From: Melioribacteraceae bacterium
GTDB taxonomy: Bacteria; Bacteroidota; Ignavibacteria; Ignavibacteriales; Melioribacteraceae
DNA: 64,000 nucleotides
NCBI GenBank assembly: GCA_030584085.1
Contig: CP129490.1
Span: 496,001 to 560,000, forward strand
Direction of reading: 5' to 3'
Below the pieces are notes generated by a model. That model was given only the letters and a program-made list of their open reading frames with translations. It had not been told where the DNA came from and made no database searches. Made by a program: the position numbers and the translations under genes. Numbering within the stretch: position 1 is the stretch's first letter; each line of letters opens with the position of its first letter. Positions 1 to 64,000 of this stretch are shown here, piece after piece.

Positions 1-362
1 TTAATTAGATTTATGAAAGATGAAACTGTAGATATCACTGAATAATTATAGCTTTAGATGTAATTTTACTTTAATATGGATTCGTTGTTAATTTTTTAAA
101 CTATAGTTTGTTCATAGTAGTAAATGGATTGAATTAATATACCCCGAGGCAATTTAGCTATCCGCGTAAATAAAACAATGGCAATTCCCAAAATATAAGC
201 TTGATAAAAACAGATATAATTTTCCGAAAATAATTTTTTAAAATACTTGCTTCTAAATAATAATTCTAATAGATTAAAACAGAATAAAAATTCTGATTAT
301 TCCATCGCTTTTAGACTGTTGTTTCGATTAGATATAAATCAAATATTATTTGGGCAATTTAT
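1..362. other. AT-rich leader region upstream of the nitrate reductase operon
   Basis: Frame 1 stays open from base 1 to a TAA at 43-45 and could be the last 14 codons of a gene that begins before the window, but that is too short to judge. The rest is AT-rich noncoding DNA that should hold the promoter of the cytochrome c-nar operon. A sequence resembling an Fnr site, TAGATATAAATCAA, lies at 329-342, only 20 bases before the ATG. I see no convincing promoter, hairpin or RNA gene. Confidence 0.4.
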
Positions 363-1187
363 ATGAGAAAATTCATTCTTCTTTTTGCGGTGGTTAGTAT
401 TGTATTTTTGCATAATATCATCGCACAATCTCCCGGTGAAAAGCTATTCTTCGAGAAATGTACTGCATGCCATACTGTAGGTGAAGGAAAGAGAATAGGA
501 CCTGATTTAGCCGGTATTACAGAAAGAAGAGACACCGAATGGCTAATTAAATTTATTCAATCATCTCAGAGTCTTATTAACTCAGGTGATTCACTCGCAA
601 ATGCAGTTTACAGAGAAAACAATAAAATACTTATGCCGGATCAACCGCTTAATCGTAGTGAGACAGAAGCGGTTTTAAGTTACATCTCAATTAATAGCCC
701 TGACCCCAACGATCCAAATAAAAAATCACCCAAAGATATTTTTAACGCTTCATTAGTCTCGAATGTGGATGTAGATAAAGGGAAAAACCTATTTGAAGGC
801 AAAACTCAATTTGCAAACGGCGGGGTTCCTTGTCTTGCTTGTCATAATGTAAGTTTACCGAATGTAACCGGAGGCGGACTGTTGGCTAAGGATTTAACAA
901 AAGCTTTTTCAAGATTGAGCGCTGCCGGAGTTGACGGTATAATCAGAAATCCACCATTCCCTGCAATGACAAATTCTTATTCCCAAAAACCTCTTACCGA
1001 TGATGAAATAAAAAGCCTGCTAGCTTTTTTATACGATGCAGATAAAAAAGGTGTTAATCAATCCTTAGCGGGTGCATATGATATAAATCTATTAATTCTA
1101 TTAATCTTTGGAATAAATTTAGCTTTCCTTTTGCTGCTGATTTATTGGCGTAGAGTAAAGAAATACAGCGTTCATCCCAGTCGTTAA
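363..1187 (+). CDS. Membrane-anchored di-heme cytochrome c, NarC-like
   Basis: Exported cytochrome c that probably passes electrons in the nitrate respiratory chain. The 274-residue product starts with a signal peptide (about residues 1-22, ending near AQS). It has two CxxCH heme-c sites, at Cys33-His37 and Cys157-His161, and one C-terminal membrane helix (about 237-258) followed by a basic tail, so the heme domains should face the periplasm. It lies 25 bases before narG on the same strand. The order cytochrome c-narGHJI-narK recalls the narC-first operon described in Thermus; equivalence to NarC is inferred from gene order and heme count, not alignment. The weak GGG-containing leader makes the start plausible rather than certain, but the signal peptide fits it. 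Confidence 0.85.
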   Translation: MRKFILLFAVVSIVFLHNIIAQSPGEKLFFEKCTACHTVGEGKRIGPDLAGITERRDTEWLIKFIQSSQSLINSGDSLANAVYRENNKILMPDQPLNRSETEAVLSYISINSPDPNDPNKKSPKDIFNASLVSNVDVDKGKNLFEGKTQFANGGVPCLACHNVSLPNVTGGGLLAKDLTKAFSRLSAAGVDGIIRNPPFPAMTNSYSQKPLTDDEIKSLLAFLYDADKKGVNQSLAGAYDINLLILLIFGINLAFLLLLIYWRRVKKYSVHPSR

Positions 1188-1212
1188 TTTTTAATAAAAT
1201 ATAAGTGAATTT

Positions 1213-4200
1213 ATGAGCTGGATTAAAGACATCGTTTCTCCCGATACGAGAAAGTGGGAGGAGTTTTACCGGAATCGTTTTCAACACGATAGAATTGTAA
1301 GAAGCACTCACGGTGTTAACTGCACCGGTGGTTGCTCTTGGCAGATTCACGTTAAAGACGGTATAGTGGTTTGGGAAACACAGCAATTAGATTATCCTTT
1401 ACTCGAAAGCACCCTGCCCCCTTACGAACCGCGCGGCTGTCAACGTGGAATTTCGTTTTCGTGGTATTTGTACAGTCCGCTTAGAATTAAATATCCTCTC
1501 ATCAGAGGAGCATTGGTTGATGCCTATAGAGAGGAAAAGGAAAAAACCGGCGATCCTTTGAAAGCGTGGGAAAATTTACAGAACAACAAAGGGAAAAGGA
1601 AAGAATACCAAACAGCTCGTGGTAAAGGGGGATTCCGAAGAACTTCGTGGGATGAAGTTCTCGAAATTATTTCTGCGGCAAACATCTATACGGCTAAAAA
1701 ATACGGACCAGATAGAGTAATTGGCTTCTCGCCTATTCCCGCAATGTCGATGTTAAGTTATGCAGCCGGAAGCAGATTTCTTCAATTGTTCGGAGGAGTG
1801 AACTTAAGTTTTTATGATTGGTACTGCGATCTGCCGAATGCATCACCCGAAATTTGGGGTGAACAGACCGATGTTTGTGAAAGTGCAGACTGGTACAATT
1901 CAAAAATGATTGCCGTGATGGGCGCCAACTTGAATATGACGCGCACACCTGACTGTCACTTCTTTGCCGAATCTCGTCACAACGGCACTAAAGCAGTAGT
2001 ATTTTCACCTGATTTTAGTCAAGTAGCAAAATATGCAGATCAGTGGGTGCCTTTACACGCCGGAAGCGATGGCGCTTTTTGGATGGCGGTTACTCATGTT
2101 ATTCTAAAAGAGTTTCATCACAAAAAGAAAACAACCTACTTTATTGAATATGTTAAAAAATACACTGACTCGCCCTATCTTGTTGAATTAAAAAATGAAA
2201 ACGGAGTTTATAAACCGGATCGATTAGTTCGAGCAAATCAAATTAAAGAATACAATAATATTTCAAACGGTGATTGGAAGTTTTTGAACATTGATTCAGA
2301 GACGGGCAAGCTGGTCGTCCCGAAAGGAAGTATGGGACACAGATGGGATGAAGAAAAGGGCGGTTGGAATATGAAGTATGAAAACTCAACCGACAATTCA
2401 AAGTTTGATCCCTTACTCACTTTAATTGATAATAATGACGAAATCTTACAAGTAGAATTTGTCGAATACGGTTTGAATCAAAAACGACAACGAGGTGTAC
2501 CAGTAAAATATATTCAAACACATGATGGAAAAACAATAGCCGTAACAACAGTTTACGATTTAACCATGGCTCAATATGGTGTCAGCCGGGACTTGGAGGG
2601 CGAGTACCCGGTTGATTATTCCGATAAAGATGCTGCATACACTCCTGCTTGGCAGGAGATATTCACGGGTATTGATTCTAAAACTGTTATTAGTTATGCA
2701 AGAGAATGGGCAAACACCGCTGAGGTGACTGAAGGGAAGTGTATGATTATCATTGGTGCGGGTGTAAACCATTGGTATCATAATAACCTTATGTATCGAG
2801 CAGGAATTATGGCATTAATGTTAACCGGATGCGTAGGTAAAAACGGCGGTGGATTGAATCACTATGTTGGACAGGAAAAATTAGCTCCATCCGATTCTTG
2901 GGGCGCAATTGCTTTTGCTAAAGATTGGGTCGGTCCATGGAGGCTTCAACAAACTCCGATTTGGCATTACATTAATACATGTCAGTACCGTTATGACGGA
3001 CTTACTTCAAGATACAGCACGGGTCCGGATAACGAGCTGACGAATAAACATATGGGTGATTTGATTTTCAAATCTGTTCGTATGGGTTGGATGCCTTTCT
3101 ATCCGCAATTCAATAAAAACACATTAGAGTTAAGCAAGGAAGCTGGATCAAAAGACCCCGAAGAAATAAAGAAATTTGTTTTAGAGAAGTTAAAAAATCG
3201 AGAAATGGAATATTCAATTGCAGATCCCGATAATGAAATAAACTTCCCGCGTGTTTGGTACATCTGGCGCGGCAATGCAATATCCGGTAGTATGAAGGGA
3301 CACGAATATGCACTTAAGCATTATCTCGGAACCCACAACAATACTATCGCAAAAGACAACGAAGAGAAAACCGAAGAATTAAAATGGCACAATGTTGCAC
3401 CTGTTGGTAAGATGGATTTAGTTGTTGACTTAAACTTCAGAATGGATTCATCCGCTTTGTATTCAGATATAGTTTTACCAGCAGCTTCCTGGTATGAAAA
3501 AGATGATTTAAACAGTACCGATATGCACTCGTTCATTCATCCGCTCTCGGCAGCAATTGCGCCGGTTTGGGAATCGAAATCGGATTGGGAAATTTTTAAA
3601 GCTGTCGCACAGAAAACAAGCGAACTAGCAAAAACTCATTTCAACCAACCGCAGACCGATATAATAACAGCCCCTCTCTCTCACGATTCCGCAGATGAAA
3701 TCTCGCAGCCTGAAATGAAAGATTGGTTCACCGGCGAATGTGAAGCTGTCCCTGGTAAAACAATGCATAAGATTGCTGTTGTTGAAAGAGATTACACAAA
3801 AATTTACGATAAATTTATTTCCCTTGGTGATAATATTAAAAAATCGGGTCTCGGTGCTCACGGCAATCATTATCAGTGCGAAGACTTTTATAATGATATG
3901 TTAACATCTAACCATTTCCCGAAAGAGAAAATTGATGGAAAAGTCTATCCTTCATTGAAAGAGGCAATTTCAGCGGCAAACGCTGTGCTTCATCTTTCTT
4001 CACTAACAAACGGCGAGTTAACTAAACGTGCATATGATTTTATGGAAGAAAAATCCGGATTAGTTTTATCTGATTTAGCTGAAGGAAGTAAAGATGTAAG
4101 AATGGATTTTAAAGACCTTCAGGCTCAGCCCAGAAGATATAATACTTCACCTGTTTGGTCCGGTTTAATGAATAATGGAAGAGCTTATTCAGCGTTTACT

Positions 4201-4821
4201 TATAATGTTGAAAGATTAGTACCGTGGAGAACATTAACCGGCAGGCAGCATTTCTACCTCGATCACGAAATGTATATCAAATTTGGAGAACATCTTCCTA
4301 CGTATAAACCATCACCAAGACCGGAAGTATTCGGCGACTTAAAAGAAACTTTAAAAAACAAAGATGCGAAAGCGCTCAATTGTCTAACTCCTCACGGTAA
4401 ATGGCATATTCATTCAACCTATATGGATAATTTAAGAATGCTCACTCTTTCAAGGGGATGCGAACCATGCTGGTTGAGCGAAGAGGATGCCGATGAATTA
4501 GGAATACGAGATAATGATTGGGTTGAAGTTTATAATGATAACGGAGTTTATTGTACGCGAGCTGTAGTCAGTAGTAGGATACCTAAAGGTGTATGCATTG
4601 TTTATCATACCGTTGAAAGGACAATTACAATCCCAAAATCGCCGGAAAGAGGAAATAAAAGAGCCGGTGGAAATAACAGTGTTACACGTACTCACTTGAA
4701 ACCGAATCTGCTTGCAGGCGGTTACGGTCAGTTTTCGTATCACTTTAATTATTGGGGACCGACTGCACCCAACCGTGATACGCACGTTGTAGTTAAGAAG
4801 ATGAGTAAGGTTGTGTTTTAG
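1213..4821 (+). CDS. narG: Respiratory nitrate reductase alpha subunit NarG
   Basis: Catalytic molybdenum subunit that reduces nitrate to nitrite. The 1202-residue length is close to the ~1250 of enterobacterial NarG. The N-terminal Fe-S site has the NarG pattern His33-x3-Cys37-x3-Cys41 with a fourth cysteine at residue 76 (RGCQRG). The YDWYCDLP...WGEQTDV segment that follows surrounds the Asp ligand of Mo in characterised NarG. The molybdopterin-binding and C-terminal domains run through to the end without interruption. There is no twin-arginine signal peptide; the N terminus begins directly with a NarG-like [16 protein letters not shown] segment. That suggests a cytoplasmic active site as in E. 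coli, although the leader is shorter. Next comes narH, after a 129-base gap holding a palindromic element. Confidence 0.97.
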
Positions 4822-4853
4822 TTATACAAAATATTTAAGAGAAGACAACTTAA

Positions 4854-4893
4854 CCCCCTTTATTTGCCGCTTCTCTTTGTAAGAGAAGGGGGG
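4854..4893. repeat. Palindromic extragenic element between narG and narH
   Basis: An 8-bp perfect inverted repeat, CTTCTCTT/AAGAGAAG (4870-4877 and 4881-4888), has a 3-base loop and is flanked by a C5 run (4854-4858) and a G6 run (4888-4893), so a longer imperfect hairpin can form. The C-run/palindrome/G-run form resembles short dispersed extragenic repeats common in bacterial genomes. It lies inside the nar operon without a T tract, so it is more likely a repeat or mRNA-stability element than a terminator. It also falls in the stretch where an upstream TTG would wrongly extend narH. Confidence 0.5.
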
Positions 4894-4950
4894 TACAGGG
4901 ATGAGTTTTGTAAATGTAATTATTCAATAATAATAGATAAAATAAAAACT

Positions 4951-6504
4951 ATGGACGTACGCTCACAAATAGCAATGGTATTTCATCTCGATAAATGTAT
5001 CGGGTGCCACACTTGTTCAATAGCTTGTAAAAATATTTGGACTGACAGAAAAGGTGCCGAATATATGTGGTGGAATAACGTTGAAACAAAACCCGGAACC
5101 GGCTATCCCACTAAATGGGAAGATCAGGAAATTTACAAAGGTGGCTGGAAGAAAAACGGTCAAAGTAAAATTTCATTGAAAGGTTCTGGAAAATTCAAAG
5201 GACTGCTGAATATATTTCACAATCCATACTTGCCGGTGCTTGATGATTATTATGAACCGTGGTCTTATAAATATCTTAATTTGATTGAATCACCCGCGGG
5301 AGATGATCAACCGACTGCAAGACCTGTTTCGCTTGTAACCGGAAAACCAATTGATATTAAAGGCGGACCGAATTGGGATGACGATCTGAGCGGTACGCCC
5401 GAATATGCACGCCGCGATCCTAATCTAAAAAATCTTAGTAAAGCCGAGCAGGAAGCAATGTTTCAATTGGGAAAGATGGCGATGTTCTATCTACCGAGAA
5501 TTTGCAACCATTGTTTGAATCCTGCTTGTGTTGCTTCGTGTCCCTCTGGTGCAATTTATAAAAGAGGCGAAGACGGGGTTGTGCTAATAAACCAGAAAGT
5601 CTGCCGTGCATGGAGAATGTGCGTTTCTGCTTGTCCGTATAAAAAATCATATTACAATTGGAACACCGGTAAATCGGAAAAATGTATTTTATGTTATCCC
5701 CGTTTGGAAGCCGGGCATGCGCCGGCTTGTATGCATTCGTGCGTCGGAAGAATCCGTTATCTCGGAGTTCTGCTTTACGATGCCGATAAAATTGAAGAAG
5801 CTGCGGCGGTACCGGAATCTTTATTGATCGATGCACAGCTCGATTTAATTTTAGATCCATTTGATAATGATGTGATTGAAAACGCAAAGAAAAACGGTGT
5901 TGCTGATTCAACAATTAAAGCGGCTCAGACCTCACCGGTTTATAAGTTTGTAAAAGAATGGGGACTGGCCCTTCCACTTCACGCCGAATATCGAACATTG
6001 CCGATGCTTTTCTATGTCCCCCCGATGTTGCCTGTTATGGCATCTCTTGGTACAACCGATGATAGCGAACAAGGAGCAAAACTCGATCCGATTGCAAAGT
6101 TTTGGAATAAGAATCACCGGTACGATACAACTTCAAAGACAATTATGCAGACAGTTGAACAGGCTCGCTTCCCGATTAAATATATGGCTAATCTTTTCGG
6201 AACCGGCAGCGAAGAAAAGTTAATCGAAGTACTCAAAAAACAGCTTGCAGTAAGAGTCCATAGGAGACACGTAACAGTTGGTGACGTGGATGCCGGTTTA
6301 ACAAATGATACTTTGAACGAAGTAAAATTAACCGCGGAAATTGCAGATGATATTTATCGTTTAACTTCGCTTGCCAAGTTTGATGATAGATTTAATATTC
6401 CTCCGGCACACAGAGAGCAGGCGATCGAAATGATGGATTTTACCGGCGATACAAAAGGTTCAACAGGATTTGGTTTCAAAGAGACACCTCAGAGAGGATT
6501 ATAG
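4951..6504 (+). CDS. narH: Respiratory nitrate reductase beta subunit NarH
   Basis: Iron-sulfur subunit carrying electrons from NarI to NarG. The 517-residue product starts MDVRSQIAMVFHLDKC, matching the family N terminus. The frame stays open upstream to a TTG at 4864, but those 29 codons run through the palindromic repeat and are unlike NarH, so ATG 4951 is preferred. Four ferredoxin-type clusters are visible: CIGCHTCSIAC near the start, CNHCLNPAC...CP, CRAWRMC...CP and CILCYP...CMHSC. In the CRAWRMC motif a tryptophan replaces one cysteine, the hallmark of the [3Fe-4S] cluster in NarH. The stop codon abuts narJ with no gap. Confidence 0.96.
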   Translation: MDVRSQIAMVFHLDKCIGCHTCSIACKNIWTDRKGAEYMWWNNVETKPGTGYPTKWEDQEIYKGGWKKNGQSKISLKGSGKFKGLLNIFHNPYLPVLDDYYEPWSYKYLNLIESPAGDDQPTARPVSLVTGKPIDIKGGPNWDDDLSGTPEYARRDPNLKNLSKAEQEAMFQLGKMAMFYLPRICNHCLNPACVASCPSGAIYKRGEDGVVLINQKVCRAWRMCVSACPYKKSYYNWNTGKSEKCILCYPRLEAGHAPACMHSCVGRIRYLGVLLYDADKIEEAAAVPESLLIDAQLDLILDPFDNDVIENAKKNGVADSTIKAAQTSPVYKFVKEWGLALPLHAEYRTLPMLFYVPPMLPVMASLGTTDDSEQGAKLDPIAKFWNKNHRYDTTSKTIMQTVEQARFPIKYMANLFGTGSEEKLIEVLKKQLAVRVHRRHVTVGDVDAGLTNDTLNEVKLTAEIADDIYRLTSLAKFDDRFNIPPAHREQAIEMMDFTGDTKGSTGFGFKETPQRGL

Positions 6505-7179
6505 ATGTTAAACATGATAGATCTCTACAAAGGCTATGAAATTTATTCGGATGTGTTCGCCTATCCAAGTGATTCGTTAAAAAATAAAATTGAAATCGTA
6601 CAGCAGTATTTGGATGCAAATTATCCCGAAGCGGCAAAATTGTTTAATGACTTTACCAAGTTTGCAAAAATTGCGGATCCAAAATCGTGGGAAGAAATCT
6701 ATACACGTTCATTCGATGTTCAGGCATTAACAACACTTGATCTCGGTTACGTTCTTTTCGGTGATGATTATAAAAGAGGCGAATTGCTTGTTAATCTTAA
6801 CAACGAACATAAGAAAGCAGGCAATGTTTGTGGGAATGAATTGAGCGATCATCTTCCAAATGTTTTAAGATTACTTGCAAAATTAGAAGACGAACAATTG
6901 CTTGCTGATCTAATCTCATTAATTTTATATCCGGCATTAAGAAAAATCGAATCCGAGTTTGATTCAAAACATATTGAAAAGAAGAGTAAAGTATATCACA
7001 AACATCATAGGACGATAATAGAGAGGCATGAATCTTACGGGTTAATATACCGCCGAACTATTCAAACATTGCTGGTTATGCTCGAAGAAGATTTTTCGGA
7101 GATTACCGGAATCCCGGTCAACGACAAAAGTTTTTCGAATCAAATCACAAAAGAATTGGAAATAGAAAAATTAGGATAA
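6505..7179 (+). CDS. narJ: Nitrate reductase assembly chaperone NarJ
   Basis: Cytoplasmic chaperone (224 residues, TorD/NarJ-type all-helical) that binds apo-NarG during molybdenum-cofactor insertion and is not part of the mature enzyme. The N terminus (YKGYEIYSDVFAYPSDSLKNKI) and the central LDLGYVLFGDDYKRGELL segment are typical: the LxxxYxxLFxxxRGxxLL motif appears in slightly altered form. The ATG follows the narH stop codon immediately, and the stop lies six bases before narI, so translation is probably coupled. No odd features were seen. The call rests on this sequence pattern plus its position between narH and narI. Confidence 0.93.
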   Translation: MLNMIDLYKGYEIYSDVFAYPSDSLKNKIEIVQQYLDANYPEAAKLFNDFTKFAKIADPKSWEEIYTRSFDVQALTTLDLGYVLFGDDYKRGELLVNLNNEHKKAGNVCGNELSDHLPNVLRLLAKLEDEQLLADLISLILYPALRKIESEFDSKHIEKKSKVYHKHHRTIIERHESYGLIYRRTIQTLLVMLEEDFSEITGIPVNDKSFSNQITKELEIEKLG

Positions 7180-7185
7180 ACTAAA

Positions 7186-7914
7186 ATGACTCCCTTCAAT
7201 GTAATTTTTTTTATCGCTCTGCCTTATGCCGCTTTGTTGATGTTTTTTGTCGGAACGATTTATAGGTATAAGGCTACGAAGTTTAAATTTTCTTCCTTGT
7301 CGTCTCAATTTTTAGAAACAAGGAAGCTTTACTGGGGTTCGGTTCCGTTTCATTGGGGAATATTATTTTTGGCTTTTGGACACTTAATTGCTTTTCTTTT
7401 CCCAAGTTCAATTTTAGCTTGGAATCAACAACCAATAAGATTGATCATTCTTGAAGTAAGTGCATTTGTCGGCGGTGTAGTTACGTTACTGGGACTGATC
7501 AATTTATTCTATCGACGGATAACAGATGCACGTTTGAGAAAAGTTACAAGTTTAATAGACATTCTTTTAGAAGCATTATTAGTCACCGAAATATTCTTGG
7601 GACTTTGGGTTGCCTTCGGGTTCAGATGGGGATCATCCTGGTTCGCAACTGTTCTTTCGCCTTACTTAAAATCAATTTTCACATTTAGCCCGAACATCGA
7701 TGCAGTTGTTATGCTTCCATTCATCATTCAACTACACATAATTCTCGCATTCGTAATATTTCTAATAATTCCGTTTACCCGGCTTGTACATTTACTCGTC
7801 TATCCGCTTAGTTATTTATGGCGACCTTATCAAAAAGTTATTTGGTATTGGGATAGAAAACAGATCCGAAATCCCCATACGAAATGGAATATACATAAAC
7901 CGAAAAATAATTAG
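7186..7914 (+). CDS. narI: Respiratory nitrate reductase gamma subunit NarI
   Basis: Membrane cytochrome b subunit that oxidises quinol and anchors NarGH. The 242-residue protein has five predicted membrane helices. The histidines His56 and His66 (PFHWGILFLAFGH) fall at the same numbers as the E. coli heme ligands, and His184 and His202 have the same 18-residue spacing as the second ligand pair, so both hemes b are expected. The C-terminal RPYQKVIW segment is also NarI-like. It ends the structural nar block. A 114-base gap with no evident terminator separates it from narK, so narK may be co-transcribed. Confidence 0.96.
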   Translation: MTPFNVIFFIALPYAALLMFFVGTIYRYKATKFKFSSLSSQFLETRKLYWGSVPFHWGILFLAFGHLIAFLFPSSILAWNQQPIRLIILEVSAFVGGVVTLLGLINLFYRRITDARLRKVTSLIDILLEALLVTEIFLGLWVAFGFRWGSSWFATVLSPYLKSIFTFSPNIDAVVMLPFIIQLHIILAFVIFLIIPFTRLVHLLVYPLSYLWRPYQKVIWYWDRKQIRNPHTKWNIHKPKNN

Positions 7915-8028
7915 ACGAAAGAACTATATAAGACAGATATTTCGTTTATACAACTTGATAAGTTAATTACTTGTCGGATTATACCGATAATCGTAACAAA
8001 TGAATAATAATCACGGAATAAGAGAAGT

Positions 8029-9519
8029 ATGGTAGAAAAAGCAACCGGTAAATCATACCAAATATTGTTTATGAATACGTTTGCATTTACAATCTGTTTT
8101 GCGGCGTGGACAATAAACGGTGTTTTGGTAACATTTCTTGTAGATACCGGAACATTTAATTGGAGCAGTGTAGAAGTCGGCTGGCTTCTCGGTATTCCGA
8201 TCCTATCGGGTTCAATTTTCAGATTCCCAATCGGGATGTTAACCGATAAATTCGGCGGAAAAATTGTTTTCAGTACAATATTATTCTTCTGCAGTATACC
8301 TTTGTTTTTATTAGCCTATGCAAACAGCTTTACAATATTTGCTCTGCTTAGTTTTCTTTTTGGGTTAACCGGAGCAAGCTTTGCAAGCGGTATAGCATTT
8401 ACTTCACTTTGGTTTCCAAAGAGCAAGCAGGGAACAGCTCTTGGGATATTTGGAGTGGGTACTGCCGGTACCGCTTTAACTGCGCTTATTGCTCCAAGTC
8501 TTTTAGATTTTCTGACGGATAACGGTGCGCACGTAGAAGGTTGGAGAATTCTACCTCAAATATATGCGACAGTCTTAATTCTGATGGGAATCCTTTTCAT
8601 TTTTTTTACAAAGAACAAGCTGCCCGAAAAAACAAAATCTTTTAAGGAATTATTCCATCCTTTAAAAAATATACGTCTTTGGAGATTCGGCTTATATTAT
8701 TTCCTTGTATTCGGTTGTTTTGTAGCTTTTTCTCAATGGCTGGTACCTTATTATGTAAACGCTTATTATCTTTCCTTAGTTACCGCCGGGTTTTTAACAT
8801 CATTATTCAGTATGCCGGCTGGTTTATTTCGTGCACTCGGCGGATGGCTTGCGGATAAATTCGGCGCAAGAAGAGTTATGTACGGTGTTTTCAGCGCTTC
8901 AATTATTTTGTCGTTTCTTTTAATCTTTCCCAGAATGGAAATTTATTCACCCGGTTACGGGGTAACGGCAAACCAGAGTGGAGAAATAACGGATGTAAAT
9001 GAAAATTATATCGAAATCGAAGGAGAAAGGCTGGAACTGACTCCAAAAGATGCAGAGTCATATCATGAAGATAAAAACATGCTGGTTTTGCCCAGAATTG
9101 AAGCTTGGCACGAACCTGTTGTTTCAACCGGCGAAGAAGTAAAAAGAAAGGAACTAGTAGCAAGAGGAGTAACAAGAATATTTTTCCAGGCAAATGTATG
9201 GATATTTTCGGGATTGGTTTTTCTGATCGGTGTTGCCTGGGGTATCGGGATGGGCGGTGTGTATAAATTTATTCCCGAATATTTTCCTAACGAAGTCGGG
9301 GTAGTCGGCGGTGCAGTAGGTGTTCTCGGCGGTCTTGGCGGATTTTTCTTCCCTATCGTTTTCGGTTATGCATTAAGTTTTACAGGGATATGGACTTCAA
9401 GCTGGTTTTTAATGCTCTTGCTTTCTTTAATATGTTTTGCTTGGTTCCACTCGGTTGTTACAAAAATGCTTAATAGTAAATCACCGGAACTTATCAGCAA
9501 GTTTGAATCAGCGGGTTAA
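8029..9519 (+). CDS. narK: NarK-type nitrate/nitrite transporter with an extra loop domain
   Basis: Major-facilitator nitrate/nitrite transporter of the NNP family (496 residues, ~12 TM). Substrate-site arginines are expected in FRFPIGMLTDKFGG and its repeat counterpart LFRALGGWLADKFGARR. The nitrate-signature glycine-rich segments are FGLTGASFASGIAFTSLWF and GVLGGLGGFFFPIVFG. Unusual is a soluble insertion of about 88 residues (roughly 300-388) in the second half. It is rich in short hydrophobic strands and has a V-x3-G-x2-V...L-x2-G-V pattern reminiscent of lipoyl-like folds. Most NarK proteins have only a short loop there. The context supports nitrate import or nitrite export for the adjacent reductase. 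Confidence 0.9.
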   Translation: MVEKATGKSYQILFMNTFAFTICFAAWTINGVLVTFLVDTGTFNWSSVEVGWLLGIPILSGSIFRFPIGMLTDKFGGKIVFSTILFFCSIPLFLLAYANSFTIFALLSFLFGLTGASFASGIAFTSLWFPKSKQGTALGIFGVGTAGTALTALIAPSLLDFLTDNGAHVEGWRILPQIYATVLILMGILFIFFTKNKLPEKTKSFKELFHPLKNIRLWRFGLYYFLVFGCFVAFSQWLVPYYVNAYYLSLVTAGFLTSLFSMPAGLFRALGGWLADKFGARRVMYGVFSASIILSFLLIFPRMEIYSPGYGVTANQSGEITDVNENYIEIEGERLELTPKDAESYHEDKNMLVLPRIEAWHEPVVSTGEEVKRKELVARGVTRIFFQANVWIFSGLVFLIGVAWGIGMGGVYKFIPEYFPNEVGVVGGAVGVLGGLGGFFFPIVFGYALSFTGIWTSSWFLMLLLSLICFAWFHSVVTKMLNSKSPELISKFESAG

Positions 9520-9589
9520 CGTTTGATTGTTCTTTGAAATTATGTTCGGTTACTTTAAGAAATGAGATGGTGGATAAAGTAGACCGGTT

Positions 9590-10726
9590 TTATTTCTCGT
9601 AGGTAAGCAGCTCCGTCAACTGGTTATAAACGGAACGTAAAAACCCTATAAAAGCTAAACCCCAGGCAGCTAAAGCAATGTATATAAAATATTCTGGTAT
9701 TTGGTTTAAAAAACTCATGTCCATAGCTTCAGCCATGCGGTAAGTACCGGCTGTGTACATTCCCAAAGGAAACACAGCACCCCAGTATAAAGGATCGTAT
9801 TTTAAAGGAAAGCGTTTATAACCATGCCTCCAAACCGCCAAAATAAATAACATCGGAATCCACCATGTGCCTGTTACCCAGTAAAAAATTGTAAACCCCT
9901 TCAGAAAGGGTTGAATTGAAACCAAAAACGGAGCGTGGTCGATACTTAGAATCAATAGAGAGCCGGCTAAAGTAGAAATTGCCATTGCACCCATATTGAT
10001 CCAATAAGGCGGTGAAAGGTCGGCAGGTGAAAACCTGAAAAAAGTATATCGGTAAAAGATTAACGAAATCATCCAAATATACAACATTCCACCCCAAAGC
10101 CACATGCAAAGAGCAAAGAAGTTCATTTGCAATTTGTAAGGTTGCTCAAGTTTTACCGCTATAAGTGCACTTAATACGGCAATTGATTGGGTAGCAACTA
10201 CCGCTAATAGCCAGGCACCGGTTATACCTTTGTCTAATGTCGGTTTATTTTCTTTTACTGTAAAAGCAGTAAAAATTGTATAGTTGAGTATAATCCAAAG
10301 TATAATCCCGATCAACCAAAATATAAATGCAGTGTAATAATCTTGCTTTATTACTACAAACTGGCTGCCGAGAATGCACGACCCTGCTACTATTGTAAAA
10401 AATCCGGGTCCAAGCTGATGATCTATGAGATCGCTAATATATTTCTTGAAATCATAAATAATTCGTAGTAATGAAAAAAAACACAATGAAATATAAAACC
10501 AGAGGTTTAACCAGAATAACACGTATGCAATTGTTTTTAATTCGAGTAGATAACATGAGATGGAAACTATTCCGGTAGACATCACCATTGCGAAATATGC
10601 CGGATGTAATTTCTTCGCAAGATTCGGGATGCGGGATAGAAAACTTGTTATTTGAATGTTTTTCAATCTATTCGATAAAGTTTTTGAATTGATAAGAAAT
10701 TTAACAGCAACGACAACAACTATCAA
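9590..10726 (-). CDS. TehA/SLAC1-family anion channel or transporter
   Basis: Integral membrane protein of the tellurite-resistance/dicarboxylate transporter (SLAC1-like) family, 378 residues with ten predicted helices. The family opening LHPAYFAMVMSTGIVSI is present near residue 40, and the pseudo-repeat of helix pairs continues to the end (PLYWGAVFPLGMYTAGTYRMAE). In this family the pore conducts small anions such as nitrate, chloride or organic acids. Placement next to nitrate and NO genes suggests an anion role, but the substrate is unproven. The start is uncertain: the first ATG lies inside TM1, so a TTG must be used. The TTG at 10726 follows a stop codon by one codon, and another TTG lies at residue 21. 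Confidence 0.8.
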   Translation of the reverse strand: MIVVVVAVKFLINSKTLSNRLKNIQITSFLSRIPNLAKKLHPAYFAMVMSTGIVSISCYLLELKTIAYVLFWLNLWFYISLCFFSLLRIIYDFKKYISDLIDHQLGPGFFTIVAGSCILGSQFVVIKQDYYTAFIFWLIGIILWIILNYTIFTAFTVKENKPTLDKGITGAWLLAVVATQSIAVLSALIAVKLEQPYKLQMNFFALCMWLWGGMLYIWMISLIFYRYTFFRFSPADLSPPYWINMGAMAISTLAGSLLILSIDHAPFLVSIQPFLKGFTIFYWVTGTWWIPMLFILAVWRHGYKRFPLKYDPLYWGAVFPLGMYTAGTYRMAEAMDMSFLNQIPEYFIYIALAAWGLAFIGFLRSVYNQLTELLTYEK

Positions 10727-10796
10727 TTGTTATTACAATTTTTATTGCAAGTTCCGGTAAATTTATTGTGTATATAAAACAACAAAAAGAATCGTT

Positions 10797-11540
10797 ATGA
10801 ACATAATAATAGAAAATAGAAGTAAAATAAGAGACATTGTAAAAGAATATTATTCAACTTCAAAAGTTTTTAAAAAATACGGTATTGATTTTTATTGTGG
10901 AGGAAATAAAACTCTGGAAGAGGTGTCGATCTTTAATAAAATTTCTCTCGAACAATTGAAAAATGAATTAACCGATCAAATCATTCAAGCAAATCCGGTT
11001 GACAATTCTAATTTTAAGCATTGGTCAACAGGTTTTCTAACAGATTTTATAATCCGTGTCCATCATAATTATATTAAGAGTAATGTAGCTGTAATTACGG
11101 AGCATATTGACAAATCGGTTAAAAAATGCAAAAAGGATTATCAAAGATTTATAACCATTAAAACGTTATTTGAAGAAATAGCTGATGAACTATTAAGTCA
11201 TTTGACCAAAGAAGAAGAAGAATTATTCCCGTATATAAAAGAATTGTCTTTTGCTGTAGAGAATAAACTGGCTCTTAACCGGTTAGAATTCGGTATTATA
11301 AAAAACCCTGTTCGTGTAATGGAATTTGAACATGAAAATACAACTAATATACTTAAACAAATAAGAAAGACGAGTCAAGATTTTTCGATAGATAATTTAG
11401 CTTGCGATGAAGGTAAGAAAGTATACAGAAAGCTAATTGAATTTGAAGAAAATATGCAGCAACATGTTCATCTTGAAAATAATATTTTATTTCCAAAAGT
11501 AATAGAACTTGAAAAAATATTAAATGAGGATTCCAAATGA
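10797..11540 (+). CDS. ric: RIC-type di-iron iron-sulfur cluster repair protein (first copy)
   Basis: Cytoplasmic di-iron protein of the RIC (YtfE/ScdA/DnrN) family that helps repair Fe-S clusters damaged by nitric oxide or oxidants. The 247 residues contain an N-terminal DUF542 domain (KIRDIVKEYYSTSKVFKKYGIDF), then a hemerythrin-like four-helix domain with iron-ligand motifs RVHHNY, HLTKEEEELFPY, EFEHEN and HVHLENNILFP. The N-terminal motif is YCGG rather than the usual CCGG, so one cysteine of the pair is lost here. It heads a + strand cluster divergent from the anion channel and overlaps the next gene by four bases (ATGA). A second copy lies at 18371. Confidence 0.92.
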   Translation: MNIIIENRSKIRDIVKEYYSTSKVFKKYGIDFYCGGNKTLEEVSIFNKISLEQLKNELTDQIIQANPVDNSNFKHWSTGFLTDFIIRVHHNYIKSNVAVITEHIDKSVKKCKKDYQRFITIKTLFEEIADELLSHLTKEEEELFPYIKELSFAVENKLALNRLEFGIIKNPVRVMEFEHENTTNILKQIRKTSQDFSIDNLACDEGKKVYRKLIEFEENMQQHVHLENNILFPKVIELEKILNEDSK

Positions 11541-12184
11541 GTAATATTAATAAAGGTATAAAAGACGACCCGATAAGAAGATTTGTTGAAAAAGATTCCG
11601 GTGAAGAGATGTCGCCATTCGATCCGCCCGATGCTTTTGATCCGCAAAACATTGAACCTGTTCCTTACGAAGAACTTCACCCGTTTCTTAAAAAGCTTGC
11701 GGATGAACACACCGCATTCTCCGACGTTTTGAGCGGATTTGAAGAAGCATTAATCAAATGGCGTGAAAACAATTGGCAGTTTGATGAAGAAATAGACGAA
11801 AAATTTAAAAACTTCTTCGAGTTTATTGATGAGAAAGTTCCGGCGCACAATCAAAAAGAAGAAAAAGATTTATTTCCTCTATTGAACAAAAAACTTATTG
11901 AGATAGGCGAGCACAATTCGAAAGATTCTTCTCTAACCGGAATAAGTATTATGGAAGATGAACATATAAAAGTAGCACAGGCTGCAGCTATTGTTTTTAA
12001 CTTCTTGGGATTGGGTTCTCGTTTTCCGGATCAACGTTCAAAAGAGATAACGTTTGAAGCTGCTTTCGATCAAGCTATTGCAATTATCGAGACTATGAAA
12101 CTGCACATTTTCAGAGAAGAAAATATTCTCTTTTCCCAGGCTATGAAATTGTTTGATAAGAATGAATTCGATGCATTAAAATGA
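11537..12184 (+). CDS. Hemerythrin-like HHE domain protein
   Basis: Soluble 215-residue protein with hemerythrin-type iron-ligand motifs: LADEHTAF, PAHNQKEEKDLFP, MEDEHIKVA and HIFREENILF. These predict an O2- or NO-reactive di-iron centre. An N-terminal stretch of about 45 residues rich in Pro and Asp (SPFDPPDAFDPQN) precedes the bundle and may be unstructured. It overlaps the preceding RIC gene by four bases, so the two are probably translationally coupled and act in the same NO or oxygen response. The following Rrf2 regulator starts 19 bases later. The exact reaction is not known for this subgroup. Confidence 0.85.
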   Translation: MSNINKGIKDDPIRRFVEKDSGEEMSPFDPPDAFDPQNIEPVPYEELHPFLKKLADEHTAFSDVLSGFEEALIKWRENNWQFDEEIDEKFKNFFEFIDEKVPAHNQKEEKDLFPLLNKKLIEIGEHNSKDSSLTGISIMEDEHIKVAQAAAIVFNFLGLGSRFPDQRSKEITFEAAFDQAIAIIETMKLHIFREENILFSQAMKLFDKNEFDALK

Positions 12185-12203
12185 ATTTGAAGGAAGGTTA
12201 ACT

Positions 12204-12620
12204 ATGTTTTTTCAGAAAAATATTACATACGGTATAAAAGCGGTACTTTATCTCTCTAGATTTGACGATAATGAAATTCGTTCCTCGAAGGATATTTCCC
12301 ATGCCTTACATATTCCAAAAGAATTCACTTCAAAAGTGCTCCAATCACTAACTAAAAGCGGAATTATCTATTCTCAGAGAGGGAAAGGAGGCGGGTTTCG
12401 TTTAGCAAGAGATCCTGCGAATATAAGAATCATTGATGTGATTTTTGAACTTAACAAAGCAGCGGACTTAAAATTGTGCCTTTTCGGTTTTAAGGAATGT
12501 AAATTTGGGGGAAAATGCCCAATGCATGACTCGTTGGATAAAGTTAGAGATGAATTTTGCGATATTATACATAATCATAGCGTCAAAGAGTTACTCACTT
12601 CAGGTTGGTTTAGGTTTTAG
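12204..12620 (+). CDS. Rrf2-family Fe-S transcriptional regulator, NsrR/IscR-like
   Basis: DNA-binding repressor of the Rrf2 family (138 residues). A winged helix covers about residues 1-65, with a recognition region at PKEFTSKVLQSLTKSGII and wing RGKGGGFRLARDP. It is followed by three cysteines, C-x6-C-x5-C (CLFGFKECKFGGKC), the Fe-S cluster ligands in NsrR and IscR. NsrR senses nitric oxide through this cluster, and the location directly behind RIC and hemerythrin genes fits an NO sensor that controls them. Assignment to NsrR rather than IscR or another Rrf2 type is by context. It has a good AGGAAGG ribosome site. The 163-base gap after it separates the Crp/Fnr gene. Confidence 0.87.
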   Translation: MFFQKNITYGIKAVLYLSRFDDNEIRSSKDISHALHIPKEFTSKVLQSLTKSGIIYSQRGKGGGFRLARDPANIRIIDVIFELNKAADLKLCLFGFKECKFGGKCPMHDSLDKVRDEFCDIIHNHSVKELLTSGWFRF

Positions 12621-12783
12621 AAATACTTTAGCAACTCATCTTTCGTGGATTTTTTATTTAGCAACGATATGGAAAAAACGGTTACTCTCATGTGAATCAG
12701 ACTTTAGTTGAAATCGTTTATTAAAAGAATCCACAATTTATTTATCTTATACTCTTTTAACTCACTCGACCCCGTAAATACAG

Positions 12784-13476
12784 ATGGAAAAAATAGATCA
12801 AAAATCGACATTAAAATCTATCCCGGTTTTTTCGGAACTTTCTATTGAACAGTTAAGAGAAATTTCTGAAATAGGTTCAATTCATAAATATTCAAAGGGC
12901 GAAAATTTATTCAGAGCCGGAGATTATTACCGCGGCTTTTATATTCTGCTTAAAGGAATAGTAAAAGTCTACGACCTAAACAAAGAAGGCAAAGAAACAG
13001 TGATTCATATTATTAAGCCTGTCAATGTATTCGCGGATATCCCTTTGTTTGAAGGTAAAAATTACCCGGTTAGCGCAGATGCAATTGAAGATAGTATTGC
13101 TTTATTTATACCGAAAGAAGAATTTATTAATCTTATAATGAACAATCCGGAAATATCCCTTAAAATGTTGGCGGGATTTGCAAAACGTATGAAGTCGTTA
13201 GTCAAACAAATTGAAGACCTTTCATCAAAAGAAGTAATTAACAGGCTGGCAAAATATATAATAAAAGAAGTGAAAAAAAGCGGAACAGAAAACCTGCCCG
13301 AACCTTTCATAAAATTAGCTGCTCCTAAGTCTGTAATAGCCTCTTACATAGGTACAATAACCGAAACATTTTCAAGAACTTTAAATAAACTTCAAAGTGA
13401 AAAAATTATACGGGTACAGGGCAAAAAAATATTTATTAATAATTTATCCGAGCTAAAAAAACTTGCTGACAATTAG
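12784..13476 (+). CDS. Crp/Fnr-family regulator without cysteines (Dnr/NnrR type)
   Basis: Transcription factor of 230 residues: an N-terminal cyclic-nucleotide-type beta barrel (about 10-125), a dimerisation helix (about 130-150) and a C-terminal winged helix (155-225). The recognition helix reads TETFSRTL, with the Glu-x2-Ser-Arg arrangement that in Fnr contacts TTGAT-like half-sites. The protein has no cysteine at all, so it cannot carry the oxygen-sensing 4Fe-4S cluster of Fnr. It better fits the Dnr/NnrR branch that responds to NO. The first CTGACTTAAGTCAA operator lies 32 bases after its stop codon, upstream of the DUF2249 operon. I infer it binds all three copies of that operator. Confidence 0.88.
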   Translation: MEKIDQKSTLKSIPVFSELSIEQLREISEIGSIHKYSKGENLFRAGDYYRGFYILLKGIVKVYDLNKEGKETVIHIIKPVNVFADIPLFEGKNYPVSADAIEDSIALFIPKEEFINLIMNNPEISLKMLAGFAKRMKSLVKQIEDLSSKEVINRLAKYIIKEVKKSGTENLPEPFIKLAAPKSVIASYIGTITETFSRTLNKLQSEKIIRVQGKKIFINNLSELKKLADN

Positions 13477-13507
13477 ACTTATTCCTTTTCAATAAAAATG
13501 TAATAAA

Positions 13508-13521
13508 CTGACTTAAGTCAA
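13508..13521. promoter_or_regulatory. Fnr/Dnr-type operator 1, before the DUF2249 operon
   Basis: CTGACTTAAGTCAA is a near-perfect 14-bp palindrome; only the outermost C/A pair breaks symmetry. It resembles TTGAT-N4-ATCAA Fnr-family sites with T to C changes. The identical 14-mer occurs at 23299 and 32914. Its centre (13514.5) lies 29.5 bp before a TATATT -10-like element, the geometry of class II activation (-41.5). Confidence 0.85.
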
Positions 13522-13543
13522 AGAACGCGATAACAATCCGCAT

Positions 13544-13551
13544 TATATTGC
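13544..13551 (+). promoter_or_regulatory. Predicted -10/-7 element of the DUF2249 operon promoter
   Basis: TATATTGC begins 29.5 bp after the centre of operator 1, matching the two other operator-promoter pairs exactly. Transcription would begin near 13557, giving a leader of about 36 bases before ATG 13593, which has a GGAGG ribosome site. Confidence 0.6.
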
Positions 13552-13592
13552 TTCCATTAATTCAAAAGCACTGTAATAAAATGGAGGTATAA

Positions 13593-13826
13593 ATGCCAAA
13601 TCAACTTGATATTCGTTCGGTTCAACCAAGAGAAAAACACCCGACAATCTTCAAAACCTTTGATGAATTAAATGCAGGCGAAACATTTCAATTAATTAAC
13701 GATCACGACCCGATGCCGCTTTATTACCAGTTTCAAGCGGAAAGACCGGAGCAGTTCGGATGGGAATATGTTGAACAAGGTCCCGAAGTATGGCGGGTTA
13801 ATATTTCAAAAAAGGGGTTAACGTAA
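13593..13826 (+). CDS. DUF2249 single-domain protein
   Basis: Small soluble protein of 77 residues that is essentially one DUF2249 domain: LDIRSVQPREKHPTIFKTFDEL followed by the signature HDPMPLYYQF and a C-terminal WEYVEQGPEVWRVNI. The DUF2249 fold resembles SirA/TusA-like small domains, and its members often sit in NO-response or denitrification loci; the biochemical role is not established. It is the first gene of the operon behind operator 1, has a strong GGAGG ribosome site and ends 12 bases before a larger DUF1858-DUF2249 protein carrying the same domain twice. Confidence 0.85.
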   Translation: MPNQLDIRSVQPREKHPTIFKTFDELNAGETFQLINDHDPMPLYYQFQAERPEQFGWEYVEQGPEVWRVNISKKGLT

Positions 13827-13838
13827 GGGTGAATTATA

Positions 13839-14657
13839 ATGATTACCAAAGAAATGAGGGTATCTCACGTCTTACAACAGTATCCCGATACTCTCGAAAT
13901 ATTTATTAAAGCGAGTCCGCACTTTTCGAAATTAAAAAATAAAATTTTACGGAAAGCTTTAGCGGGGCGGGTTACCGTGGAACAAGCCGCTAAAATTGGC
14001 GGCGTTGACTTGTATAACTTTTTGTTTGAATTAAATAAGGCTATTAACCAATTACCGGATAATTTTGAAAAGATGATGAACAGACCTAAACAAGAAGAAG
14101 AGTTGGGAACGAATAAACCTGAATTCTTGATAAACGCTGAAAGAGGGAAAATAAAAGAACTTGATGTAAGACCTATTATCGATGAAGGAAAAGACCCGCT
14201 CTCGACAATAATGAACTTTGTAAAAAATATTGCCGATGACGAAATATTTCTGTTAATCAATTCATTCGAACCTCTACCGTTATACACTGTTCTCGGGAAC
14301 AAAGGATTTGAACATTTTACCGAAAAGGTGGATAACACATTCAAAGTTTACTTTTATAAAACCGGTAAAGAGCATGGTATAAAAGAAGATAAAGCAAATC
14401 AAATCGATGATACGTTCGCAATTAATTTATCGGGTTACGAAAACGTGATTGAAATAAATGTAAGAGAGCTTCCTCCACCGGAACCAATGATGAAAGTGTT
14501 TGAAACATTACCGCGGGTAGATGAAAATACTCTTTTGCTTGTACATCATCACCGCGAACCGTTGATGCTTTATCCCAAACTTGAAGAACGAGGATACCGG
14601 GCGCAGTCAAATAAAATTGAAGAAAATTATTACAAGGTATTTATTGTAAAGAAATGA
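13839..14657 (+). CDS. DUF1858-DUF2249-DUF2249 fusion protein
   Basis: Soluble 272-residue protein in three parts. Residues about 1-70 look like a DUF1858 helical domain (TKEMRVSHVLQQYPDTLEIF, then EQAAKIGGVDLYNFL). Residues about 105-185 form one DUF2249 unit (KELDVRPI...NSFEPLPLYTVL). Residues about 200-272 form another (EINVRELPPPEPMMKVFETL...HHREPLMLYPKL). DUF1858 occurs with hemerythrin/RIC-type and NO-response proteins. With the preceding single-domain protein, three DUF2249 units are made from adjacent genes. The role is unknown; a sulfur- or metal-handling helper for the following membrane proteins is only a guess from context. Confidence 0.8.
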   Translation: MITKEMRVSHVLQQYPDTLEIFIKASPHFSKLKNKILRKALAGRVTVEQAAKIGGVDLYNFLFELNKAINQLPDNFEKMMNRPKQEEELGTNKPEFLINAERGKIKELDVRPIIDEGKDPLSTIMNFVKNIADDEIFLLINSFEPLPLYTVLGNKGFEHFTEKVDNTFKVYFYKTGKEHGIKEDKANQIDDTFAINLSGYENVIEINVRELPPPEPMMKVFETLPRVDENTLLLVHHHREPLMLYPKLEERGYRAQSNKIEENYYKVFIVKK

Positions 14658-14660
14658 GAA

Positions 14661-15926
14661 ATGATTAACACAAATTCCATAGCGTCTTCGTATTCGCCCC
14701 CTATTAAAATAGTAATAAAATATATGGGAACCGCGGTTCTTGCTTTTGTGCTTCTTACATTTTTACAACTTCTGGAATACGAAACCATAACCGGTCATCA
14801 TTTTCAACCTAAAATACTTGCACTTACACACATTGCTACCCTGGGCTGGATAACAATGATAATTTTCGGCGCACTGTTTCAGCTTGTACCGGTTGTACTC
14901 GAGGTTAAACTATTCAGCGAAGTTCTTGCCGAAATTCAGTATTGGATTTATTTAATCGGTGCTGCCGGACTAGTATATGGTTTTTGGGTTTTCGATAGTA
15001 AGAATTTTATAATGCCCTCGGCAATTGTTCTTAATGCTGCTATGTTAATCTTTGCGTTCAATATGATAATGACATTTATAAGAGTTAAGAAATGGAATAT
15101 TACAGGCTACTATCTTGCGGCTGCCGTGTTCTATCTTATCGTTACTGCCGTAGCCGGCTTGCTTTTAAGTATAAACCTTTATACGCCGTATATAAAAATT
15201 AATCACTTGCAATACTTGAATTTACACGCTCACATTGCGTTTGTAGGCTGGGTTTCCTTTGTAGTTATGGGAGTTACATATAAATTAATTCCTATGTTTA
15301 CGCTTTCTCATAAATATTCTACCAAATCTGCTTTAGGGGCTTTTGTTTTAATTAACACAGGACTGCTCGGAATTTCGACGGCTATGCATTACGAAAATAC
15401 TACGATCTTCTTTTACTTCTTTGTAATCTTAATTGCTGTAGGAATATTTTTATTTCTTTACCAGGTTTACATGATTTTTAAGAACAGGGTAAGAAGAAAA
15501 CTCGATGTGGGGCTCGAGCTTTCTGTCGCGGCATTTATTTTTTTCGGTATCAGTACTTTAACCGGACTTATCACTGGGGTTGGAAATTTAAGTGATGTAA
15601 GAAACCTAAGTTTAATCTACGGGTACCTAATTGTGTTCGGTTACTTGTCGATGTTAATAATCGGGCAGCTTCATAAAATATTGCCTTTTCTAAGATGGTA
15701 TCATAAGTACAGCAGCAAAGCTGGTAAGGAAAATGTACCTATGCTGAAAGATATGTACAGCGAAAAAGTAGGTTATTCAATACTTTATCTTATGCTTTCC
15801 GGTATGGCGGTGTTAACTATTTCATTTATACTCGATATTCAAATCGGGGTATTAATTGCATTTATATTGTTTTTCACCGCTTCAATTCTGTTTATGATTA
15901 ATATGATAACGGTACTTAGAAGATAG
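14661..15926 (+). CDS. 12-TM heme-copper oxidase subunit I/NnrS-like protein with threefold repeat
   Basis: Integral membrane protein of 421 residues with 12 predicted helices. A motif HIATLGW...FGALFQLVP (TM2) recurs as HAHIAFVGW...MGVTYKLIP (TM6) and YLIVFGYLS...IGQLHKILP (TM10), that is one motif per four helices. This threefold arrangement is how subunit I of heme-copper oxidases and NnrS-type proteins are built, and the TM histidines could bind heme. I cannot recognise the complete set of heme plus copper or iron ligands of a true oxidase or NO reductase, so catalysis is not claimed. It sits inside the operon controlled by operator 1, so a role in NO or nitrite metabolism is likely. Confidence 0.7.
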   Translation: MINTNSIASSYSPPIKIVIKYMGTAVLAFVLLTFLQLLEYETITGHHFQPKILALTHIATLGWITMIIFGALFQLVPVVLEVKLFSEVLAEIQYWIYLIGAAGLVYGFWVFDSKNFIMPSAIVLNAAMLIFAFNMIMTFIRVKKWNITGYYLAAAVFYLIVTAVAGLLLSINLYTPYIKINHLQYLNLHAHIAFVGWVSFVVMGVTYKLIPMFTLSHKYSTKSALGAFVLINTGLLGISTAMHYENTTIFFYFFVILIAVGIFLFLYQVYMIFKNRVRRKLDVGLELSVAAFIFFGISTLTGLITGVGNLSDVRNLSLIYGYLIVFGYLSMLIIGQLHKILPFLRWYHKYSSKAGKENVPMLKDMYSEKVGYSILYLMLSGMAVLTISFILDIQIGVLIAFILFFTASILFMINMITVLRR

Positions 15927-15938
15927 AAAGGAAAAAAG

Positions 15939-16235
15939 ATGGTTACCGAAGAACTAGTTCGTCAAAAACTAAAAAGCGTAATCGATCCCGAAGTTGGTTT
16001 TAATATTGTTGATATGGGTCTAGTTTACGGTATAGATATAAAAGATAAAAAAGTAATTATAACAATGACACTAACAACACCGGGCTGCCCAATGCACGAC
16101 AGCATTACGGAATGGGCGGAAAGAGTTGTAAAACAACTCGACCCGGTAATGGATGTTAAAATCAATCTTGTTTGGGAACCGCAATGGACGCCCGATATGA
16201 TGAGTAATGAAATTAAAGAATTGTTAGGATACTAA
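15939..16235 (+). CDS. MIP18/DUF59-family metal-sulfur cluster assembly protein
   Basis: Soluble 98-residue protein spanning one MIP18 (DUF59) domain: VIDPEVGFNIVDMGLVYGI followed by the characteristic LTTPGCPMHDSITEW with its conserved cysteine, and ending with an INLVWEPQWTPDMMS segment. Relatives (SufT, PaaD, MIP18) help place Fe-S clusters into target proteins. It has a GGAAAA ribosome site and ends one base before the next start codon. In this operon it may service the neighbouring ferredoxin or repair Fe-S proteins alongside RIC. The family call is firm; the client protein is inferred. Confidence 0.9.
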   Translation: MVTEELVRQKLKSVIDPEVGFNIVDMGLVYGIDIKDKKVIITMTLTTPGCPMHDSITEWAERVVKQLDPVMDVKINLVWEPQWTPDMMSNEIKELLGY

Positions 16236-16236
16236 A

Positions 16237-16692
16237 ATGTTTACCACAGTAAGATATTTTGTAAAAACCAGCATAATATTTTTAATCCTCGGAATATCAA
16301 CCGGATTATATATGTCGTTTGCAAAAAATGTTTTTGAAACTGGTTATAGTTATGATTTGGTATCGGCGCATACTCACGTAATCTTAGTTGGTTCGGTAAT
16401 GATGATGATTATGGGCGTTGCATTATGGTTTTTCCCCCGTGCTGAAAAGAAAGACAAGAGATACAATCCCGATTTAATTTTAATTGTGTACTGGATGATG
16501 ACAACGGCAACTGCGCTAAGATTTATTTCGCAAGCAGCATTGTCGTTTTATTTTGTTCGGTGGCTCAATGTTATTGTAACGATTGCCTCCACTTTACAAG
16601 TGATTGCTATGACGCTCTTCTTTTATTCGATGTGGGGAAGAATAAGACCTGTCGGCAGCCAGTATAGAGAAGCGAAAGGAGAAAAATTTTAA
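16237..16692 (+). CDS. 4-TM single-repeat oxidase subunit I-like membrane protein
   Basis: Membrane protein of 151 residues with four predicted helices. Its second helix has AHTHVILVGSVMMMIMGVALWFFP, the same His-x-His...G...MG...P motif found in each four-helix unit of the 421-residue protein two genes upstream. It therefore looks like a one-unit relative of that three-unit protein. The first and third helices (RYFVKTSIIFLILGISTGLY, LILIVYWMMTTATALRF) resemble NorB or cbb3 subunit I pieces. The stop codon overlaps the ferredoxin start at 16692. Heme binding by the two histidines is possible but not shown. Confidence 0.7.
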   Translation: MFTTVRYFVKTSIIFLILGISTGLYMSFAKNVFETGYSYDLVSAHTHVILVGSVMMMIMGVALWFFPRAEKKDKRYNPDLILIVYWMMTTATALRFISQAALSFYFVRWLNVIVTIASTLQVIAMTLFFYSMWGRIRPVGSQYREAKGEKF

Positions 16693-16919
16693 TGATGCTT
16701 ATAACCGATGATTGTATAAATTGCACCGCCTGTGCGGTCGAATGCCCGCGTGATGCGGTATTGGAACCCGGCAAAGAGCGAGATGTAAACGGCATTATAT
16801 TTCCGTCTTTATCGGAGGATCATTATTTTATAGTTACGGAAATTTGTGATGAATGTTCACAGTTGAACGAAATAAAATGTGTCGCAGTTTGTCCAATGAA
16901 TGCAATTGAAGTCAATTAA
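16692..16919 (+). CDS. 2[4Fe-4S] ferredoxin
   Basis: Small soluble electron carrier of 75 residues with eight cysteines for two clusters: CINCTACAVECP at the N terminus and CDECSQLNEIKC-x3-CP in the second half. The long spacer inside the second motif is the YfhL-like type. The ATGATG start overlaps the preceding stop. It is located between the 4-TM protein and an NDH-2-like flavoprotein, so it could pass electrons between flavoenzymes and the membrane components. A ferredoxin of the same layout is encoded at 32476. Confidence 0.92.
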   Translation: MMLITDDCINCTACAVECPRDAVLEPGKERDVNGIIFPSLSEDHYFIVTEICDECSQLNEIKCVAVCPMNAIEVN

Positions 16920-16936
16920 AATCTACCGAGGTTGGA

Positions 16937-18328
16937 ATGAATTCAATTAAAGATGAAACACTTGCCGAATTCTTAGATGATTTCATGCATATTGAATACA
17001 GGGGAAAGGACCATATAATTGCGCGTCAGCATTATCGTGAAGTGTTTAATGACCTTATACCTAGATATTTTGAGAATAATAATGAAGTACAGGAACCACT
17101 CCAATCAAAACAATCTGAATCAACAGGGAACGGGAACATTGTAATAATTGGCGCAGGCTACGGCGGTTTAACAGCAGCTTTACGCTTAGAAAAATACCTT
17201 AGAAAAGATTGCAGATATAAAATTCATTTAATAGACAAGAATCCCTATCACACAATAAAAACACAGCTTCATGAAGCGGCTGTTCGCAAAGAAGAGGTCT
17301 CAATTCCATTAGACCGAATTTTACGAAAGAAAAACATTTCGTTTCACATCGGTACTGTAATCAATATTGATATTAAGCATAAACAAATAGAAATGGATTC
17401 GAAGTTTATCGGCTATGATTTTTTGGTTATAGCAATCGGTAGTAAGGTTAATTATTATGATATCCCCGGAATGGAAGAGCATTCCTTACCGTTACAAACT
17501 TTGCAAGATGCAGATAAAATTTATAACCATATCTCAAAAATATGTGCCCAAACAGCTTCCGAAAATGATTCGATGATTAGAAAGAATAAATTACGTTTTG
17601 TAATCGGCGGCGGCGGACTTTCGGGTGTTGAGTTTGCCGGAGAGCTTGCCGATCATACTTCGGCTTGCATTAAAAATTATAATGTAAGAAATGATGAATT
17701 GGAAATAATAATAATCGAGGCTGCTGATAGACTTGTTCCTTTTATGGAGCCGGGATATTCTCAAAAAATTAAAGAGAAACTAATAAATAAGGGGGTACGG
17801 GTTTTAACTAAAACCAAAATTGCACGACGCACAAAAGATGAAATTGTGCTTGCCGATGGAAAAGAAATTAAAACAAAAAACTTTATTTGGACAGGCGGCA
17901 TTCGTGTTTCGGAACTTTTGAAAAACGGCGGGTTAGAAACCGACCAAACAGGTAAAGTAATTGTCGATGAACATCTGCATGCAAAAAGTGATAATAATAT
18001 CTATGTAATAGGTGATAGTGCAAACGCAATAAATCCTTACACCGGCAAAACGGTTCCTGCCGCTGCACAATTTGCGCTGCAGCAGGGTAGGGTGGTTGCA
18101 ATAAATATTTTTAGCGAAACAACAGGTAGGCAGAAAAAGAAATATTACCCAAAAGTAACAGGCGAGGTAGTTAGTTTAGGTAAACATTTAGCAATTGGGT
18201 GGATGGCTCTCCCCCTAATCAAAAAAGTAACCTTTGTGGGTTTTCTCGGAAGACTTCTCAAAGCAGCTATTAAAGAGAAACATATTTTTCTGCTCAGAAA
18301 AGAAAGCAGAAATTGGATTACATACTAA
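16937..18328 (+). CDS. NDH-2-like NAD(P)H dehydrogenase with N-terminal extension
   Basis: Flavoprotein of 463 residues in the type II NADH dehydrogenase/sulfide-quinone reductase superfamily. The FAD motif VIIGAGYGGLTAALRL lies near residue 68, the NAD(P) motif FVIGGGGLSGVEFAGEL near 220, and the second FAD motif IYVIGDSAN near 355 with a downstream AAQFALQQG. The C terminus is amphipathic and may attach to the membrane. A polar extension of about 66 residues before the FAD motif is absent from ordinary NDH-2 and rich in charged and aromatic residues. In this operon it could feed NADH electrons to the quinone pool or to the oxidase-like proteins. Sulfide-quinone reductase is less likely because the expected cysteine pair is not evident. 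Confidence 0.85.
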   Translation: MNSIKDETLAEFLDDFMHIEYRGKDHIIARQHYREVFNDLIPRYFENNNEVQEPLQSKQSESTGNGNIVIIGAGYGGLTAALRLEKYLRKDCRYKIHLIDKNPYHTIKTQLHEAAVRKEEVSIPLDRILRKKNISFHIGTVINIDIKHKQIEMDSKFIGYDFLVIAIGSKVNYYDIPGMEEHSLPLQTLQDADKIYNHISKICAQTASENDSMIRKNKLRFVIGGGGLSGVEFAGELADHTSACIKNYNVRNDELEIIIIEAADRLVPFMEPGYSQKIKEKLINKGVRVLTKTKIARRTKDEIVLADGKEIKTKNFIWTGGIRVSELLKNGGLETDQTGKVIVDEHLHAKSDNNIYVIGDSANAINPYTGKTVPAAAQFALQQGRVVAINIFSETTGRQKKKYYPKVTGEVVSLGKHLAIGWMALPLIKKVTFVGFLGRLLKAAIKEKHIFLLRKESRNWITY

Positions 18329-18370
18329 ACTAATTTATAAAAATCATATTAATAAATTTAAGGAGCATCA

Positions 18371-19093
18371 GTGAACGAATTATTGAAAAAAACAGTTGGA
18401 GAAATTGTTACGGAAGATTACCGGACAGCGGAGATATTTAAATCGCATAAAATTGATTTTTGCTGCAACGGCGGAAAAATTTTTAACGAAGTACTATCAG
18501 TAAAAAATTTAGATGCGGATAAAATTATTTCGGAGCTAAATTCCGTAAAACAAAACAACAATAATGGATCTGTAGATTTTGATTCCTGGGAACTTGATTT
18601 ACTTGCAGATTATATTGAGAAAAAACATCATCGATATGTAGAAGTAAAAACACCGGAATTAAAACAATATCTTGCAAAACTCTGTAAGGTACATGGTGAA
18701 AATCATCCGGAGCTTTTTGAAATAAATGAACACTTTAATAAGTCTGCCGGCGAACTGGCAATGCACATGAAAAAGGAAGAATTAATTTTGTTCCCTTATG
18801 TTAGAAAAATGGCTGCCGCAAAACAAAATAATGAAAAGATAGATTTACCCCAATTCGGAACAGTCGAAAACCCAATTCAAGCTATGATGCATGAACATGA
18901 TAACGAGGGAGAACGATTTAGACAAATAGCAGAGATATCAAATAATTACACACCGCCCGCAGATGGATGTAATACTTATCGCGTTACGTTTGCATTGCTG
19001 AAGGAGTTCCAAGATGACCTGCATCTGCATATTCATTTAGAAAATAACATTCTATTTCCGAAAGCTATTGAATATGAAAAAATGATGAAGTAA
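18371..19093 (+). CDS. ric: RIC-type di-iron iron-sulfur cluster repair protein (second copy)
   Basis: Second RIC/YtfE-family protein, 240 residues. It starts at a GTG with a clear AAGGAG site eight bases upstream. The DUF542 N domain (VGEIVTEDYRTAEIFKSHKIDFCC) retains the cysteine pair, as CCNGG, unlike the copy at 10797. The hemerythrin-like domain has EKKHHRYV, HMKKEELILFPY, MHEHDNEGE and HIHLENNILFP as iron ligands. It lies within the operator-1 operon 42 bases after the NDH-2-like gene, so this copy is probably induced by NO. The two copies may be controlled by different sensors, Rrf2 versus Crp/Fnr. Confidence 0.92.
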   Translation: MNELLKKTVGEIVTEDYRTAEIFKSHKIDFCCNGGKIFNEVLSVKNLDADKIISELNSVKQNNNNGSVDFDSWELDLLADYIEKKHHRYVEVKTPELKQYLAKLCKVHGENHPELFEINEHFNKSAGELAMHMKKEELILFPYVRKMAAAKQNNEKIDLPQFGTVENPIQAMMHEHDNEGERFRQIAEISNNYTPPADGCNTYRVTFALLKEFQDDLHLHIHLENNILFPKAIEYEKMMK

Positions 19094-19154
19094 AGAATTG
19101 CCGATTGGGTTTTAAACAAAACAATATCTTTTGAATATAATTAAGGAGATGGGT

Positions 19155-19826
19155 ATGAGTGATTTTAAATTGAAAATACTCAGTGTCCAAAATGATACTC
19201 ATGATGTAAAAGTGTTGAAGTTAGAAAAACCAAATGGGTATAAATTTACACCTGGGCAGGCGGCTGATGTTGCAGTAAACAAACCCAACTTCACCAATCA
19301 AAAACGTTCATTTACATTTACAGGATTAAATGATTGGGATTATCTGGAGTTTACTATAAAAATATATAACAATCATAAGGGCGTTACAAAAGAAATAGGA
19401 CAACTAAAATCGGGTGACGAACTTATTATAAGCGAGTCTTGGGGAGCAATAGAATACAAGGGCGAAGGAACTTTTATTGCAGGCGGTGCCGGTATTACGC
19501 CCTTTATTGCAATTTTACGAAAGCTGGAAGCTGAGAATAAAATTGGCAGCAATAGATTAATATTTGCAAACAAAACATCGGATGATATAATTCACAAAGA
19601 TGAATTCAGCAGAATGCTGGGTAAAAATTTCATAAATATTTTGTCGGATGAAAATGCCGAAGGTTATGCCGAGGGCTTTATAACCGAAGAGTTTCTAAAA
19701 TCATCGGTAAAAGATTTTGATAAAAAGTTTTATCTATGCGGACCTCCGCCAATGATGGAAGCTTTAGAAAAGCAACTAGCAAATCTTAAGGTTGATAAAG
19801 ATGCGATTATTAAGGAACAATTTTAG
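19155..19826 (+). CDS. FAD/NAD(P)H oxidoreductase, ferredoxin/flavodoxin reductase family
   Basis: Soluble flavoenzyme of 223 residues. FAD-binding motifs are FTPGQAADVAV and RSFTFTG; the NAD(P) side has AGGAGITPFIAIL and the C-terminal YLCGPPPMMEAL. No [2Fe-2S] ferredoxin domain or globin domain is attached, so it is a stand-alone reductase like a ferredoxin-NADP reductase or the reductase part of flavohemoglobin. The frame is open back to TTG 19131, but ATG 19155 has an AAGGAG site six bases upstream and is preferred. As part of the NO-response operon it may reduce the ferredoxin or the di-iron proteins. Confidence 0.85.
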   Translation: MSDFKLKILSVQNDTHDVKVLKLEKPNGYKFTPGQAADVAVNKPNFTNQKRSFTFTGLNDWDYLEFTIKIYNNHKGVTKEIGQLKSGDELIISESWGAIEYKGEGTFIAGGAGITPFIAILRKLEAENKIGSNRLIFANKTSDDIIHKDEFSRMLGKNFINILSDENAEGYAEGFITEEFLKSSVKDFDKKFYLCGPPPMMEALEKQLANLKVDKDAIIKEQF

Positions 19827-19909
19827 TTGATCATCTGAAAGCTGCCTGCGAATAAAACATACGGTAAATTATTTATAAGTGTTATCTAAGAAAAAATTAA
19901 AAAGAATTT

Positions 19910-20245
19910 ATGATGAAAACGGAAAACCTATATCCTTCAACAAGCAAAAAACTGAATGATGAAAAAGCATCTTTGTCACCAAATATTATTAGTACATGGC
20001 GCAATTTCAGTAAAACTGTTTTTGAAGAAGGGGCGCTCGATATAAAAACAAAACAGCTTATAGCGGTTGCATCTGCTCATATTACACAGTGTCCTTATTG
20101 TATAAGAGCGCACACAAAGCAGGCAATGCAGAGCGGAGCCAGCAAAGAAGAAATTATGGAAGCAATTTGGATTGCTGCAGAAATGCGCGCAGGTGCAGCC
20201 TATGCACACGCAGGCATTGCTATGGATGAAATGGACAAATCCTAA
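19910..20245 (+). CDS. AhpD-like carboxymuconolactone decarboxylase family protein
   Basis: Small all-helical protein of 111 residues from the AhpD/CMD superfamily. The active-site motif CPYCIRAHTKQAM gives Cys-x2-Cys-x3-His, as in peroxidatic AhpD proteins. The downstream segment ASKEEIMEAIWIAAEMRAGAAYAHA is also conserved. It probably reduces peroxides or takes part in thiol-disulfide exchange. It is 83 bases after the flavin reductase and may be the last gene of the NO-response operon. The tandem ATGATG leaves a one-codon ambiguity in the start. Confidence 0.87.
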   Translation: MMKTENLYPSTSKKLNDEKASLSPNIISTWRNFSKTVFEEGALDIKTKQLIAVASAHITQCPYCIRAHTKQAMQSGASKEEIMEAIWIAAEMRAGAAYAHAGIAMDEMDKS

Positions 20246-20358
20246 TTTTGCTATGATGCAAGCGACTTAGTAGCAAAATATCTATTTGATCTTTTTTTGA
20301 ACGTGAAATAAAATTGTATAAATCGGAAAGAGAAAATTTAGGTAGGGGAATACTGAAG

Positions 20359-20691
20359 ATGCCTTTGTTAAAATTTTCAATCAATGATGAAATTAAAAAA
20401 CTATTAAAAGAATTCGGTTGGTTGAACGTAGACCGCAAGGCTGTTACTCTTCGGAAAAATAATAAGCTGCGGGTAATATTAATTTAGTTGCGTAAAGGTG
20501 ATTCGCTGCTCGAACACAAGGTCGAAGGAGCGATAACTCTGTTTCTGCTGTTCGGTAATCTTAATTTTGCTGTCAGAGATACAAAAACTAGAATTAAATC
20601 AAACAGTATGATCGTTTTAGATAGAGCAATTTTTCATGATGTGGAGGCACCGGATGATTCATCTTTTGCTCTCACAATTGTTCAACTTTAG
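20359..20691 (+). pseudogene. Cupin-fold protein gene interrupted by in-frame TAG
   Basis: From ATG 20359 the frame encodes a protein of about 110 residues typical of small stand-alone cupins: MPLLKFSINDEIKKLL, then RKNNKLRVILI, then LRKGDSLLEHKVEGAITLFLL and HDVEAPDDSSFALTI. A single TAG at 20485-20487 falls between VILI and LRKG with no frame change on either side. At that position relatives have an ordinary residue in a beta strand. The N part alone (42 residues) cannot fold as a cupin, and the C part has only TTG/TTA codons to restart at. I call it a nonsense-mutated pseudogene; readthrough or a sequencing error are alternatives. An intact, different cupin is at 33610. Confidence 0.7.
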
Positions 20692-20739
20692 ATGGCAGCT
20701 AATTACTTTGTTTTTTAAGCAAGATTGGAGCAAAGAAAA

Positions 20740-21195
20740 ATGATATATCAAATAAAATTTCCATTTGCGGTAGTATCAGTATTTATGTGGATCGGTTTTG
20801 TATCGGCAATCAGTTTTTTAGAAGCTTGGCTTAAATTTAAGGCACCCGGTATTACGCTCCCGCTTGGTCTTGGAATCGGGAAACTTGTATTCGGGGCGCT
20901 GAATAAAGTTGAATGGGCATTGGCATTCATTATTATATTGAATTTTGTATTGGCAGATGGAAAAATAATTACTATCCATAATTTAGCATATTTTCTACCA
21001 GTTGTTATTTTATTGATCCAAACATTTTGGCTGCTTCCTATTCTCGGTGAAAGAGCTGATCTGTATATAAATAATCAAAGTGTACCCGGATCAAATATTC
21101 ATTTTTTATTTATTGCATTGGAGGTAATAAAAGTTATCTCGCTCATAATTTTTGGGATGGGTTTGTTTAAATCGGTAAAGCAGTATATTTCTTGA
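20740..21195 (+). CDS. 4-TM membrane protein of unknown function
   Basis: Membrane protein of 151 residues with four predicted helices. The first (FPFAVVSVFMWIGFVSAISFLEAWLKF) is followed by a loop KAPGITLPLGLGIGKLVFGALNKVEW, then three helices. The pattern of a Glu in TM1 and an N-x-x-E-W before TM2 resembles DUF4149/TMEM205-like or CopD-like proteins, but I cannot assign a family. ATG 20740 has a GGAG site at good spacing, whereas the in-frame TTG at 20725 lies upstream of it, so ATG is chosen. It lies between the broken cupin and the cytochrome-FTR1 gene; co-expression with either is possible. Confidence 0.7.
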   Translation: MIYQIKFPFAVVSVFMWIGFVSAISFLEAWLKFKAPGITLPLGLGIGKLVFGALNKVEWALAFIIILNFVLADGKIITIHNLAYFLPVVILLIQTFWLLPILGERADLYINNQSVPGSNIHFLFIALEVIKVISLIIFGMGLFKSVKQYIS

Positions 21196-21281
21196 TTTTC
21201 TGACCCAATAAAATAGTTTGTAACCGTATGAATGAAAATTACTCTAAGAAGATGAAGGAATGTTTGAAAGATGAGTTAAGA

Positions 21282-23249
21282 ATGAAAAGCATAATAAATA
21301 CTATCTTTATAGTACTCACAATATATTTAACCAATTTTACTACCATATTTGCTCAGCCAGTAGATAAAACTAAAGTTAGGTCACTAATTAGCCTTCTCGA
21401 TTACATCGGTACGGACTATCCCAATGCAATTTCGGATGGCAAAATTATCAATGAAATGGAATACGAGGAGATGAAGGAATTTGGGGAAGAGATTGAAAAA
21501 TTATTTAGTGTTGTTGCTTCCCAATTAGTATTTGAAAGTGAGAATAAGATTGAGAAATCCATCCTCATGTTAAGTCGATCAATTAATAACAAAATTAATG
21601 CTAATGAATTAGCGCGCATTTCCACATCTATTAAAAAAGCGATTTTAAAATTGAATTTGATATCTGTAACCCCAAAACACTGGCCGGATATTATAAACGG
21701 GGAAAATCTTTTTGATGAAAATTGCGCTTCGTGTCATGGTTCAGAAGGAGTGAAAGAGACTGCGGTAATAAAAAATCTAAATCCCGCTCCAGCCGATATG
21801 CTGGATCATTCACTTATGAGAAAAATAGCACCTCTGCAAATTTATAACACAGTCCGATTAGGCGTAAGCGGAACAGCAATGCCCCCATTCGATAATTTAA
21901 CAGATGAACAAATTTGGGATGTTGCTTTTTACGTAAGTGCGCTTCGCTATCTAAATGATTACGAAAATTCAACAGAGTTAGTACAGGTAATTAATTCTGC
22001 TTCTACAAAGGTTTCGTTTGAAGAACTTGCACTCTACAGCGATGAAGGACTTTTATCTGAGAAGCTTATTGATAAAAACGATAATTACAAAAATACAATT
22101 GCATCCTTACGCTTGCACAAGCCGGAACATCAAAAGAAAGTAACAATTGAAATCGCAGCAAAAATGTTGGAGAGTGCACGCAAGCAATATGAAAAAGGCA
22201 GTATAGAAATAGCAGAAGAAAGGGCACTCGCTGCATATCTAGAAGGTATAGAGCCGTTTGAGTCGCAGCTTCAAAGCATAGACCCCAATTTGAAGAATGA
22301 AATCGAATCAGCCATGTTTCGTATTAGATCGGAAATAAGTGGCGGGATAGAAGTAAAAAAATTGAATGCTTCAGTTGCCGAGACAGTGAATCTAATTAAC
22401 AAAGCAAGTCACTTGTTAACCGAACAAAAATTCACATTTTGGGTATCATTTGCACTAGCCGCTTCAATAATATTGCGCGAGGGAATAGAAGCCTTTCTAA
22501 TTATAATTACAATACTAAGTGTGCTTAAATCCGTAGGTGCAGGCTGGGCGGAAAAATTTGTTCATGCAGGATGGATATCTGCGCTATTTATCGGAATAGT
22601 AAGCATGTTTTTTGTCAATCTGATAATCTCATTCGGTGCGCAAAATAGAGAATTAATGGAAGGATTTGGTTCTCTCTTTCCTGTTTTAATTCTTCTTTAC
22701 GTTGGATTTTGGCTTCACAGTAAAACCGAAGCAAAACGGTGGAAAGACTTTGTTGAAAACAAAATAGTTAGATTAGTACGCGGTAAAAATTTGATCGGGC
22801 TGGCTGTGCTTTCGTTTGTTGTTGTATTCCGCGAGGCTTTTGAATCTGTTATTTTCTTATCAACAATAAATTTAGAATCAAGTGAAGGTGGAATGAACGG
22901 CAGCTATTTTGGTGCGGGTATTTCTTTGTTAGTTGTTTTGACCATTTCATGGGCTGCCGTAAAGTTTGCGGTAAAACTACCCATAGCTAAGCTTTTCAAA
23001 TATTCAGCTTTTACTTTAGCTGTACTATCTATTATCATAATGGGGAAAGCAATTCACTCCTTACAAGAGGGAGGATATATTGGAGTGACTCAAATTACCG
23101 ATCACTTAAAACTTAGCTTTATCGGATTTTATCCCACGGTAGAAACAACTTTTTCACAAATTGCTTTATTAATTTTAACAATTATTCTTTGGAAATACGC
23201 GGGCAGAATCCCTGTAAAAAGGCGAGTAGTTAATAAATATAAAAAATGA
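21282..23249 (+). CDS. Cytochrome c-FTR1 iron permease fusion
   Basis: Membrane protein of about 655 residues joining an exported cytochrome c domain to an FTR1/EfeU-type iron permease. After a signal peptide (MKSIINTIFIVLTIYLTN) comes a heme site ENCASCH near residue 148-152, with the sixth-ligand methionine region GTAMPPFDNL downstream. A helical linker of about 170 residues follows, then seven membrane helices carrying both iron-channel motifs, REGIE (near 399) and REAFE (near 516). FTR1 permeases import ferric iron coupled to ferrous oxidation; the fused cytochrome could accept those electrons. The frame is open to an ATG at 21228, but the signal peptide begins at ATG 21282. Neither start has a strong ribosome site. 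Confidence 0.88.
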   Translation: MKSIINTIFIVLTIYLTNFTTIFAQPVDKTKVRSLISLLDYIGTDYPNAISDGKIINEMEYEEMKEFGEEIEKLFSVVASQLVFESENKIEKSILMLSRSINNKINANELARISTSIKKAILKLNLISVTPKHWPDIINGENLFDENCASCHGSEGVKETAVIKNLNPAPADMLDHSLMRKIAPLQIYNTVRLGVSGTAMPPFDNLTDEQIWDVAFYVSALRYLNDYENSTELVQVINSASTKVSFEELALYSDEGLLSEKLIDKNDNYKNTIASLRLHKPEHQKKVTIEIAAKMLESARKQYEKGSIEIAEERALAAYLEGIEPFESQLQSIDPNLKNEIESAMFRIRSEISGGIEVKKLNASVAETVNLINKASHLLTEQKFTFWVSFALAASIILREGIEAFLIIITILSVLKSVGAGWAEKFVHAGWISALFIGIVSMFFVNLIISFGAQNRELMEGFGSLFPVLILLYVGFWLHSKTEAKRWKDFVENKIVRLVRGKNLIGLAVLSFVVVFREAFESVIFLSTINLESSEGGMNGSYFGAGISLLVVLTISWAAVKFAVKLPIAKLFKYSAFTLAVLSIIIMGKAIHSLQEGGYIGVTQITDHLKLSFIGFYPTVETTFSQIALLILTIILWKYAGRIPVKRRVVNKYKK

Positions 23250-23298
23250 TCCGGCATTATCCGGTTTTTACACAATCCCAAAAATAATCTTACCACAA

Positions 23299-23312
23299 CT
23301 GACTTAAGTCAA
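23299..23312. promoter_or_regulatory. Fnr/Dnr-type operator 2, before the 23410 gene
   Basis: An identical copy of CTGACTTAAGTCAA, centred at 23305.5, in the 160-base gap after the cytochrome-FTR1 gene. The flanks AA on the left and G on the right are shared with operator 3. A TATTTTTA element begins 29.5 bp downstream of the centre, as at the other two sites. Confidence 0.85.
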
Positions 23313-23334
23313 GGAACTCATTTTGAGTGCCGAC

Positions 23335-23342
23335 TATTTTTA
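23335..23342 (+). promoter_or_regulatory. Predicted -10/-7 element for the 23410 gene
   Basis: TATTTTTA, close to the Bacteroidota TAnnTTTG consensus, lies exactly 29.5 bp from the centre of operator 2. Transcription would begin near 23347 with a leader of about 62 bases. Class II activation geometry is inferred. Confidence 0.55.
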
Positions 23343-23409
23343 CAATGCGAATCAAATAAGATAATCAAAAACAGCATTTCAATGAAATTAGAAGAAGGAC
23401 AAGAAAATA

Positions 23410-23895
23410 ATGTATGAATTTTACATAATTATAAGAACAATACATCAGTTAGCCGGAGCACTCTGGTTGGGCGAAGTTTTAGTTCTCAATTTTATACTTT
23501 TACCTGTTCTTTCAAAATACGAAGGGGATTTAAGAAAACGGGTAATCACTTCAATATTCCCCAGAGTCTTTAAGCTTGCTTCAATCTTATCTGCGACTGT
23601 AGTTATTACAGGCTTGTACATGGTTTTTTATCTTACAAAAGGGAACCTTGAAGTTTTACTGGATGGTAGATGGGGGTTATCAATTCTAATTGGCGGTTCT
23701 CTTGGAATTTTGTTGACTATATTTCATTTCTTCTTGGAAAATAAACTAGCAAAAAAAATCATGCTTGGTAAGCAGGGAGAGAATGAGAAATTAGCAGAAG
23801 TGCATCTGAAAATGAAAATTGTTCCAAGAATAGGGTTAACTATATTAATTATAATCTTCCTTTTGATGATCAATGCGGTTCATGGAATTATTTAA
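23410..23895 (+). CDS. 4-TM membrane protein, CopD/DUF2269-like, behind operator 2
   Basis: Membrane protein of 161 residues with four predicted helices. The first carries RTIHQLAGALWLGEVLVLNF, the His...Gly-x2-x-Trp pattern of CopD/DUF2269-like proteins in which helix histidines may bind heme or copper. Further histidines sit in TM3 (TIFHFF), the loop (AEVHLKMK) and the C terminus (AVHGII). An AGAAGGA ribosome site is present. It is monocistronic: preceded by operator 2 and followed by a convergent gene. Being under the same operator as the RIC operon suggests a function in NO or low-oxygen physiology; the exact role is unknown. Confidence 0.72.
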   Translation: MYEFYIIIRTIHQLAGALWLGEVLVLNFILLPVLSKYEGDLRKRVITSIFPRVFKLASILSATVVITGLYMVFYLTKGNLEVLLDGRWGLSILIGGSLGILLTIFHFFLENKLAKKIMLGKQGENEKLAEVHLKMKIVPRIGLTILIIIFLLMINAVHGII

Positions 23896-23990
23896 TTAAG
23901 ATATTATCTAATAAACATACTGAAAGTGAATCAGTTGTATAATATTTTATGCTTACCACTTCCCTTTTGGCTAATTTATAGATTAGATAA

Positions 23991-24317
23991 TCAGAGATTG
24001 TGATAGACCATAAAAATCTCATTAAGAATTCCATCAAGTTCGTGATCAAAGTTTTCTATCACCTTTACATCCGCAGCATCAAAAAGCTTTTTTGCATTTT
24101 CTTCGATTTTTTTACAAACCACCGCATTAACACCTTTGCTAATTAAGAGTTGGGCACTAAAGATTTCCGAGCTTGGTGAGGTGCTATAATTATTAGCTAT
24201 TTTCTCCAATATTTTGTTTTCTAATAAGTCGAAGACAATAAAGAGTCTCGTTGTAGAAATGGATTCCGCTATAATGGGTAACTTTCCTTCGCCTATTGAA
24301 CAGACTGCTATTCTCAT
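23991..24317 (-). CDS. NifX/NifB-family dinitrogenase iron-molybdenum cofactor-like protein
   Basis: Small soluble protein of 108 residues from the family whose members (NifX, NifY, the NifB C-domain and many archaeal stand-alones) bind iron-sulfur or iron-molybdenum clusters. Visible are MRIAVCSIGEGKLPI at the start, a central LLISKGVNAVVCKKIEENAKKLF, and the end FDHELDGILNEI. No nitrogenase genes are present, so it is more likely a general metal-cluster binding or sensory protein. The frame extends 12 codons upstream, but the family start MRIAVCS at 24317 with GAGGAT before it is preferred. It lies 66 bases downstream of the sigma54 regulator gene on the same strand. Confidence 0.8.
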   Translation of the reverse strand: MRIAVCSIGEGKLPIIAESISTTRLFIVFDLLENKILEKIANNYSTSPSSEIFSAQLLISKGVNAVVCKKIEENAKKLFDAADVKVIENFDHELDGILNEIFMVYHNL

Positions 24318-24383
24318 CAAATCCTCTATTATATATGAATATTTTAGCAACAATTAGGCCAAAGAAAATCTAACTCTTCAATC

Positions 24384-26105
24384 TCACTTTAAATTGAATT
24401 TTTTCATCTTTCTCCATAATGTGGTTTTGTTTATACCTAAAGCCTCAGCGGTTTTGATACGGTTACCATTAAATTTCTTTAACATGCTTTCGATTAGTTC
24501 CTTTTCTGCATTATCCAGTGGTTTTTCAACTAATTCCCTTTCGTCTGTATGGTCTAATTCCCCAGACGTATTCTGGAATCTTTCAGGCAGGTGCCCAGTA
24601 TGAATCGCTTCCGAATTTGAAACAACAAATGCATGCTCAATTACATTTTCCAATTCTCGAATATTGCCGGGCCACTCATAGTTGGAAACAAGCTTTAAAG
24701 CATTTGGTGAGATATAATGAATATCCTTTTTGAATTTTTTGTTGAATTTTTCTATAAAGTGATTAATCAAGCTTGGAATATCATCACGCCGTTCTTTTAG
24801 AGGTGGCAGATGGATATTAATGACATTTATTCTATAAAAAAGATCCTCCCTAAAGCGCCCTTCCCTAATTTCCTTTTCTAAATTTCTGTGAGTTGCAGAA
24901 ATTATTCTGGCTTTTAACTCAATAGTTTCAGTTCCGCCGACTCTCTCAAATTGTCTATTTTCTAATACGCGCAATAACTTAACTTGAATTGATAATGGAA
25001 TATCACCGATTTCGTCAATGAATAAAGTACCTTCTCCGGCTAGTTCAAAACGTCCCGGTTTTGTGCGAATGGCACCGGTAAAAGCACCTTTTTCGTGACC
25101 AAATAGTTCACTTTCCAACAATGTCTCGGCAAAAGCAGAACAATTTACAGCAACAAAAGGTGTCGACTTCCTTTCACTATTAATATGAATTGATCGGGCA
25201 ATAATCTCCTTGCCGGTTCCACTTTTTCCGGTAATAAGAACAGTACTATCGGTGTTAACAACATTTTGCATAAGATTGTAAACTTTTAACATCGACTTGC
25301 TGCGCCCAATGATGTTTTTGAAATGATACCTTTCGGTAATATGATCAGTTAGATTTTTGACGACACTAATATCTTCAAAGGTTACAACACGTCCTATTTT
25401 TTCTCCGGCAGTATTTAATAGAGAGGCAGAGTTAATTCTAACCGGCACACGAGTTCCATTCCTTCTTATAATAGTTGTTTCTCTTAATAAGTTAGAGTAG
25501 TGCTCTGCTATAAATGATTTCAGTTGTGCGTCTTGCTTACTATCCTCTGAAAGTAGAATTTCCCAATATTTTTTATTTATAGCTTCTTTTTCTGTAAACC
25601 CGGTTATTTGTTCAGCAGCTTTATTGAAAGCAGTAATCTCCCACTCTGTATTAACTGTAAAAGTTCCCTCTAAAAGGCTATTAAAAATAATTTCAAGTTT
25701 ATTTTTTTCCTGTATTACTTCATCTTTCTTAGCAGCTAGGGCTTTTTGTAGAGAAAGAGTTTCATTGGTATCTCTGAAAACCATTATTAGTCCAATAATA
25801 CCTTGATTTGGTTGTATTAAGGGAGTAATTGAAGCGGTTATTAATAGTTCTTTATTATCCGTGCATGTAATTGTTAAAGAAATATTCGAGAAAAATTCAC
25901 CGGTGGATAAACTGCTAATTATATATACTTCTCTTTCATTTTCTTTTGGAAATAAAAAACTTATATCCTTTGAAATAACTTCATTACTTCCAAATCCTGT
26001 AATTCTACAAGCAGCATCATCAAAAACAATTACTTTTTGTTCCTTATTAATTGCAATGACACCATCTGCCGCTAAAGAGTCGATTTGAAGACTATTTTTA
26101 TTCAT
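24384..26105 (-). CDS. Sigma54-dependent transcriptional activator with two PAS domains
   Basis: Enhancer-binding activator of 573 residues. Two PAS-type sensory domains (about 8-115 and 135-260; FRDTNETLSLQ and FEDISVVKNL mark their ends) precede an AAA+ ATPase. The Walker A motif GKSGTGKE lies near 292-299, the sigma54-contact loop GAFTGA near 340 within ESELFGHEKGAFTGA, and Walker B is LFIDEIGD. A Fis-type helix-turn-helix ends the protein (GNRIKTAEALGINKTTLWRKM). There is no receiver domain, so the PAS units probably sense a ligand directly. A GG-N10-GT promoter-like sequence lies in the divergent gap, before the 26403 gene. NifX-like 23991 follows on the same strand. Confidence 0.95.
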   Translation of the reverse strand: MNKNSLQIDSLAADGVIAINKEQKVIVFDDAACRITGFGSNEVISKDISFLFPKENEREVYIISSLSTGEFFSNISLTITCTDNKELLITASITPLIQPNQGIIGLIMVFRDTNETLSLQKALAAKKDEVIQEKNKLEIIFNSLLEGTFTVNTEWEITAFNKAAEQITGFTEKEAINKKYWEILLSEDSKQDAQLKSFIAEHYSNLLRETTIIRRNGTRVPVRINSASLLNTAGEKIGRVVTFEDISVVKNLTDHITERYHFKNIIGRSKSMLKVYNLMQNVVNTDSTVLITGKSGTGKEIIARSIHINSERKSTPFVAVNCSAFAETLLESELFGHEKGAFTGAIRTKPGRFELAGEGTLFIDEIGDIPLSIQVKLLRVLENRQFERVGGTETIELKARIISATHRNLEKEIREGRFREDLFYRINVINIHLPPLKERRDDIPSLINHFIEKFNKKFKKDIHYISPNALKLVSNYEWPGNIRELENVIEHAFVVSNSEAIHTGHLPERFQNTSGELDHTDERELVEKPLDNAEKELIESMLKKFNGNRIKTAEALGINKTTLWRKMKKFNLK

Positions 26106-26321
26106 GTCTGCTAGAAAATTATTATTGAATTAGTTTAACACAGTGCTCTAATATATTCAAAGACTATTTGTAAAATTACAGAAACAATTTGATATTCCCC
26201 ACGTTATCAAAAAGGTTGCAAGAATGTAATCAGCTTAGTTCTTTTCGTTTCAGTTCTGCAATCTCTCCATTCAAACAATTCCAAAACAGTTGATTGATTA
26301 GGACTTCTCCAGCGTATAACT

Positions 26322-26337
26322 TGGCCCTCTTTTTGTT
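26322..26337 (+). promoter_or_regulatory. Possible sigma54 promoter before the 26403 ORF
   Basis: TTGGCCCTCTTTTTGTT (GG at 26323-26324, ten bases, then GT at 26335-26336) resembles the sigma54 consensus TGGCAC-N5-TTGC but has GT for the -12 GC. It sits in the divergent gap next to the sigma54 activator gene and would start transcription near 26348, ahead of ATG 26403. Confidence 0.4.
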
Positions 26338-26402
26338 AATTATGTAAATACTGATAGGCTACTCAAATCAAAATGAAAACTTATAATTAAATGGAGTATG
26401 AA

Positions 26403-26528
26403 ATGGCTAAGAATCAAAGTAACAGAAAGATAACTCTTAAGAAGAAAGCAACAAAAACTATGAAAGAGCGAAAAGCTGAAAAAAGGCAAAAACGTGAACA
26501 AAAGAAAATAAATGAACTTCTAAAATAA
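26403..26528 (+). CDS. Lysine-rich 41-residue protein
   Basis: Short ORF of 41 codons after a TGGAG ribosome-site sequence. The product is extremely basic: 15 Lys and 5 Arg, with the core RKAEKRQKREQKKINELL likely helical. It has no cysteine and no hydrophobic stretch. It could bind nucleic acid or be a ribosome-associated peptide, but I recognise no family. It is 28 bases before the UPF0316 gene on the same strand and may be co-transcribed from the sigma54-like promoter at 26322. Confidence 0.55.
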   Translation: MAKNQSNRKITLKKKATKTMKERKAEKRQKREQKKINELLK

Positions 26529-26556
26529 GAGGAACATTTAAACATAGGGTATACTA

Positions 26557-27072
26557 ATGGAATTAATATTCAGTGCAGGAATTATAATGTTGCTACGTAT
26601 TTGCGACGTAACTCTAGGAACGTTAAGAACTGTTTTTGTGGTTCAATCAAGAAAATATCATGCTGGTATTGCCGGTTTCTTTGAGGTACTTGTTTGGATC
26701 TTTGCAATGAAATACATAGTCGAGCACATGGATAATACCCTGAATTTACTGGGGTACGCTTCTGGATTCGGTTTTGGAACAATTCTGGGTATAACTATAG
26801 AACAAAAAATTGGAATAGGATATGTTCAGGTTAATATTATCTCTAATTTAAAAACTGATTTAATAGTCGACTCACTGAGAAATAAACAGTTTGGTGTTAC
26901 TGTAATGCCTGCAAATGGTATAAATGGTGGAGTTAATGTCATCCACACTATTATTAGTAAGAGAATGTTCAAAAGGTTAAAAGCTATCGTTGAAGAGATT
27001 GATCCATCAGGTTTCATAAATATTTTGCCGGCTTCACCATTACGAGGATTTATTCATGGAGTTAGGAAATAG
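26557..27072 (+). CDS. UPF0316 membrane protein (DUF5698-DUF2179)
   Basis: Membrane protein of 171 residues: three N-terminal helices with the conserved MLLRICDVTLGTLRTVFVVQSRK and FFEVLVWIFAMKYIV segments, then a soluble DUF2179 domain (about 95-171) ending in PSGFINI. This is the organisation of the YebE/UPF0316 family, whose function is unknown. DUF2179 domains also end YitT-family transporters and may sense small molecules. It is likely in one unit with the small basic ORF before it. The ORF carries no obvious operator of its own. Confidence 0.85.
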   Translation: MELIFSAGIIMLLRICDVTLGTLRTVFVVQSRKYHAGIAGFFEVLVWIFAMKYIVEHMDNTLNLLGYASGFGFGTILGITIEQKIGIGYVQVNIISNLKTDLIVDSLRNKQFGVTVMPANGINGGVNVIHTIISKRMFKRLKAIVEEIDPSGFINILPASPLRGFIHGVRK

Positions 27073-27130
27073 AAAGTTTGATTCTAGTCTTCATAAATCT
27101 GACACTTAAAATAATCTATGGGATAAAAAA

Positions 27131-27523
27131 ATGAATAGTACAGCAATTTACATTACGAAAGAAGATAAAACTAAGCTAAAGAAGTTAATTTCTTTTTCAA
27201 GCGGATATAGACAATTGGACAAAAAGACTATACAAGATCTTAAGTCTGAGGTTGAACGTGCTGAGGTTATTACTGACGAAGAAAGAATTAACGACATAAT
27301 TACAATGAACTCAACGGTACGTTTAAAAGATCTTAAGTCCGGCGTGGAGTTTACATATACCCTTGTATATCCTGATCAGGCCAATATTGCGGAAAATAAA
27401 ATATCAATTTTCGCACCCATTGGAACAGCGATGTTGGGTTATAAGGTAGGAGAGATTATTGAATGGAAAGTGCCTGCTGGTAAAAGGAGATTAGAAATAC
27501 TAGAAATAGTATCAAAAGAATAA
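27131..27523 (+). CDS. rnk: Rnk-type GreA/GreB-family regulator
   Basis: Soluble 130-residue protein with a short N-terminal coiled segment (about 1-55, IYITKEDKTKLKKLI...DLKSEVERAEVI) and a GreA/GreB C-terminal FKBP-like domain (TYTLVYPDQANIAENKISIFAPIGTAMLGYKVGEIIEWKVPAG). The N part is too short to reach the RNA polymerase active site, which is the Rnk (regulator of nucleoside diphosphate kinase) type. Rnk binds RNA polymerase and competes with Gre factors. It follows the UPF0316 gene by 58 bases. The family call is firm, but Rnk versus an unnamed Gre-domain protein is less certain. Confidence 0.85.
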   Translation: MNSTAIYITKEDKTKLKKLISFSSGYRQLDKKTIQDLKSEVERAEVITDEERINDIITMNSTVRLKDLKSGVEFTYTLVYPDQANIAENKISIFAPIGTAMLGYKVGEIIEWKVPAGKRRLEILEIVSKE

Positions 27524-27752
27524 AATAAAAACATAGCTATGGTAATTTTTTGTTAAGATTATGATTTATCATTAGTATGCGGAAGATCAAGTTAAGGACT
27601 AATTGTAGGAACAACATTTAAAAAAATCCAAGCAAGCTTAAGTAACCAAAAGATTATAAGTATACTGAAGTACTGTTGATTTAAAGCAAGATTATAATAG
27701 AGCACTTAAACAAAAATCAAAAACTATATTCTAAATATGGTCTCGTAAAATT

Positions 27753-27893
27753 ATGAACTCGATAATTAGTATTGTAATATATAAGGTCCTACTAGCAATG
27801 ATGCTTGTCTCATCGATTCTGGTTCTAATTGGAATCGCAAATAAGTACTTAACATGGAATAGAAGTAGGATAAATACCAAATCACAAGAATAA
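27753..27893 (+). CDS. Possible 46-residue single-TM protein
   Basis: Short ORF from ATG 27753 to TAA 27891-27893. The product has one hydrophobic stretch (SIVIYKVLLAMMLVSSILVLIGIA) followed by a polar, positively charged tail, consistent with a single-span membrane protein with the tail in the cytoplasm. There is no clear ribosome site. It ends 56 bases before the FolE2-like ATG at 27950 and could be co-transcribed with it. No family recognised. Confidence 0.3.
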   Translation: MNSIISIVIYKVLLAMMLVSSILVLIGIANKYLTWNRSRINTKSQE

Positions 27894-27949
27894 GCTTGAT
27901 CAAGATTCAGTATTTTCAAAATTATAAACTAATACAAGTGAGGAGTAAA

Positions 27950-28726
27950 ATGAAAAATGAGCCAAACTCTCACATCAAAGTGAAAATAAGAAATCTCTAC
28001 TTTCCAATAAAAGTAAGGTCAAAAGATCATTACAATGGAGAGAAAACCATAGCGAACATCTCAATTGATTCCGCAATAGAATTAGCGTACGGAGGTGAAT
28101 TTGCAAAAAAGATAATTCAAGTTATCAGCTCCAGAAACGAATCTATCGGGATATATCAACTTACAAAAGAGATAATGGATTACTGTAATTCAATTAATGC
28201 AGAAAAAACAAGCATCTCCTATGAATATCCCTATTTCATTAATAACATGTCCTTTAAGTCTAATAATAAAATAAAGAAATGTTTTTGCCAATTTTCAGCA
28301 GAAAAAGATTTATTGTTTGAATACAAACGAAAACATCAAGTAACTGTTCCTGTTACAATGTATCATGCTTTATTGTCTTTTTTGGAAGACCCGTTGGACT
28401 CTCCAATTGAAATAGTGGTTGAGTTTGAGGGAGACGATATAATCTTTACAGAAGATATTGTTGAGATAGTAGAGGGTAGTATTTCAAAAATAATTGGCTG
28501 CAATAGTATAGGTGAGTTTGCCGATAAAGGAATGAGCACAAATAATTTCAAGCTAAGACTATTAAATAATATCAGGGATACCTTAATTTCAAAACACAAT
28601 ATTAGTAACTGTTCGGTTAAAGCAGTAAATCAGCAAGCACTATATCTATTTTCTGTTGAAACCATAAAGTCAGCGGAAAAGATGGGGCTATCTGGATTAA
28701 AAAAAATAGAACAGGCTTTAAACTGA
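27950..28726 (+). CDS. Degenerate FolE2 (GTP cyclohydrolase IB)-like protein
   Basis: Protein of 258 residues, the same length as FolE2. FolE2 landmarks line up in order: VKIRNLYFPIKV near the start, YEYPYFI, HQVTVPVT, FTEDIVEIVEG and SNCSVKAVNQQALYLFS at the end. The residues that make FolE2 an enzyme are absent: the family's SLCPCSKEIS metal/catalytic cysteine segment is replaced by MYHALLSF, the GAHNQRS motif by an unrelated stretch, and the ESIHNHSA histidine pair by VNQQA. A dead enzyme, or one with a new role, is therefore likely. ATG 27950 has an AGGAG site; the frame extends to TTG 27896. It lies upstream of folate enzyme fhs, convergently. Homology is by eye. Confidence 0.65.
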   Translation: MKNEPNSHIKVKIRNLYFPIKVRSKDHYNGEKTIANISIDSAIELAYGGEFAKKIIQVISSRNESIGIYQLTKEIMDYCNSINAEKTSISYEYPYFINNMSFKSNNKIKKCFCQFSAEKDLLFEYKRKHQVTVPVTMYHALLSFLEDPLDSPIEIVVEFEGDDIIFTEDIVEIVEGSISKIIGCNSIGEFADKGMSTNNFKLRLLNNIRDTLISKHNISNCSVKAVNQQALYLFSVETIKSAEKMGLSGLKKIEQALN

Positions 28727-28781
28727 AAAAGGGATAGTAAAATAAATCACATTATTATTTTATAAGATAGTAAATAACATC

Positions 28782-28976
28782 ATGGGTAAAGTCTCTAAAA
28801 ATATGATCGAAGAAATTGAAGTAATCGCAAAAGAATATATGACCCAAGTAAAAGGGGATAATCTAACGGAATTTGATTTGATGGTTGCGGAAAACTTAGT
28901 GATGTTTGGGTATCTAAAAGCAAAAAAACAGTTCATCGAAATGAATAAAAATATTAAGAAGATAGATGAGGCTTAG
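28782..28976 (+). CDS. Small hypothetical protein, helical
   Basis: Soluble 64-residue protein predicted mostly alpha-helical, with acidic and basic residues in heptad-like spacing (KNMIEEIEVIAKEYMTQV, then FDLMVAENLVMFGYLKAKK). No metal motif, signal peptide or membrane segment. It is 55 bases after the FolE2-like gene on the same strand and its stop codon lies in a strong terminator hairpin, so it is probably the last gene of that unit. No family recognised. Confidence 0.55.
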   Translation: MGKVSKNMIEEIEVIAKEYMTQVKGDNLTEFDLMVAENLVMFGYLKAKKQFIEMNKNIKKIDEA

Positions 28977-29023
28977 CTATAATTTCTTTTACTTTTTAAT
29001 TATAGCCTAGCCTTACAATTTTT
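28969..29023. terminator. Bidirectional terminator between convergent units
   Basis: A 16-bp stem with two mismatches (28969-28984 against 28998-29013; 9 bp adjacent to the loop are perfect, GCTATAATT/AATTATAGC) with a 13-base loop, followed on the + strand by T6 (29018-29023). It ends the FolE2-like unit and faces fhs on the other strand, so it could act in both directions. Confidence 0.75.
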
Positions 29024-29086
29024 TATTTCATTCGTAGATAGTAATCAATCTGAATCAGAAAAATTGGGTTTATAAGTCGGTATAAA

Positions 29087-30769
29087 TCAGAACAATCCTG
29101 TTATTTCTCCATTTTCATCCACATCCATATTAACCGCAGCAGGTGTTTGAGGAAGCCCGGGCATTAGCATCATATCTCCGCAAATAATTACTATAAAACC
29201 TGCTCCTGCAGAGAGTTTAGCATCTGTTACAGTTAAAGACCAGTTAGTCGGAACGCCAATTGCTTTAGGATTATCAGACAAAGAAGATTGAGTTTTGGCT
29301 ATACATATAGGTAGATTTCCGTATCCAAGTTCAACAAATCTTTTAATTTTGGCTTTTGCTCTTTTTTCAAAGTAAACATCTTTAGCGCAGTACATTTTCT
29401 GTGCAATGGCAGTTATTTTTTCTTCAATTGATTGATCAAGGTTATACAAGTATTTTCTATCATTAATTGTATAGTTATCCGCCAATGCAACTGTTTTTTT
29501 CGCTAACTCTACTGCACCGCTGCCTCCATGCATAAATGCATCGTGTGCTGCAAATTCAACATCCAATTTTTTACATAAATCAAATATCATCTCCACTTCT
29601 TTAGGTAAATCAGTAGGAAATCTATTCACCGCTACTATTAATGGTACTCCAAATATTTTCAAGTTTTTAATATGCGCTTCTAAATTTGCTAGGCCCTTTT
29701 TAAATGCCTCATTGTTTTCTTTATAGAGATTCTCTTCCGGTTTTTCACTAACACCCCCATGTAATTTAATTGCACGACAAGTCGCAACTATCACAACAGT
29801 GGAAGGATAAAAATCTGTACTTCGGCAAACAATATCAAAGAATTTTTCAGCACCCAGATCGGCACCAAATCCGCATTCAGTAACAACATAATCAGCCAAT
29901 TTCAGAGCAATTTTATCTGCAATTACACTATTAGTCCCATGAGCAATGTTTGCGAAAGGACCAGCATGAACAAGTGCAGGTGTGTTTTCACTAGTTTGAA
30001 CAAGATTGGGCATAATCGCATCATTTAATAAAACAGCCATAGCTTTATGAGCTTGAAGGTCTTTTGCTTTTACAACTTTTTTATCGTGCGAATAACCAAC
30101 AATAATCTCTCCTAATCTTTCCTTTAAGTCTGTACGAGAAGTTGCAAGTGCCAATATTGCCATAACTTCAGACGCCGCTGTAATCACAAAATTAGATTCT
30201 CTCGGAATACCATTTACTCTTCCACCTAATCCAATAACAATTTGTCTTAATGAGCGATCATTAATATCCATCGTTCTATTCCACAAGATGTTTGTTACAT
30301 CAATACCAAGCTTGTTTCCTTTAAGAATATGATTATCCAACATGGCTGCCAGCAAGTTGTGTGCGGCTGTAATTGCACTAAGATCACCATTAAAATGTAA
30401 GTTTATCATTTCCATTGGGAGCACTTGCGAATAACCTCCTCCAGCTGCACCGCCTTTAATTCCGAAGACGGGACCAACTGAGGGTTCTCTTATGGCTATT
30501 ATTCCGTTCTTCCCAATTTTATTTAATGCTTGTCCAAGACCAATTGTCGTTAGAGTTTTCCCTTCACCAAAACTTGTTGGAGTAATTGCAGTTACTAATA
30601 TTAATTTACCATCAGGCTGTGATTTTAGTTTATCTAACATCGATAATTTTATCTTGCCCGTATATTTCCCATAAAATTCAAAATCATCTTCAGAAATATT
30701 TAATCGTTCAATAATATGTTTGATTTCGTGTAATTTTACTTTACGTGATATTTCAAGGCTAGTTAACAT
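29087..30769 (-). CDS. fhs: Formate-tetrahydrofolate ligase
   Basis: ATP-dependent enzyme joining formate to tetrahydrofolate to give 10-formyl-THF, feeding purine synthesis and one-carbon metabolism. The 560-residue length is normal. The P-loop region ITPTSFGEGKTLTTIGLGQAL, the substrate segment EPSVGPVFGIKGGAAGGGYSQV and the C-terminal GDMMLMPGLPQTPAA are all intact. It is transcribed leftwards toward a strong terminator, and its neighbour upstream on the same strand is a diaminopropionate ammonia-lyase-like gene 59 bases away. No defect was seen. In acetogens it is part of the Wood-Ljungdahl pathway, but nothing else here points to that. Confidence 0.97.
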   Translation of the reverse strand: MLTSLEISRKVKLHEIKHIIERLNISEDDFEFYGKYTGKIKLSMLDKLKSQPDGKLILVTAITPTSFGEGKTLTTIGLGQALNKIGKNGIIAIREPSVGPVFGIKGGAAGGGYSQVLPMEMINLHFNGDLSAITAAHNLLAAMLDNHILKGNKLGIDVTNILWNRTMDINDRSLRQIVIGLGGRVNGIPRESNFVITAASEVMAILALATSRTDLKERLGEIIVGYSHDKKVVKAKDLQAHKAMAVLLNDAIMPNLVQTSENTPALVHAGPFANIAHGTNSVIADKIALKLADYVVTECGFGADLGAEKFFDIVCRSTDFYPSTVVIVATCRAIKLHGGVSEKPEENLYKENNEAFKKGLANLEAHIKNLKIFGVPLIVAVNRFPTDLPKEVEMIFDLCKKLDVEFAAHDAFMHGGSGAVELAKKTVALADNYTINDRKYLYNLDQSIEEKITAIAQKMYCAKDVYFEKRAKAKIKRFVELGYGNLPICIAKTQSSLSDNPKAIGVPTNWSLTVTDAKLSAGAGFIVIICGDMMLMPGLPQTPAAVNMDVDENGEITGLF

Positions 30770-30828
30770 GGCATTTTTCCTGATATTTAATCAAACTTTT
30801 TAATTATGATACTATTTATTATCATGTT

Positions 30829-32088
30829 TCATTTATGAAACGTATTTGTCATTCTGTACTCTTCCGGAACCGGGTTACTCCCTTCCCATACAATTTTCCT
30901 AAAATCATTAGGGTCAGTATTCCCCTCGGTGTTTATTAATAAAACTTTGGAATCACTATTGAGATCCAAAAAACTTCTCAATTGTTCATACTTAGGAAGA
31001 GCCATCGTAAACATTAAAGCTCCCAAAGTCACCGCCCCGGATTCACCTGAAACAATAAATGGGTCGCCTGATAATGGGACTCCATAAACACGCATTGCTT
31101 TTGCAGCAACATAATCAGGTGATATCATAAATACATCTGTATAATCTCGTAAAACATTCCATGCAAGCGGGCTTGGATCTCCGCAAGCTAATCCCGCCAT
31201 CATTGTATTCAAATCACCATTATCACTATGCACTTTCCCATCTGAGATTTTTGCTGATCGATATAAGCATTGAGCTTTTGTTGGTTCCACTATAATAAAT
31301 TTTGGTGATTCAACGCCGAATAGTTGACGGTAGTATCCAATAACCGAAGCGGCAAGAGCACCAACACCGGCTTGAATAAAAATGTGAGTCGGTTTTACAA
31401 TGCCAAGGGCAGCAAACTGCTCTTGACTTTCAGACAGCATAGTTGTATAACCCTGCATCACCCATTTGGGGATATCTTCATAACCTTTCCATGAAGTATC
31501 TGAAAGTACTTGCCATCCATTCTTTTTAGAATCACGAAATATCTTTTTAACCGCTTCATCATAGGTGCCATCTACAATTACAACCTCGGCTCCATTGTTC
31601 TTTATTGCATCAATCCTTGCTTGAGTTGTGTTTTTGTGAACGTAAATAATAGATTCGAAGCCTAATTGTTTTGAAGCCCAGGCAATCCCCATCCCATGAT
31701 TACCGTCTGTTGCCGCAGCAAACTTAAGGTTGCCTAATTGTTTTTTGATTATTTGAGATTTCAAATCTGCTAAGAGAATGTCTTCAAAATCTAACTTGAG
31801 AGAATTGATCAAATAATTATATATGGCAAAGGTTCCACCTAACACTTTGAAAGAGTTTAAATTCAGTCTTTGTGATTCATCTTTAATAAATATTCCACCT
31901 ATATTAATCATATCTGCCAGATGAGGCAGGCTCTTTAATGGCGTAATTTTGTAGCCATTAATCTTTCTGTGAAAGTTCCTTGCTATTGTAGTTGTTTCCT
32001 TGGGAAAGAGCTCGTTAATAACTTCGGTATTCTTTTCCTTTTTTAGATTATTGTTCTGCATCCATTCTATTGGTGGCACTGAAACCAT
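30829..32088 (-). CDS. dpaL: Diaminopropionate ammonia-lyase-like PLP enzyme
   Basis: Fold-type II PLP enzyme of 419 residues. The lysine motif SFKVLGGTFAIYNYL, the substrate loop ATDGNHGMGIAWA and the glycine-rich cofactor turn QAGVGALAASVIG match diaminopropionate ammonia-lyase (YgeX), which converts 2,3-diaminopropionate to pyruvate and ammonia, better than threonine dehydratase. The C terminus contains SGESGAVTLGAL. ATG 32088 has a GGAGAA ribosome site. The adjacent fhs is 59 bases downstream, so the two are likely co-transcribed, although the pathway link is unclear. Substrate choice is inferred from overall motifs. Confidence 0.85.
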   Translation of the reverse strand: MVSVPPIEWMQNNNLKKEKNTEVINELFPKETTTIARNFHRKINGYKITPLKSLPHLADMINIGGIFIKDESQRLNLNSFKVLGGTFAIYNYLINSLKLDFEDILLADLKSQIIKKQLGNLKFAAATDGNHGMGIAWASKQLGFESIIYVHKNTTQARIDAIKNNGAEVVIVDGTYDEAVKKIFRDSKKNGWQVLSDTSWKGYEDIPKWVMQGYTTMLSESQEQFAALGIVKPTHIFIQAGVGALAASVIGYYRQLFGVESPKFIIVEPTKAQCLYRSAKISDGKVHSDNGDLNTMMAGLACGDPSPLAWNVLRDYTDVFMISPDYVAAKAMRVYGVPLSGDPFIVSGESGAVTLGALMFTMALPKYEQLRSFLDLNSDSKVLLINTEGNTDPNDFRKIVWEGSNPVPEEYRMTNTFHK

Positions 32089-32475
32089 TATGTTCTCCTA
32101 AATCTCTTGTTGTTTTCATAGTCTTTATTTCTTATCTAGACAATAATTCTGCCAATCTACTTTCACACAGTATAATTATGATCTCAGATTAGGTTTTTTG
32201 CAAACGCTTAAATCAATGACTAAAACGATTATTGAGGCGCCTCTTTTTCAAAAATAGTTTTGAGAAACAATAAGGTATAAAGTATGTTGAAACTGGAAGT
32301 TGCATTATTGTAATCAGTTCATTTAATAATTGCAAAATTGCAACCAAACAGTCCTTACTTTAATCCATCAACATATGTAAATAATATTTTTTCTCGAATT
32401 ACTATTCTAATCTTGGTATGCTTATTGACCTAATGAAGTAACAGAAAAACCACATTAATATTTTATGAGGATAAT
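32089..32475. other. Divergent intergenic region, ammonia-lyase and ferredoxin
   Basis: A 387-base noncoding gap with no ORF of interest. It contains a perfect GC-rich 10-bp palindrome, GAGGCGCCTC (32234-32243), followed by T5, in otherwise AT-rich DNA. Both neighbouring genes are transcribed away from it, so promoters should lie here, but I cannot place them. An isolated TTGACC at 32423-32428 may be a half operator. Confidence 0.4.
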
Positions 32476-32709
32476 ATGGCTTACTCAATTACAGATGAAT
32501 GCATTTCGTGTGCAGCGTGTATTCATGAATGCCCGAATGAGGCAATATTTGAAAATGACGATATGCGATATGAGATAAACCATGAAAAATGTACCGAGTG
32601 TTTTGGGTTGTTTAATGAACCTCAATGCGTAAATGTTTGTCCGGTTGAAGGTGCTATCGTTAGATATAAGAATGCTACAACATCAGCAACGATATTCAAA
32701 ATGGCTTGA
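32476..32709 (+). CDS. 2[4Fe-4S] ferredoxin
   Basis: Small electron carrier of 77 residues with two cluster-binding motifs: CISCAACIHECP and CTECFGLFNEPQC-x3-CP. The second motif has the longer inter-cysteine loop of YfhL-type ferredoxins, as in the copy at 16692. A GAGGAT ribosome site precedes the ATG. It is isolated: divergent from the ammonia-lyase gene and 276 bases from the next operon, so it may have its own control. Redox partners cannot be named from the sequence. Confidence 0.92.
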   Translation: MAYSITDECISCAACIHECPNEAIFENDDMRYEINHEKCTECFGLFNEPQCVNVCPVEGAIVRYKNATTSATIFKMA

Positions 32710-32913
32710 ACTTAAGAAGCGGAAAAGCTTTGAGGTGTTACTTAATTTTAACTCTCCTTAATTTAGAGAACCACGTATGCTTTGTATACTATTCAATGTG
32801 CATAGTTGACTTTTCGTGGTGTACTTCCACTCTCTCATTACAGATAAAAAAACATCAAAAATTTGACCTATCAAGAGTATCCAATCTCTTATTTAGCAAT
32901 TTTCAACTAAGAA

Positions 32914-32927
32914 CTGACTTAAGTCAA
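32914..32927. promoter_or_regulatory. Fnr/Dnr-type operator 3, before the DUF6448 operon
   Basis: The third identical CTGACTTAAGTCAA, centred at 32920.5, in the gap after the ferredoxin. TAGATTTG (32950-32957), a perfect TAnnTTTG element, begins 29.5 bp from its centre. It marks the 32986-34347 genes as part of the same predicted regulon. Confidence 0.87.
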
Positions 32928-32949
32928 GGCGCATGTCTCCATAACGGAC

Positions 32950-32957
32950 TAGATTTG
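32950..32957 (+). promoter_or_regulatory. Predicted -7 element (TAGATTTG) of the DUF6448 operon
   Basis: TAGATTTG matches the Bacteroidota -7 consensus TAnnTTTG exactly and occupies the same position relative to the operator as the other two promoters. The predicted start is near 32963, leaving a leader of about 23 bases before ATG 32986, which has a TGGAGG ribosome site. Confidence 0.65.
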
Positions 32958-32985
32958 TATTTAAATCAGATAAAATGGAGGAAAA

Positions 32986-33591
32986 ATGTTACACAAAGTA
33001 AACTTGACCAAAATCTTAAGTGGGCTTTTTTTACTATTTCTATTTTCTAACAGCATTTCCGCACACTGTGACTCGGTTGAAGGACCGGTTGTTCATGCAG
33101 CAAAGAAAACACTTGAGACTGGCAATCTTAATTACGTCTTTATTTGGCTTCAGCCGGAAGACGAAGCTGAAATCGAAAAATTGTACAAAAAAGTTGTGAA
33201 AGTTAGCGATATTAATGAAGACGTTCGTGAATTGGCGGATATGTACTTTTACGAAACCGTAGTTAGAGTTCATAGAATGAGCGAGGGAGTTGGTTATACG
33301 GGATTAGAATTCGAAGATTTTCAGCCTGCCGTGGGAATTGAAGCTGCGGACAGAGCAATTGAAAAAGATTCCGTTGAAGAAATACTTTCTCATATTAATG
33401 ATAAATCCAAACAAGAACCCGTAAAACATTATTTCACAGATCTTCAATCAAAAAGAAATTTTGAAGTTAATGATGTAGAAGCCGGAAGAGAATATGTAAA
33501 ATCTTATGTGCATTTTATTCATTATGTTGAAGGGTTATTCGGCGGCGCAACAGATCATAACGATTCACATAACAAAGCACACACACATTAA
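32986..33591 (+). CDS. Exported DUF6448-family protein, histidine-rich
   Basis: Secreted or periplasmic protein of 201 residues with a signal peptide (MLHKVNLTKILSGLFLLFLFSNSISA) followed by HCDSVEGPVVHAAKKTLETGNLNYVF, a DUF6448-like opening with Cys and His that could bind metal. The middle is helical and acidic; the C terminus is His-rich (DHNDSHNKAHTH), another possible metal site. Its function is unknown. It is the first gene behind operator 3 and is 18 bases from the cupin gene. Being in the NO/low-oxygen regulon suggests a role in metal or redox stress in the envelope. Confidence 0.75.
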   Translation: MLHKVNLTKILSGLFLLFLFSNSISAHCDSVEGPVVHAAKKTLETGNLNYVFIWLQPEDEAEIEKLYKKVVKVSDINEDVRELADMYFYETVVRVHRMSEGVGYTGLEFEDFQPAVGIEAADRAIEKDSVEEILSHINDKSKQEPVKHYFTDLQSKRNFEVNDVEAGREYVKSYVHFIHYVEGLFGGATDHNDSHNKAHTH

Positions 33592-33609
33592 AAATTTACA
33601 GGTAGAAAA

Positions 33610-33948
33610 ATGGTACATGAAGAAAATAAGGATATCGAAAAAATAGAAGTAAATAAAATATCGGAAATGATTGAATATCAGTCGGGTGGAATTGTAAGTA
33701 AACAAATCATCAAAAAACCTAACGGCAATTTAACATTATTCGGATTTGATAAAGGTGAGTCCTTGACTGAACACACATCCCCTTTTGAAGCGGTCGTTAA
33801 TATTATTGAAGGTGAAATGGAAATTACAATTGGCGGCAAGCCTTATAATGTTAAGGCGGGCGAAATGATAATTATGCCGCCGAACATACCACACGGATTG
33901 GTAGCCAAAGAGAAAACGAAAATGTTTTTGACAATGATAAAAAATTAG
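33610..33948 (+). CDS. Small cupin protein
   Basis: Single-domain cupin of 112 residues. The two cupin motifs are LTEHTSPFEAVVNIIEGEMEI (with His and Glu of motif 1) and PPNIPHGLVA (motif 2), joined by GGKPYNVKAGEMIIMP. The product is probably a metal-binding beta barrel; substrate unknown. It has a short ribosome site GTAGAAA and lies between the DUF6448 and DGC genes in the operator-3 operon. It is not a duplicate of the broken cupin at 20359, as the motif spacing and N termini differ, though both sit under the same predicted regulator. Confidence 0.85.
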   Translation: MVHEENKDIEKIEVNKISEMIEYQSGGIVSKQIIKKPNGNLTLFGFDKGESLTEHTSPFEAVVNIIEGEMEITIGGKPYNVKAGEMIIMPPNIPHGLVAKEKTKMFLTMIKN

Positions 33949-33957
33949 TCTGAAATT

Positions 33958-34347
33958 ATGGAAAGAAGAAAAAAAGAAAAGCCGATAATATATTCATGCT
34001 CGGGTTGCAGCAATGTAGCCCAGCTGGCTAATGATATAGCCGTTAAGATAAATGAGGAAGAAGTTGCTGAAATGTCCTGCATTGCTGGTGTAGGTGGAAA
34101 AGTTAAACCACTTGTAAAGACAGCATTATCGGGAAGACCGATAATTGTAATTGACGGCTGCCCACTCAAATGTGCAAAGGCATGTTTGAATAATATCGGG
34201 GTTAAACCGGATAAACATATTACTCTTACAGATTATGATCTGAAAAAGAAATTTAATACAAAAATTAATTTGGAAGATGAATTGGATGTCTATGAAAGAA
34301 TAGTTGAAGAAACACTTGATTTATATAGTGAGTTAGAAACGGTGTAG
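33958..34347 (+). CDS. DGC-domain putative zinc-binding protein
   Basis: Soluble 129-residue protein with several cysteine pairs: YSCSGCSNVAQL at the N terminus, MSCIAGVGG, and DGCPLKCAKACL in the centre, the DGC motif that names the family. These are thought to bind zinc or a metal cluster. It ends the operator-3 operon, nine bases after the cupin gene. The next feature is a long intergenic region with direct repeats. No specific activity is established for DGC proteins; they often occur with cupin or NO-response genes in anaerobes. Confidence 0.85.
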   Translation: MERRKKEKPIIYSCSGCSNVAQLANDIAVKINEEEVAEMSCIAGVGGKVKPLVKTALSGRPIIVIDGCPLKCAKACLNNIGVKPDKHITLTDYDLKKKFNTKINLEDELDVYERIVEETLDLYSELETV

Positions 34348-34644
34348 CAAATGCCACGACTGTCAATTTCTATTCAGGCATTCGCGGCATAAATATTTCT
34401 TAATAGTTATTATTACAGTTCAATCTACCTTTTTGCCATCCGCATGTTTTCGGCTGCCTCTTTTATTTTGGTTAAGTCGCGTACCATTTCACTCCAGCAG
34501 TACCGCAAAGAACTATCGAGATTAGCGTGAAACGAGCCTGAAAAGTTCGCATATGAATTCCGCAAACATTTTTTGATAAATGCACGTTGTACCGATCCCT
34601 GTAAATTTCGATCTATAAATTCCATTCATGGAAGAATATCTGAC

Positions 34645-34875
34645 AGTCATTTTTTGGTCATCGCTTTCCCCAAAATCTTTCGAAAATAAGCCAAAAACTC
34701 AATAAATATCGGAATGCGCAGGCTCCCTGACTCTCCGCACAGATAATTAAAACCTCAAGGATAGCGAAAATAAGCCGTTTTTGAGGTTTTTTTGTGCCCG
34801 CTTGTAATTTGTAGTGGTTGTAGACGTACTAATTTGACCTGCTATGGACACTTTTTAGTCACTTTTTGGTCATCG
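34645..34875. repeat. 19-bp direct repeats flanking 193 bp
   Basis: AGTCATTTTTTGGTCATCG (34645-34663) recurs as AGTCACTTTTTGGTCATCG (34857-34875) with one mismatch, 212 bp apart. Inside are CCCTGACTCTCCGCAC, which resembles the 3' end of a serine-type tRNA, and an intrinsic terminator. This is what a small excision or integration scar could look like, but no integrase is nearby. Confidence 0.5.
34749..34793 (+). terminator. Intrinsic terminator in the repeat-containing gap
   Basis: A perfect 10-bp inverted repeat, AAAACCTCAA (34749-34758) and TTGAGGTTTT (34781-34790), with a 22-base loop, and a T7 run (34787-34793). It fits a factor-independent terminator on the + strand about 400 bases after the DGC gene. 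Confidence 0.65.
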
Positions 34876-34936
34876 AATTTTACAAATCTTATCAATCGTA
34901 TTCAAAGCACAATGCATGTCAGAAATGGAAATTCAT

Positions 34937-34944
34937 TATGTTTG
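34937..34944 (+). promoter_or_regulatory. Predicted -7 element for ettA
   Basis: TATGTTTG matches TAnnTTTG exactly and lies 37 bases before the ettA start. No TTG is found at the expected -33 position, so the promoter is tentative. Confidence 0.4.
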
Positions 34945-34980
34945 TTTACAAAATAAAAATTAATCGATAATGGAGATTCA

Positions 34981-36663
34981 ATGGGCGTTGAGGCAAATAA
35001 AATCATTTATTCAATGATTGGTGTTAGTAAGTATTACGATAAAAAACCAATTCTAAAAGATATCTACCTTTCATATTTCTATGGTGCTAAGATTGGAGTT
35101 CTAGGATTAAACGGTTCCGGAAAAAGTTCTTTACTAAAAATATTAGCGGGAGTAGATCAAGATTTTAATGGAGAAACAGCGGTTTCTCCCGGATACACAA
35201 TTGGTTATTTAGAACAAGAACCATTGCTCGATGAATCTAAAACAGTAAAGGAAACAGTTGAAGAAGCAGTTAAAGAAGTTCTTGAAGTAATGAAAGAGTA
35301 TGACGAAATAAATACGAAATTTGCGGAAGAAATGACTGACGATGAAATGAATGACTTACTGGAAAGACAAGGAAAAGTTCAAGATAAGCTGGATGCTATG
35401 GGAGCTTGGGACATTGATTCAAAACTTCAAATGGCAATGGATGCGTTAAATTGTCCCCCCGGTGATACGCCGGTAAAGGTTCTTTCCGGTGGCGAAAAAA
35501 GACGTGTCGCTTTGTGCAGATTGCTTCTTCAAAAACCAGATATTTTACTATTGGATGAACCAACAAATCATCTTGATGCTGAAACCGTTGCTTGGTTAGA
35601 AGCAGAACTGAACCGCTATCCCGGGACTATTATAGCCGTAACTCATGATAGATATTTCTTAGATAATGTTGCCGGTTGGATTCTTGAACTTGATCGCGGT
35701 GAAGGAATTCCTTGGAAAGGGAATTATTCCTCTTGGTTAGAACAAAAACAAATTCGTCTTGCTCAAGAGGAAAAAAGAGAAACTGAAAAACAAAAAACTT
35801 TGAAAAGAGAGTTAGAGTGGATTAGGATGTCGCCGAAGGGAAGACATGCAAAATCAAAAGCTAGAATTACATCTTATGAGCAAATGTTAAAAGAAGAAAA
35901 TGAAAAAGCTCAGAAAGAAATAGAACTTTATATACCTGCCGGCCCTCGATTAGGAAACGTAGTTATAGAAGCGCAAAATGTTTCTAAAGCTTATGGTGAT
36001 AAACTACTTTTTGAAAATCTAAATTTTGCACTTCCTCCGGGTGGAATTGTTGGTGTTATCGGCCCAAACGGGGCAGGTAAAACAACTTTATTTAGAATGA
36101 TCACTGCAAAAGAAGCAGCAGATTCCGGTTCATTTAGAATTGGAGAAACTGTAAAACTTGCTTATTTAGATCAAAGTAGAGAATCTTTAGATCCGGATAA
36201 AACAGTCTGGCAGCAAATTTCAGAAGGGGCTGATGTAATTCAATTAGGCAACAAGCAAGTAAACTCACGAGCTTATGTTGGGCAATTTAACTTTGGTGGT
36301 GGAGATCAACAGAAAAAAGTTGGAGTCCTTTCCGGAGGAGAAAGAAATAGAGTTCATCTCGCATTAATGTTAAAAGCCGGTGCAAATGTTATTCTTCTTG
36401 ATGAACCTACCAACGATTTGGATGTTAATACAATGCGTGCATTAGAAGAAGGACTTTTAAATTTTGCCGGATGCGCAGTTGTTATTAGTCACGATAGATG
36501 GTTCTTGGATAGAATTTGCACACATATTTTAGCGTTTGAAGGTAATAGTCAAGTTGTGTGGTTTGAAGGAAATTTTTCCGACTACGAAGAAAATAGAAGA
36601 GAAAGACTTGGCAAAGATGCTGATATTCCCAAAAGAATTAAATACAAAAAACTTACTAGATAA
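34981..36663 (+). CDS. ettA: Energy-dependent translational throttle protein EttA
   Basis: ABC-F protein of 560 residues, typical for EttA. Two ATPase domains are complete: Walker A GLNGSGKSS and GPNGAGKTT, signatures LSGGEKRRVALCRLLL and LSGGERNRVHLALML, and Walker B regions LLLDEPTNHLD and ILLDEPTNDLD. The linker contains the interdomain KQIRLAQEEKRETEKQKTLKREL helix. EttA gates entry of the 70S ribosome into elongation according to ATP level. A GGAGATTCA ribosome site precedes ATG. It has no obvious link to the neighbouring NO genes and looks like housekeeping. Confidence 0.96.
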   Translation: MGVEANKIIYSMIGVSKYYDKKPILKDIYLSYFYGAKIGVLGLNGSGKSSLLKILAGVDQDFNGETAVSPGYTIGYLEQEPLLDESKTVKETVEEAVKEVLEVMKEYDEINTKFAEEMTDDEMNDLLERQGKVQDKLDAMGAWDIDSKLQMAMDALNCPPGDTPVKVLSGGEKRRVALCRLLLQKPDILLLDEPTNHLDAETVAWLEAELNRYPGTIIAVTHDRYFLDNVAGWILELDRGEGIPWKGNYSSWLEQKQIRLAQEEKRETEKQKTLKRELEWIRMSPKGRHAKSKARITSYEQMLKEENEKAQKEIELYIPAGPRLGNVVIEAQNVSKAYGDKLLFENLNFALPPGGIVGVIGPNGAGKTTLFRMITAKEAADSGSFRIGETVKLAYLDQSRESLDPDKTVWQQISEGADVIQLGNKQVNSRAYVGQFNFGGGDQQKKVGVLSGGERNRVHLALMLKAGANVILLDEPTNDLDVNTMRALEEGLLNFAGCAVVISHDRWFLDRICTHILAFEGNSQVVWFEGNFSDYEENRRERLGKDADIPKRIKYKKLTR

Positions 36664-36701
36664 TTTTTGAATTCTATTTTCGCATTAAGTGTAATATCAT
36701 A

Positions 36702-36729
36702 TCCGGTATTCAATTTTTAGAATACCGGA
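36702..36729. terminator. Perfect hairpin between ettA and recQ
   Basis: TCCGGTATTC (36702-36711) and GAATACCGGA (36720-36729) form a perfect 10-bp stem with an 8-base loop. It could end ettA transcription or be an operator for recQ; no T tract follows, so a terminator role is not certain. Confidence 0.5.
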
Positions 36730-36752
36730 AGCGATTCTTTTAGAGAAACAAT

Positions 36753-38207
36753 ATGGTAAATCCTTCAGACATACTTAAAAAATATTTCGGTTACTCTGCA
36801 TTTAAGAGTGAGCAGGAAAATATAATTAATAGACTACTTTTAGATAATGGTCACGCACTTGTTTTAATGCCGACCGGTGGAGGTAAATCTCTTTGCTACC
36901 AAGTACCCGCATTAATATTTGAAGGAGGGACAATTGTTATTAGTCCTTTGATTGCTCTTATGCAGGATCAAGTTGACGCTTTAAAGAAGAAAAACATTCC
37001 GGCTGAATTTATAAACTCCACGGTTAAACCGACGCAAAGAAAAGAGAGATTGCAAAAATTTGTCGATGGAAAAGTTAAACTCCTTTACGTAACTCCCGAA
37101 CGATTTAGAAAAACAGAATTTGTAGAAGAGATAAAAAAAACAAAAATTTCTCTGCTTGCTGTTGATGAAGCACATTGCATTTCGGAATGGGGACATGATT
37201 TTCGTCCCGACTACTCACGCATAGCTGAATTCCGGGAGTTGATGGGAAATCCTTTAACAATTGCGTTGACAGCAACCGCAACCCGTGCAGTGCAGAAAGA
37301 CATAGTTAATAAACTTGGATTGAGTAAAGATGAGATTAAATTGTTTCATCAGGGAATTCAGCGCCCCAACCTAAGACTTGATACAGCAGATATCTTTGAT
37401 GAAAAAGATTCATTCGATGAAATTTATAAAGTGCTCGATAAATATAAAGGTCCTGGTATAATTTATTTTTCTCTTATCAAAACACTTGAGTATTTCTCAG
37501 AGAAGATTGGCGACAAAGGTTACAAACATGGAATATATCACGGTAAGTTGGAGGCAAAGAAAAGAAAACAAACCCAGCGAGATTTTTTAGCAGGTAAGGA
37601 AAATTTGATTTTGGCTACAAATGCTTTTGGAATGGGAATAGACAAACCCGATATTCGATTTGTGCTGCATGCCGAAGTCCCCGGTTCAATTGAATCTTAT
37701 TACCAAGAAATCGGTAGAGCGGGACGTGATGGAAAAGACTCACTATGTAAACTTCTTTACAATCAGCAGGATCTTTATACTCAAATGGAATTTATAAAAT
37801 GGTCTAATCCAAATGCCGAATACTATTCACGTGTTTATGATATTTTGAAAAGCGATTTGAATACCGTCAACTCTATGGGAGTTGATTATCTACGTGAACA
37901 GATGAGTTTTAGAGACAGAAATGATTTTAGGATTGAAACTGTTCTATCAATGTTGGACCGTTACGGGGTGATTGAGGGAAGTCCGGAGAATAAAGATTTA
38001 ATTGTTGTCGACGATCTTCCTGATGAACTTCAAGATGATGCACGATTGGAAGAAAAACTTTTGAACGATAATAAGAAGCTGCTAGCAGTTGTAAATTATT
38101 TCAAATCGACTACATGCCGGCGGATATTTATTTCAGACTATTTCGGATTCCCCGGTGAGAAACCTTGTGGGAATTGTGATGTGTGTAGTCAACATATTAT
38201 TACGTGA
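36753..38207 (+). CDS. recQ: RecQ-family ATP-dependent DNA helicase, short form
   Basis: 3'-5' DNA helicase of 484 residues. Helicase motifs are present: LMPTGGGKSLCYQVPA (I), VDEAHCISEWGHDFRPDY (DEAH, II), ALTATAT (III), ILATNAFGMGIDKPDIRFV and YYQEIGRAGRDG (V-VI). A zinc-binding site formed by Cys residues (TTCRRIF...PCGNCDVC) follows. The protein ends right after it, so the winged-helix and HRDC domains of E. coli RecQ (609 residues) are absent, as in short RecQ forms. It likely acts in DNA repair; no specific partner is visible in the neighbourhood. Confidence 0.95.
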   Translation: MVNPSDILKKYFGYSAFKSEQENIINRLLLDNGHALVLMPTGGGKSLCYQVPALIFEGGTIVISPLIALMQDQVDALKKKNIPAEFINSTVKPTQRKERLQKFVDGKVKLLYVTPERFRKTEFVEEIKKTKISLLAVDEAHCISEWGHDFRPDYSRIAEFRELMGNPLTIALTATATRAVQKDIVNKLGLSKDEIKLFHQGIQRPNLRLDTADIFDEKDSFDEIYKVLDKYKGPGIIYFSLIKTLEYFSEKIGDKGYKHGIYHGKLEAKKRKQTQRDFLAGKENLILATNAFGMGIDKPDIRFVLHAEVPGSIESYYQEIGRAGRDGKDSLCKLLYNQQDLYTQMEFIKWSNPNAEYYSRVYDILKSDLNTVNSMGVDYLREQMSFRDRNDFRIETVLSMLDRYGVIEGSPENKDLIVVDDLPDELQDDARLEEKLLNDNKKLLAVVNYFKSTTCRRIFISDYFGFPGEKPCGNCDVCSQHIIT

Positions 38208-38295
38208 TTTTAGTTATTACTCTTTGTAAAATCTCACAAAATTCATTACTATAGAAAAGTTTAATGTGTTAAGAAAATCTAATTAAAAGGAATTG

Positions 38296-38652
38296 ATGGT
38301 GACAAAACACAGAATATATACAACGAGCTTTGCAAGTGTTTACCCTCATTATGTTACTAAGGCAGAGAAAAAAGGACGTACCAAAGAGGAAGTTGATGAA
38401 ATAATTCGCTGGCTGACGGGCTATACTCAAAAAAGGTTTGAAGCCCAGCTGAAAAAACAAACTGACTTTGAAACTTTCTTTGCTGAAGCTCCCAAGCTGA
38501 ACCCTTCGCGAAATTTAATTAAAGGTGTGGTCTGCGGTATCCGTGTGGAAGACATCGAAGAACCTTTAATGCGTGAAATCCGCTATCTAGACAAACTGAT
38601 CGACGAATTAGCAAAGGGAAAAACGATGGAAAAGATACTGAGAAAAGTATAA
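38296..38652 (+). CDS. DUF2200-family protein
   Basis: Soluble 118-residue protein with the DUF2200 signature: [35 protein letters not shown] and [44 protein letters not shown]. The function of this family is unknown; the pattern of charged helices suggests a compact monomer or dimer. ATG 38296 is chosen over an in-frame TTG three bases upstream because of its AAAAGG site. It is convergent with the secreted LamG protein gene. Confidence 0.88.
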
Positions 38653-38700
38653 TACGTCATGTGTAGAGTTAGGTTAAAGTTATCATGAAAAATTTCTTTA

Positions 38701-38725
38701 ATAAAATGAGGGACCGAAGTCCCTC
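38701..38725 (-). terminator. UUCG-capped terminator of the LamG operon
   Basis: On the minus strand GAGGGAC, loop TTCG, GTCCCTC (7-bp stem, 38708-38725) is followed by ATTTTAT. The UUCG tetraloop makes a very stable RNA hairpin. It sits 27 bases after the stop of the secreted protein gene, and may also help the convergent DUF2200 gene. Confidence 0.7.
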
Positions 38726-38752
38726 TAAATTAATTGCTGTTTAATTACTATA

Positions 38753-41700
38753 CTATTTCATCAATATCATTTTCTTGCTTTGGTAAAAATCTCCCGTTCT
38801 TAAAGTATAAATGTAAATCCCACTAGCCAAGTTATCGGCATTGAATGTTATGTTATGTTGACCGGGATTTTGATCTTCATTGACCAATACTTTTACTTCT
38901 CTTCCAAGTATATCATACACTGTAAGTTTTACAAAACCCGCTTTAGATAAATTGTACCTAATTGTAGTTGATGGATTAAACGGATTTGGGTAAGACTGCA
39001 TCAATTCAATTTTTTTAGGGATTTGCTGCTCATCATTTATATCAGTTGTCGTTTTACATTTCCCATTACTTCCTGCTTCATATATTGAATTAACTTCATC
39101 TTTAGTAATCGCTCGATTGAATAATTCTATCTCATCCAAAATTCCACGGAAGGGATAATTCTCTACAAATGATTGAGCACCGATTCTTAGAATACCTCTA
39201 TTATCAAGTGAGCCTTGGTGTGTTGTCGGATCGCCGAAAGTAGTTGGTTCTCCGTCAAGATAGAATGTTATACCGTTCTGATCATTTCTGGAAACCGTTA
39301 TAGCGATATGATGAAACATACCGTCAGCCACAAAAACCGGTGAAACATAATCTGTAGCAGTTCCATCTTCCAATCTTAGACTTAGTTTTCCATCAACAAG
39401 ATAGAATAGATATCCGAAAATACCGCCGGAATTTTTAACTCGTTTATCAACAAGATGTTGTACTCCAACATCGTTACTTGTTTGTATCCATGCATCAAAA
39501 GAAAAATCGCCGGTACCAAAGTTAAGTTCAGATTGATGCGGGACATCCACAAAGTTTTTACCGCTGAATTGTAAACCACCTAGTACTTTTGCGGCTACCG
39601 GAACAGGGTTATTCATATGAGTACCCATATTATCAAAACTAGCTAAATCAAGAGATGATGTACCTGAGATTTCATCAAGAGTCCACCATGCAACCATACC
39701 TGAAGGAGGATCGACACAACCGGTAGGTTCGCCGCATTCGGGTGTAGTAATACAGAATATATCGCTATGGCAGCAGAAATTATATACACTTTCTCCGGGT
39801 ACGACTGTATTGAATATTGCAGTTTGGAAACAAAGTTCTTCTCCACCACCAATTCCTGATATAATTATGCTATCAAGAGGTGAAACTTGACCCGGTAGAA
39901 TGTTTATATTTTCAAATAATGTTTTAGAAAAAGTAACTCCCGGAGTTGTTGGATAAATTCCGTAACCTGTTGACATAATTGTGGAATTGTTTTGAACACG
40001 GAACTTATACAAGAACGTTCCATCCGGTAAACATGTTAACGTACCATTAATTGCCTGCGAACAACTGTCGATTGGTAAATCTAGTGGGGTACATCCAAAC
40101 ATTAATGTATCAGTGCAAACAACTTCTCCGTTATTCATCCATCTTACGGCAACAACTTGGTTTGGTGAAGTGTAATCTCTTATACACATATCAAGAACAT
40201 CAGGAAATGTGCCTTGACCAATCGTTTCAGTGAAGGGTGGAAATTTTCTCAACTTGATAAGATTGTTCGGCCAAGCATTTGTAAATCCCCAACCAGTTGC
40301 CGAAGTTGAAAATGTACTGAACATTCCGCCTGAAACTAATTCGAATTCAACATGTGAAAATTCCATACTGCTGATATTTGTTAATGAAATAGAATAACAG
40401 CAATCATCAGGATTACCTTGTGCTTCAACACTTAATGAATCACAAACAGTAATACAAGACGGCATAATTGCGGTAATTGTTTCATAACACCAGCAGCATC
40501 CGTCGGGGCTATTGAACTTTGCTAGAATGCTAACGGTATCACCCGGAAAAGCTCCTAGAATTTGTATGTTTTGGAGAATAGAATTTGAACCCGGTGAAAC
40601 AGCCCATGATAAATTCGTAGTTAGCGGTGAAATTGTAACATTACCTGGACTCTGTAATGTGTATTCGATGCTTGATATTCCATAATCTGCATTGTTTGTA
40701 AATGAATAGGAATAAGTATAGTCACTTCCGTTACATGTTACGGTGTCACTCAGAATTGAAGTGCATGAAATTTCACAGTCCAGTTCAATAGTTTCTGAAC
40801 AAACTATTTCTCCTGATTCATCTAACCAATTTACAATGACTATCTGTGGTGAAGTTACAAAGCTAAGTGACATATTAAAGAAATCATTAAGATTTCCACC
40901 CGGTACGATTCCGTTTGGAGGTGTAAATGTGTTTGATCCTGAGGTAAACCAATCTTGATAATTAGTTCCAAGTCCGGTACCGGTTGTAAATTGATTTGGT
41001 AACAAACATAAAATTTGTATTGAAGTTATACCGGTAAGATCATTTGGTTGAATAAGATTTAAGCTCCAGTCACAATCATCGGGTGAGGTTTTTATTGCCT
41101 CGGCATCTAATGATTCGCAAAGATCAGGTATAGAGCCGCAATCACCAGTATTGGTTAAGCAGAAGTTATCAAAACCAAATCTTTCAGCTTGATAACTTGT
41201 CGGGTCGATTGATAATCTCAACATGGTTATATTACTCAACATTGAATTCCAATCACTATCTGTCCCAACCGACATCACCCAATGACCTTCGGAATTCGCC
41301 GGTAAGGATTCTCCTGGATTAAGTATTGAAAGTGGAGCACAATAAGAATGCCAGCCATCACCGGCAGTAATGAGATCGTTAGTTACAAAGTATGCTGAAA
41401 AACCATTACCCTCAATTCGAATACCAGGCGTAATAGTTATCGGTTGCGATGAACCGTCGTTCCCGTTTCCTGCAAACAAATAATTAACATCCCAGCATAA
41501 AGTTCCGCAACCACCGTCAAGGAATGCTGCCCAATCTCCGGTTAAAGGTTTGCTTTCATTATAGAAAGAAGATGCGCCTGACTGATCGGTTGTTTGAAAA
41601 TAATGATTATCGCCTTCCTCAATAATAGTACCTTGAGCATTATTGGTTGTCCAGCCACCGTTACCATCTTCAAAATCCGTACAAATAGAAGTAGAACTTT

Positions 41701-42307
41701 CAGAAGTTGTTCCTTCAATAAGAACAGTATTATGAATTGCAAAAGAAGGAGTCATTGCAATACCACCGTTTGGAGAATATGGAAAAATTCTAAGCGAAAA
41801 AGTTTGTCCACTTGCCACAACTACACTTAAGCTTTTTGAGAATGTCTGCATAGAAGAATTCAGATAACTCAAAGGAGTAGTGTTTAGTTGAACTTTGGTA
41901 TTCCAATTATCGAGCGAGTACCATACTTCGGATTCTATAATGTTGAAATTTGCTGGGAGAGGATTATCTCCATAATTGAAGGACACATACTGAACATTAA
42001 AACTGTTTCCTGAAAGTGGTGCAACTTCATGTTGAATATATCTAGTATAATCAACGGGACTTGCGGGCCAACCGGTGTTCGGGAAGTACAATCTTTGACC
42101 ATCAGTTGTGTACGGCAGATTAACAGTCATTTGTGGATTGCTCGTCCCAATTGTTTGATTGGTAGCCTGAATATTTCCAACAGGGGTACTTGGACTAATG
42201 GTCGTTGTGCTTGAAAGCGGCCAAGTTACATAAGCACTTTGTGCACATATATTTGTGACAGTAAACATCACTGCGAGAATCACAATCATTTTATATAGCT
42301 TATTCAT
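38753..42307 (-). CDS. Secreted LamG-domain protein with type IX sorting tail
   Basis: Large exported protein of 1184 residues. A signal peptide (about 1-23) is followed by beta-rich repetitive domains with many cysteines, likely adhesion or carbohydrate-binding modules. A LamG/concanavalin-like domain occupies about residues 905-1075 (GMVAWWTLDEISGT, FSFDAWIQTS, DEIELFNRAITKDEV). The C-terminal ~80 residues (YPNPFNPSTTIRYNL, KLTVYDILGREV, GIYIYTL, KKMILMK) are a type IX secretion signal, so it should be at the cell surface or released. Upstream are a 91-residue gene and LytTR boxes. No enzymatic motif seen. Confidence 0.9.
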   Translation of the reverse strand: MNKLYKMIVILAVMFTVTNICAQSAYVTWPLSSTTTISPSTPVGNIQATNQTIGTSNPQMTVNLPYTTDGQRLYFPNTGWPASPVDYTRYIQHEVAPLSGNSFNVQYVSFNYGDNPLPANFNIIESEVWYSLDNWNTKVQLNTTPLSYLNSSMQTFSKSLSVVVASGQTFSLRIFPYSPNGGIAMTPSFAIHNTVLIEGTTSESSTSICTDFEDGNGGWTTNNAQGTIIEEGDNHYFQTTDQSGASSFYNESKPLTGDWAAFLDGGCGTLCWDVNYLFAGNGNDGSSQPITITPGIRIEGNGFSAYFVTNDLITAGDGWHSYCAPLSILNPGESLPANSEGHWVMSVGTDSDWNSMLSNITMLRLSIDPTSYQAERFGFDNFCLTNTGDCGSIPDLCESLDAEAIKTSPDDCDWSLNLIQPNDLTGITSIQILCLLPNQFTTGTGLGTNYQDWFTSGSNTFTPPNGIVPGGNLNDFFNMSLSFVTSPQIVIVNWLDESGEIVCSETIELDCEISCTSILSDTVTCNGSDYTYSYSFTNNADYGISSIEYTLQSPGNVTISPLTTNLSWAVSPGSNSILQNIQILGAFPGDTVSILAKFNSPDGCCWCYETITAIMPSCITVCDSLSVEAQGNPDDCCYSISLTNISSMEFSHVEFELVSGGMFSTFSTSATGWGFTNAWPNNLIKLRKFPPFTETIGQGTFPDVLDMCIRDYTSPNQVVAVRWMNNGEVVCTDTLMFGCTPLDLPIDSCSQAINGTLTCLPDGTFLYKFRVQNNSTIMSTGYGIYPTTPGVTFSKTLFENINILPGQVSPLDSIIISGIGGGEELCFQTAIFNTVVPGESVYNFCCHSDIFCITTPECGEPTGCVDPPSGMVAWWTLDEISGTSSLDLASFDNMGTHMNNPVPVAAKVLGGLQFSGKNFVDVPHQSELNFGTGDFSFDAWIQTSNDVGVQHLVDKRVKNSGGIFGYLFYLVDGKLSLRLEDGTATDYVSPVFVADGMFHHIAITVSRNDQNGITFYLDGEPTTFGDPTTHQGSLDNRGILRIGAQSFVENYPFRGILDEIELFNRAITKDEVNSIYEAGSNGKCKTTTDINDEQQIPKKIELMQSYPNPFNPSTTIRYNLSKAGFVKLTVYDILGREVKVLVNEDQNPGQHNITFNADNLASGIYIYTLRTGDFYQSKKMILMK

Positions 42308-42323
42308 TATAACCTCGGTTTTG

Positions 42324-42599
42324 TTATTTAATTAATTCACCATTCTTAATCTTGATTGAAGTTTTGTCCTTCAACTTTCTTAAGGATGACTTTAATTTTT
42401 CAATTTTTTCTTTTGGTACATTCGGATCGTTTTCCAGATCGGCAATCGCTTCGTCAATTGAATTGTATTCTTTTACATCAGAATTGTTAGGCGAAGATTC
42501 TTTCTTAATTATTAAAAGTGGAGCGGGTTTATAGTGCTTGGAAGAATGATTTGAAAATATTATTGAAAACAAGCTGAACAATTCTTTAACAATTCTCAC
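42324..42599 (-). CDS. Small hypothetical gene at the head of the LamG operon
   Basis: A 91-residue product, soluble apart from a short hydrophobic N-terminal patch. The central region is acidic (SIDEAIADLENDPNVPKEKIEKLKSSLRKLKDKT), probably a pair of helices, and the tail is basic (IKNGELIK). It starts at GTG 42599, 16 bases after a predicted transcript start, so the transcript is nearly leaderless; the gene may be real or only part of the leader. It ends 16 bases before the LamG gene. No family recognised. Confidence 0.45.
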   Translation of the reverse strand: MRIVKELFSLFSIIFSNHSSKHYKPAPLLIIKKESSPNNSDVKEYNSIDEAIADLENDPNVPKEKIEKLKSSLRKLKDKTSIKIKNGELIK

Positions 42600-42621
42600 G
42601 ATATGATATCCGATTTTTGAT

Positions 42622-42652
42622 CAAATCTATATCAATAGGAGTGCTGCTACAA
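42622..42652 (-). promoter_or_regulatory. TTG-N20-TAGATTTG promoter of the LamG operon
   Basis: On the minus strand, TTG (42652-42650), 20 bases, then TAGATTTG (42629-42622), an exact match to the Bacteroidota -33/-7 consensus TTG-N19-20-TAnnTTTG. Transcription would begin near 42615, 16 bases before GTG 42599. Confidence 0.75.
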
Positions 42653-42667
42653 GAGCAAATAAGGATG

Positions 42668-42714
42668 CGGTATCTTTTATTAAATTAACGGTATGTTTTA
42701 CTAATTAATCGGTA
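42668..42714 (-). promoter_or_regulatory. Three 21-bp-phased LytTR boxes
   Basis: TACCG half-boxes lie at 42672-42668, 42693-42689 and 42714-42710 (minus strand), spaced exactly 21 and 21 bp. The middle one, ACCGTTAAT, meets the LytTR consensus [TA][AC][CA]GTTN[AG][TG] fully; the outer ones are weaker (ACCGATTAA and ACCGCATCC). Two-turn phasing is the known layout for LytTR regulators. The nearest box is about 15 bp before the -33 TTG, and the LytTR regulator gene is 3.4 kb away. Confidence 0.65.
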
Positions 42715-42840
42715 AGAGTTGGACGGATATTTATCTCTAGTTCATCGCTGTTCAAAATAAATTGGATTTACCTCACTAATATGATTTGATTTATATTCTT
42801 TTTTTTTGTAGCATTAGATTCCAATCTATCTCCCTCTATT

Positions 42841-43052
42841 CAACCACTTCATGGTTGTTGTTGAATAAATAGGTCGTTTAACTTGGGGCGTTGCCCAAAG
42901 TTATTCATATTTAACTCCTTTGGAGTTATTTCCTAAATTTTGTGAAATACATAATGCATCTTAATGACTACGAAGCAGTCAAATATAAATAGCTTCGTGT
43001 GAAACACGGAGAAAATGAAACCACGTAAAGCAAATGAACCCTATAGGGGTTC
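42841..43052. repeat. Cluster of five short hairpins
   Basis: Inverted repeats: CAACCA/TGGTTG (42841-42857), CTTGGG/CCCAAAG (42882-42900), TAACTCC/GGAGTTA (42912-42928), CTTCGTGT/ACACGGAG with one mismatch (42993-43011) and GAACCC/GGGTTC (43036-43052). Regular short hairpins in a row resemble the REP-like extragenic repeats of Bacteroidota genomes. They fall just downstream of the kinase stop codon. Confidence 0.5.
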
Positions 43053-43065
43053 AATAAAAATTGCT

Positions 43066-46053
43066 CTAACTAATAATCTTGTAAAGAGTTGGAGGAAGTG
43101 AAATAATAACTTCTGTTCCTTGTGAATTGTTATCGCGGCTGCTGAGATCTTCAAACATTATCGGTTGAGGGATGTGCATTTTTGTACTTAATAATCTCAA
43201 ACGTTCTTCGACTATTTGAATTCCTTTAGATATATGATCTTCTTTTCCTTTTGATTCTTCTTCTTTCTGCTTCTTTGCTGTTTTGATCCCGATACCATTA
43301 TCAGTGACCTTTATAATTAACGCTCTGCACAAAACTGAATCAATATCTACATTCTCGAACGAGAAAGAGACCGAAAGTAATCCTTCATCACCGGAATCGA
43401 GTATTCCATGCCAAAGTGAGTTTTCTACAAAGGGCTGAATTATCATATTGGGTATCATTACTGAAGATGCATCAATATTTGTTTCATTAATAATCTCATA
43501 AGAGAATCTATCCTGGAATCTCAATTTTTCGAGATTCAAATAAAGCTTAAGTCGAGTTATCTCTTCGGATAAAGGAATAAACCCGTTTCCGGCTGTATCT
43601 AGGTGTTTCCTGATGAGTTTAGCCATCATAGCTATATAATTATTTGCTTCTTCGTTTCGATTAGAATTTATAAGATACTGAACGGAGTTAAGAGCGTTAA
43701 ATGTAAAATGCGGATTCATCATTGAGGATAAAGCTTGATGTTTAAGTTGATTTATTCTTTCGTTAAGTTCAATTTGTTCACTGTTCTTTTTGCTATTAAT
43801 TTTAATTCGTCTTGCAGCGATTGAAATTATTAAAACAATAAAAAGAAATAGCATAACGGCATAGAACCAAAGGGTTTCGTAAAAATTGGGTAAAACCTCA
43901 AACTTCATTAACAAAGGTTTTCCCCAGTCCGTGTTATGAGTTTTCGCTGCTATTTCAAGCTCGTACTTACCGTTTAGTAATGAAGTTAAATTTAGAAAAT
44001 TGTGATTTGTTTCCAGTAATTGATTATTAAGTTTATATCTATATTTAATTATATCGGGTGACGAATACAATAAAACACTAAAGTCCATATAAATATTGTT
44101 TTGATTCGGCTCGAATATTAAATTATTATAGTCAGTATAAACGGAGTCTCCCGACTTTATATTATTTATTTTTATATTTAGTTCAGGATAAACGTAACTA
44201 TCAAATAATTTGATATCCATAATGGACAAACCATTACTTGTCCCGATATACAAATAGTCTTCATCTTTATCATAAAACAATGAAAGTATTTCATCGGCGG
44301 GAAGTCCGGTTTTGCTGTTAAGATACTTAATATTATTTCCTTCCATAAAATAAAGACCGCTTAAAGTACCAATCCAAATTCTGTTTTTACTATCCGATGA
44401 AATTGAAGTTGCACTTGATAAATCAAACCCGTTAACATTTATATAATTATCTATTCTTTCTGATTTAAAATCATAGGAGGCGACTCCTTTGGAACCGGCA
44501 AACCAAACTATATTTTTAGAATCCTCGTGAATGTAATTTATTCTTGAATTGAGAATTTGATTATCGCTGTATAAAGTTTTGTCCCAACTCCAAGCAGCAT
44601 CTTTTTCGTATAGATTTGTTAATTTAATTAAACCAAGTGCTGAAGCAATCCAAAGATTTTTTTTACTATCTTCTTTGAGGTTATAAATCCTATTGGATTG
44701 CATTTGATCACTTAAATAATATACCGGATTTTGAGAAGTTAATTCAAAATTTTTACTTATTCTAATATCATTACCCCATCCTCCATAAACAAAATCACCT
44801 GAAGATAATTTTAAAAGAGATCGTTTACCGGTAATATTAAATTGAAGCTCCTTATATTTTATACTTGCAGAGTACAAAGGGTTAGCTGACCAAGCGACAT
44901 ATACATTGTTTTTATCAACAATTATGCTGTTAATATCTCCAATAAGTTCTTTATCTAATTTGCCGCTTAGTTTATGCAAACTGTTTTTTTCTAAAATGTT
45001 AATTCCTTTAAAGGTTCCGATTATAATTCTGCCCGAATTATCTTTTGTAATGGTATTAATATTATTGTTAATTAATCCGTCATATTCCGTATAATTTTTT
45101 AAATAAAGATTATTCAAACAATATACTCCTTTGCCGAATGTTGTAATCCAAATATTTCCTTCGCTGTCCTCCAGGAAATTAGTTATATGCGTAATATCAA
45201 GTTTAAGTTTTGTGCCCAAGTTAATTATTTCATCGGAGCCTTTGTAGATTACATAAAACCCCTTGCCCGGAGTACTGAACCAGATGTTCCCTTTACTATC
45301 GCTAAAAACATTCTCAATTTTTATATCCTTAGAAAATTCGATATTATATTTTTCTACCAAAGTATTGTCTTTTATTCTGTAAATAGCGCCGATTGAACCA
45401 AGTAAATAACTTCCGTCATTATCTTTTGCATATGAGGTAGCATTGATGTCATTCAAACCTTTAATACTGATTTTATAAAATTGGTCATCAATAAAATCAT
45501 ATAATCCGGTATGAGTGAGTGCAGCAAGATTTCCCTTAGGTAGAACAACTAATTTATTAACTAAAATCGGGTTTGAAGTTATAATATATGCCGAGTCTTT
45601 TTTAAATTTATTTTTATCAAAAACAATAAAAGATAACAGTGGTGCATATGCATATATTTTTTGTTTATAGTCAATCATATATGATGCAGTGTGATATCTA
45701 CCGTCAATATTCTCAATTAGGTTTTCAATTTTTCCATTACTTAATAAATTAATACCTCTTTCAAAATTTGATAAATAAAGTTGATTATCCTCACCTTCTA
45801 AAATTTGAGTTATAGAATTAGAATTTAGTCCATCCTTAGTTCTGTATGTAATAAATCTAGTTCCGTCAAATCTGCTTAATCCATTTAGAGTGCCAAACCA
45901 TATATAACCAGCTTTATCTTGAATCATATGAAAAACTGTGGAAGAAGCCAGTCCATTAGAGGATGTGTAATGATAATAAGGCGGTGTTTGTGAATAATGA
46001 GATGTAGACAGAAAAAGACCTATTAAAACAACTATAAATATTTTGTTAGTCAT
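43066..46053 (-). CDS. Propeller-type LytS-like sensor histidine kinase
   Basis: Membrane sensor of 995 residues. After a signal sequence, about 620 residues form two seven-bladed propellers built of repeats such as GYIWFGTLNGLSRFDG and NRIWIGTLSGLYFM (two-component regulator propeller repeats). A Y_Y_Y domain (about 655-715), one transmembrane helix (about 728-748) and a LytS/YpdA-type kinase core follow, with the phospho-accepting His782 in MMNPHFTFNALNSVQYLI and an ATPase region QPFVENSLWHGI...VTDNGIGI. The extracellular propellers probably sense a carbohydrate or surface signal. It is transcribed with the LytTR regulator, which ends 3 bases upstream. Confidence 0.93.
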   Translation of the reverse strand: MTNKIFIVVLIGLFLSTSHYSQTPPYYHYTSSNGLASSTVFHMIQDKAGYIWFGTLNGLSRFDGTRFITYRTKDGLNSNSITQILEGEDNQLYLSNFERGINLLSNGKIENLIENIDGRYHTASYMIDYKQKIYAYAPLLSFIVFDKNKFKKDSAYIITSNPILVNKLVVLPKGNLAALTHTGLYDFIDDQFYKISIKGLNDINATSYAKDNDGSYLLGSIGAIYRIKDNTLVEKYNIEFSKDIKIENVFSDSKGNIWFSTPGKGFYVIYKGSDEIINLGTKLKLDITHITNFLEDSEGNIWITTFGKGVYCLNNLYLKNYTEYDGLINNNINTITKDNSGRIIIGTFKGINILEKNSLHKLSGKLDKELIGDINSIIVDKNNVYVAWSANPLYSASIKYKELQFNITGKRSLLKLSSGDFVYGGWGNDIRISKNFELTSQNPVYYLSDQMQSNRIYNLKEDSKKNLWIASALGLIKLTNLYEKDAAWSWDKTLYSDNQILNSRINYIHEDSKNIVWFAGSKGVASYDFKSERIDNYINVNGFDLSSATSISSDSKNRIWIGTLSGLYFMEGNNIKYLNSKTGLPADEILSLFYDKDEDYLYIGTSNGLSIMDIKLFDSYVYPELNIKINNIKSGDSVYTDYNNLIFEPNQNNIYMDFSVLLYSSPDIIKYRYKLNNQLLETNHNFLNLTSLLNGKYELEIAAKTHNTDWGKPLLMKFEVLPNFYETLWFYAVMLFLFIVLIISIAARRIKINSKKNSEQIELNERINQLKHQALSSMMNPHFTFNALNSVQYLINSNRNEEANNYIAMMAKLIRKHLDTAGNGFIPLSEEITRLKLYLNLEKLRFQDRFSYEIINETNIDASSVMIPNMIIQPFVENSLWHGILDSGDEGLLSVSFSFENVDIDSVLCRALIIKVTDNGIGIKTAKKQKEEESKGKEDHISKGIQIVEERLRLLSTKMHIPQPIMFEDLSSRDNNSQGTEVIISLPPTLYKIIS

Positions 46054-46055
46054 GA

Positions 46056-46808
46056 TTAGACTGTCTTCAGAGCTGTCTTAATTTTTTGAATAAATTCGGG
46101 TGCTTTCCTGCGGGATATTTCAATTTTACTTCCATCAATCATTGTTACATAATTCCCGCTTATATTCGAATAATCTTTAATGTACTTCAAACTGACTATG
46201 TGAGATTTGTGAACTCTGAAGAATTTTTCTTTTGGAAGATTCTCCTCAAAATCTTTTAATGTTCGGGATATAATTGAATTCTTTTTTTCTTTAACAATTA
46301 CTTTTGTATAACAACCGTCGGCTTCTAATCTGATTATGTCATCAATAATAATTACATTAAAACCATGAGAAGCGGGGAGAACTAATTTTTCATTATCAAT
46401 TTGAGTTACAACTTGATTAGCTCTTACTTGCAGTGATAAAATTTTTTTTACAGTCTGTTTCAGTTCTTTAATGTTTATCGGTTTGAGTATATAATCCGTA
46501 GCACCAGCTTTAATCGCTTTAATCCCGAATTCTTGATGAGCGCTGACGAATACTACAAAAAAGTTTCGTGAATCAAATTCGTCGAGAAAATCAAAACCGT
46601 TAAGTACCGGCATACTTATATCGAGAAAGACAATATTGGGATTGTGAATGTTTACAAGATTTCTTGCAGCCATTACTGAATCGGCTAATCCGAGAATTTC
46701 AATTTCGGAGCAGTAGTTTTCGATAATTGCTTTTAAATTTTCTCTACCGTGAAGTTCGTCATCAACTATAATGGCAGTGAGTTTATTTATTATGCCTTGT
46801 GAAGACAT
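46056..46808 (-). CDS. LytTR-family response regulator
   Basis: Transcription regulator of 250 residues: an N-terminal receiver with acidic pocket VDDE and phospho-accepting Asp63 (VFLDISMP), followed by a LytTR DNA-binding domain (about 150-245; DIIRLEADGCYTKVIV, KFFRVHKSHIVSLKYI). It is upstream of and on the same strand as the propeller kinase (2-base gap), so the two are a cognate pair. LytTR boxes are found at 42668-42714 before the LamG operon, which is therefore the predicted target. The start ATG 46808 has no strong ribosome site. Confidence 0.95.
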   Translation of the reverse strand: MSSQGIINKLTAIIVDDELHGRENLKAIIENYCSEIEILGLADSVMAARNLVNIHNPNIVFLDISMPVLNGFDFLDEFDSRNFFVVFVSAHQEFGIKAIKAGATDYILKPINIKELKQTVKKILSLQVRANQVVTQIDNEKLVLPASHGFNVIIIDDIIRLEADGCYTKVIVKEKKNSIISRTLKDFEENLPKEKFFRVHKSHIVSLKYIKDYSNISGNYVTMIDGSKIEISRRKAPEFIQKIKTALKTV

Positions 46809-47044
46809 TTATGGATTGTCACATTTTTTAGTACTGGTAATAATACATATTGTACTATTAACAAACTACATTAATATTTGGATTACTTTCTATAGTTACT
46901 TATCTATCTTGCGACTTGAGAGTGGGGTTCAGAAATGAAATATTTATTTGCTTCAGTTTTAAGAAAATAAGTGTCTGTATAAATTTTGTACAGTTTACAA
47001 TTAAGTTTATATCGAATTATTTTTTTTTAATAGGATTAAAATTA

Positions 47045-47066
47045 AAGAGGGGAAATAACCCCTCTT
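47045..47066 (-). terminator. Hairpin after the second secreted protein gene
   Basis: AAGAGGGG (47045-47052) pairs with CCCCTCTT (47059-47066), an 8-bp stem with a 6-base loop, placed 2 bases past the stop codon of the minus-strand gene. The minus strand continues TAATTTTAAT, a weak T-rich tail. Confidence 0.6.
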
Positions 47067-47068
47067 AA

Positions 47069-49336
47069 CTATTTGATTAATACCATCTTCTTTGTATCTA
47101 CAAAACTATCCGTAATAATTTGATAAAAATAAATCCCGCTGACAAGTTTACTCCCATCAAATTCTACTTCATATTTCCCAGGCTGCATGAATTCATCAAC
47201 TAATATTGATATAACCCGGCCTAAGATATCAAAAACCTTTAATTGCACTTTACTGGTTTTATTAACATGAAATCTAATCATTGATTTAGGATTAAACGGA
47301 TTGGGATAGTTTTGGTGTAATGTGAAGCTTGAAGGCAAAATGATTTCTTGCTCACCAACACTTGTAATTTCAGATTGGTGAATTTTATATAACAAAATAA
47401 AATCATCGCCGCTAATCCAAGTATGCACATCATCGTTGTGGTAAAAAGTTTCAATTTTACGAAGTTCAACAGAGGTTTCGGTTTCAATTTTGCGTTGAGA
47501 AATTAACTCACCGCTGGATGAAATATGGTATTCCAAGAGTACTCCATCTCTACCACTTTCAAGTGCAATAAATTCACCTGCAGAATTCTTACCTAAAATT
47601 TCAAAATCACTCGGGTGATTATTTACTATTTTACTAAAAATTGACCAATTCTTTCCACCGTCTACCGTTATTAAATTACCTTCGAATGATTTAGCAATGA
47701 TCCCAAAGTTTCGATCAAAAAAATCAAAAGCCAACCCTCCAACAAAATACTTTTCGTGATCATAAATATGAAACCAAGATTTAGCTGTATCTTCGGATAA
47801 CCAAAGACCGCTATTACGATCTAGCACAAACAAATAATTTGGTGCTATAAATACAATTTCAGAGAATTCCGTTGGACCGTTGGTAGAATCTATTGGAATT
47901 GTTTTCCAGGAAGAACCACTGTCAGTTGAAAGATAATTCAGAACTTCATGTTTTTCTGTCTCCGCATTAATTATTTTAGCAAAACTTAAAAGAATTGTGG
48001 AGTTATTTAATTTCCAGAGTTTTCTAAATTCGCTTGGATAAGGTTGAAGAGAGACTAATTCCCAATCATCACCACCATTAACAGTTTTATAAAGTCTACC
48101 TTTGCTAAAACCAATAAAACCAATCGACTCACTTAGCAAGGCAAAAGAATTAGGGGTCAAATTCATCTCATTTTTAATGTTTTGGATTGATTCAATTACC
48201 TCCCACTCATAACCACCATTGTTTGATCTGTAGAATGTATCTCTGCCTTGGCAAAAACCTACGTCTTTACTTACAAAATTCAGATCGATGATATCATCTT
48301 TTTTAAAATCATACAAATTTTCCCAACTTGAACCAGAATTTGAAGACCTAAAAAGACTATCTCCAAAATTAAATCCTAGTTCACCATTAAAAAATTTTAA
48401 TTTCCTAAATCCATTTGTCCTCTGGTTGGTATTATGCCAATTATTTCCACCATCAGTGCTAACAAAAATTGTATCATCACTCACGATGTAAACGGTGTCC
48501 TCACTTGCAACACTTATTTGAGTAATCCACTTTGAATTTTCGGGTTTAGGCAAACCCGTCCAATTTCTACCAGAGTCTCGAGAAGTGTACACATCATAAA
48601 TCTTGTGCTGAAAATATCCAATACTATCAGAAGCAAACTGTATATCAAATATATTGCTAAATAATCCCGACCATATTATCTCCCATGTTACTCCGAGATC
48701 GCTGCTTTTAAACAAGACATTAACCGAATCAGTAATAATTCCGAAATTCAAAGCATTATAATAATAAGCGTTAGCGATTATATCACCAGATGGTAGTTTT
48801 GTAAATCCATCTATCGCACCGTAACTATAATAAATTTCATCGTAAGCAGGATAGTTAATAGTAATCAAAAATTTTGGTAACTGGTAGGTAGTATCCCACT
48901 CATCAAAAAAATTGTCTAGTCGTAATATATTCCCATTGTAATCACTTTGTAAAAGTATACCACGAGTGACCGGTAAGAAATCAAGAAATCCCTGAATGGA
49001 AAAACTATGCATTACCCAACTTTCACCTCCATCCAAGGTAAAATATAAATTTGAGAATTCATCAAGTGATGACTTTTCTGGTAGTATATATCCTACATGC
49101 TCATCCGCAAATTTTATTCGATCAAATTTTTCATTACTAATCGATTGCTTATGTACCCATCGATTACCCTGATCATACGATTTATATATACTACCATTTT
49201 CGCTAATTAAAATAAACTCTCTCTCATTAATAAATTGTATATCAACTATTCTATCATGAGGTAACGGTGGGTAAATTCTAGTTTGTGAATTAGTTTGAAT
49301 AGTAAACAAGATCAAAAGACAACATAAAATTTTCAT
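47069..49336 (-). CDS. Secreted beta-propeller (BNR/Ycf48-like) protein with type IX sorting tail
   Basis: Exported protein of 755 residues. A short signal peptide (about 1-18) is followed by many repeats with the Asp-box form S-x-D-x-G-x-x-W (DQGNRWVHK, LDGGESWVMHS, DGGNNWHNT, DSGSSWKTI). These fold as beta-propellers like Ycf48 or sialidase/BNR proteins, but no catalytic sialidase residues are evident. The C-terminal ~75 residues (YPNPFNPKSMIRFHV, LKVFDILGRVI, GIYFYQI, KKMVLIK) are a type IX sorting domain. It is monocistronic and unrelated in sequence to the LamG protein outside the tail. Function unknown; probably surface-exposed. Confidence 0.9.
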   Translation of the reverse strand: MKILCCLLILFTIQTNSQTRIYPPLPHDRIVDIQFINEREFILISENGSIYKSYDQGNRWVHKQSISNEKFDRIKFADEHVGYILPEKSSLDEFSNLYFTLDGGESWVMHSFSIQGFLDFLPVTRGILLQSDYNGNILRLDNFFDEWDTTYQLPKFLITINYPAYDEIYYSYGAIDGFTKLPSGDIIANAYYYNALNFGIITDSVNVLFKSSDLGVTWEIIWSGLFSNIFDIQFASDSIGYFQHKIYDVYTSRDSGRNWTGLPKPENSKWITQISVASEDTVYIVSDDTIFVSTDGGNNWHNTNQRTNGFRKLKFFNGELGFNFGDSLFRSSNSGSSWENLYDFKKDDIIDLNFVSKDVGFCQGRDTFYRSNNGGYEWEVIESIQNIKNEMNLTPNSFALLSESIGFIGFSKGRLYKTVNGGDDWELVSLQPYPSEFRKLWKLNNSTILLSFAKIINAETEKHEVLNYLSTDSGSSWKTIPIDSTNGPTEFSEIVFIAPNYLFVLDRNSGLWLSEDTAKSWFHIYDHEKYFVGGLAFDFFDRNFGIIAKSFEGNLITVDGGKNWSIFSKIVNNHPSDFEILGKNSAGEFIALESGRDGVLLEYHISSSGELISQRKIETETSVELRKIETFYHNDDVHTWISGDDFILLYKIHQSEITSVGEQEIILPSSFTLHQNYPNPFNPKSMIRFHVNKTSKVQLKVFDILGRVISILVDEFMQPGKYEVEFDGSKLVSGIYFYQIITDSFVDTKKMVLIK

Positions 49337-49532
49337 TTTTAATTAGATTTTATATAGAATAAACTAAATTTAACTAATACTTATTAAAGAGGCAATGGTA
49401 TTATTAAGAAGATTTGTACGAGCAGAGAGTTCTGGTTATTTATTTTATTAAGTGGTCTGTGATTTTTGAATTGAATATTAAACAGATCAACAAATTTTAT
49501 ATTAATAAGATCTAGAAACATAACTTGTGATA

Positions 49533-49739
49533 TTAGTTTTTATTCGGCTTCAAAACTTTTTCATCAAGATAATTAATTTTACTGCTGTAGCAGCTATGTC
49601 CGCCGCCATTTGTTTCACAATGCCCGCCTCCGCAGCAACCGGATTCACCTTTCTTCTTCCATTTTGCAAAATGAAGTGCCATTGCCATTAACGAAAACGC
49701 TAACACAAAAAATAACGTGACTATAACTATTTGTAACAT
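49533..49739 (-). CDS. nqrM: NqrM-like Na+-NQR maturation protein
   Basis: Small membrane protein of 68 residues with one N-terminal helix (IVIVTLFFVLAFSLMAMALHFA) and a cysteine-rich tail, CCGGGHCETNGGGHSC, the pattern of NqrM, which is required to assemble the cysteine-liganded iron site in NqrD/NqrE. It lies 17 bases downstream of apbE on the same strand, next to the nqr operon, supporting the call. In NqrM four conserved cysteines are expected; four are visible here. Confidence 0.85.
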   Translation of the reverse strand: MLQIVIVTLFFVLAFSLMAMALHFAKWKKKGESGCCGGGHCETNGGGHSCYSSKINYLDEKVLKPNKN

Positions 49740-49756
49740 TTATTTTAATTTCCTTT

Positions 49757-50785
49757 TTACTTTTCAAAAAGTTCTATAAACTTTGGACTTTTAACAGTTC
49801 CAAATCCAGTATCCTTCTTAACAATCATATAAACTGGAAGTTCCATTTCAACCGCGAAATCGTAAGCTTTTTCTGGACCCATAACATATAAAGCAGTGGC
49901 AAAACCATCTGCTCTTAAACAAGTAGAATCAAAAACAGTTATCGATGCCAGTTTATGAGTTATGGGTTTTCCTGTTCTCGGATCAATTGTATGTGAATAT
50001 CTAATACCATTTTCTTCGAAGTAATTCCAATAATCACCAGAAGTTGCCATCGAAAGATCACTTAACTGAACAACTTTGTTAATTGCACCGGAATGATCAG
50101 CTTCCGAAATCCCAATCTTCCATTTTTCATTTTTATGATTTAATCCCGAGGTTCGAACTTCGCCGCCGATTTCAACCATTGAGTTTTTATAACCTAGCTC
50201 ATTTAATAAAGCGAAAACTTTATCAACGCCAAAACCTTTTGCCGTTGATGATAAATCAATTTCCAAATTTGCAATACCTTTCATTACTGATGGGGGTTCG
50301 AGTTTCACATTCAAATTTTGAATTCCGACTAATTGCATTGCGGAATCAATTTCAGTTTGAGATGGAATTTTTCTTGGTCTTTGATCAGGTCCGAAACCCC
50401 AAATATTTACCAATGGTCCAACGGTAATATCTAAACTTCCGCTGCTTAATTTACAAATATCTATCGATTCATAAAGTACAAATGCAAAGTCTTCTGAAAT
50501 TTCAAACCATTTATTACTTTCCAGATTATTAAATACTGAAATCTCGGAAGTCGGGATATACGTTGACATTTGCCGGTTTACTATGACTAAAACGGAATCA
50601 ATTTTTTCTTTTAGTACAATTTCATTTAGTTGTGCAGTTGACTGATCGATCACAACTTTTACGGAATATGTTGTACCCATTGTTGAGCCGTTAATTTCTA
50701 AAAAATTGTTTTGCTCAACATTTGTACATGAAGTAATCAGCAGTAATAAGAAGATGAGAAAATATATAATTCTTTTAGGTTTCAT
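49757..50785 (-). CDS. apbE: FAD:protein FMN transferase ApbE, lipoprotein
   Basis: Flavin transferase of 342 residues that links FMN covalently to threonines of NqrB and NqrC. It begins with a lipoprotein signal peptide (LLLLITSC, Cys about residue 20), placing it on the periplasmic side. Family segments include GSTMGTTYSVK near the start, DLSSTAKGFGVDKV, GGEVRTSG and the metal site ADGFATALYVMG. The start codon directly follows a strong hairpin after nqrF. Next to nqr this is expected; the substrates are the threonines in the GST and GET motifs of NqrC and NqrB. Confidence 0.95.
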   Translation of the reverse strand: MKPKRIIYFLIFLLLLITSCTNVEQNNFLEINGSTMGTTYSVKVVIDQSTAQLNEIVLKEKIDSVLVIVNRQMSTYIPTSEISVFNNLESNKWFEISEDFAFVLYESIDICKLSSGSLDITVGPLVNIWGFGPDQRPRKIPSQTEIDSAMQLVGIQNLNVKLEPPSVMKGIANLEIDLSSTAKGFGVDKVFALLNELGYKNSMVEIGGEVRTSGLNHKNEKWKIGISEADHSGAINKVVQLSDLSMATSGDYWNYFEENGIRYSHTIDPRTGKPITHKLASITVFDSTCLRADGFATALYVMGPEKAYDFAVEMELPVYMIVKKDTGFGTVKSPKFIELFEK

Positions 50786-50791
50786 AATAAA

Positions 50792-50820
50792 CTGAAGCCG
50801 TAATTTAATTACGGCTTCGG
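50792..50820 (-). terminator. Strong hairpin between nqrF and apbE
   Basis: A 13-bp stem (50792-50804 with 50808-50820; one G-T pair) capped by a 3-base loop, lying between nqrF and apbE on their strand. The minus strand then reads AGTTTATTATG into the apbE start. It could end most nqr transcripts, or process/stabilise the 3' end of nqrF while allowing lower apbE expression. Confidence 0.65.
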
Positions 50821-50841
50821 GATGACTTTCTTTTAATTTTA

Positions 50842-52077
50842 TTAACCACCGAAATCATCGAGTAAAATGTTTTCGGGTTCTACGCCAAGATCATCAAGAA
50901 GTTTTAAAACTGCTGCGTTCATCATAGGCGGACCGCATAAGTAGTATTCACAATCTTCCGGCGCAGGATGATTTTTAAGATAGTTGTCATAAAGAACTTG
51001 ATGAATAAATCCAACGTAACCGGTCCAATTATCTTCCGGTAATGGTTCCGATAAACCAATATGCCAAGTAAAGTTGTCGTTCTCGGCAGCAAGCTTATCA
51101 AAATCTTCTTTATAGAAAATTTCACGAACACTTCTGGCACCGTACCAGAAAGTCATTTTGCGTTTTGATTTTAGTCTAACTAACTGATCAAAAATATGAG
51201 AACGCATTGGCGCCATACCAGCACCACCGCCAATAAATACCATTTCGTTATCGGTATCTTTTGCAAAGAACTCACCATATGGACCTGAGATTGTAACTTT
51301 ATCACCCGGTTTTAAGTTAAAGATGAATGATGACATTTGACCGGGAGGAACATTCGGTAACCTAGGTGGAGGTGTTGCTATTCTTACGTTAAGCATAATC
51401 TTTCCTTTTTCGAGAGGAAAGTTAGCCATTGAATAAGCTCTCACAATCGGTTCGGTAACTTTTGATTTGTATTGCCAAACATTGTATTTATCCCAATCCT
51501 CTCTGAATTGTTCTTCAACTTCGAAATCTTTGAAGTCCAATTCGTGAGGAGGAGCTTCAATTTGAATATAACCACCAGCACGGAAATCTACATTTTCACC
51601 TTCAGGTAGTTCAAGAACAAGTTCTTTAATAAAAGTAGCAACGTTCTTATTTGACTTAACTGTACATTCCCATTTTTTAATATCAAAAACTTCATGCGGG
51701 ACTTCAATCTTCATATCGCTCTTTACGGGAACTTGACAACTCAATCTAAAATGTTCGCGAACTTGTTTTCTGTTCAATTTAGATTTTTCTGTAGGTAGAA
51801 CGTCACCACCGCCATCACTAACTACACATTTACATTCACCGCAGGTACCACCTCCGCCACAAGCCGAGGGTAGATAAATTTTGTTATCGGCTAATACGTT
51901 TAACAATTTTCCGCCGATTGGAACTGTAATTGCTTTTTCGGGATCGTCATTAATTGAAATGCTTACGTTGCCAGAAGCAACTAATTTTGATTTAGCAAAT
52001 AAGATTAATCCAACCAAGACCAACACAATCAAGGTGAACATCACGACGCCGATAATTATTATGTTGATTCCTTCCAT
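50842..52077 (-). CDS. nqrF: Na+-NQR subunit F, NADH-oxidising
   Basis: Electron-entry subunit of the sodium-pumping NADH:quinone reductase, 411 residues. An N-terminal helix (about 8-28) is followed by a [2Fe-2S] domain with [12 protein letters not shown] and a fourth Cys in LSCQV, then an FAD-binding domain (RAYSMANFP) and an NADH domain ([30 protein letters not shown]). All ligands and cofactor motifs appear intact. It ends the six-gene nqr operon and is followed by a strong hairpin. Confidence 0.97.
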
Positions 52078-52089
52078 GTTAAAAAATCC

Positions 52090-52701
52090 TTATAATTGAA
52101 TTCCGGAAAACAGCATAAATGCAATAGCCATTAATCCAACAGTTATAAAAGTTATACCGAGACCTCTTAATCCTTCGGGTACATTACTGTATTTCATTTT
52201 CTCACGAATACCGGCAAGAGCAATAATCGCAATCGCAAATCCGGCGCCTGAACCTAACCCAAATACAACACTCTCACCGAAGATGTAATCTCTTTCTACC
52301 ATAAAAAGTGTACCACCAAGGATTGCACAGTTAACAGTAATGAGAGGTAAAAATATTCCAAGCGAGTTATATAATTTTGGGACGAACTTATCAAGCACCA
52401 TTTCTAATATCTGAACCATTGCGGCAATTACGCCAATGTATGTGATCAATCCGAGAAATGTAAGATCAAGTGTTTCAAAACCAAGACCGGCAAGGGCACC
52501 TTCTCTAAGTACATTATTATATATAAGATTATTAACCGGAACCGTAATAGTTTGCACAACAACTACGGCAATACCTAAACCGACAGCAGTTTCAACTCTT
52601 TTAGAAACGGCAAGAAATGTACACATTCCTAAAAAGAATGCTAGTGCCATATTCTCGATAAAAATGGATTTTATAAAAAGACTTAAATAATGTTCTAACA
52701 T
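52090..52701 (-). CDS. nqrE: Na+-NQR subunit E
   Basis: Membrane subunit of 203 residues with six helices. It contains [12 protein letters not shown], the cysteine-bearing first half of the pseudo-twofold pair with NqrD, and VNCAILGG in the second half. These cysteines together with those of NqrD form the intramembrane iron site assembled with the help of NqrM. It is 2 bases from nqrD and 12 from nqrF, consistent with one transcript. Confidence 0.96.
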
Positions 52702-52703
52702 AA

Positions 52704-53324
52704 TTATGCCTCCTCAACTTGTTCTGGTTTCCAAGTACGAATTGCCCAGATTAGTAAACCGATTATAATAAATGCACTTGGAGCTAAGAGGAATAAACCA
52801 TTAGGATTATACCATCCGCCTTCGGTATTTAATTGGAATACTGTAAATCCAAGTAATTTACCGGAACCGAATAGTTCTCTAAAAAATCCTACAAACAGAA
52901 GTACAAATGAATAACCTAAACCGTTTCCAATTCCATCAAGAAAACTTCTTCCGGGTGTATTTTGAAGAGCAAATGCTTCAGCTCTACCCATAATAATACA
53001 GTTGGTTATAATTAATCCAACATAAACTGAAAGCTGTTTGCTTATATCAAAAAGGAAAGCTTTTATGATTTGATCGGCAATGATTACCAAAGAAGCTATA
53101 ATTGTCATTTCAACTAAAATTCTTATGCTGCCGGGAATATGATTTCTAATTAAGCTAACAGAAAAATTAGAGAGAGATACAACAAAAATTACAGCAAGCG
53201 ACATAACAATAGATGTCTCTAACTTTGATGTAACAGCTAACGCAGAACAGATACCTAGAATCTGTAACGCAATAGGGTTATTATTAAAAATCGGGTCGAG
53301 TAATATTTCTTTATATTTCTTCAT
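52704..53324 (-). CDS. nqrD: Na+-NQR subunit D
   Basis: Membrane subunit of 206 residues with six helices, partner of NqrE. The cysteine motifs [13 protein letters not shown] and [14 protein letters not shown] match the family, each half carrying one Cys of the shared iron site. Its first 14 bases overlap the 3' end of nqrC, which suggests translational coupling. The family name and position in the nqr order are unambiguous. Confidence 0.96.
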
Positions 53325-54126
53325 TTGACCCCTCCACTCTCACATTCTCAATAAAAGCGCCGTAGCCATTTTCGCCAAGCCAATATTTCATTAAATTATC
53401 AAGTCCGCGTGTTGTTAAAGTTGAACCGGAAAGTCCATCAATTTGATGATTAGCTTTTGGGTTTGTAGGATCAACTTTTCCTTTTAATACTTCTATGATA
53501 AATTCACCATCTTCGTTGAAAGCTTTTTTACCTTTCCAGCTGGCTTTCCAGTTTGGATTATCAACTTCACCGCCAAGACCGGGAGTTTCACCATGTTCGT
53601 AAAAAGTTATCCCTTCAACATTTTTTAGTTCTTTATCTAATGAGATAAAGCCATACATTGTTGACCATAATCCTTTCCCATGTACGGGGAAGATAAATTT
53701 ATCAATATTCTTATCTTCAGTAAGAACTTCATAAATGATCATGTGGGTTGGTTTACGCTTGATACCCGCGATATCTTCAGAGGAGGGAATACTTACACTT
53801 AAATCTGAAATATTGCTTACCTTTTTAATATCGAAGTTTTTGGGCGTAAGCAATTCGGATTTTTCTTCCGGATTTATAACTTCACCACTTTCTAGTTCGA
53901 TAGTAACGGCTTTTATTTTGTTGTTATAAATTTCTTGCGGGTTCTTATTTTCATAATCGATCCCGCCGGCCGCGAGAATATTCTTTATTTTATCTACTTG
54001 TTTATTTTCTGCTTGTCTTGAGCTTAAGGAGACCGCAGCAGAAGAAACTAAAATAGAGCATACAAGACATATTCCTAACGCAACCTGTATAGTTTTTTTT
54101 GTGCTATCAGATGACATTTCTTGCAA
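53311..54126 (-). CDS. nqrC: Na+-NQR subunit C, covalent FMN
   Basis: Subunit of 271 residues with one N-terminal membrane helix (about 10-30) and an extracytoplasmic domain. The flavinylation motif [13 protein letters not shown] near residue 230 contains the Thr to which ApbE links FMN; SGAT is the usual variant. The [10 protein letters not shown] segment and [11 protein letters not shown] are also characteristic. It overlaps nqrB by 20 bases at its 5' end and nqrD by 14 at its 3' end. Confidence 0.96.
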
Positions 54127-55309
54127 GCCTCCTTTTAATATTTTTGTTTATAAAGTATCGATCTATTATAGGAGCGAATACGTTCATGAATAAAATGGCC
54201 AACATCATACCTTCCGGGAAAGCCGGATTAACAACCCTAACTAAAACTGTAAGGAAACCGATTAAAAATCCGTAAACATATTTCCCGTTTTCAGTCATTG
54301 CAGCACTAACGGGGTCGGTTGCCATAAATACTGTTCCGAATGCAAATCCGCCTAATACAAAATGCCAGTATAATGGCATTTCAAACATCGGATTTGTTGA
54401 ACTTCCAACTGTATTAAGTAATAAGGTCGTAAGTGTTGTTCCAACAATAATTGAGAACATTATCTTCCATGAACCAACTTTACTTATTATTAATATTGCT
54501 GCACCGATTAAACATGCAAGCGCTGAAGTTTCTCCCATGGAACCTGGAATAAAACCTAAGAACGCATCCATCCATGAATATGAAACTTCCATTGTGGAAT
54601 CAGCAAATTGTGCTAAAGCTGTTGCTTGACTAAGTCCATCAACTGCAACCCAAACTTTATCGCCCGAAATTTCTGCCGGATAAGCGAAGAATAAAAACGC
54701 TCTAGCGGTTAATGCCGGATTTAGAATATTCATCCCCACACCGCCGAATACTTCTTTTCCAATAACGACACCGAATGAAATTCCAATAGCAACTTGCCAG
54801 TAAGGAATATTAGGAGGAAGTATTAATGGAAATAAGAGTGATGTAACAAGAAATCCTTCATTGATTTCATGTTTTCTAACGGTGGCAAAAATCACTTCCC
54901 AAAATCCACCGACAGCAATAGTTACCAAATAAACCGGCAGAAAGTACAACCCGCCAAAAATTATATTGGCTAAAATGTTTGAAGGATCAAAACCGAACCC
55001 AAGCCATTGTAAAACTTGAGCTTGCCAGTGTGGCGAGCTTGTTGCACCGGTTGCCTGCAAACCAAGATTAGCTTGTAAACCTGTATTATAAAAAGCCATA
55101 AAAACTGCCGGAGCTAACGCAATAACAACCATCATCATCATACGTTTAAGATCCATCACATCTCTAACATGCGAAGCCGATTTTGTCTGGGATGCGGTTG
55201 TATAGAGGAAAGTATCAGCAGCTTCATACAAGGGGAATAACTTCTCAAGTTTTCCGCCTTTATGGAAATGTTTTTCCTGTTTGTCTAAAAAGTTTCTTAA
55301 AAGCTTCAC
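54107..55309 (-). CDS. nqrB: Na+-NQR subunit B, covalent FMN
   Basis: Large membrane subunit of 400 residues with about ten helices, forming the core sodium and quinone pathway. The flavin-attachment region is [17 protein letters not shown] near residue 240, where the Thr of GET would receive FMN from ApbE. SGAT is usual in other species, so the sequence around the Thr differs. It lies between nqrA (3-base gap) and nqrC (20-base overlap). The N-terminal cytosolic stretch (about 1-55) is typical. Confidence 0.95.
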
Positions 55310-55312
55310 GAA

Positions 55313-56662
55313 TTAACCTTCCTTTTCAATAATTGTTAAATTTTCCCTTAACATAGGTCCGTATTCTAGTTTAGAAGGACAAGAAAAAGTACATAGTGCT
55401 AAATCTTCTTCATCTAATTCTAATATGCCGAGTTGTTCAGCTTCTTCAACATCTTTTACCGCCAGTGCACGTAATAGATATGTCGGAAGAATATCCATCG
55501 GCATTACTTCTTCAAAATTTCCACTTGGTACAATTGCTCTTTTACCGCCGTGAAGTTCTGTGCTGAATTCGTATTCTTTAGATGGAGACAATTTTGAGAA
55601 TACTATATTTTTCATTGAATAATGATTAACAAATGGATTTAACCATCCTAAGAAATTTCGTTTAACCGGATTAGGAATAACAGAAATTTGTTGATGAAAT
55701 CTTCCTAAATAGGCTTCGGCATCAACCGCGTTTCTTCCTGAAAGTACCGAACCGGAAATTGCTCTATAGTTATCATCATTAATTTCATTTGTAATTATTT
55801 CGGTAATTGATGCACCGCGTCTGGTTTTAATTAATCTAGGATTTTTAACTGAAGAACCGGCAAGAGAAACAATTCTATCTGTCATAATTTTACCGGTTGT
55901 AAAGAGATGACCTATTGCTATCAAGTCTTGAGTGGTTATGTGCCAGACAAATCTTTTTCTACTAACCGGGCTTAAGAAATGTATATGTGTTCCAACATTA
56001 CCTGCCGGATGCGGACCTTCAAATTCTTCAACTGAAATTTGCGGTGAATCAATAACCGGAACTTTTGAGTTTGGTGATTTACATACAAATATTTTCCCAT
56101 CTGTAAGTTTAGAAATTACAGACAGACCATTTTTGAAATGATTTTCATTCATCCCAACAATTTTTTCAACAGAAGGCGCAAATGGATTCGTATCTATCAC
56201 GGTTACGAATATAGCATGAGGTGTTGTATCGGGATCTGCAACTTTGCTGAATGGTCTAACTCTTAAAGCTGTCCATTCACCCGATTCGATGAGACGAGTA
56301 ACTACATCTTCACGTTTCAAATTATTTAATTCAGCTTGAGATGTAGTTTTGAAAGTAACTTCTTCATTACCGCTTAATTCAATAACAAGTGAAAGAAAAA
56401 CTCTTTTCTCTCCACGATTAATTTCAACAACCTTTCCGTTACCCGGCGATGTATATTGAACTGAAGGATTTTTTTTATCCGTAAAAAGAGGCTGCCCTAA
56501 TTTTACAATATCTCCTTCTTGAACCAGCATTGTGGGTTTCATACCCACGTAATCATTTCCAAGCACAGCAACACGCCTGACTGGTGCTGCATCGGAAATT
56601 TCTTGGACTGGTTTTCCCTTTATCGGAATGTCCAATCCTTTAGTAAGTTTTATTCTTCCCAT
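55313..56662 (-). CDS. nqrA: Na+-NQR subunit A
   Basis: Peripheral cytosolic subunit of 449 residues linked to quinone binding. The start MGRIKLTKGLDIPIKGKPVQ fits the family; the frame extends 11 codons upstream (to 56695), but AGGAAG precedes ATG 56662. Barrel-sandwich and Rnf-like segments follow (GNDYVGMKPTMLVQEGD, TSPGNGKVVEINRGEKR). It is the first gene of nqrABCDEF and has a TAnnTTTG element upstream. Confidence 0.95.
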   Translation of the reverse strand: MGRIKLTKGLDIPIKGKPVQEISDAAPVRRVAVLGNDYVGMKPTMLVQEGDIVKLGQPLFTDKKNPSVQYTSPGNGKVVEINRGEKRVFLSLVIELSGNEEVTFKTTSQAELNNLKREDVVTRLIESGEWTALRVRPFSKVADPDTTPHAIFVTVIDTNPFAPSVEKIVGMNENHFKNGLSVISKLTDGKIFVCKSPNSKVPVIDSPQISVEEFEGPHPAGNVGTHIHFLSPVSRKRFVWHITTQDLIAIGHLFTTGKIMTDRIVSLAGSSVKNPRLIKTRRGASITEIITNEINDDNYRAISGSVLSGRNAVDAEAYLGRFHQQISVIPNPVKRNFLGWLNPFVNHYSMKNIVFSKLSPSKEYEFSTELHGGKRAIVPSGNFEEVMPMDILPTYLLRALAVKDVEEAEQLGILELDEEDLALCTFSCPSKLEYGPMLRENLTIIEKEG

Positions 56663-56692
56663 ATTCTTCCTACATAATTCAAAATAAAGAGA

Positions 56693-56700
56693 CAAAGATA
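56693..56700 (-). promoter_or_regulatory. Predicted -7 element of the nqr operon
   Basis: TATCTTTG (minus strand, 56700-56693) matches TAnnTTTG. Transcription would start near 56687, 25 bases before the nqrA ATG. The -33 position reads TTT rather than TTG, so strength is uncertain. Confidence 0.5.
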
Positions 56701-56987
56701 ACGATTTATACTGTCTTATTAAAGAAAATCCAGCTAACTAACACGAAATAAATCGCAACTTAAAAGAAAATTAATGATTAGATCTGGATTGTTTAGACTT
56801 TAGTAAAATTAATAAAAAAGTGCCATAATAGATAAATTTTTAAAGATTTTTAAGTATTTCAAAAAATTTAAGCATATATTCAAGAAAACATTACTTGTGT
56901 ATTTAGTTCCAAAGCAGATCCTCAATTTAATTATCGAAAATTATCTTCGATAATGTAGATATGGTATTGTGTTTAATTTGAGGAATT

Positions 56988-59900
56988 ATGATCAGCCTTT
57001 TTACCCTTTTCGAAGGAATGTTGATTGGATTGTTTTTCTTTAGTGCTCTCTTCAGTCTATTCTTGGCTTTAAAGTACATCGATAGAAAAACGAATCTAGC
57101 ATATTTTGTATTTGCAACCTTTCTCGGATTGGGTATAACTTTTAACCTCCTCGGGTTTTATTCTAACCAAGTTTCAGAATTTTTATTAATCGATAAAATT
57201 AGTACTTCATTGTTAGCCATTGCAGGTATTTCATATATTTATCTATTATCGAATCTTACCAAGTATGTAAATCGTCCGCTTGAAATCTTTGCAATAATAT
57301 GTTTATCAATATTTTTTATCATCAACATTGTATTACCTAACGGTGCAGCATGGAGTCACGTTGAGCAAATGTCTCCTACACAAATCTTTAATGTAGAAAC
57401 AATCTACTACGCTGAAGGTACTGCATCAAGATGGTTGTTGTTTGTGCTGGCAATTTTACTATTACTTCTTTTCTATTCATCGTTAGCAATACGTTTTTTA
57501 TTCCGAACAGGACAAAAACAAAAAGCCGTAATTTTATTATCAATGTTTACCATTGGTTTATCCGGATTAATAGTTGATCAAGCTCTAATATATTTCTACA
57601 ATATTCAAATCCTGCTGCTGGATGATTTGGGTTACATGGGCTTTATAGTTTTAGTTGGATATATAAATTTTTACAGTGTTCTGAAATCAGCCCAAATGAA
57701 AAAAGATTTAGAACAAAATGAGATTAAATTCCGATCTTTGTTTCAAAATGCCGGCGATGGAATTCTACTTATAAAAGATGGTAAGATTATAGAGTGCAAT
57801 AAAAAATCATTGCAGATATTTGATTGTAAAGAAGATGAATTAATAGGTAAAGCTCCTCATGAAATTTCTCCCAAATATCAATCATCGGGGGAGCTTTCAT
57901 CCGAACTCGAAGAACAAAAGATTAAAGAGGCATTGGTTGGCGAGAGTTTATTTTTCGAATGGATTCACAAGCGAAAAGACGGTTCACTTTTTAACGCAGA
58001 AATTACGCTGGACAAATTTATTCTAAATGAAAATCAGTTTTTGCAAGCCCGAGTTAAAGATGTTACCCATACAAAAAGTATGGAAATTCAATTAAAAGAA
58101 AGTGAGTTTAAATTAAGAACACTCATCGAAGGAATGAACGACGGTGTTATGCAGGTCGATAACGATGATAGAATTGTGTTTGTAAATAATAAGTTTACCG
58201 AAATTCTTGGTTATACATTGGATGAAATCAAAGGTAAACCTGGTTACGAAGTTTTGCTCGATCAGGCTGATCATCATATTATTAAAAAAATGAACACACT
58301 TCGTACAAAGAAAGTAGCAAGTCAATATGAAATTGCATTTAGAAGTAAGAGCGGAAAGAAAATCGATTTCTTAGTAAGCGGATCGCCGGTTTATAATTCA
58401 GAAGGTGAGGTAATAGGCTCATTTGGTGTGTTGACGGATATAACTTTAAGGAAATCATCCGAAGAACGAATCAAGTTAAGTGAAGAAAAATTTAGATCGT
58501 TTATCGAGCAATCTTCAAACGGTTTTGTTTTGATGGATAAGAATGGAATCATAATAGAATTTAATGCTGCACAAGAAAAGTTGACCGGAATTCCAAAGCA
58601 GCAAGCAATAGGTAAATATATATGGGATATACAGCTAAGTATAATTGACACTTCAGAAATTCCTCTGCTGGAAGCAAAGGAGAAGTTAAATAGAATTAAA
58701 ATGTTGACAAGTGATCCTAAACGCGGTAGAAGTTTTATCGAAAAAATTAAACAGACGGAAATAAAAATTATTAATAGAAACGGAAATAGTTTGGTAATTC
58801 TTCAATCTATTTTCCCGATTCAAACTGAAAAAGAACTCTATGTTGGTTCAATTTATATCGATATAACAGAGAGAAAGATAGCTGAAGAAGCTGTTAGAAA
58901 CATAATTGATTCTTCTCCTTTTGGTGCTCATAGTTATAAAATTAACGGCAACGATGATCTTATCTTTAGCGGCTATAATAAATCAGCGGAGCAAATATTA
59001 GGTTCGGATCATTCTGTTTTTATGAACAAAACTATGGAAGAACTTTTCCCGCATTTAACCAAAACCGAGTTGGTTGATGTATATAAAAAATTGGCTAAAG
59101 GTGAACTTAGGAATTATGAGGGAATAATAAGATATGACGAAAAGGGAGTAAGAGGAATTTTTGAAATCTTTGCTTTTAATACCGGCGAAAATAAAATGAG
59201 TGTATTTTTTATTGATACTACAGAAAAACGAAAAGCTGAAGATACAATTGCAATTGAACGAAAAAATTTCTTGCGAATATTTGAAGATTCACCGATACCA
59301 ATGCAAATTATCGAGAAAGAAGTACCGCATAAGAGATTAATTGTTAACAAAGCTTACTCAGATTTAGTCGGTGTAAGTATTCAAGAAATTTACTCGTCGT
59401 CAATTATTGATGCCGTTAAAAATGAAAATTTGCCGGTTGAGCTTTATGGTGAACTAAGTCATATGCTTGAATATAATGGTGAGTTAGAAAATCATCCTTT
59501 TAATTTTTATCACAAAAAACTTGGTAAAAGAAATTTACTGCTTACACTTCGCCCAATAATTTTCAACGATACAGAATGTATCCTTAATGTGGTTCAAGAT
59601 ATCACCGAGATAGAAAAGGCAAGGAAAGAATTACAATCGGCTTTTAACTATATCCAATTTATTATGGATTCGATACAAAGTGTAATAATTTCGGTGGATG
59701 TTGAATTGTTTGTGACTCATTCTAATAAAGCATCACGCGAATATTTTGATGAAGAGGCAGAAGATGAATATTTGTTTAACATGTTCCCGGGGCTTAATTT
59801 TATTGAAGATTCTTTACGTGAAGCAATTAGAAATCAATCAGAATCCGACAGTACTACAAAAAGTATAATAAAAGAAAATGGCGAGATTAAAAATTTTCTA

Positions 59901-60773
59901 CTTACGGTTTCAAAAATTAAAAATGAACAGCAACCCGGTTTTGTATTAATGATTGAAGATGTAACCGAACGACAAAAGATTGATGAACTTATGATTCAAT
60001 CAGAAAAAATGTTAAGTGTTGCCGGATTAGCAGCCGGTATGGCGCACGAGATAAATAATCCGCTTGGTACAATAGTTCAAGGATGTCAAAACATTTTACG
60101 TAGAACATCAGACGTTTTACCGAAGAATAATGATATTGCACAAGGACTTGGTTTAACAATTACAGCGATTGAAGCTTACATGAAAGAACGGCAAATACAT
60201 GATATCATTGAATCTATGAGAACAGCAGCCGCTAAAGCTTCCGAGATTATAAAGAACATGCTCCAGTTCAGCAGAAGAAGTGAATCTAAGAAAGTAAAAT
60301 ACGATATGATTAAGCTGGTTAACGATACGCTTGAATTAGCATATAATGATTACGATATGAAGAAGAAATTCGATTTTAGGAATATTGATATAATTAAGGA
60401 GTTTCCTGAATCATTGCCTGATATAAAGATTACAGTAACTGAAATTGAACAAGTAATTTTCAACATTGTGCGTAACGCGGCTCAAGCTATTCATGAAGAA
60501 AATAATTTGGAAAAGATCCCACAAATTATTTTTAGATTGAAATTGGAAGCTGAATATGTAGTTCTCGAAATTGAAGATAATGGTCCCGGAATCCCCGAAA
60601 AAATTAGTCATAGAATTTTTGAACCATTCTTTACAACGAAAGAAGTAGGAGACGGAACCGGATTAGGTTTATCGGTATCATATATGATTATAAAGAATAA
60701 TCATGATGGAATTCTTACGTTCAATTCAAAAGTAGGAAGAGGAACCACATTTATAATAAAATTACCAAGATAA
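56988..60773 (+). CDS. 7-TM multi-PAS sensor histidine kinase
   Basis: Membrane kinase of 1261 residues. About seven N-terminal helices (1-235, 7TM-His-kinase type) precede six PAS/PAC modules (starting near 246, 373, 501, 636, 759 and 884). A HisKA domain has phospho-accepting His1020 (AGMAHEINNPLGTI), and the HATPase ends the protein (NIVRNAAQAIHEEN, EDNGPGIPEKI, GDGTGLGLSVSYMII). The number of PAS units suggests integration of several cytosolic or redox cues. No receiver is attached; the stand-alone receiver 13 bases downstream is the probable partner. It is divergent from nqr. Confidence 0.95.
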   Translation: MISLFTLFEGMLIGLFFFSALFSLFLALKYIDRKTNLAYFVFATFLGLGITFNLLGFYSNQVSEFLLIDKISTSLLAIAGISYIYLLSNLTKYVNRPLEIFAIICLSIFFIINIVLPNGAAWSHVEQMSPTQIFNVETIYYAEGTASRWLLFVLAILLLLLFYSSLAIRFLFRTGQKQKAVILLSMFTIGLSGLIVDQALIYFYNIQILLLDDLGYMGFIVLVGYINFYSVLKSAQMKKDLEQNEIKFRSLFQNAGDGILLIKDGKIIECNKKSLQIFDCKEDELIGKAPHEISPKYQSSGELSSELEEQKIKEALVGESLFFEWIHKRKDGSLFNAEITLDKFILNENQFLQARVKDVTHTKSMEIQLKESEFKLRTLIEGMNDGVMQVDNDDRIVFVNNKFTEILGYTLDEIKGKPGYEVLLDQADHHIIKKMNTLRTKKVASQYEIAFRSKSGKKIDFLVSGSPVYNSEGEVIGSFGVLTDITLRKSSEERIKLSEEKFRSFIEQSSNGFVLMDKNGIIIEFNAAQEKLTGIPKQQAIGKYIWDIQLSIIDTSEIPLLEAKEKLNRIKMLTSDPKRGRSFIEKIKQTEIKIINRNGNSLVILQSIFPIQTEKELYVGSIYIDITERKIAEEAVRNIIDSSPFGAHSYKINGNDDLIFSGYNKSAEQILGSDHSVFMNKTMEELFPHLTKTELVDVYKKLAKGELRNYEGIIRYDEKGVRGIFEIFAFNTGENKMSVFFIDTTEKRKAEDTIAIERKNFLRIFEDSPIPMQIIEKEVPHKRLIVNKAYSDLVGVSIQEIYSSSIIDAVKNENLPVELYGELSHMLEYNGELENHPFNFYHKKLGKRNLLLTLRPIIFNDTECILNVVQDITEIEKARKELQSAFNYIQFIMDSIQSVIISVDVELFVTHSNKASREYFDEEAEDEYLFNMFPGLNFIEDSLREAIRNQSESDSTTKSIIKENGEIKNFLLTVSKIKNEQQPGFVLMIEDVTERQKIDELMIQSEKMLSVAGLAAGMAHEINNPLGTIVQGCQNILRRTSDVLPKNNDIAQGLGLTITAIEAYMKERQIHDIIESMRTAAAKASEIIKNMLQFSRRSESKKVKYDMIKLVNDTLELAYNDYDMKKKFDFRNIDIIKEFPESLPDIKITVTEIEQVIFNIVRNAAQAIHEENNLEKIPQIIFRLKLEAEYVVLEIEDNGPGIPEKISHRIFEPFFTTKEVGDGTGLGLSVSYMIIKNNHDGILTFNSKVGRGTTFIIKLPR

Positions 60774-60786
60774 AAAGGCGGCTAAA

Positions 60787-61164
60787 ATGAAAAACATTAA
60801 GCTGTTAATTTTGGATGATGACTATGACGTAAGATTAAACTTACAGATCTATTTTGAAGATGAGGGCATTGATTGTTCTGCTTATGAAGATTCTGTAACT
60901 GCGTTAAGTGAATTTTCGAATTCTGAATTTGAAGTTGGAATTGTGGATTTACGTTTGCCGGTTATGAATGGAGAAGAGTTTATATTAGAAGCACATAAAC
61001 TAAATCTCCGAACTAAATTTCTCATCTACACCGGTTCTTCGGATTATAAACTTTCAAAAGAACTAATTGATATCGGAATGACTCAGAACGATGTTTATCA
61101 TAAACCAATAAAATCAATGGACATTTTCGTTAAGAAAATAAAGGAATTATCCACCAGTCTATAA
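60787..61164 (+). CDS. Stand-alone receiver-domain response regulator
   Basis: CheY-like protein of 125 residues, one receiver only, with acidic pocket DDDYD at the N terminus, phospho-accepting Asp54 (GIVDLRLPVMNG), the Thr/Ser at IYTGSS and the Lys in YHKPIKS. There is no output domain, so it acts by protein contact or as a phosphate relay. A short gap links it to the six-PAS kinase upstream and 105 bases to the hybrid kinase downstream, suggesting a phosphorelay between them. Confidence 0.93.
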   Translation: MKNIKLLILDDDYDVRLNLQIYFEDEGIDCSAYEDSVTALSEFSNSEFEVGIVDLRLPVMNGEEFILEAHKLNLRTKFLIYTGSSDYKLSKELIDIGMTQNDVYHKPIKSMDIFVKKIKELSTSL

Positions 61165-61269
61165 AATTGGCTGAAAATCTAATTTTTAATCGGAGCTTTT
61201 TATATAATTATTACCGCAGATTTATTTAATTTTGTCACTCACTATTTTTTTAATCTTTAGTAGTCCTAT

Positions 61270-62508
61270 ATGAGCAATAATCCAAATTCTAGTAAGTACG
61301 ATGTTCCCTTCACCGGTTTGCAAGTATTAATCATTGATGACGATGTTCAGCTATGCGAAAGTTTGAAGTTTTACTTTGAAGATCAAGAAAGTGTTGTTGC
61401 CGTAGCTAATGATGGAAGGACAGGAATTCAGTTATTTCTAAGTCAAAAATTTGATGTAGTTGTAGTTGATCTTAATATGCCGAATATTGATGGCCACCAA
61501 GTTATCTCTTACATTTCTAGAAATTCTCCCGATACACCTTTGATTGTTGTTTCCGGAACAGGCGAAATTGATAATGCAATTAGAGCAATTCAACTTGGTG
61601 CTTGGGATTTTATCACAAAACCAATTCTAAATTTTGATGTGCTTGAATTAAGTCTTCATCGCGCATTAGAAAAAGTACAGTTAATAGAAGAGAACAAAGC
61701 ATATAAAGCAAGCTTAGAAAAACTTGTTGAACACAGAACAAAACAACTGGAAGAGAAAACGAGAGAACTTGAAAGATCTAATTCGGAGATGAGAGTTGCT
61801 AAACTTAAAGCGGAGAATGCTGATAAACTGAAAACCGAATTCCTATCGCAAGTTTCTCATGAAATAAGAACACCTATTAATTCTATTATCAGTTTTACCA
61901 GTTTAATTAAATCCGAAGCTGTTAGTTGTGTTCCCGAAGATCTTAGAGATGGTTTTACAATAATTGAAAGATCCGGTGAAAGAATTATAAGAACTATTGA
62001 TTTACTTATTGATATGTCCCAAGTAATTTCAGGTTCATATGAAAAACGAATTGTGGAGATCGACGTTGTTGAAGTTCTTGAAACTCTGATTTACGAACAC
62101 AAACAAAAAATTAGAAAGGATTTAGAGATAAAATTAGATTCAAGATTGGAGGAATGCTGTGTTCATTTGGATCATTATTCCTTTGTCCAAATTCTTAATA
62201 ATATAATTGACAATTCTATAAAGTTTACCTCGACAGGTTATATAAATATTAGCCTTTGCCAAACTGATTCGGAAACTATTATCAGCATCAAAGATACCGG
62301 TATTGGAATGAATGAAAATTATATTAAAGATATCTTCACACCATTCTCACAAGAAGAGCATGGATATTCAAGAAGTTATGAAGGAAACGGATTAGGTATG
62401 GCATTGGTAAAATATTTTTGCGATTTGAATGATATTGAGATTTCAATTCATAGCGTAAAATACGAAGGCACTACAGTTTCTTTACGCATCAAATCAAATG
62501 GCAGATAA
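61270..62508 (+). CDS. Receiver-first hybrid histidine kinase
   Basis: Soluble protein of 412 residues with the receiver at the front: Asp67 in VVVDLNMPNIDG and Lys in FITKPILN. A coiled-coil linker (about 135-185) is followed by a HisKA domain with His197 (SQVSHEIRTPINSI) and a HATPase (NNIIDNSIKFTS, DTGIGMNE, GNGLGMALVKYF). With no membrane segment or sensor domain, it probably takes its input from the receiver, possibly phosphorylated by the upstream kinase. It may be co-transcribed with the upstream genes. Confidence 0.93.
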   Translation: MSNNPNSSKYDVPFTGLQVLIIDDDVQLCESLKFYFEDQESVVAVANDGRTGIQLFLSQKFDVVVVDLNMPNIDGHQVISYISRNSPDTPLIVVSGTGEIDNAIRAIQLGAWDFITKPILNFDVLELSLHRALEKVQLIEENKAYKASLEKLVEHRTKQLEEKTRELERSNSEMRVAKLKAENADKLKTEFLSQVSHEIRTPINSIISFTSLIKSEAVSCVPEDLRDGFTIIERSGERIIRTIDLLIDMSQVISGSYEKRIVEIDVVEVLETLIYEHKQKIRKDLEIKLDSRLEECCVHLDHYSFVQILNNIIDNSIKFTSTGYINISLCQTDSETIISIKDTGIGMNENYIKDIFTPFSQEEHGYSRSYEGNGLGMALVKYFCDLNDIEISIHSVKYEGTTVSLRIKSNGR

Positions 62509-62630
62509 ATTTTATAAGTGGGATCCTCTTTTTTTACCCAAAACATGTTACGAAAATCCGATTGGCTAAACTTGGGTTTTATTATCTTTATAGCTTCTTA
62601 TAATTAAGAGAATAAGTATACGTTAGATAG

Positions 62631-64000
62631 ATGAAAAAGAATAAATTCTTTTTAATATTCATTGCAATCGTATTTCTACTATTGATTGTTTCGATGGTAT
62701 TCTCATACTACTACGTTCACTACCGTCATAAAGAAAAAATTCATGTAATGAAATTATTCTCCGATATTGAATTGAACTTATTCAAGTCAAATAGTGCAAT
62801 AAAAGATTTTAATCCGGATAGTTTGGATAAGAATGAATCATTGGTAAACTCATTAGAAAAATTAAGCACGTCTTTTGAGAAGTTAAAATCCTCACTTAAA
62901 TATTCCGCAAGCATTGGTGCAAATGATAAGAATTCGAGTCTCATAAAACAACTCGAATTAGCTTCAGAAGAATTGGAGGAATATCTAGAACTCTCATGGT
63001 TAATAGTTAGTAACAATCTCAATAGCGAAGAAATTATAATTCTGCAAGCGGCTAATATTGAAAAACTTAATACTTTCCTAAGTATCAGTAATTTATTAAA
63101 CCAAACGTATCTTGATATAATTAATGTTGATCAAGAAAAGCTCGAGTTAATTCAAGAATTAAGAATTGCAATAACCGTGGTGCTTTTTACAACACTGTTT
63201 ATTTGGTTGTTTATATATATTAAAAGTGTTGGAACCGCCCAGCAAAGAATTAAAGATAGTGAAAGTAAATATCGTAACATTTTTTTGAACTCCCCGCTAG
63301 GAATTTTTCATTTTGATTCCGATGGCATCATAACAGACTTCAACGAAAAGTTTATAGAAATCTTAAATTCCTCACGAGAAAAACTAACCGGAATAAATTT
63401 ACTTCAATTACCTGATAAAAAATTAGCAGAACAAGTTCGCTTAACATTATTGAACGGATATGGCTACTACGAAGATTTATACACATCGATTACTTCAGGT
63501 AAAAAAGTAAATGCTAAAATCTATCTCCGTGGTATTCGCGATCTCGATAATAGAATAATAAGCGGAATGGGAGTAGTGGAAGATATCTCTGAGTTAAAAA
63601 AAGTGGAAAACAACTTGCGCGAAAGTTTAGAAAAAAATAGCGCGATTGTTAGCGCTCTTCCTGATCTTTTATTCCAGCTTGATTCTGATGGTACCTTTAC
63701 GGAATACTACGCCAATACTGATGAAGCTCTGTATTTAGATCCCGCGATATTTATTGGTAAAAAAGTTAGTGACATTTTCCCTAAAGAATTATCTGATTTA
63801 ACGATGGAAAAAATTTATGCCGCTAAGGTTACGGGAGAAATGCAGCTTTATGAATATCCTCTTGAGATGAACGATGAAATAAGATACTATGAATCAAGAA
63901 TTGTTAAAAGTGGTGAAAATTCACTTCTTGCCATAATTAGAGATATAACGGAAAACAAACGAATTGCAGAAATGCTTCAAGCAAGCAGAGAGCGATATGA
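62631..64000 (+). CDS. PAS-domain membrane sensor kinase, cut by window end
   Basis: Partial gene, open from ATG 62631 to the last base (456 codons). The product begins with a membrane helix (about 6-26), a periplasmic domain of mostly helical character (27-185), a second helix (186-206, ITVVLFTTLFIWLFIYI) and then at least two PAS domains (about 218-325 and 335-445, YRNIFLNSPLGIFHFDSDG and IVSALPDLLFQLDSDGTF). The kinase core must lie beyond the window. This layout suits a periplasmic sensor with PAS relay. It continues the signalling cluster after the hybrid kinase. Confidence 0.85.
   Translation, partial: MKKNKFFLIFIAIVFLLLIVSMVFSYYYVHYRHKEKIHVMKLFSDIELNLFKSNSAIKDFNPDSLDKNESLVNSLEKLSTSFEKLKSSLKYSASIGANDKNSSLIKQLELASEELEEYLELSWLIVSNNLNSEEIIILQAANIEKLNTFLSISNLLNQTYLDIINVDQEKLELIQELRIAITVVLFTTLFIWLFIYIKSVGTAQQRIKDSESKYRNIFLNSPLGIFHFDSDGIITDFNEKFIEILNSSREKLTGINLLQLPDKKLAEQVRLTLLNGYGYYEDLYTSITSGKKVNAKIYLRGIRDLDNRIISGMGVVEDISELKKVENNLRESLEKNSAIVSALPDLLFQLDSDGTFTEYYANTDEALYLDPAIFIGKKVSDIFPKELSDLTMEKIYAAKVTGEMQLYEYPLEMNDEIRYYESRIVKSGENSLLAIIRDITENKRIAEMLQASRERY

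Follow-up and report, generated by a model that had tools for sequence, protein, structure and literature searches.

A ten-gene operon beside the nitrate-respiration genes of a Melioribacteraceae bacterium carries a conserved DrpB–12-TM–MIP18 kernel with a possible role in protecting or maturing enzymes of N-oxide respiration

The window analysed here is a stretch of 64,000 nucleotides from a Melioribacteraceae bacterium (contig CP129490.1, positions 496,001 to 560,000), and all coordinates refer to it. Ten genes at 13593-20245, all on the + strand, lie beside the nitrate-respiration genes of this Ignavibacteria-type bacterium: nar occupies 363-9519, and SLAC1, RIC, hemerythrin, Rrf2 and Crp genes are located between nar and drpA (13593). 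A CRP/FNR regulator and an NsrR-like regulator are found next to the operon. The features of the locus, with two further copies of its putative operator, are the following.

12784..13476, +, CRP/FNR-family regulator without cysteine (Pfam; cysteine count)
13508..13521, +, CTGACTTAAGTCAA palindrome, predicted HcpR-type CRP/FNR operator, centred 78 bp 5' of the drpA start
13593..13826, +, drpA, single DUF2249, 77 aa (PF10006, 5e-33; 63% identity to Thermus DrpA)
13839..14657, +, drpB, DUF1858-DUF2249-DUF2249, 272 aa (Pfam/NCBIfam; architecture as in Thermus DrpB)
14661..15926, +, 12-TM heme-copper-oxidase homologue with invariant H57 and H189 (COX1 fold, 3e-12; AlphaFold)
15939..16235, +, MIP18/DUF59 Fe-S assembly helper (FeS_assembly_P; PF01883, 8e-20)
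16237..16692, +, 4-TM single-unit oxidase homologue with HxH (H45, H47) (COX1-like, 6e-9)
16692..16919, +, 2x[4Fe-4S] ferredoxin, overlapping the upstream 4-TM gene (Pfam/NCBIfam)
16937..18328, +, NDH-2-like flavoprotein with N-terminal extension (Pfam/NCBIfam)
18371..19093, +, RIC/YtfE di-iron protein, the second RIC of the window (TIGR03652)
19131..19826, +, FNR-type flavin/NAD reductase, TTG start, peripheral member (Pfam/NCBIfam)
19910..20245, +, CMD/AhpD-like protein, peripheral member (Pfam)
23299..23312, +, second CTGACTTAAGTCAA copy, preceding a CopD-like gene (23410-23895)
32914..32927, +, third CTGACTTAAGTCAA copy, preceding DUF6448-cupin-DGC genes (32986-34347)

All ten reading frames of the original prediction are present, with position and strand as it claimed. 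The intergenic gaps are, in order, 12, 3, 12, 1, -1, 17, 42, 37 and 83 bp; the first seven genes are spaced by at most 17 bp, and the FNR and CMD genes at the operon end are more loosely attached than these. Pfam and NCBIfam bear out the proposed MIP18, ferredoxin, NDH-2-like, RIC, flavin reductase and AhpD identities, as well as the three DUF2249 domains, since 13839 combines DUF1858 with two DUF2249 domains and 13593 contributes the third. The 18371 protein scores 240.7 bits against TIGR03652 (ScdA_N + hemerythrin; cut-off 204.7), and the nearest solved-structure relatives of 16937 are bona fide NDH-2 enzymes; sequence searches of the PDB with DUF2249 and with the 12-TM protein gave no match. 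In related genera the ferredoxin gene is kept behind the 4-TM gene (neighbourhood comparison). Ferredoxin and NDH-2 are lineage-restricted additions, confined to close relatives, and the outer genes NDH-2, FNR and CMD vary between relatives.

The 3.74 Mb genome contains the exact palindrome CTGACTTAAGTCAA three times, against 0.08 copies expected, and each copy lies inside the window; the palindrome is also found 5' of drpA in 12 loci (the window and 11 related ones). Only the exact 14-mer is enriched, as the looser pattern YTGACNNNNGTCAR occurs in the genome at 8 sites versus 7 for the control. The HcpR consensus is wyTTGACnnnnGTCAArw, and with the HcpR regulon the operon shares a CRP/FNR regulator and a TTGAC-N4-GTCAA operator; it differs in that the hcp gene is absent from the studied genome (PMC1274295). 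Extended HcpR regulons include nar, nrfHA, ndh, ferredoxin and hemerythrin genes (PMC1274295). At the locus, a CRP/FNR protein accompanies the TTGACnnnnGTCAA operator, which 12784 is predicted to bind. This protein has no cysteine and so lacks an FNR-type Fe-S cluster, and in most relatives within the order a gene of its type lies immediately 5' of drpA. Judged from its sequence and setting, 12784 is likely an HcpR/DNR-like regulator of operon 13593-20245.

Nar, NirK and NrfA are all encoded in the genome, the nitrite reductase being a NirK-cytochrome c protein. By its gene content the bacterium is a producer of NO via NirK. A whole-genome search found no NorB, NosZ or Hcp, so the absence of NorB first noted for the window extends to the genome. 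Proteins of the NrfA family are able to consume NO too. Since NirK makes NO and neither NorB nor Hcp turned up in the searches, survival of self-made NO is directly testable in this organism. A NirS candidate gave a partial match only (26.8 bits over 93/368 positions) and was rejected.

The original prediction knew no named system of this composition, which is too strong: DrpA and DrpB have been named and studied in the nar islands of Thermus (PMC6282519), and relatives of the 4-TM and 12-TM proteins have been reported by Pei et al. 2014. The operon is thus partly undescribed, its DrpA/DrpB part being already known from Thermus. In the Thermus thermophilus island, narCGHJIK is followed by drpA and drpB and then by 4-TM, 12-TM and MIP18 genes, in the order nar-drpA-drpB-4TM-protoglobin-12TM-MIP18. 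Here, too, drpA lies just 3' of the nar operon, and DrpA and DrpB (77 and 272 aa, against about 72-101 and about 273 aa in Thermus) are 63% and 38% identical to their Thermus counterparts. The Thermus cluster differs in having a protoglobin gene 5' of the 12-TM gene, in lacking RIC and in its regulators, DnrS/DnrT. Ferredoxin and NDH-2-like proteins are shared as NrcD and NrcN, but in Thermus Nrc is a separate operon with the membrane protein NrcE and the Fe-S protein NrcF (PMC6282519 and PMC7694296). None of the ten genes encodes an NrcE- or NrcF-like protein, and 16937 is 25% identical to a NAR1 NAD(P)/FAD oxidoreductase compatible with NrcN. In the sections of PMC6282519 and PMC7694296 drawn on here, drpAB are handled as bicistronic and the genes downstream are not discussed. 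The current nitrate-sensor label of DrpA/DrpB derives from work in one Thermus strain, NAR1, whose 4-TM gene is interrupted by a transposase gene. As this is the next gene of the cluster, there is a specific reason to re-test the sensor conclusion in a strain with an intact cluster, such as Thermus thermophilus SG0.5JP17-16.

The 12-TM protein was described in the original prediction as oxidase subunit I/NnrS-like, and the first half of this description stands. An AlphaFold model (pLDDT 92.6, pTM 0.92) agrees with the twelve TM helices, the COX1 match reaches 3e-12 and the CcoN match E 1e-8, and TM-scores of up to 0.80 to CcoN and of 0.68 to cNOR give the modelled protein a fold like that of cbb3/NOR subunit I. 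It shares with NnrS (PF05940) the character of a 12-TM heme-copper-oxidase relative in denitrification neighbourhoods; PF05940 is, however, absent at E<=1, hhalign gives 0.2% probability against one NnrS sequence, and NnrS is a separate gene within the same Sinorhizobium cluster. The fold is that of CcoN (cbb3) and NorB (cNOR), whereas the ligands are not. A NorB or catalytic oxidase requires six histidine ligands (helices 2, 6, 7 and 10), and among 59 12-TM sequences only H57 (helix 2) and H189 (helix 6) are invariant; the helix-7 and helix-10 ligands, with those of the binuclear centre and most of those for heme, are absent. With only two invariant histidines the protein would be no NO reductase by itself, and because the binuclear-centre ligands are missing, direct reduction of NO by it is improbable.

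For the 4-TM protein, an AlphaFold model (pLDDT 80.7) likewise agrees with the predicted four helices. Its HxH is strictly conserved and equals the motif of oxidase helix 10; the alignment with the helix-10 region of NorB is weak (E 0.003), and a fold search gave weak matches only (best E 0.14; none at E<=0.001). A plasmid protein search with the 4-TM query returned nothing at E<=1e-5, plasmids holding no more than distant relatives, among them that of Thermus. Orthologues are the last gene of nirK-NirV-Sco-RIC operons or stand beside qNOR. As a single-unit protein it bears on the origin of the three-fold oxidase/NOR fold. The heme-copper oxidase homology (HCOH) families of Pei et al. 2014 reportedly comprise single-unit 4-TM proteins, resembling helices 9-12, and three-unit 12-TM proteins with two conserved histidines, both in a context of DUF2249 and denitrification. 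The 4-TM HxH unit and the 12-TM protein with two invariant histidines would match these families. The present analysis measures how the DrpB-12TM-MIP18 order is fixed, where an HcpR-type operator occurs and how the 4-TM gene is linked to NirK/qNOR. Pei et al. 2014 and its DUF2249 link are cited in PMC11218638.

DrpB (DUF1858 + 2x DUF2249), the 12-TM protein and MIP18 form a kernel. DrpB lies immediately 5' of the 12-TM gene in 80/80 testable loci and MIP18 immediately 3' in 75/75, so that the kernel is intact and the scattering of homologues or free change of neighbours that would speak against a functional unit is not seen. This three-gene kernel is a conserved unit that tracks N-oxide respiration, its order almost fixed in nitrate- or nitrous-oxide-respiring bacteria of several phyla. 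In the phylum sample, DUF2249 is present in 18/18 genomes with the 12-TM protein versus 25/278 without (p=2e-17), and NosZ in 17/18 versus 82/278 (p=4e-8). Genes for NirK, qNOR, NosZ, RIC, hemerythrin and NsrR-type Rrf2 proteins often lie nearby, and together with the adjacency counts they uphold the proposed functional unit tied to NO/nitrite. Three loci (L037, L049 and L051) have the kernel amid nos genes, right behind a nosF-type gene; in sister loci kernel and qNOR are adjacent, and most kernels have no 4-TM partner. The count of 23 4-TM (HCO4) neighbours is left out, as the 4-TM seed can match the 12-TM gene itself.

The analysis establishes that the genes form a unit, that this unit is conserved, which operator is shared and which ligands are kept. 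We give about an even chance to the reading that the operon is an NO/nitrite-responsive module protecting, repairing or maturing the metal enzymes of N-oxide respiration. The HcpR-type regulator 12784 would turn the operon on at CTGACTTAAGTCAA, and the kernel would act probably on the inner side of the membrane. There the 12-TM protein could hold at most one heme or metal via H57/H189 and bind NO, or handle electrons or metal; MIP18 and the DUF2249 proteins may supply enzymes such as NarGH with Fe-S clusters or restore these. The 4-TM HxH protein, ferredoxin, NDH-2 and RIC would be a lineage extension that, in the weakest step of the proposal, might feed electrons from NADH. The NAD(P)H-to-membrane electron chain originally proposed has only circumstantial support and is no general feature, ferredoxin and NDH-2 being confined to close relatives; as a whole, the earlier interpretation is partly supported. 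The protection and maturation reading draws on kernel invariance, co-occurrence with DUF2249 and NosZ, RIC/hemerythrin/NsrR neighbours, the nos context, the nirK/qNOR settings of the 4-TM gene, the palindrome in 12 loci, the Thermus drpAB phenotype, and NO production by NirK with empty NorB and Hcp searches. In that phenotype the double mutant makes NarG but has about one tenth of the nitrate reductase activity, which its authors read as a maturation defect (PMC6282519). Thermus DrpA is reported to be periplasmic, a poor fit to a purely cytoplasmic repair role, and such a role leaves unexplained that the Thermus drp genes also change transcription.

It is possible, though doubtful, that the system instead senses nitrate, nitrite or NO, with DrpA and DrpB sensing and signalling, the 12-TM protein as membrane receptor, and MIP18 and the rest as co-regulated targets. 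The Thermus nar and dnr promoters become nitrate-independent without DrpA/DrpB (PMC6282519), the DUF2249 genes of Haloferax mediterranei are induced under denitrification (PMC11218638), and the two-histidine site of the 12-TM protein is fixed. That every kernel includes its own dedicated Fe-S helper would nevertheless be strange for a sensing system, DrpB contains neither a DNA-binding nor a phosphorelay domain, nitrate reductase activity is lost as well in the Thermus double mutant, and CRP/FNR and NsrR-like regulators are already present next door. That loss, with NarG inactive (PMC6282519), could point to a factor that inserts metal or heme into NarGHI, NirK and NosZ and has no role in NO chemistry, a proposal in line with kernels among nos genes, MIP18 in the kernel and the 4-TM gene behind nirK-NirV-Sco. 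It is unlikely, as the targets vary by genome (Nar, NirK, NosZ) with NO exposure as the common factor, and RIC, hemerythrin and NsrR neighbours indicate nitrosative stress.

A cryptic split NO reductase, in which a 4-TM HxH trimer, or the 4-TM and 12-TM proteins together, would form a NOR-like site replacing NorB and fed by ferredoxin/NDH-2, is quite unlikely. NirK without a detected NorB, the cNOR/qNOR fold matches, the strict HxH and 4-TM genes beside nirK and qNOR would favour it, yet the ligands of helices 7 and 10 are missing from the 12-TM protein, kernel and qNOR coexist in sister loci, most kernels are without the 4-TM partner, the 4-TM fold search has no match at E<=0.001, and NrfA could consume NO as well. 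Very unlikely is its most novel form, a self-assembled minimal NO-removing heme site made by a 4-TM HxH homotrimer, or by 4-TM and 12-TM proteins, fed by ferredoxin/NDH-2; if true, a nitrate- and nitrite-respiring host without a recognisable NO reductase would harbour an extant single-unit relative of the oxidase/NOR fold. A chance or loose gene row without common function, suggested by the variability of NDH-2, FNR and CMD, is scarcely credible given the 80/80 and 75/75 adjacency, phylogenetic co-occurrence, near-zero gene spacing and shared operator; it is refuted for the kernel and could apply to the FNR and CMD genes only.

The ten genes of the operon lie on a single strand, separated by gaps of 12, 3, 12, 1, -1, 17, 42, 37 and 83 bp, within the following surroundings in the window:

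280-295: CAGAATAAAAATTCTG dyad, before narC
363-9519: narCGHJI and a NarK-type transporter, upstream of the operon
10797-12620: consecutive genes encoding the second RIC, a hemerythrin and an Rrf2 regulator that resembles NsrR and has three spaced cysteines, also upstream
12784-13476: CRP/FNR regulator containing no cysteine, also upstream
13593-20245, forward strand: the operon, with the first exact palindrome copy before drpA
21228-23249: fusion of an FTR1-type iron permease with a cytochrome c domain, on the downstream side of the operon
23410-23895: CopD/DUF4149-like membrane protein, preceded by the second exact copy
32986-34347: DUF6448-cupin-DGC, preceded by the third exact copy

Domain searches have confirmed each gene label of the original prediction, barring two corrections, which concern NnrS and the last two genes. 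The latter are linked more loosely than the first seven.

The kernel of the operon is formed by DrpB (DUF1858 and two DUF2249 domains), a 12-TM heme-copper-oxidase homologue and MIP18. In agreement with the functional unit originally proposed, the neighbours of the 12-TM gene are fixed in the genome collection: DrpB lies directly upstream in 80/80 loci and MIP18 directly downstream in all 75 that have room for it, although, since these loci are the best-scoring ones, mutually related and drawn with one peptide pattern, the counts measure persistence and not 80 independent events. The loci come mostly from Bacteroidota, Chlorobiota and Ignavibacteria, plus Methylomirabilota, Deltaproteobacteria and another Proteobacteria contig, and looser versions are found in Thermus, Sinorhizobium, Paracoccus, Aliarcobacter and haloarchaea. 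Genes for RIC, hemerythrin and Rrf2 proteins often lie close by, and in L037, L049 and L051 the kernel sits amid nos genes, behind a nosF-type gene. In a sample of 296 genomes from the phylum, 18 have the 12-TM protein, all of them carrying DUF2249 (versus 25/278 others; p=2e-17) and 17 carrying NosZ (versus 82/278; p=4e-8). G031, the only other member of the genus in the sample, has no match for DUF2249, the 12-TM protein, the 4-TM protein or NosZ, so that carriage of the operon varies within the genus. In Sinorhizobium meliloti LMB1, the MIP18 gene is apparently frameshifted (L029:10776-11006).

The confident AlphaFold model of the 12-TM protein has 12 helices and, among solved structures, comes closest to CcoN, other oxidases and cNOR. 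The protein has the heme-copper-oxidase fold, but the NnrS option of the original prediction is rejected, as neither PF05940 (E<=1) nor a NnrS sequence matched it. Only one histidine in helix 2 and one in helix 6 remain of the catalytic-oxidase ligands, both invariant in 59 sequences. The protein cannot hold the usual binuclear centre, and possibly binds one heme or metal. Relatives sharing 59-75% identity with the 4-TM protein occur only within the order, where they follow MIP18 in most members with the kernel, and others end nirK-NirV-Sco-RIC operons or adjoin qNOR. Weaker relatives elsewhere in the phylum lie near nirK, nosZ, RIC or DUF2249 genes, and an HxH motif is invariant among the aligned members, Thermus included.

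Thermus plasmids carry the same cluster in the order nar-drpA-drpB-4TM-protoglobin-12TM-MIP18. In Thermus thermophilus NAR1, the strain behind the published drp work (PMC6282519), the 4-TM gene, which lies between drpB and protoglobin, is broken by a transposase gene (L162:17721-18566), and the distance between the DrpB and 12-TM starts is 3188 bp; in the 13 further plasmids of the listing for which both genes could be compared, it is 2256 or 2264 bp. The passages of the drp papers that present drpAB as a two-gene operon contain no discussion of the genes that follow (PMC6282519, PMC7694296). As described there, Thermus lacking both Drp proteins makes NarG with about a tenth of its activity, which its authors read as a maturation defect (PMC6282519). 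The ferredoxin/NDH-2 pair of the operon is reminiscent of NrcD/NrcN in the Thermus island (PMC7694296), whereas none of the ten genes corresponds to NrcE or NrcF.

The palindrome CTGACTTAAGTCAA, with Y/R ends, is found upstream of drpA in this operon and eleven related loci, while other loci have it before DUF6448 or the 4-TM gene; it agrees with the published HcpR consensus (PMC1274295). Its exact form occurs three times in the genome versus 0.08 expected, always inside a 20-kb stretch of the window. A CopD-like protein also lies near drpA/drpB in L075, L078, L089 and L105, and in this genome or its relatives nirK (L131), the 4-TM gene and qNOR likewise have DUF6448 genes ahead of them. A separate dyad, CAGA-N7-TTCTG, is found before narC, nrfH and DUF6448-nirK, and therefore nar, nir and nrf may share a second regulon, possibly under the NsrR-like Rrf2 protein.

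The 3.74-Mb single-contig genome, which among the named entries of the contig collection matches Ignavibacteria, Ignavibacterium and Melioribacter best, encodes NrfHA and a NirK-cytochrome c fusion; behind the fusion come a NirV-like protein, Sco, a third RIC and another hemerythrin (L131). An aa3-type enzyme is the only full heme-copper oxidase detected; searches of the genome found no NorB, NosZ or Hcp and no convincing NirS. By its gene content it can thus make NO, with no canonical respiratory NO reductase detected. A protection, repair or maturation module is favoured, because NO exposure during nitrate, nitrite or nitrous-oxide respiration, combined with an Fe-S helper, is the steadiest thread; the operon acting as a reductase or as a pure sensor is less favoured. 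Such a module would bind NO, deliver Fe-S clusters and receive electrons from NDH-2/ferredoxin. The original prediction knew no named system of this composition: its parts are known (DrpA/DrpB, HcpR, RIC), but the fixed kernel and the Ignavibacteria-type extension appear new within the literature covered, as do the regulon of three sites and the insertion in NAR1. Oxidase-homology proteins were reportedly already known to Pei et al. in 2014. In at least 18 loci, the kernel or the 4-TM relatives have close by them a member of a different family of histidine-rich, multi-TM membrane proteins, about 430 aa long and with no Pfam match (L040:6756-7952 and relatives), which seems to be one more oxidase-homology family.
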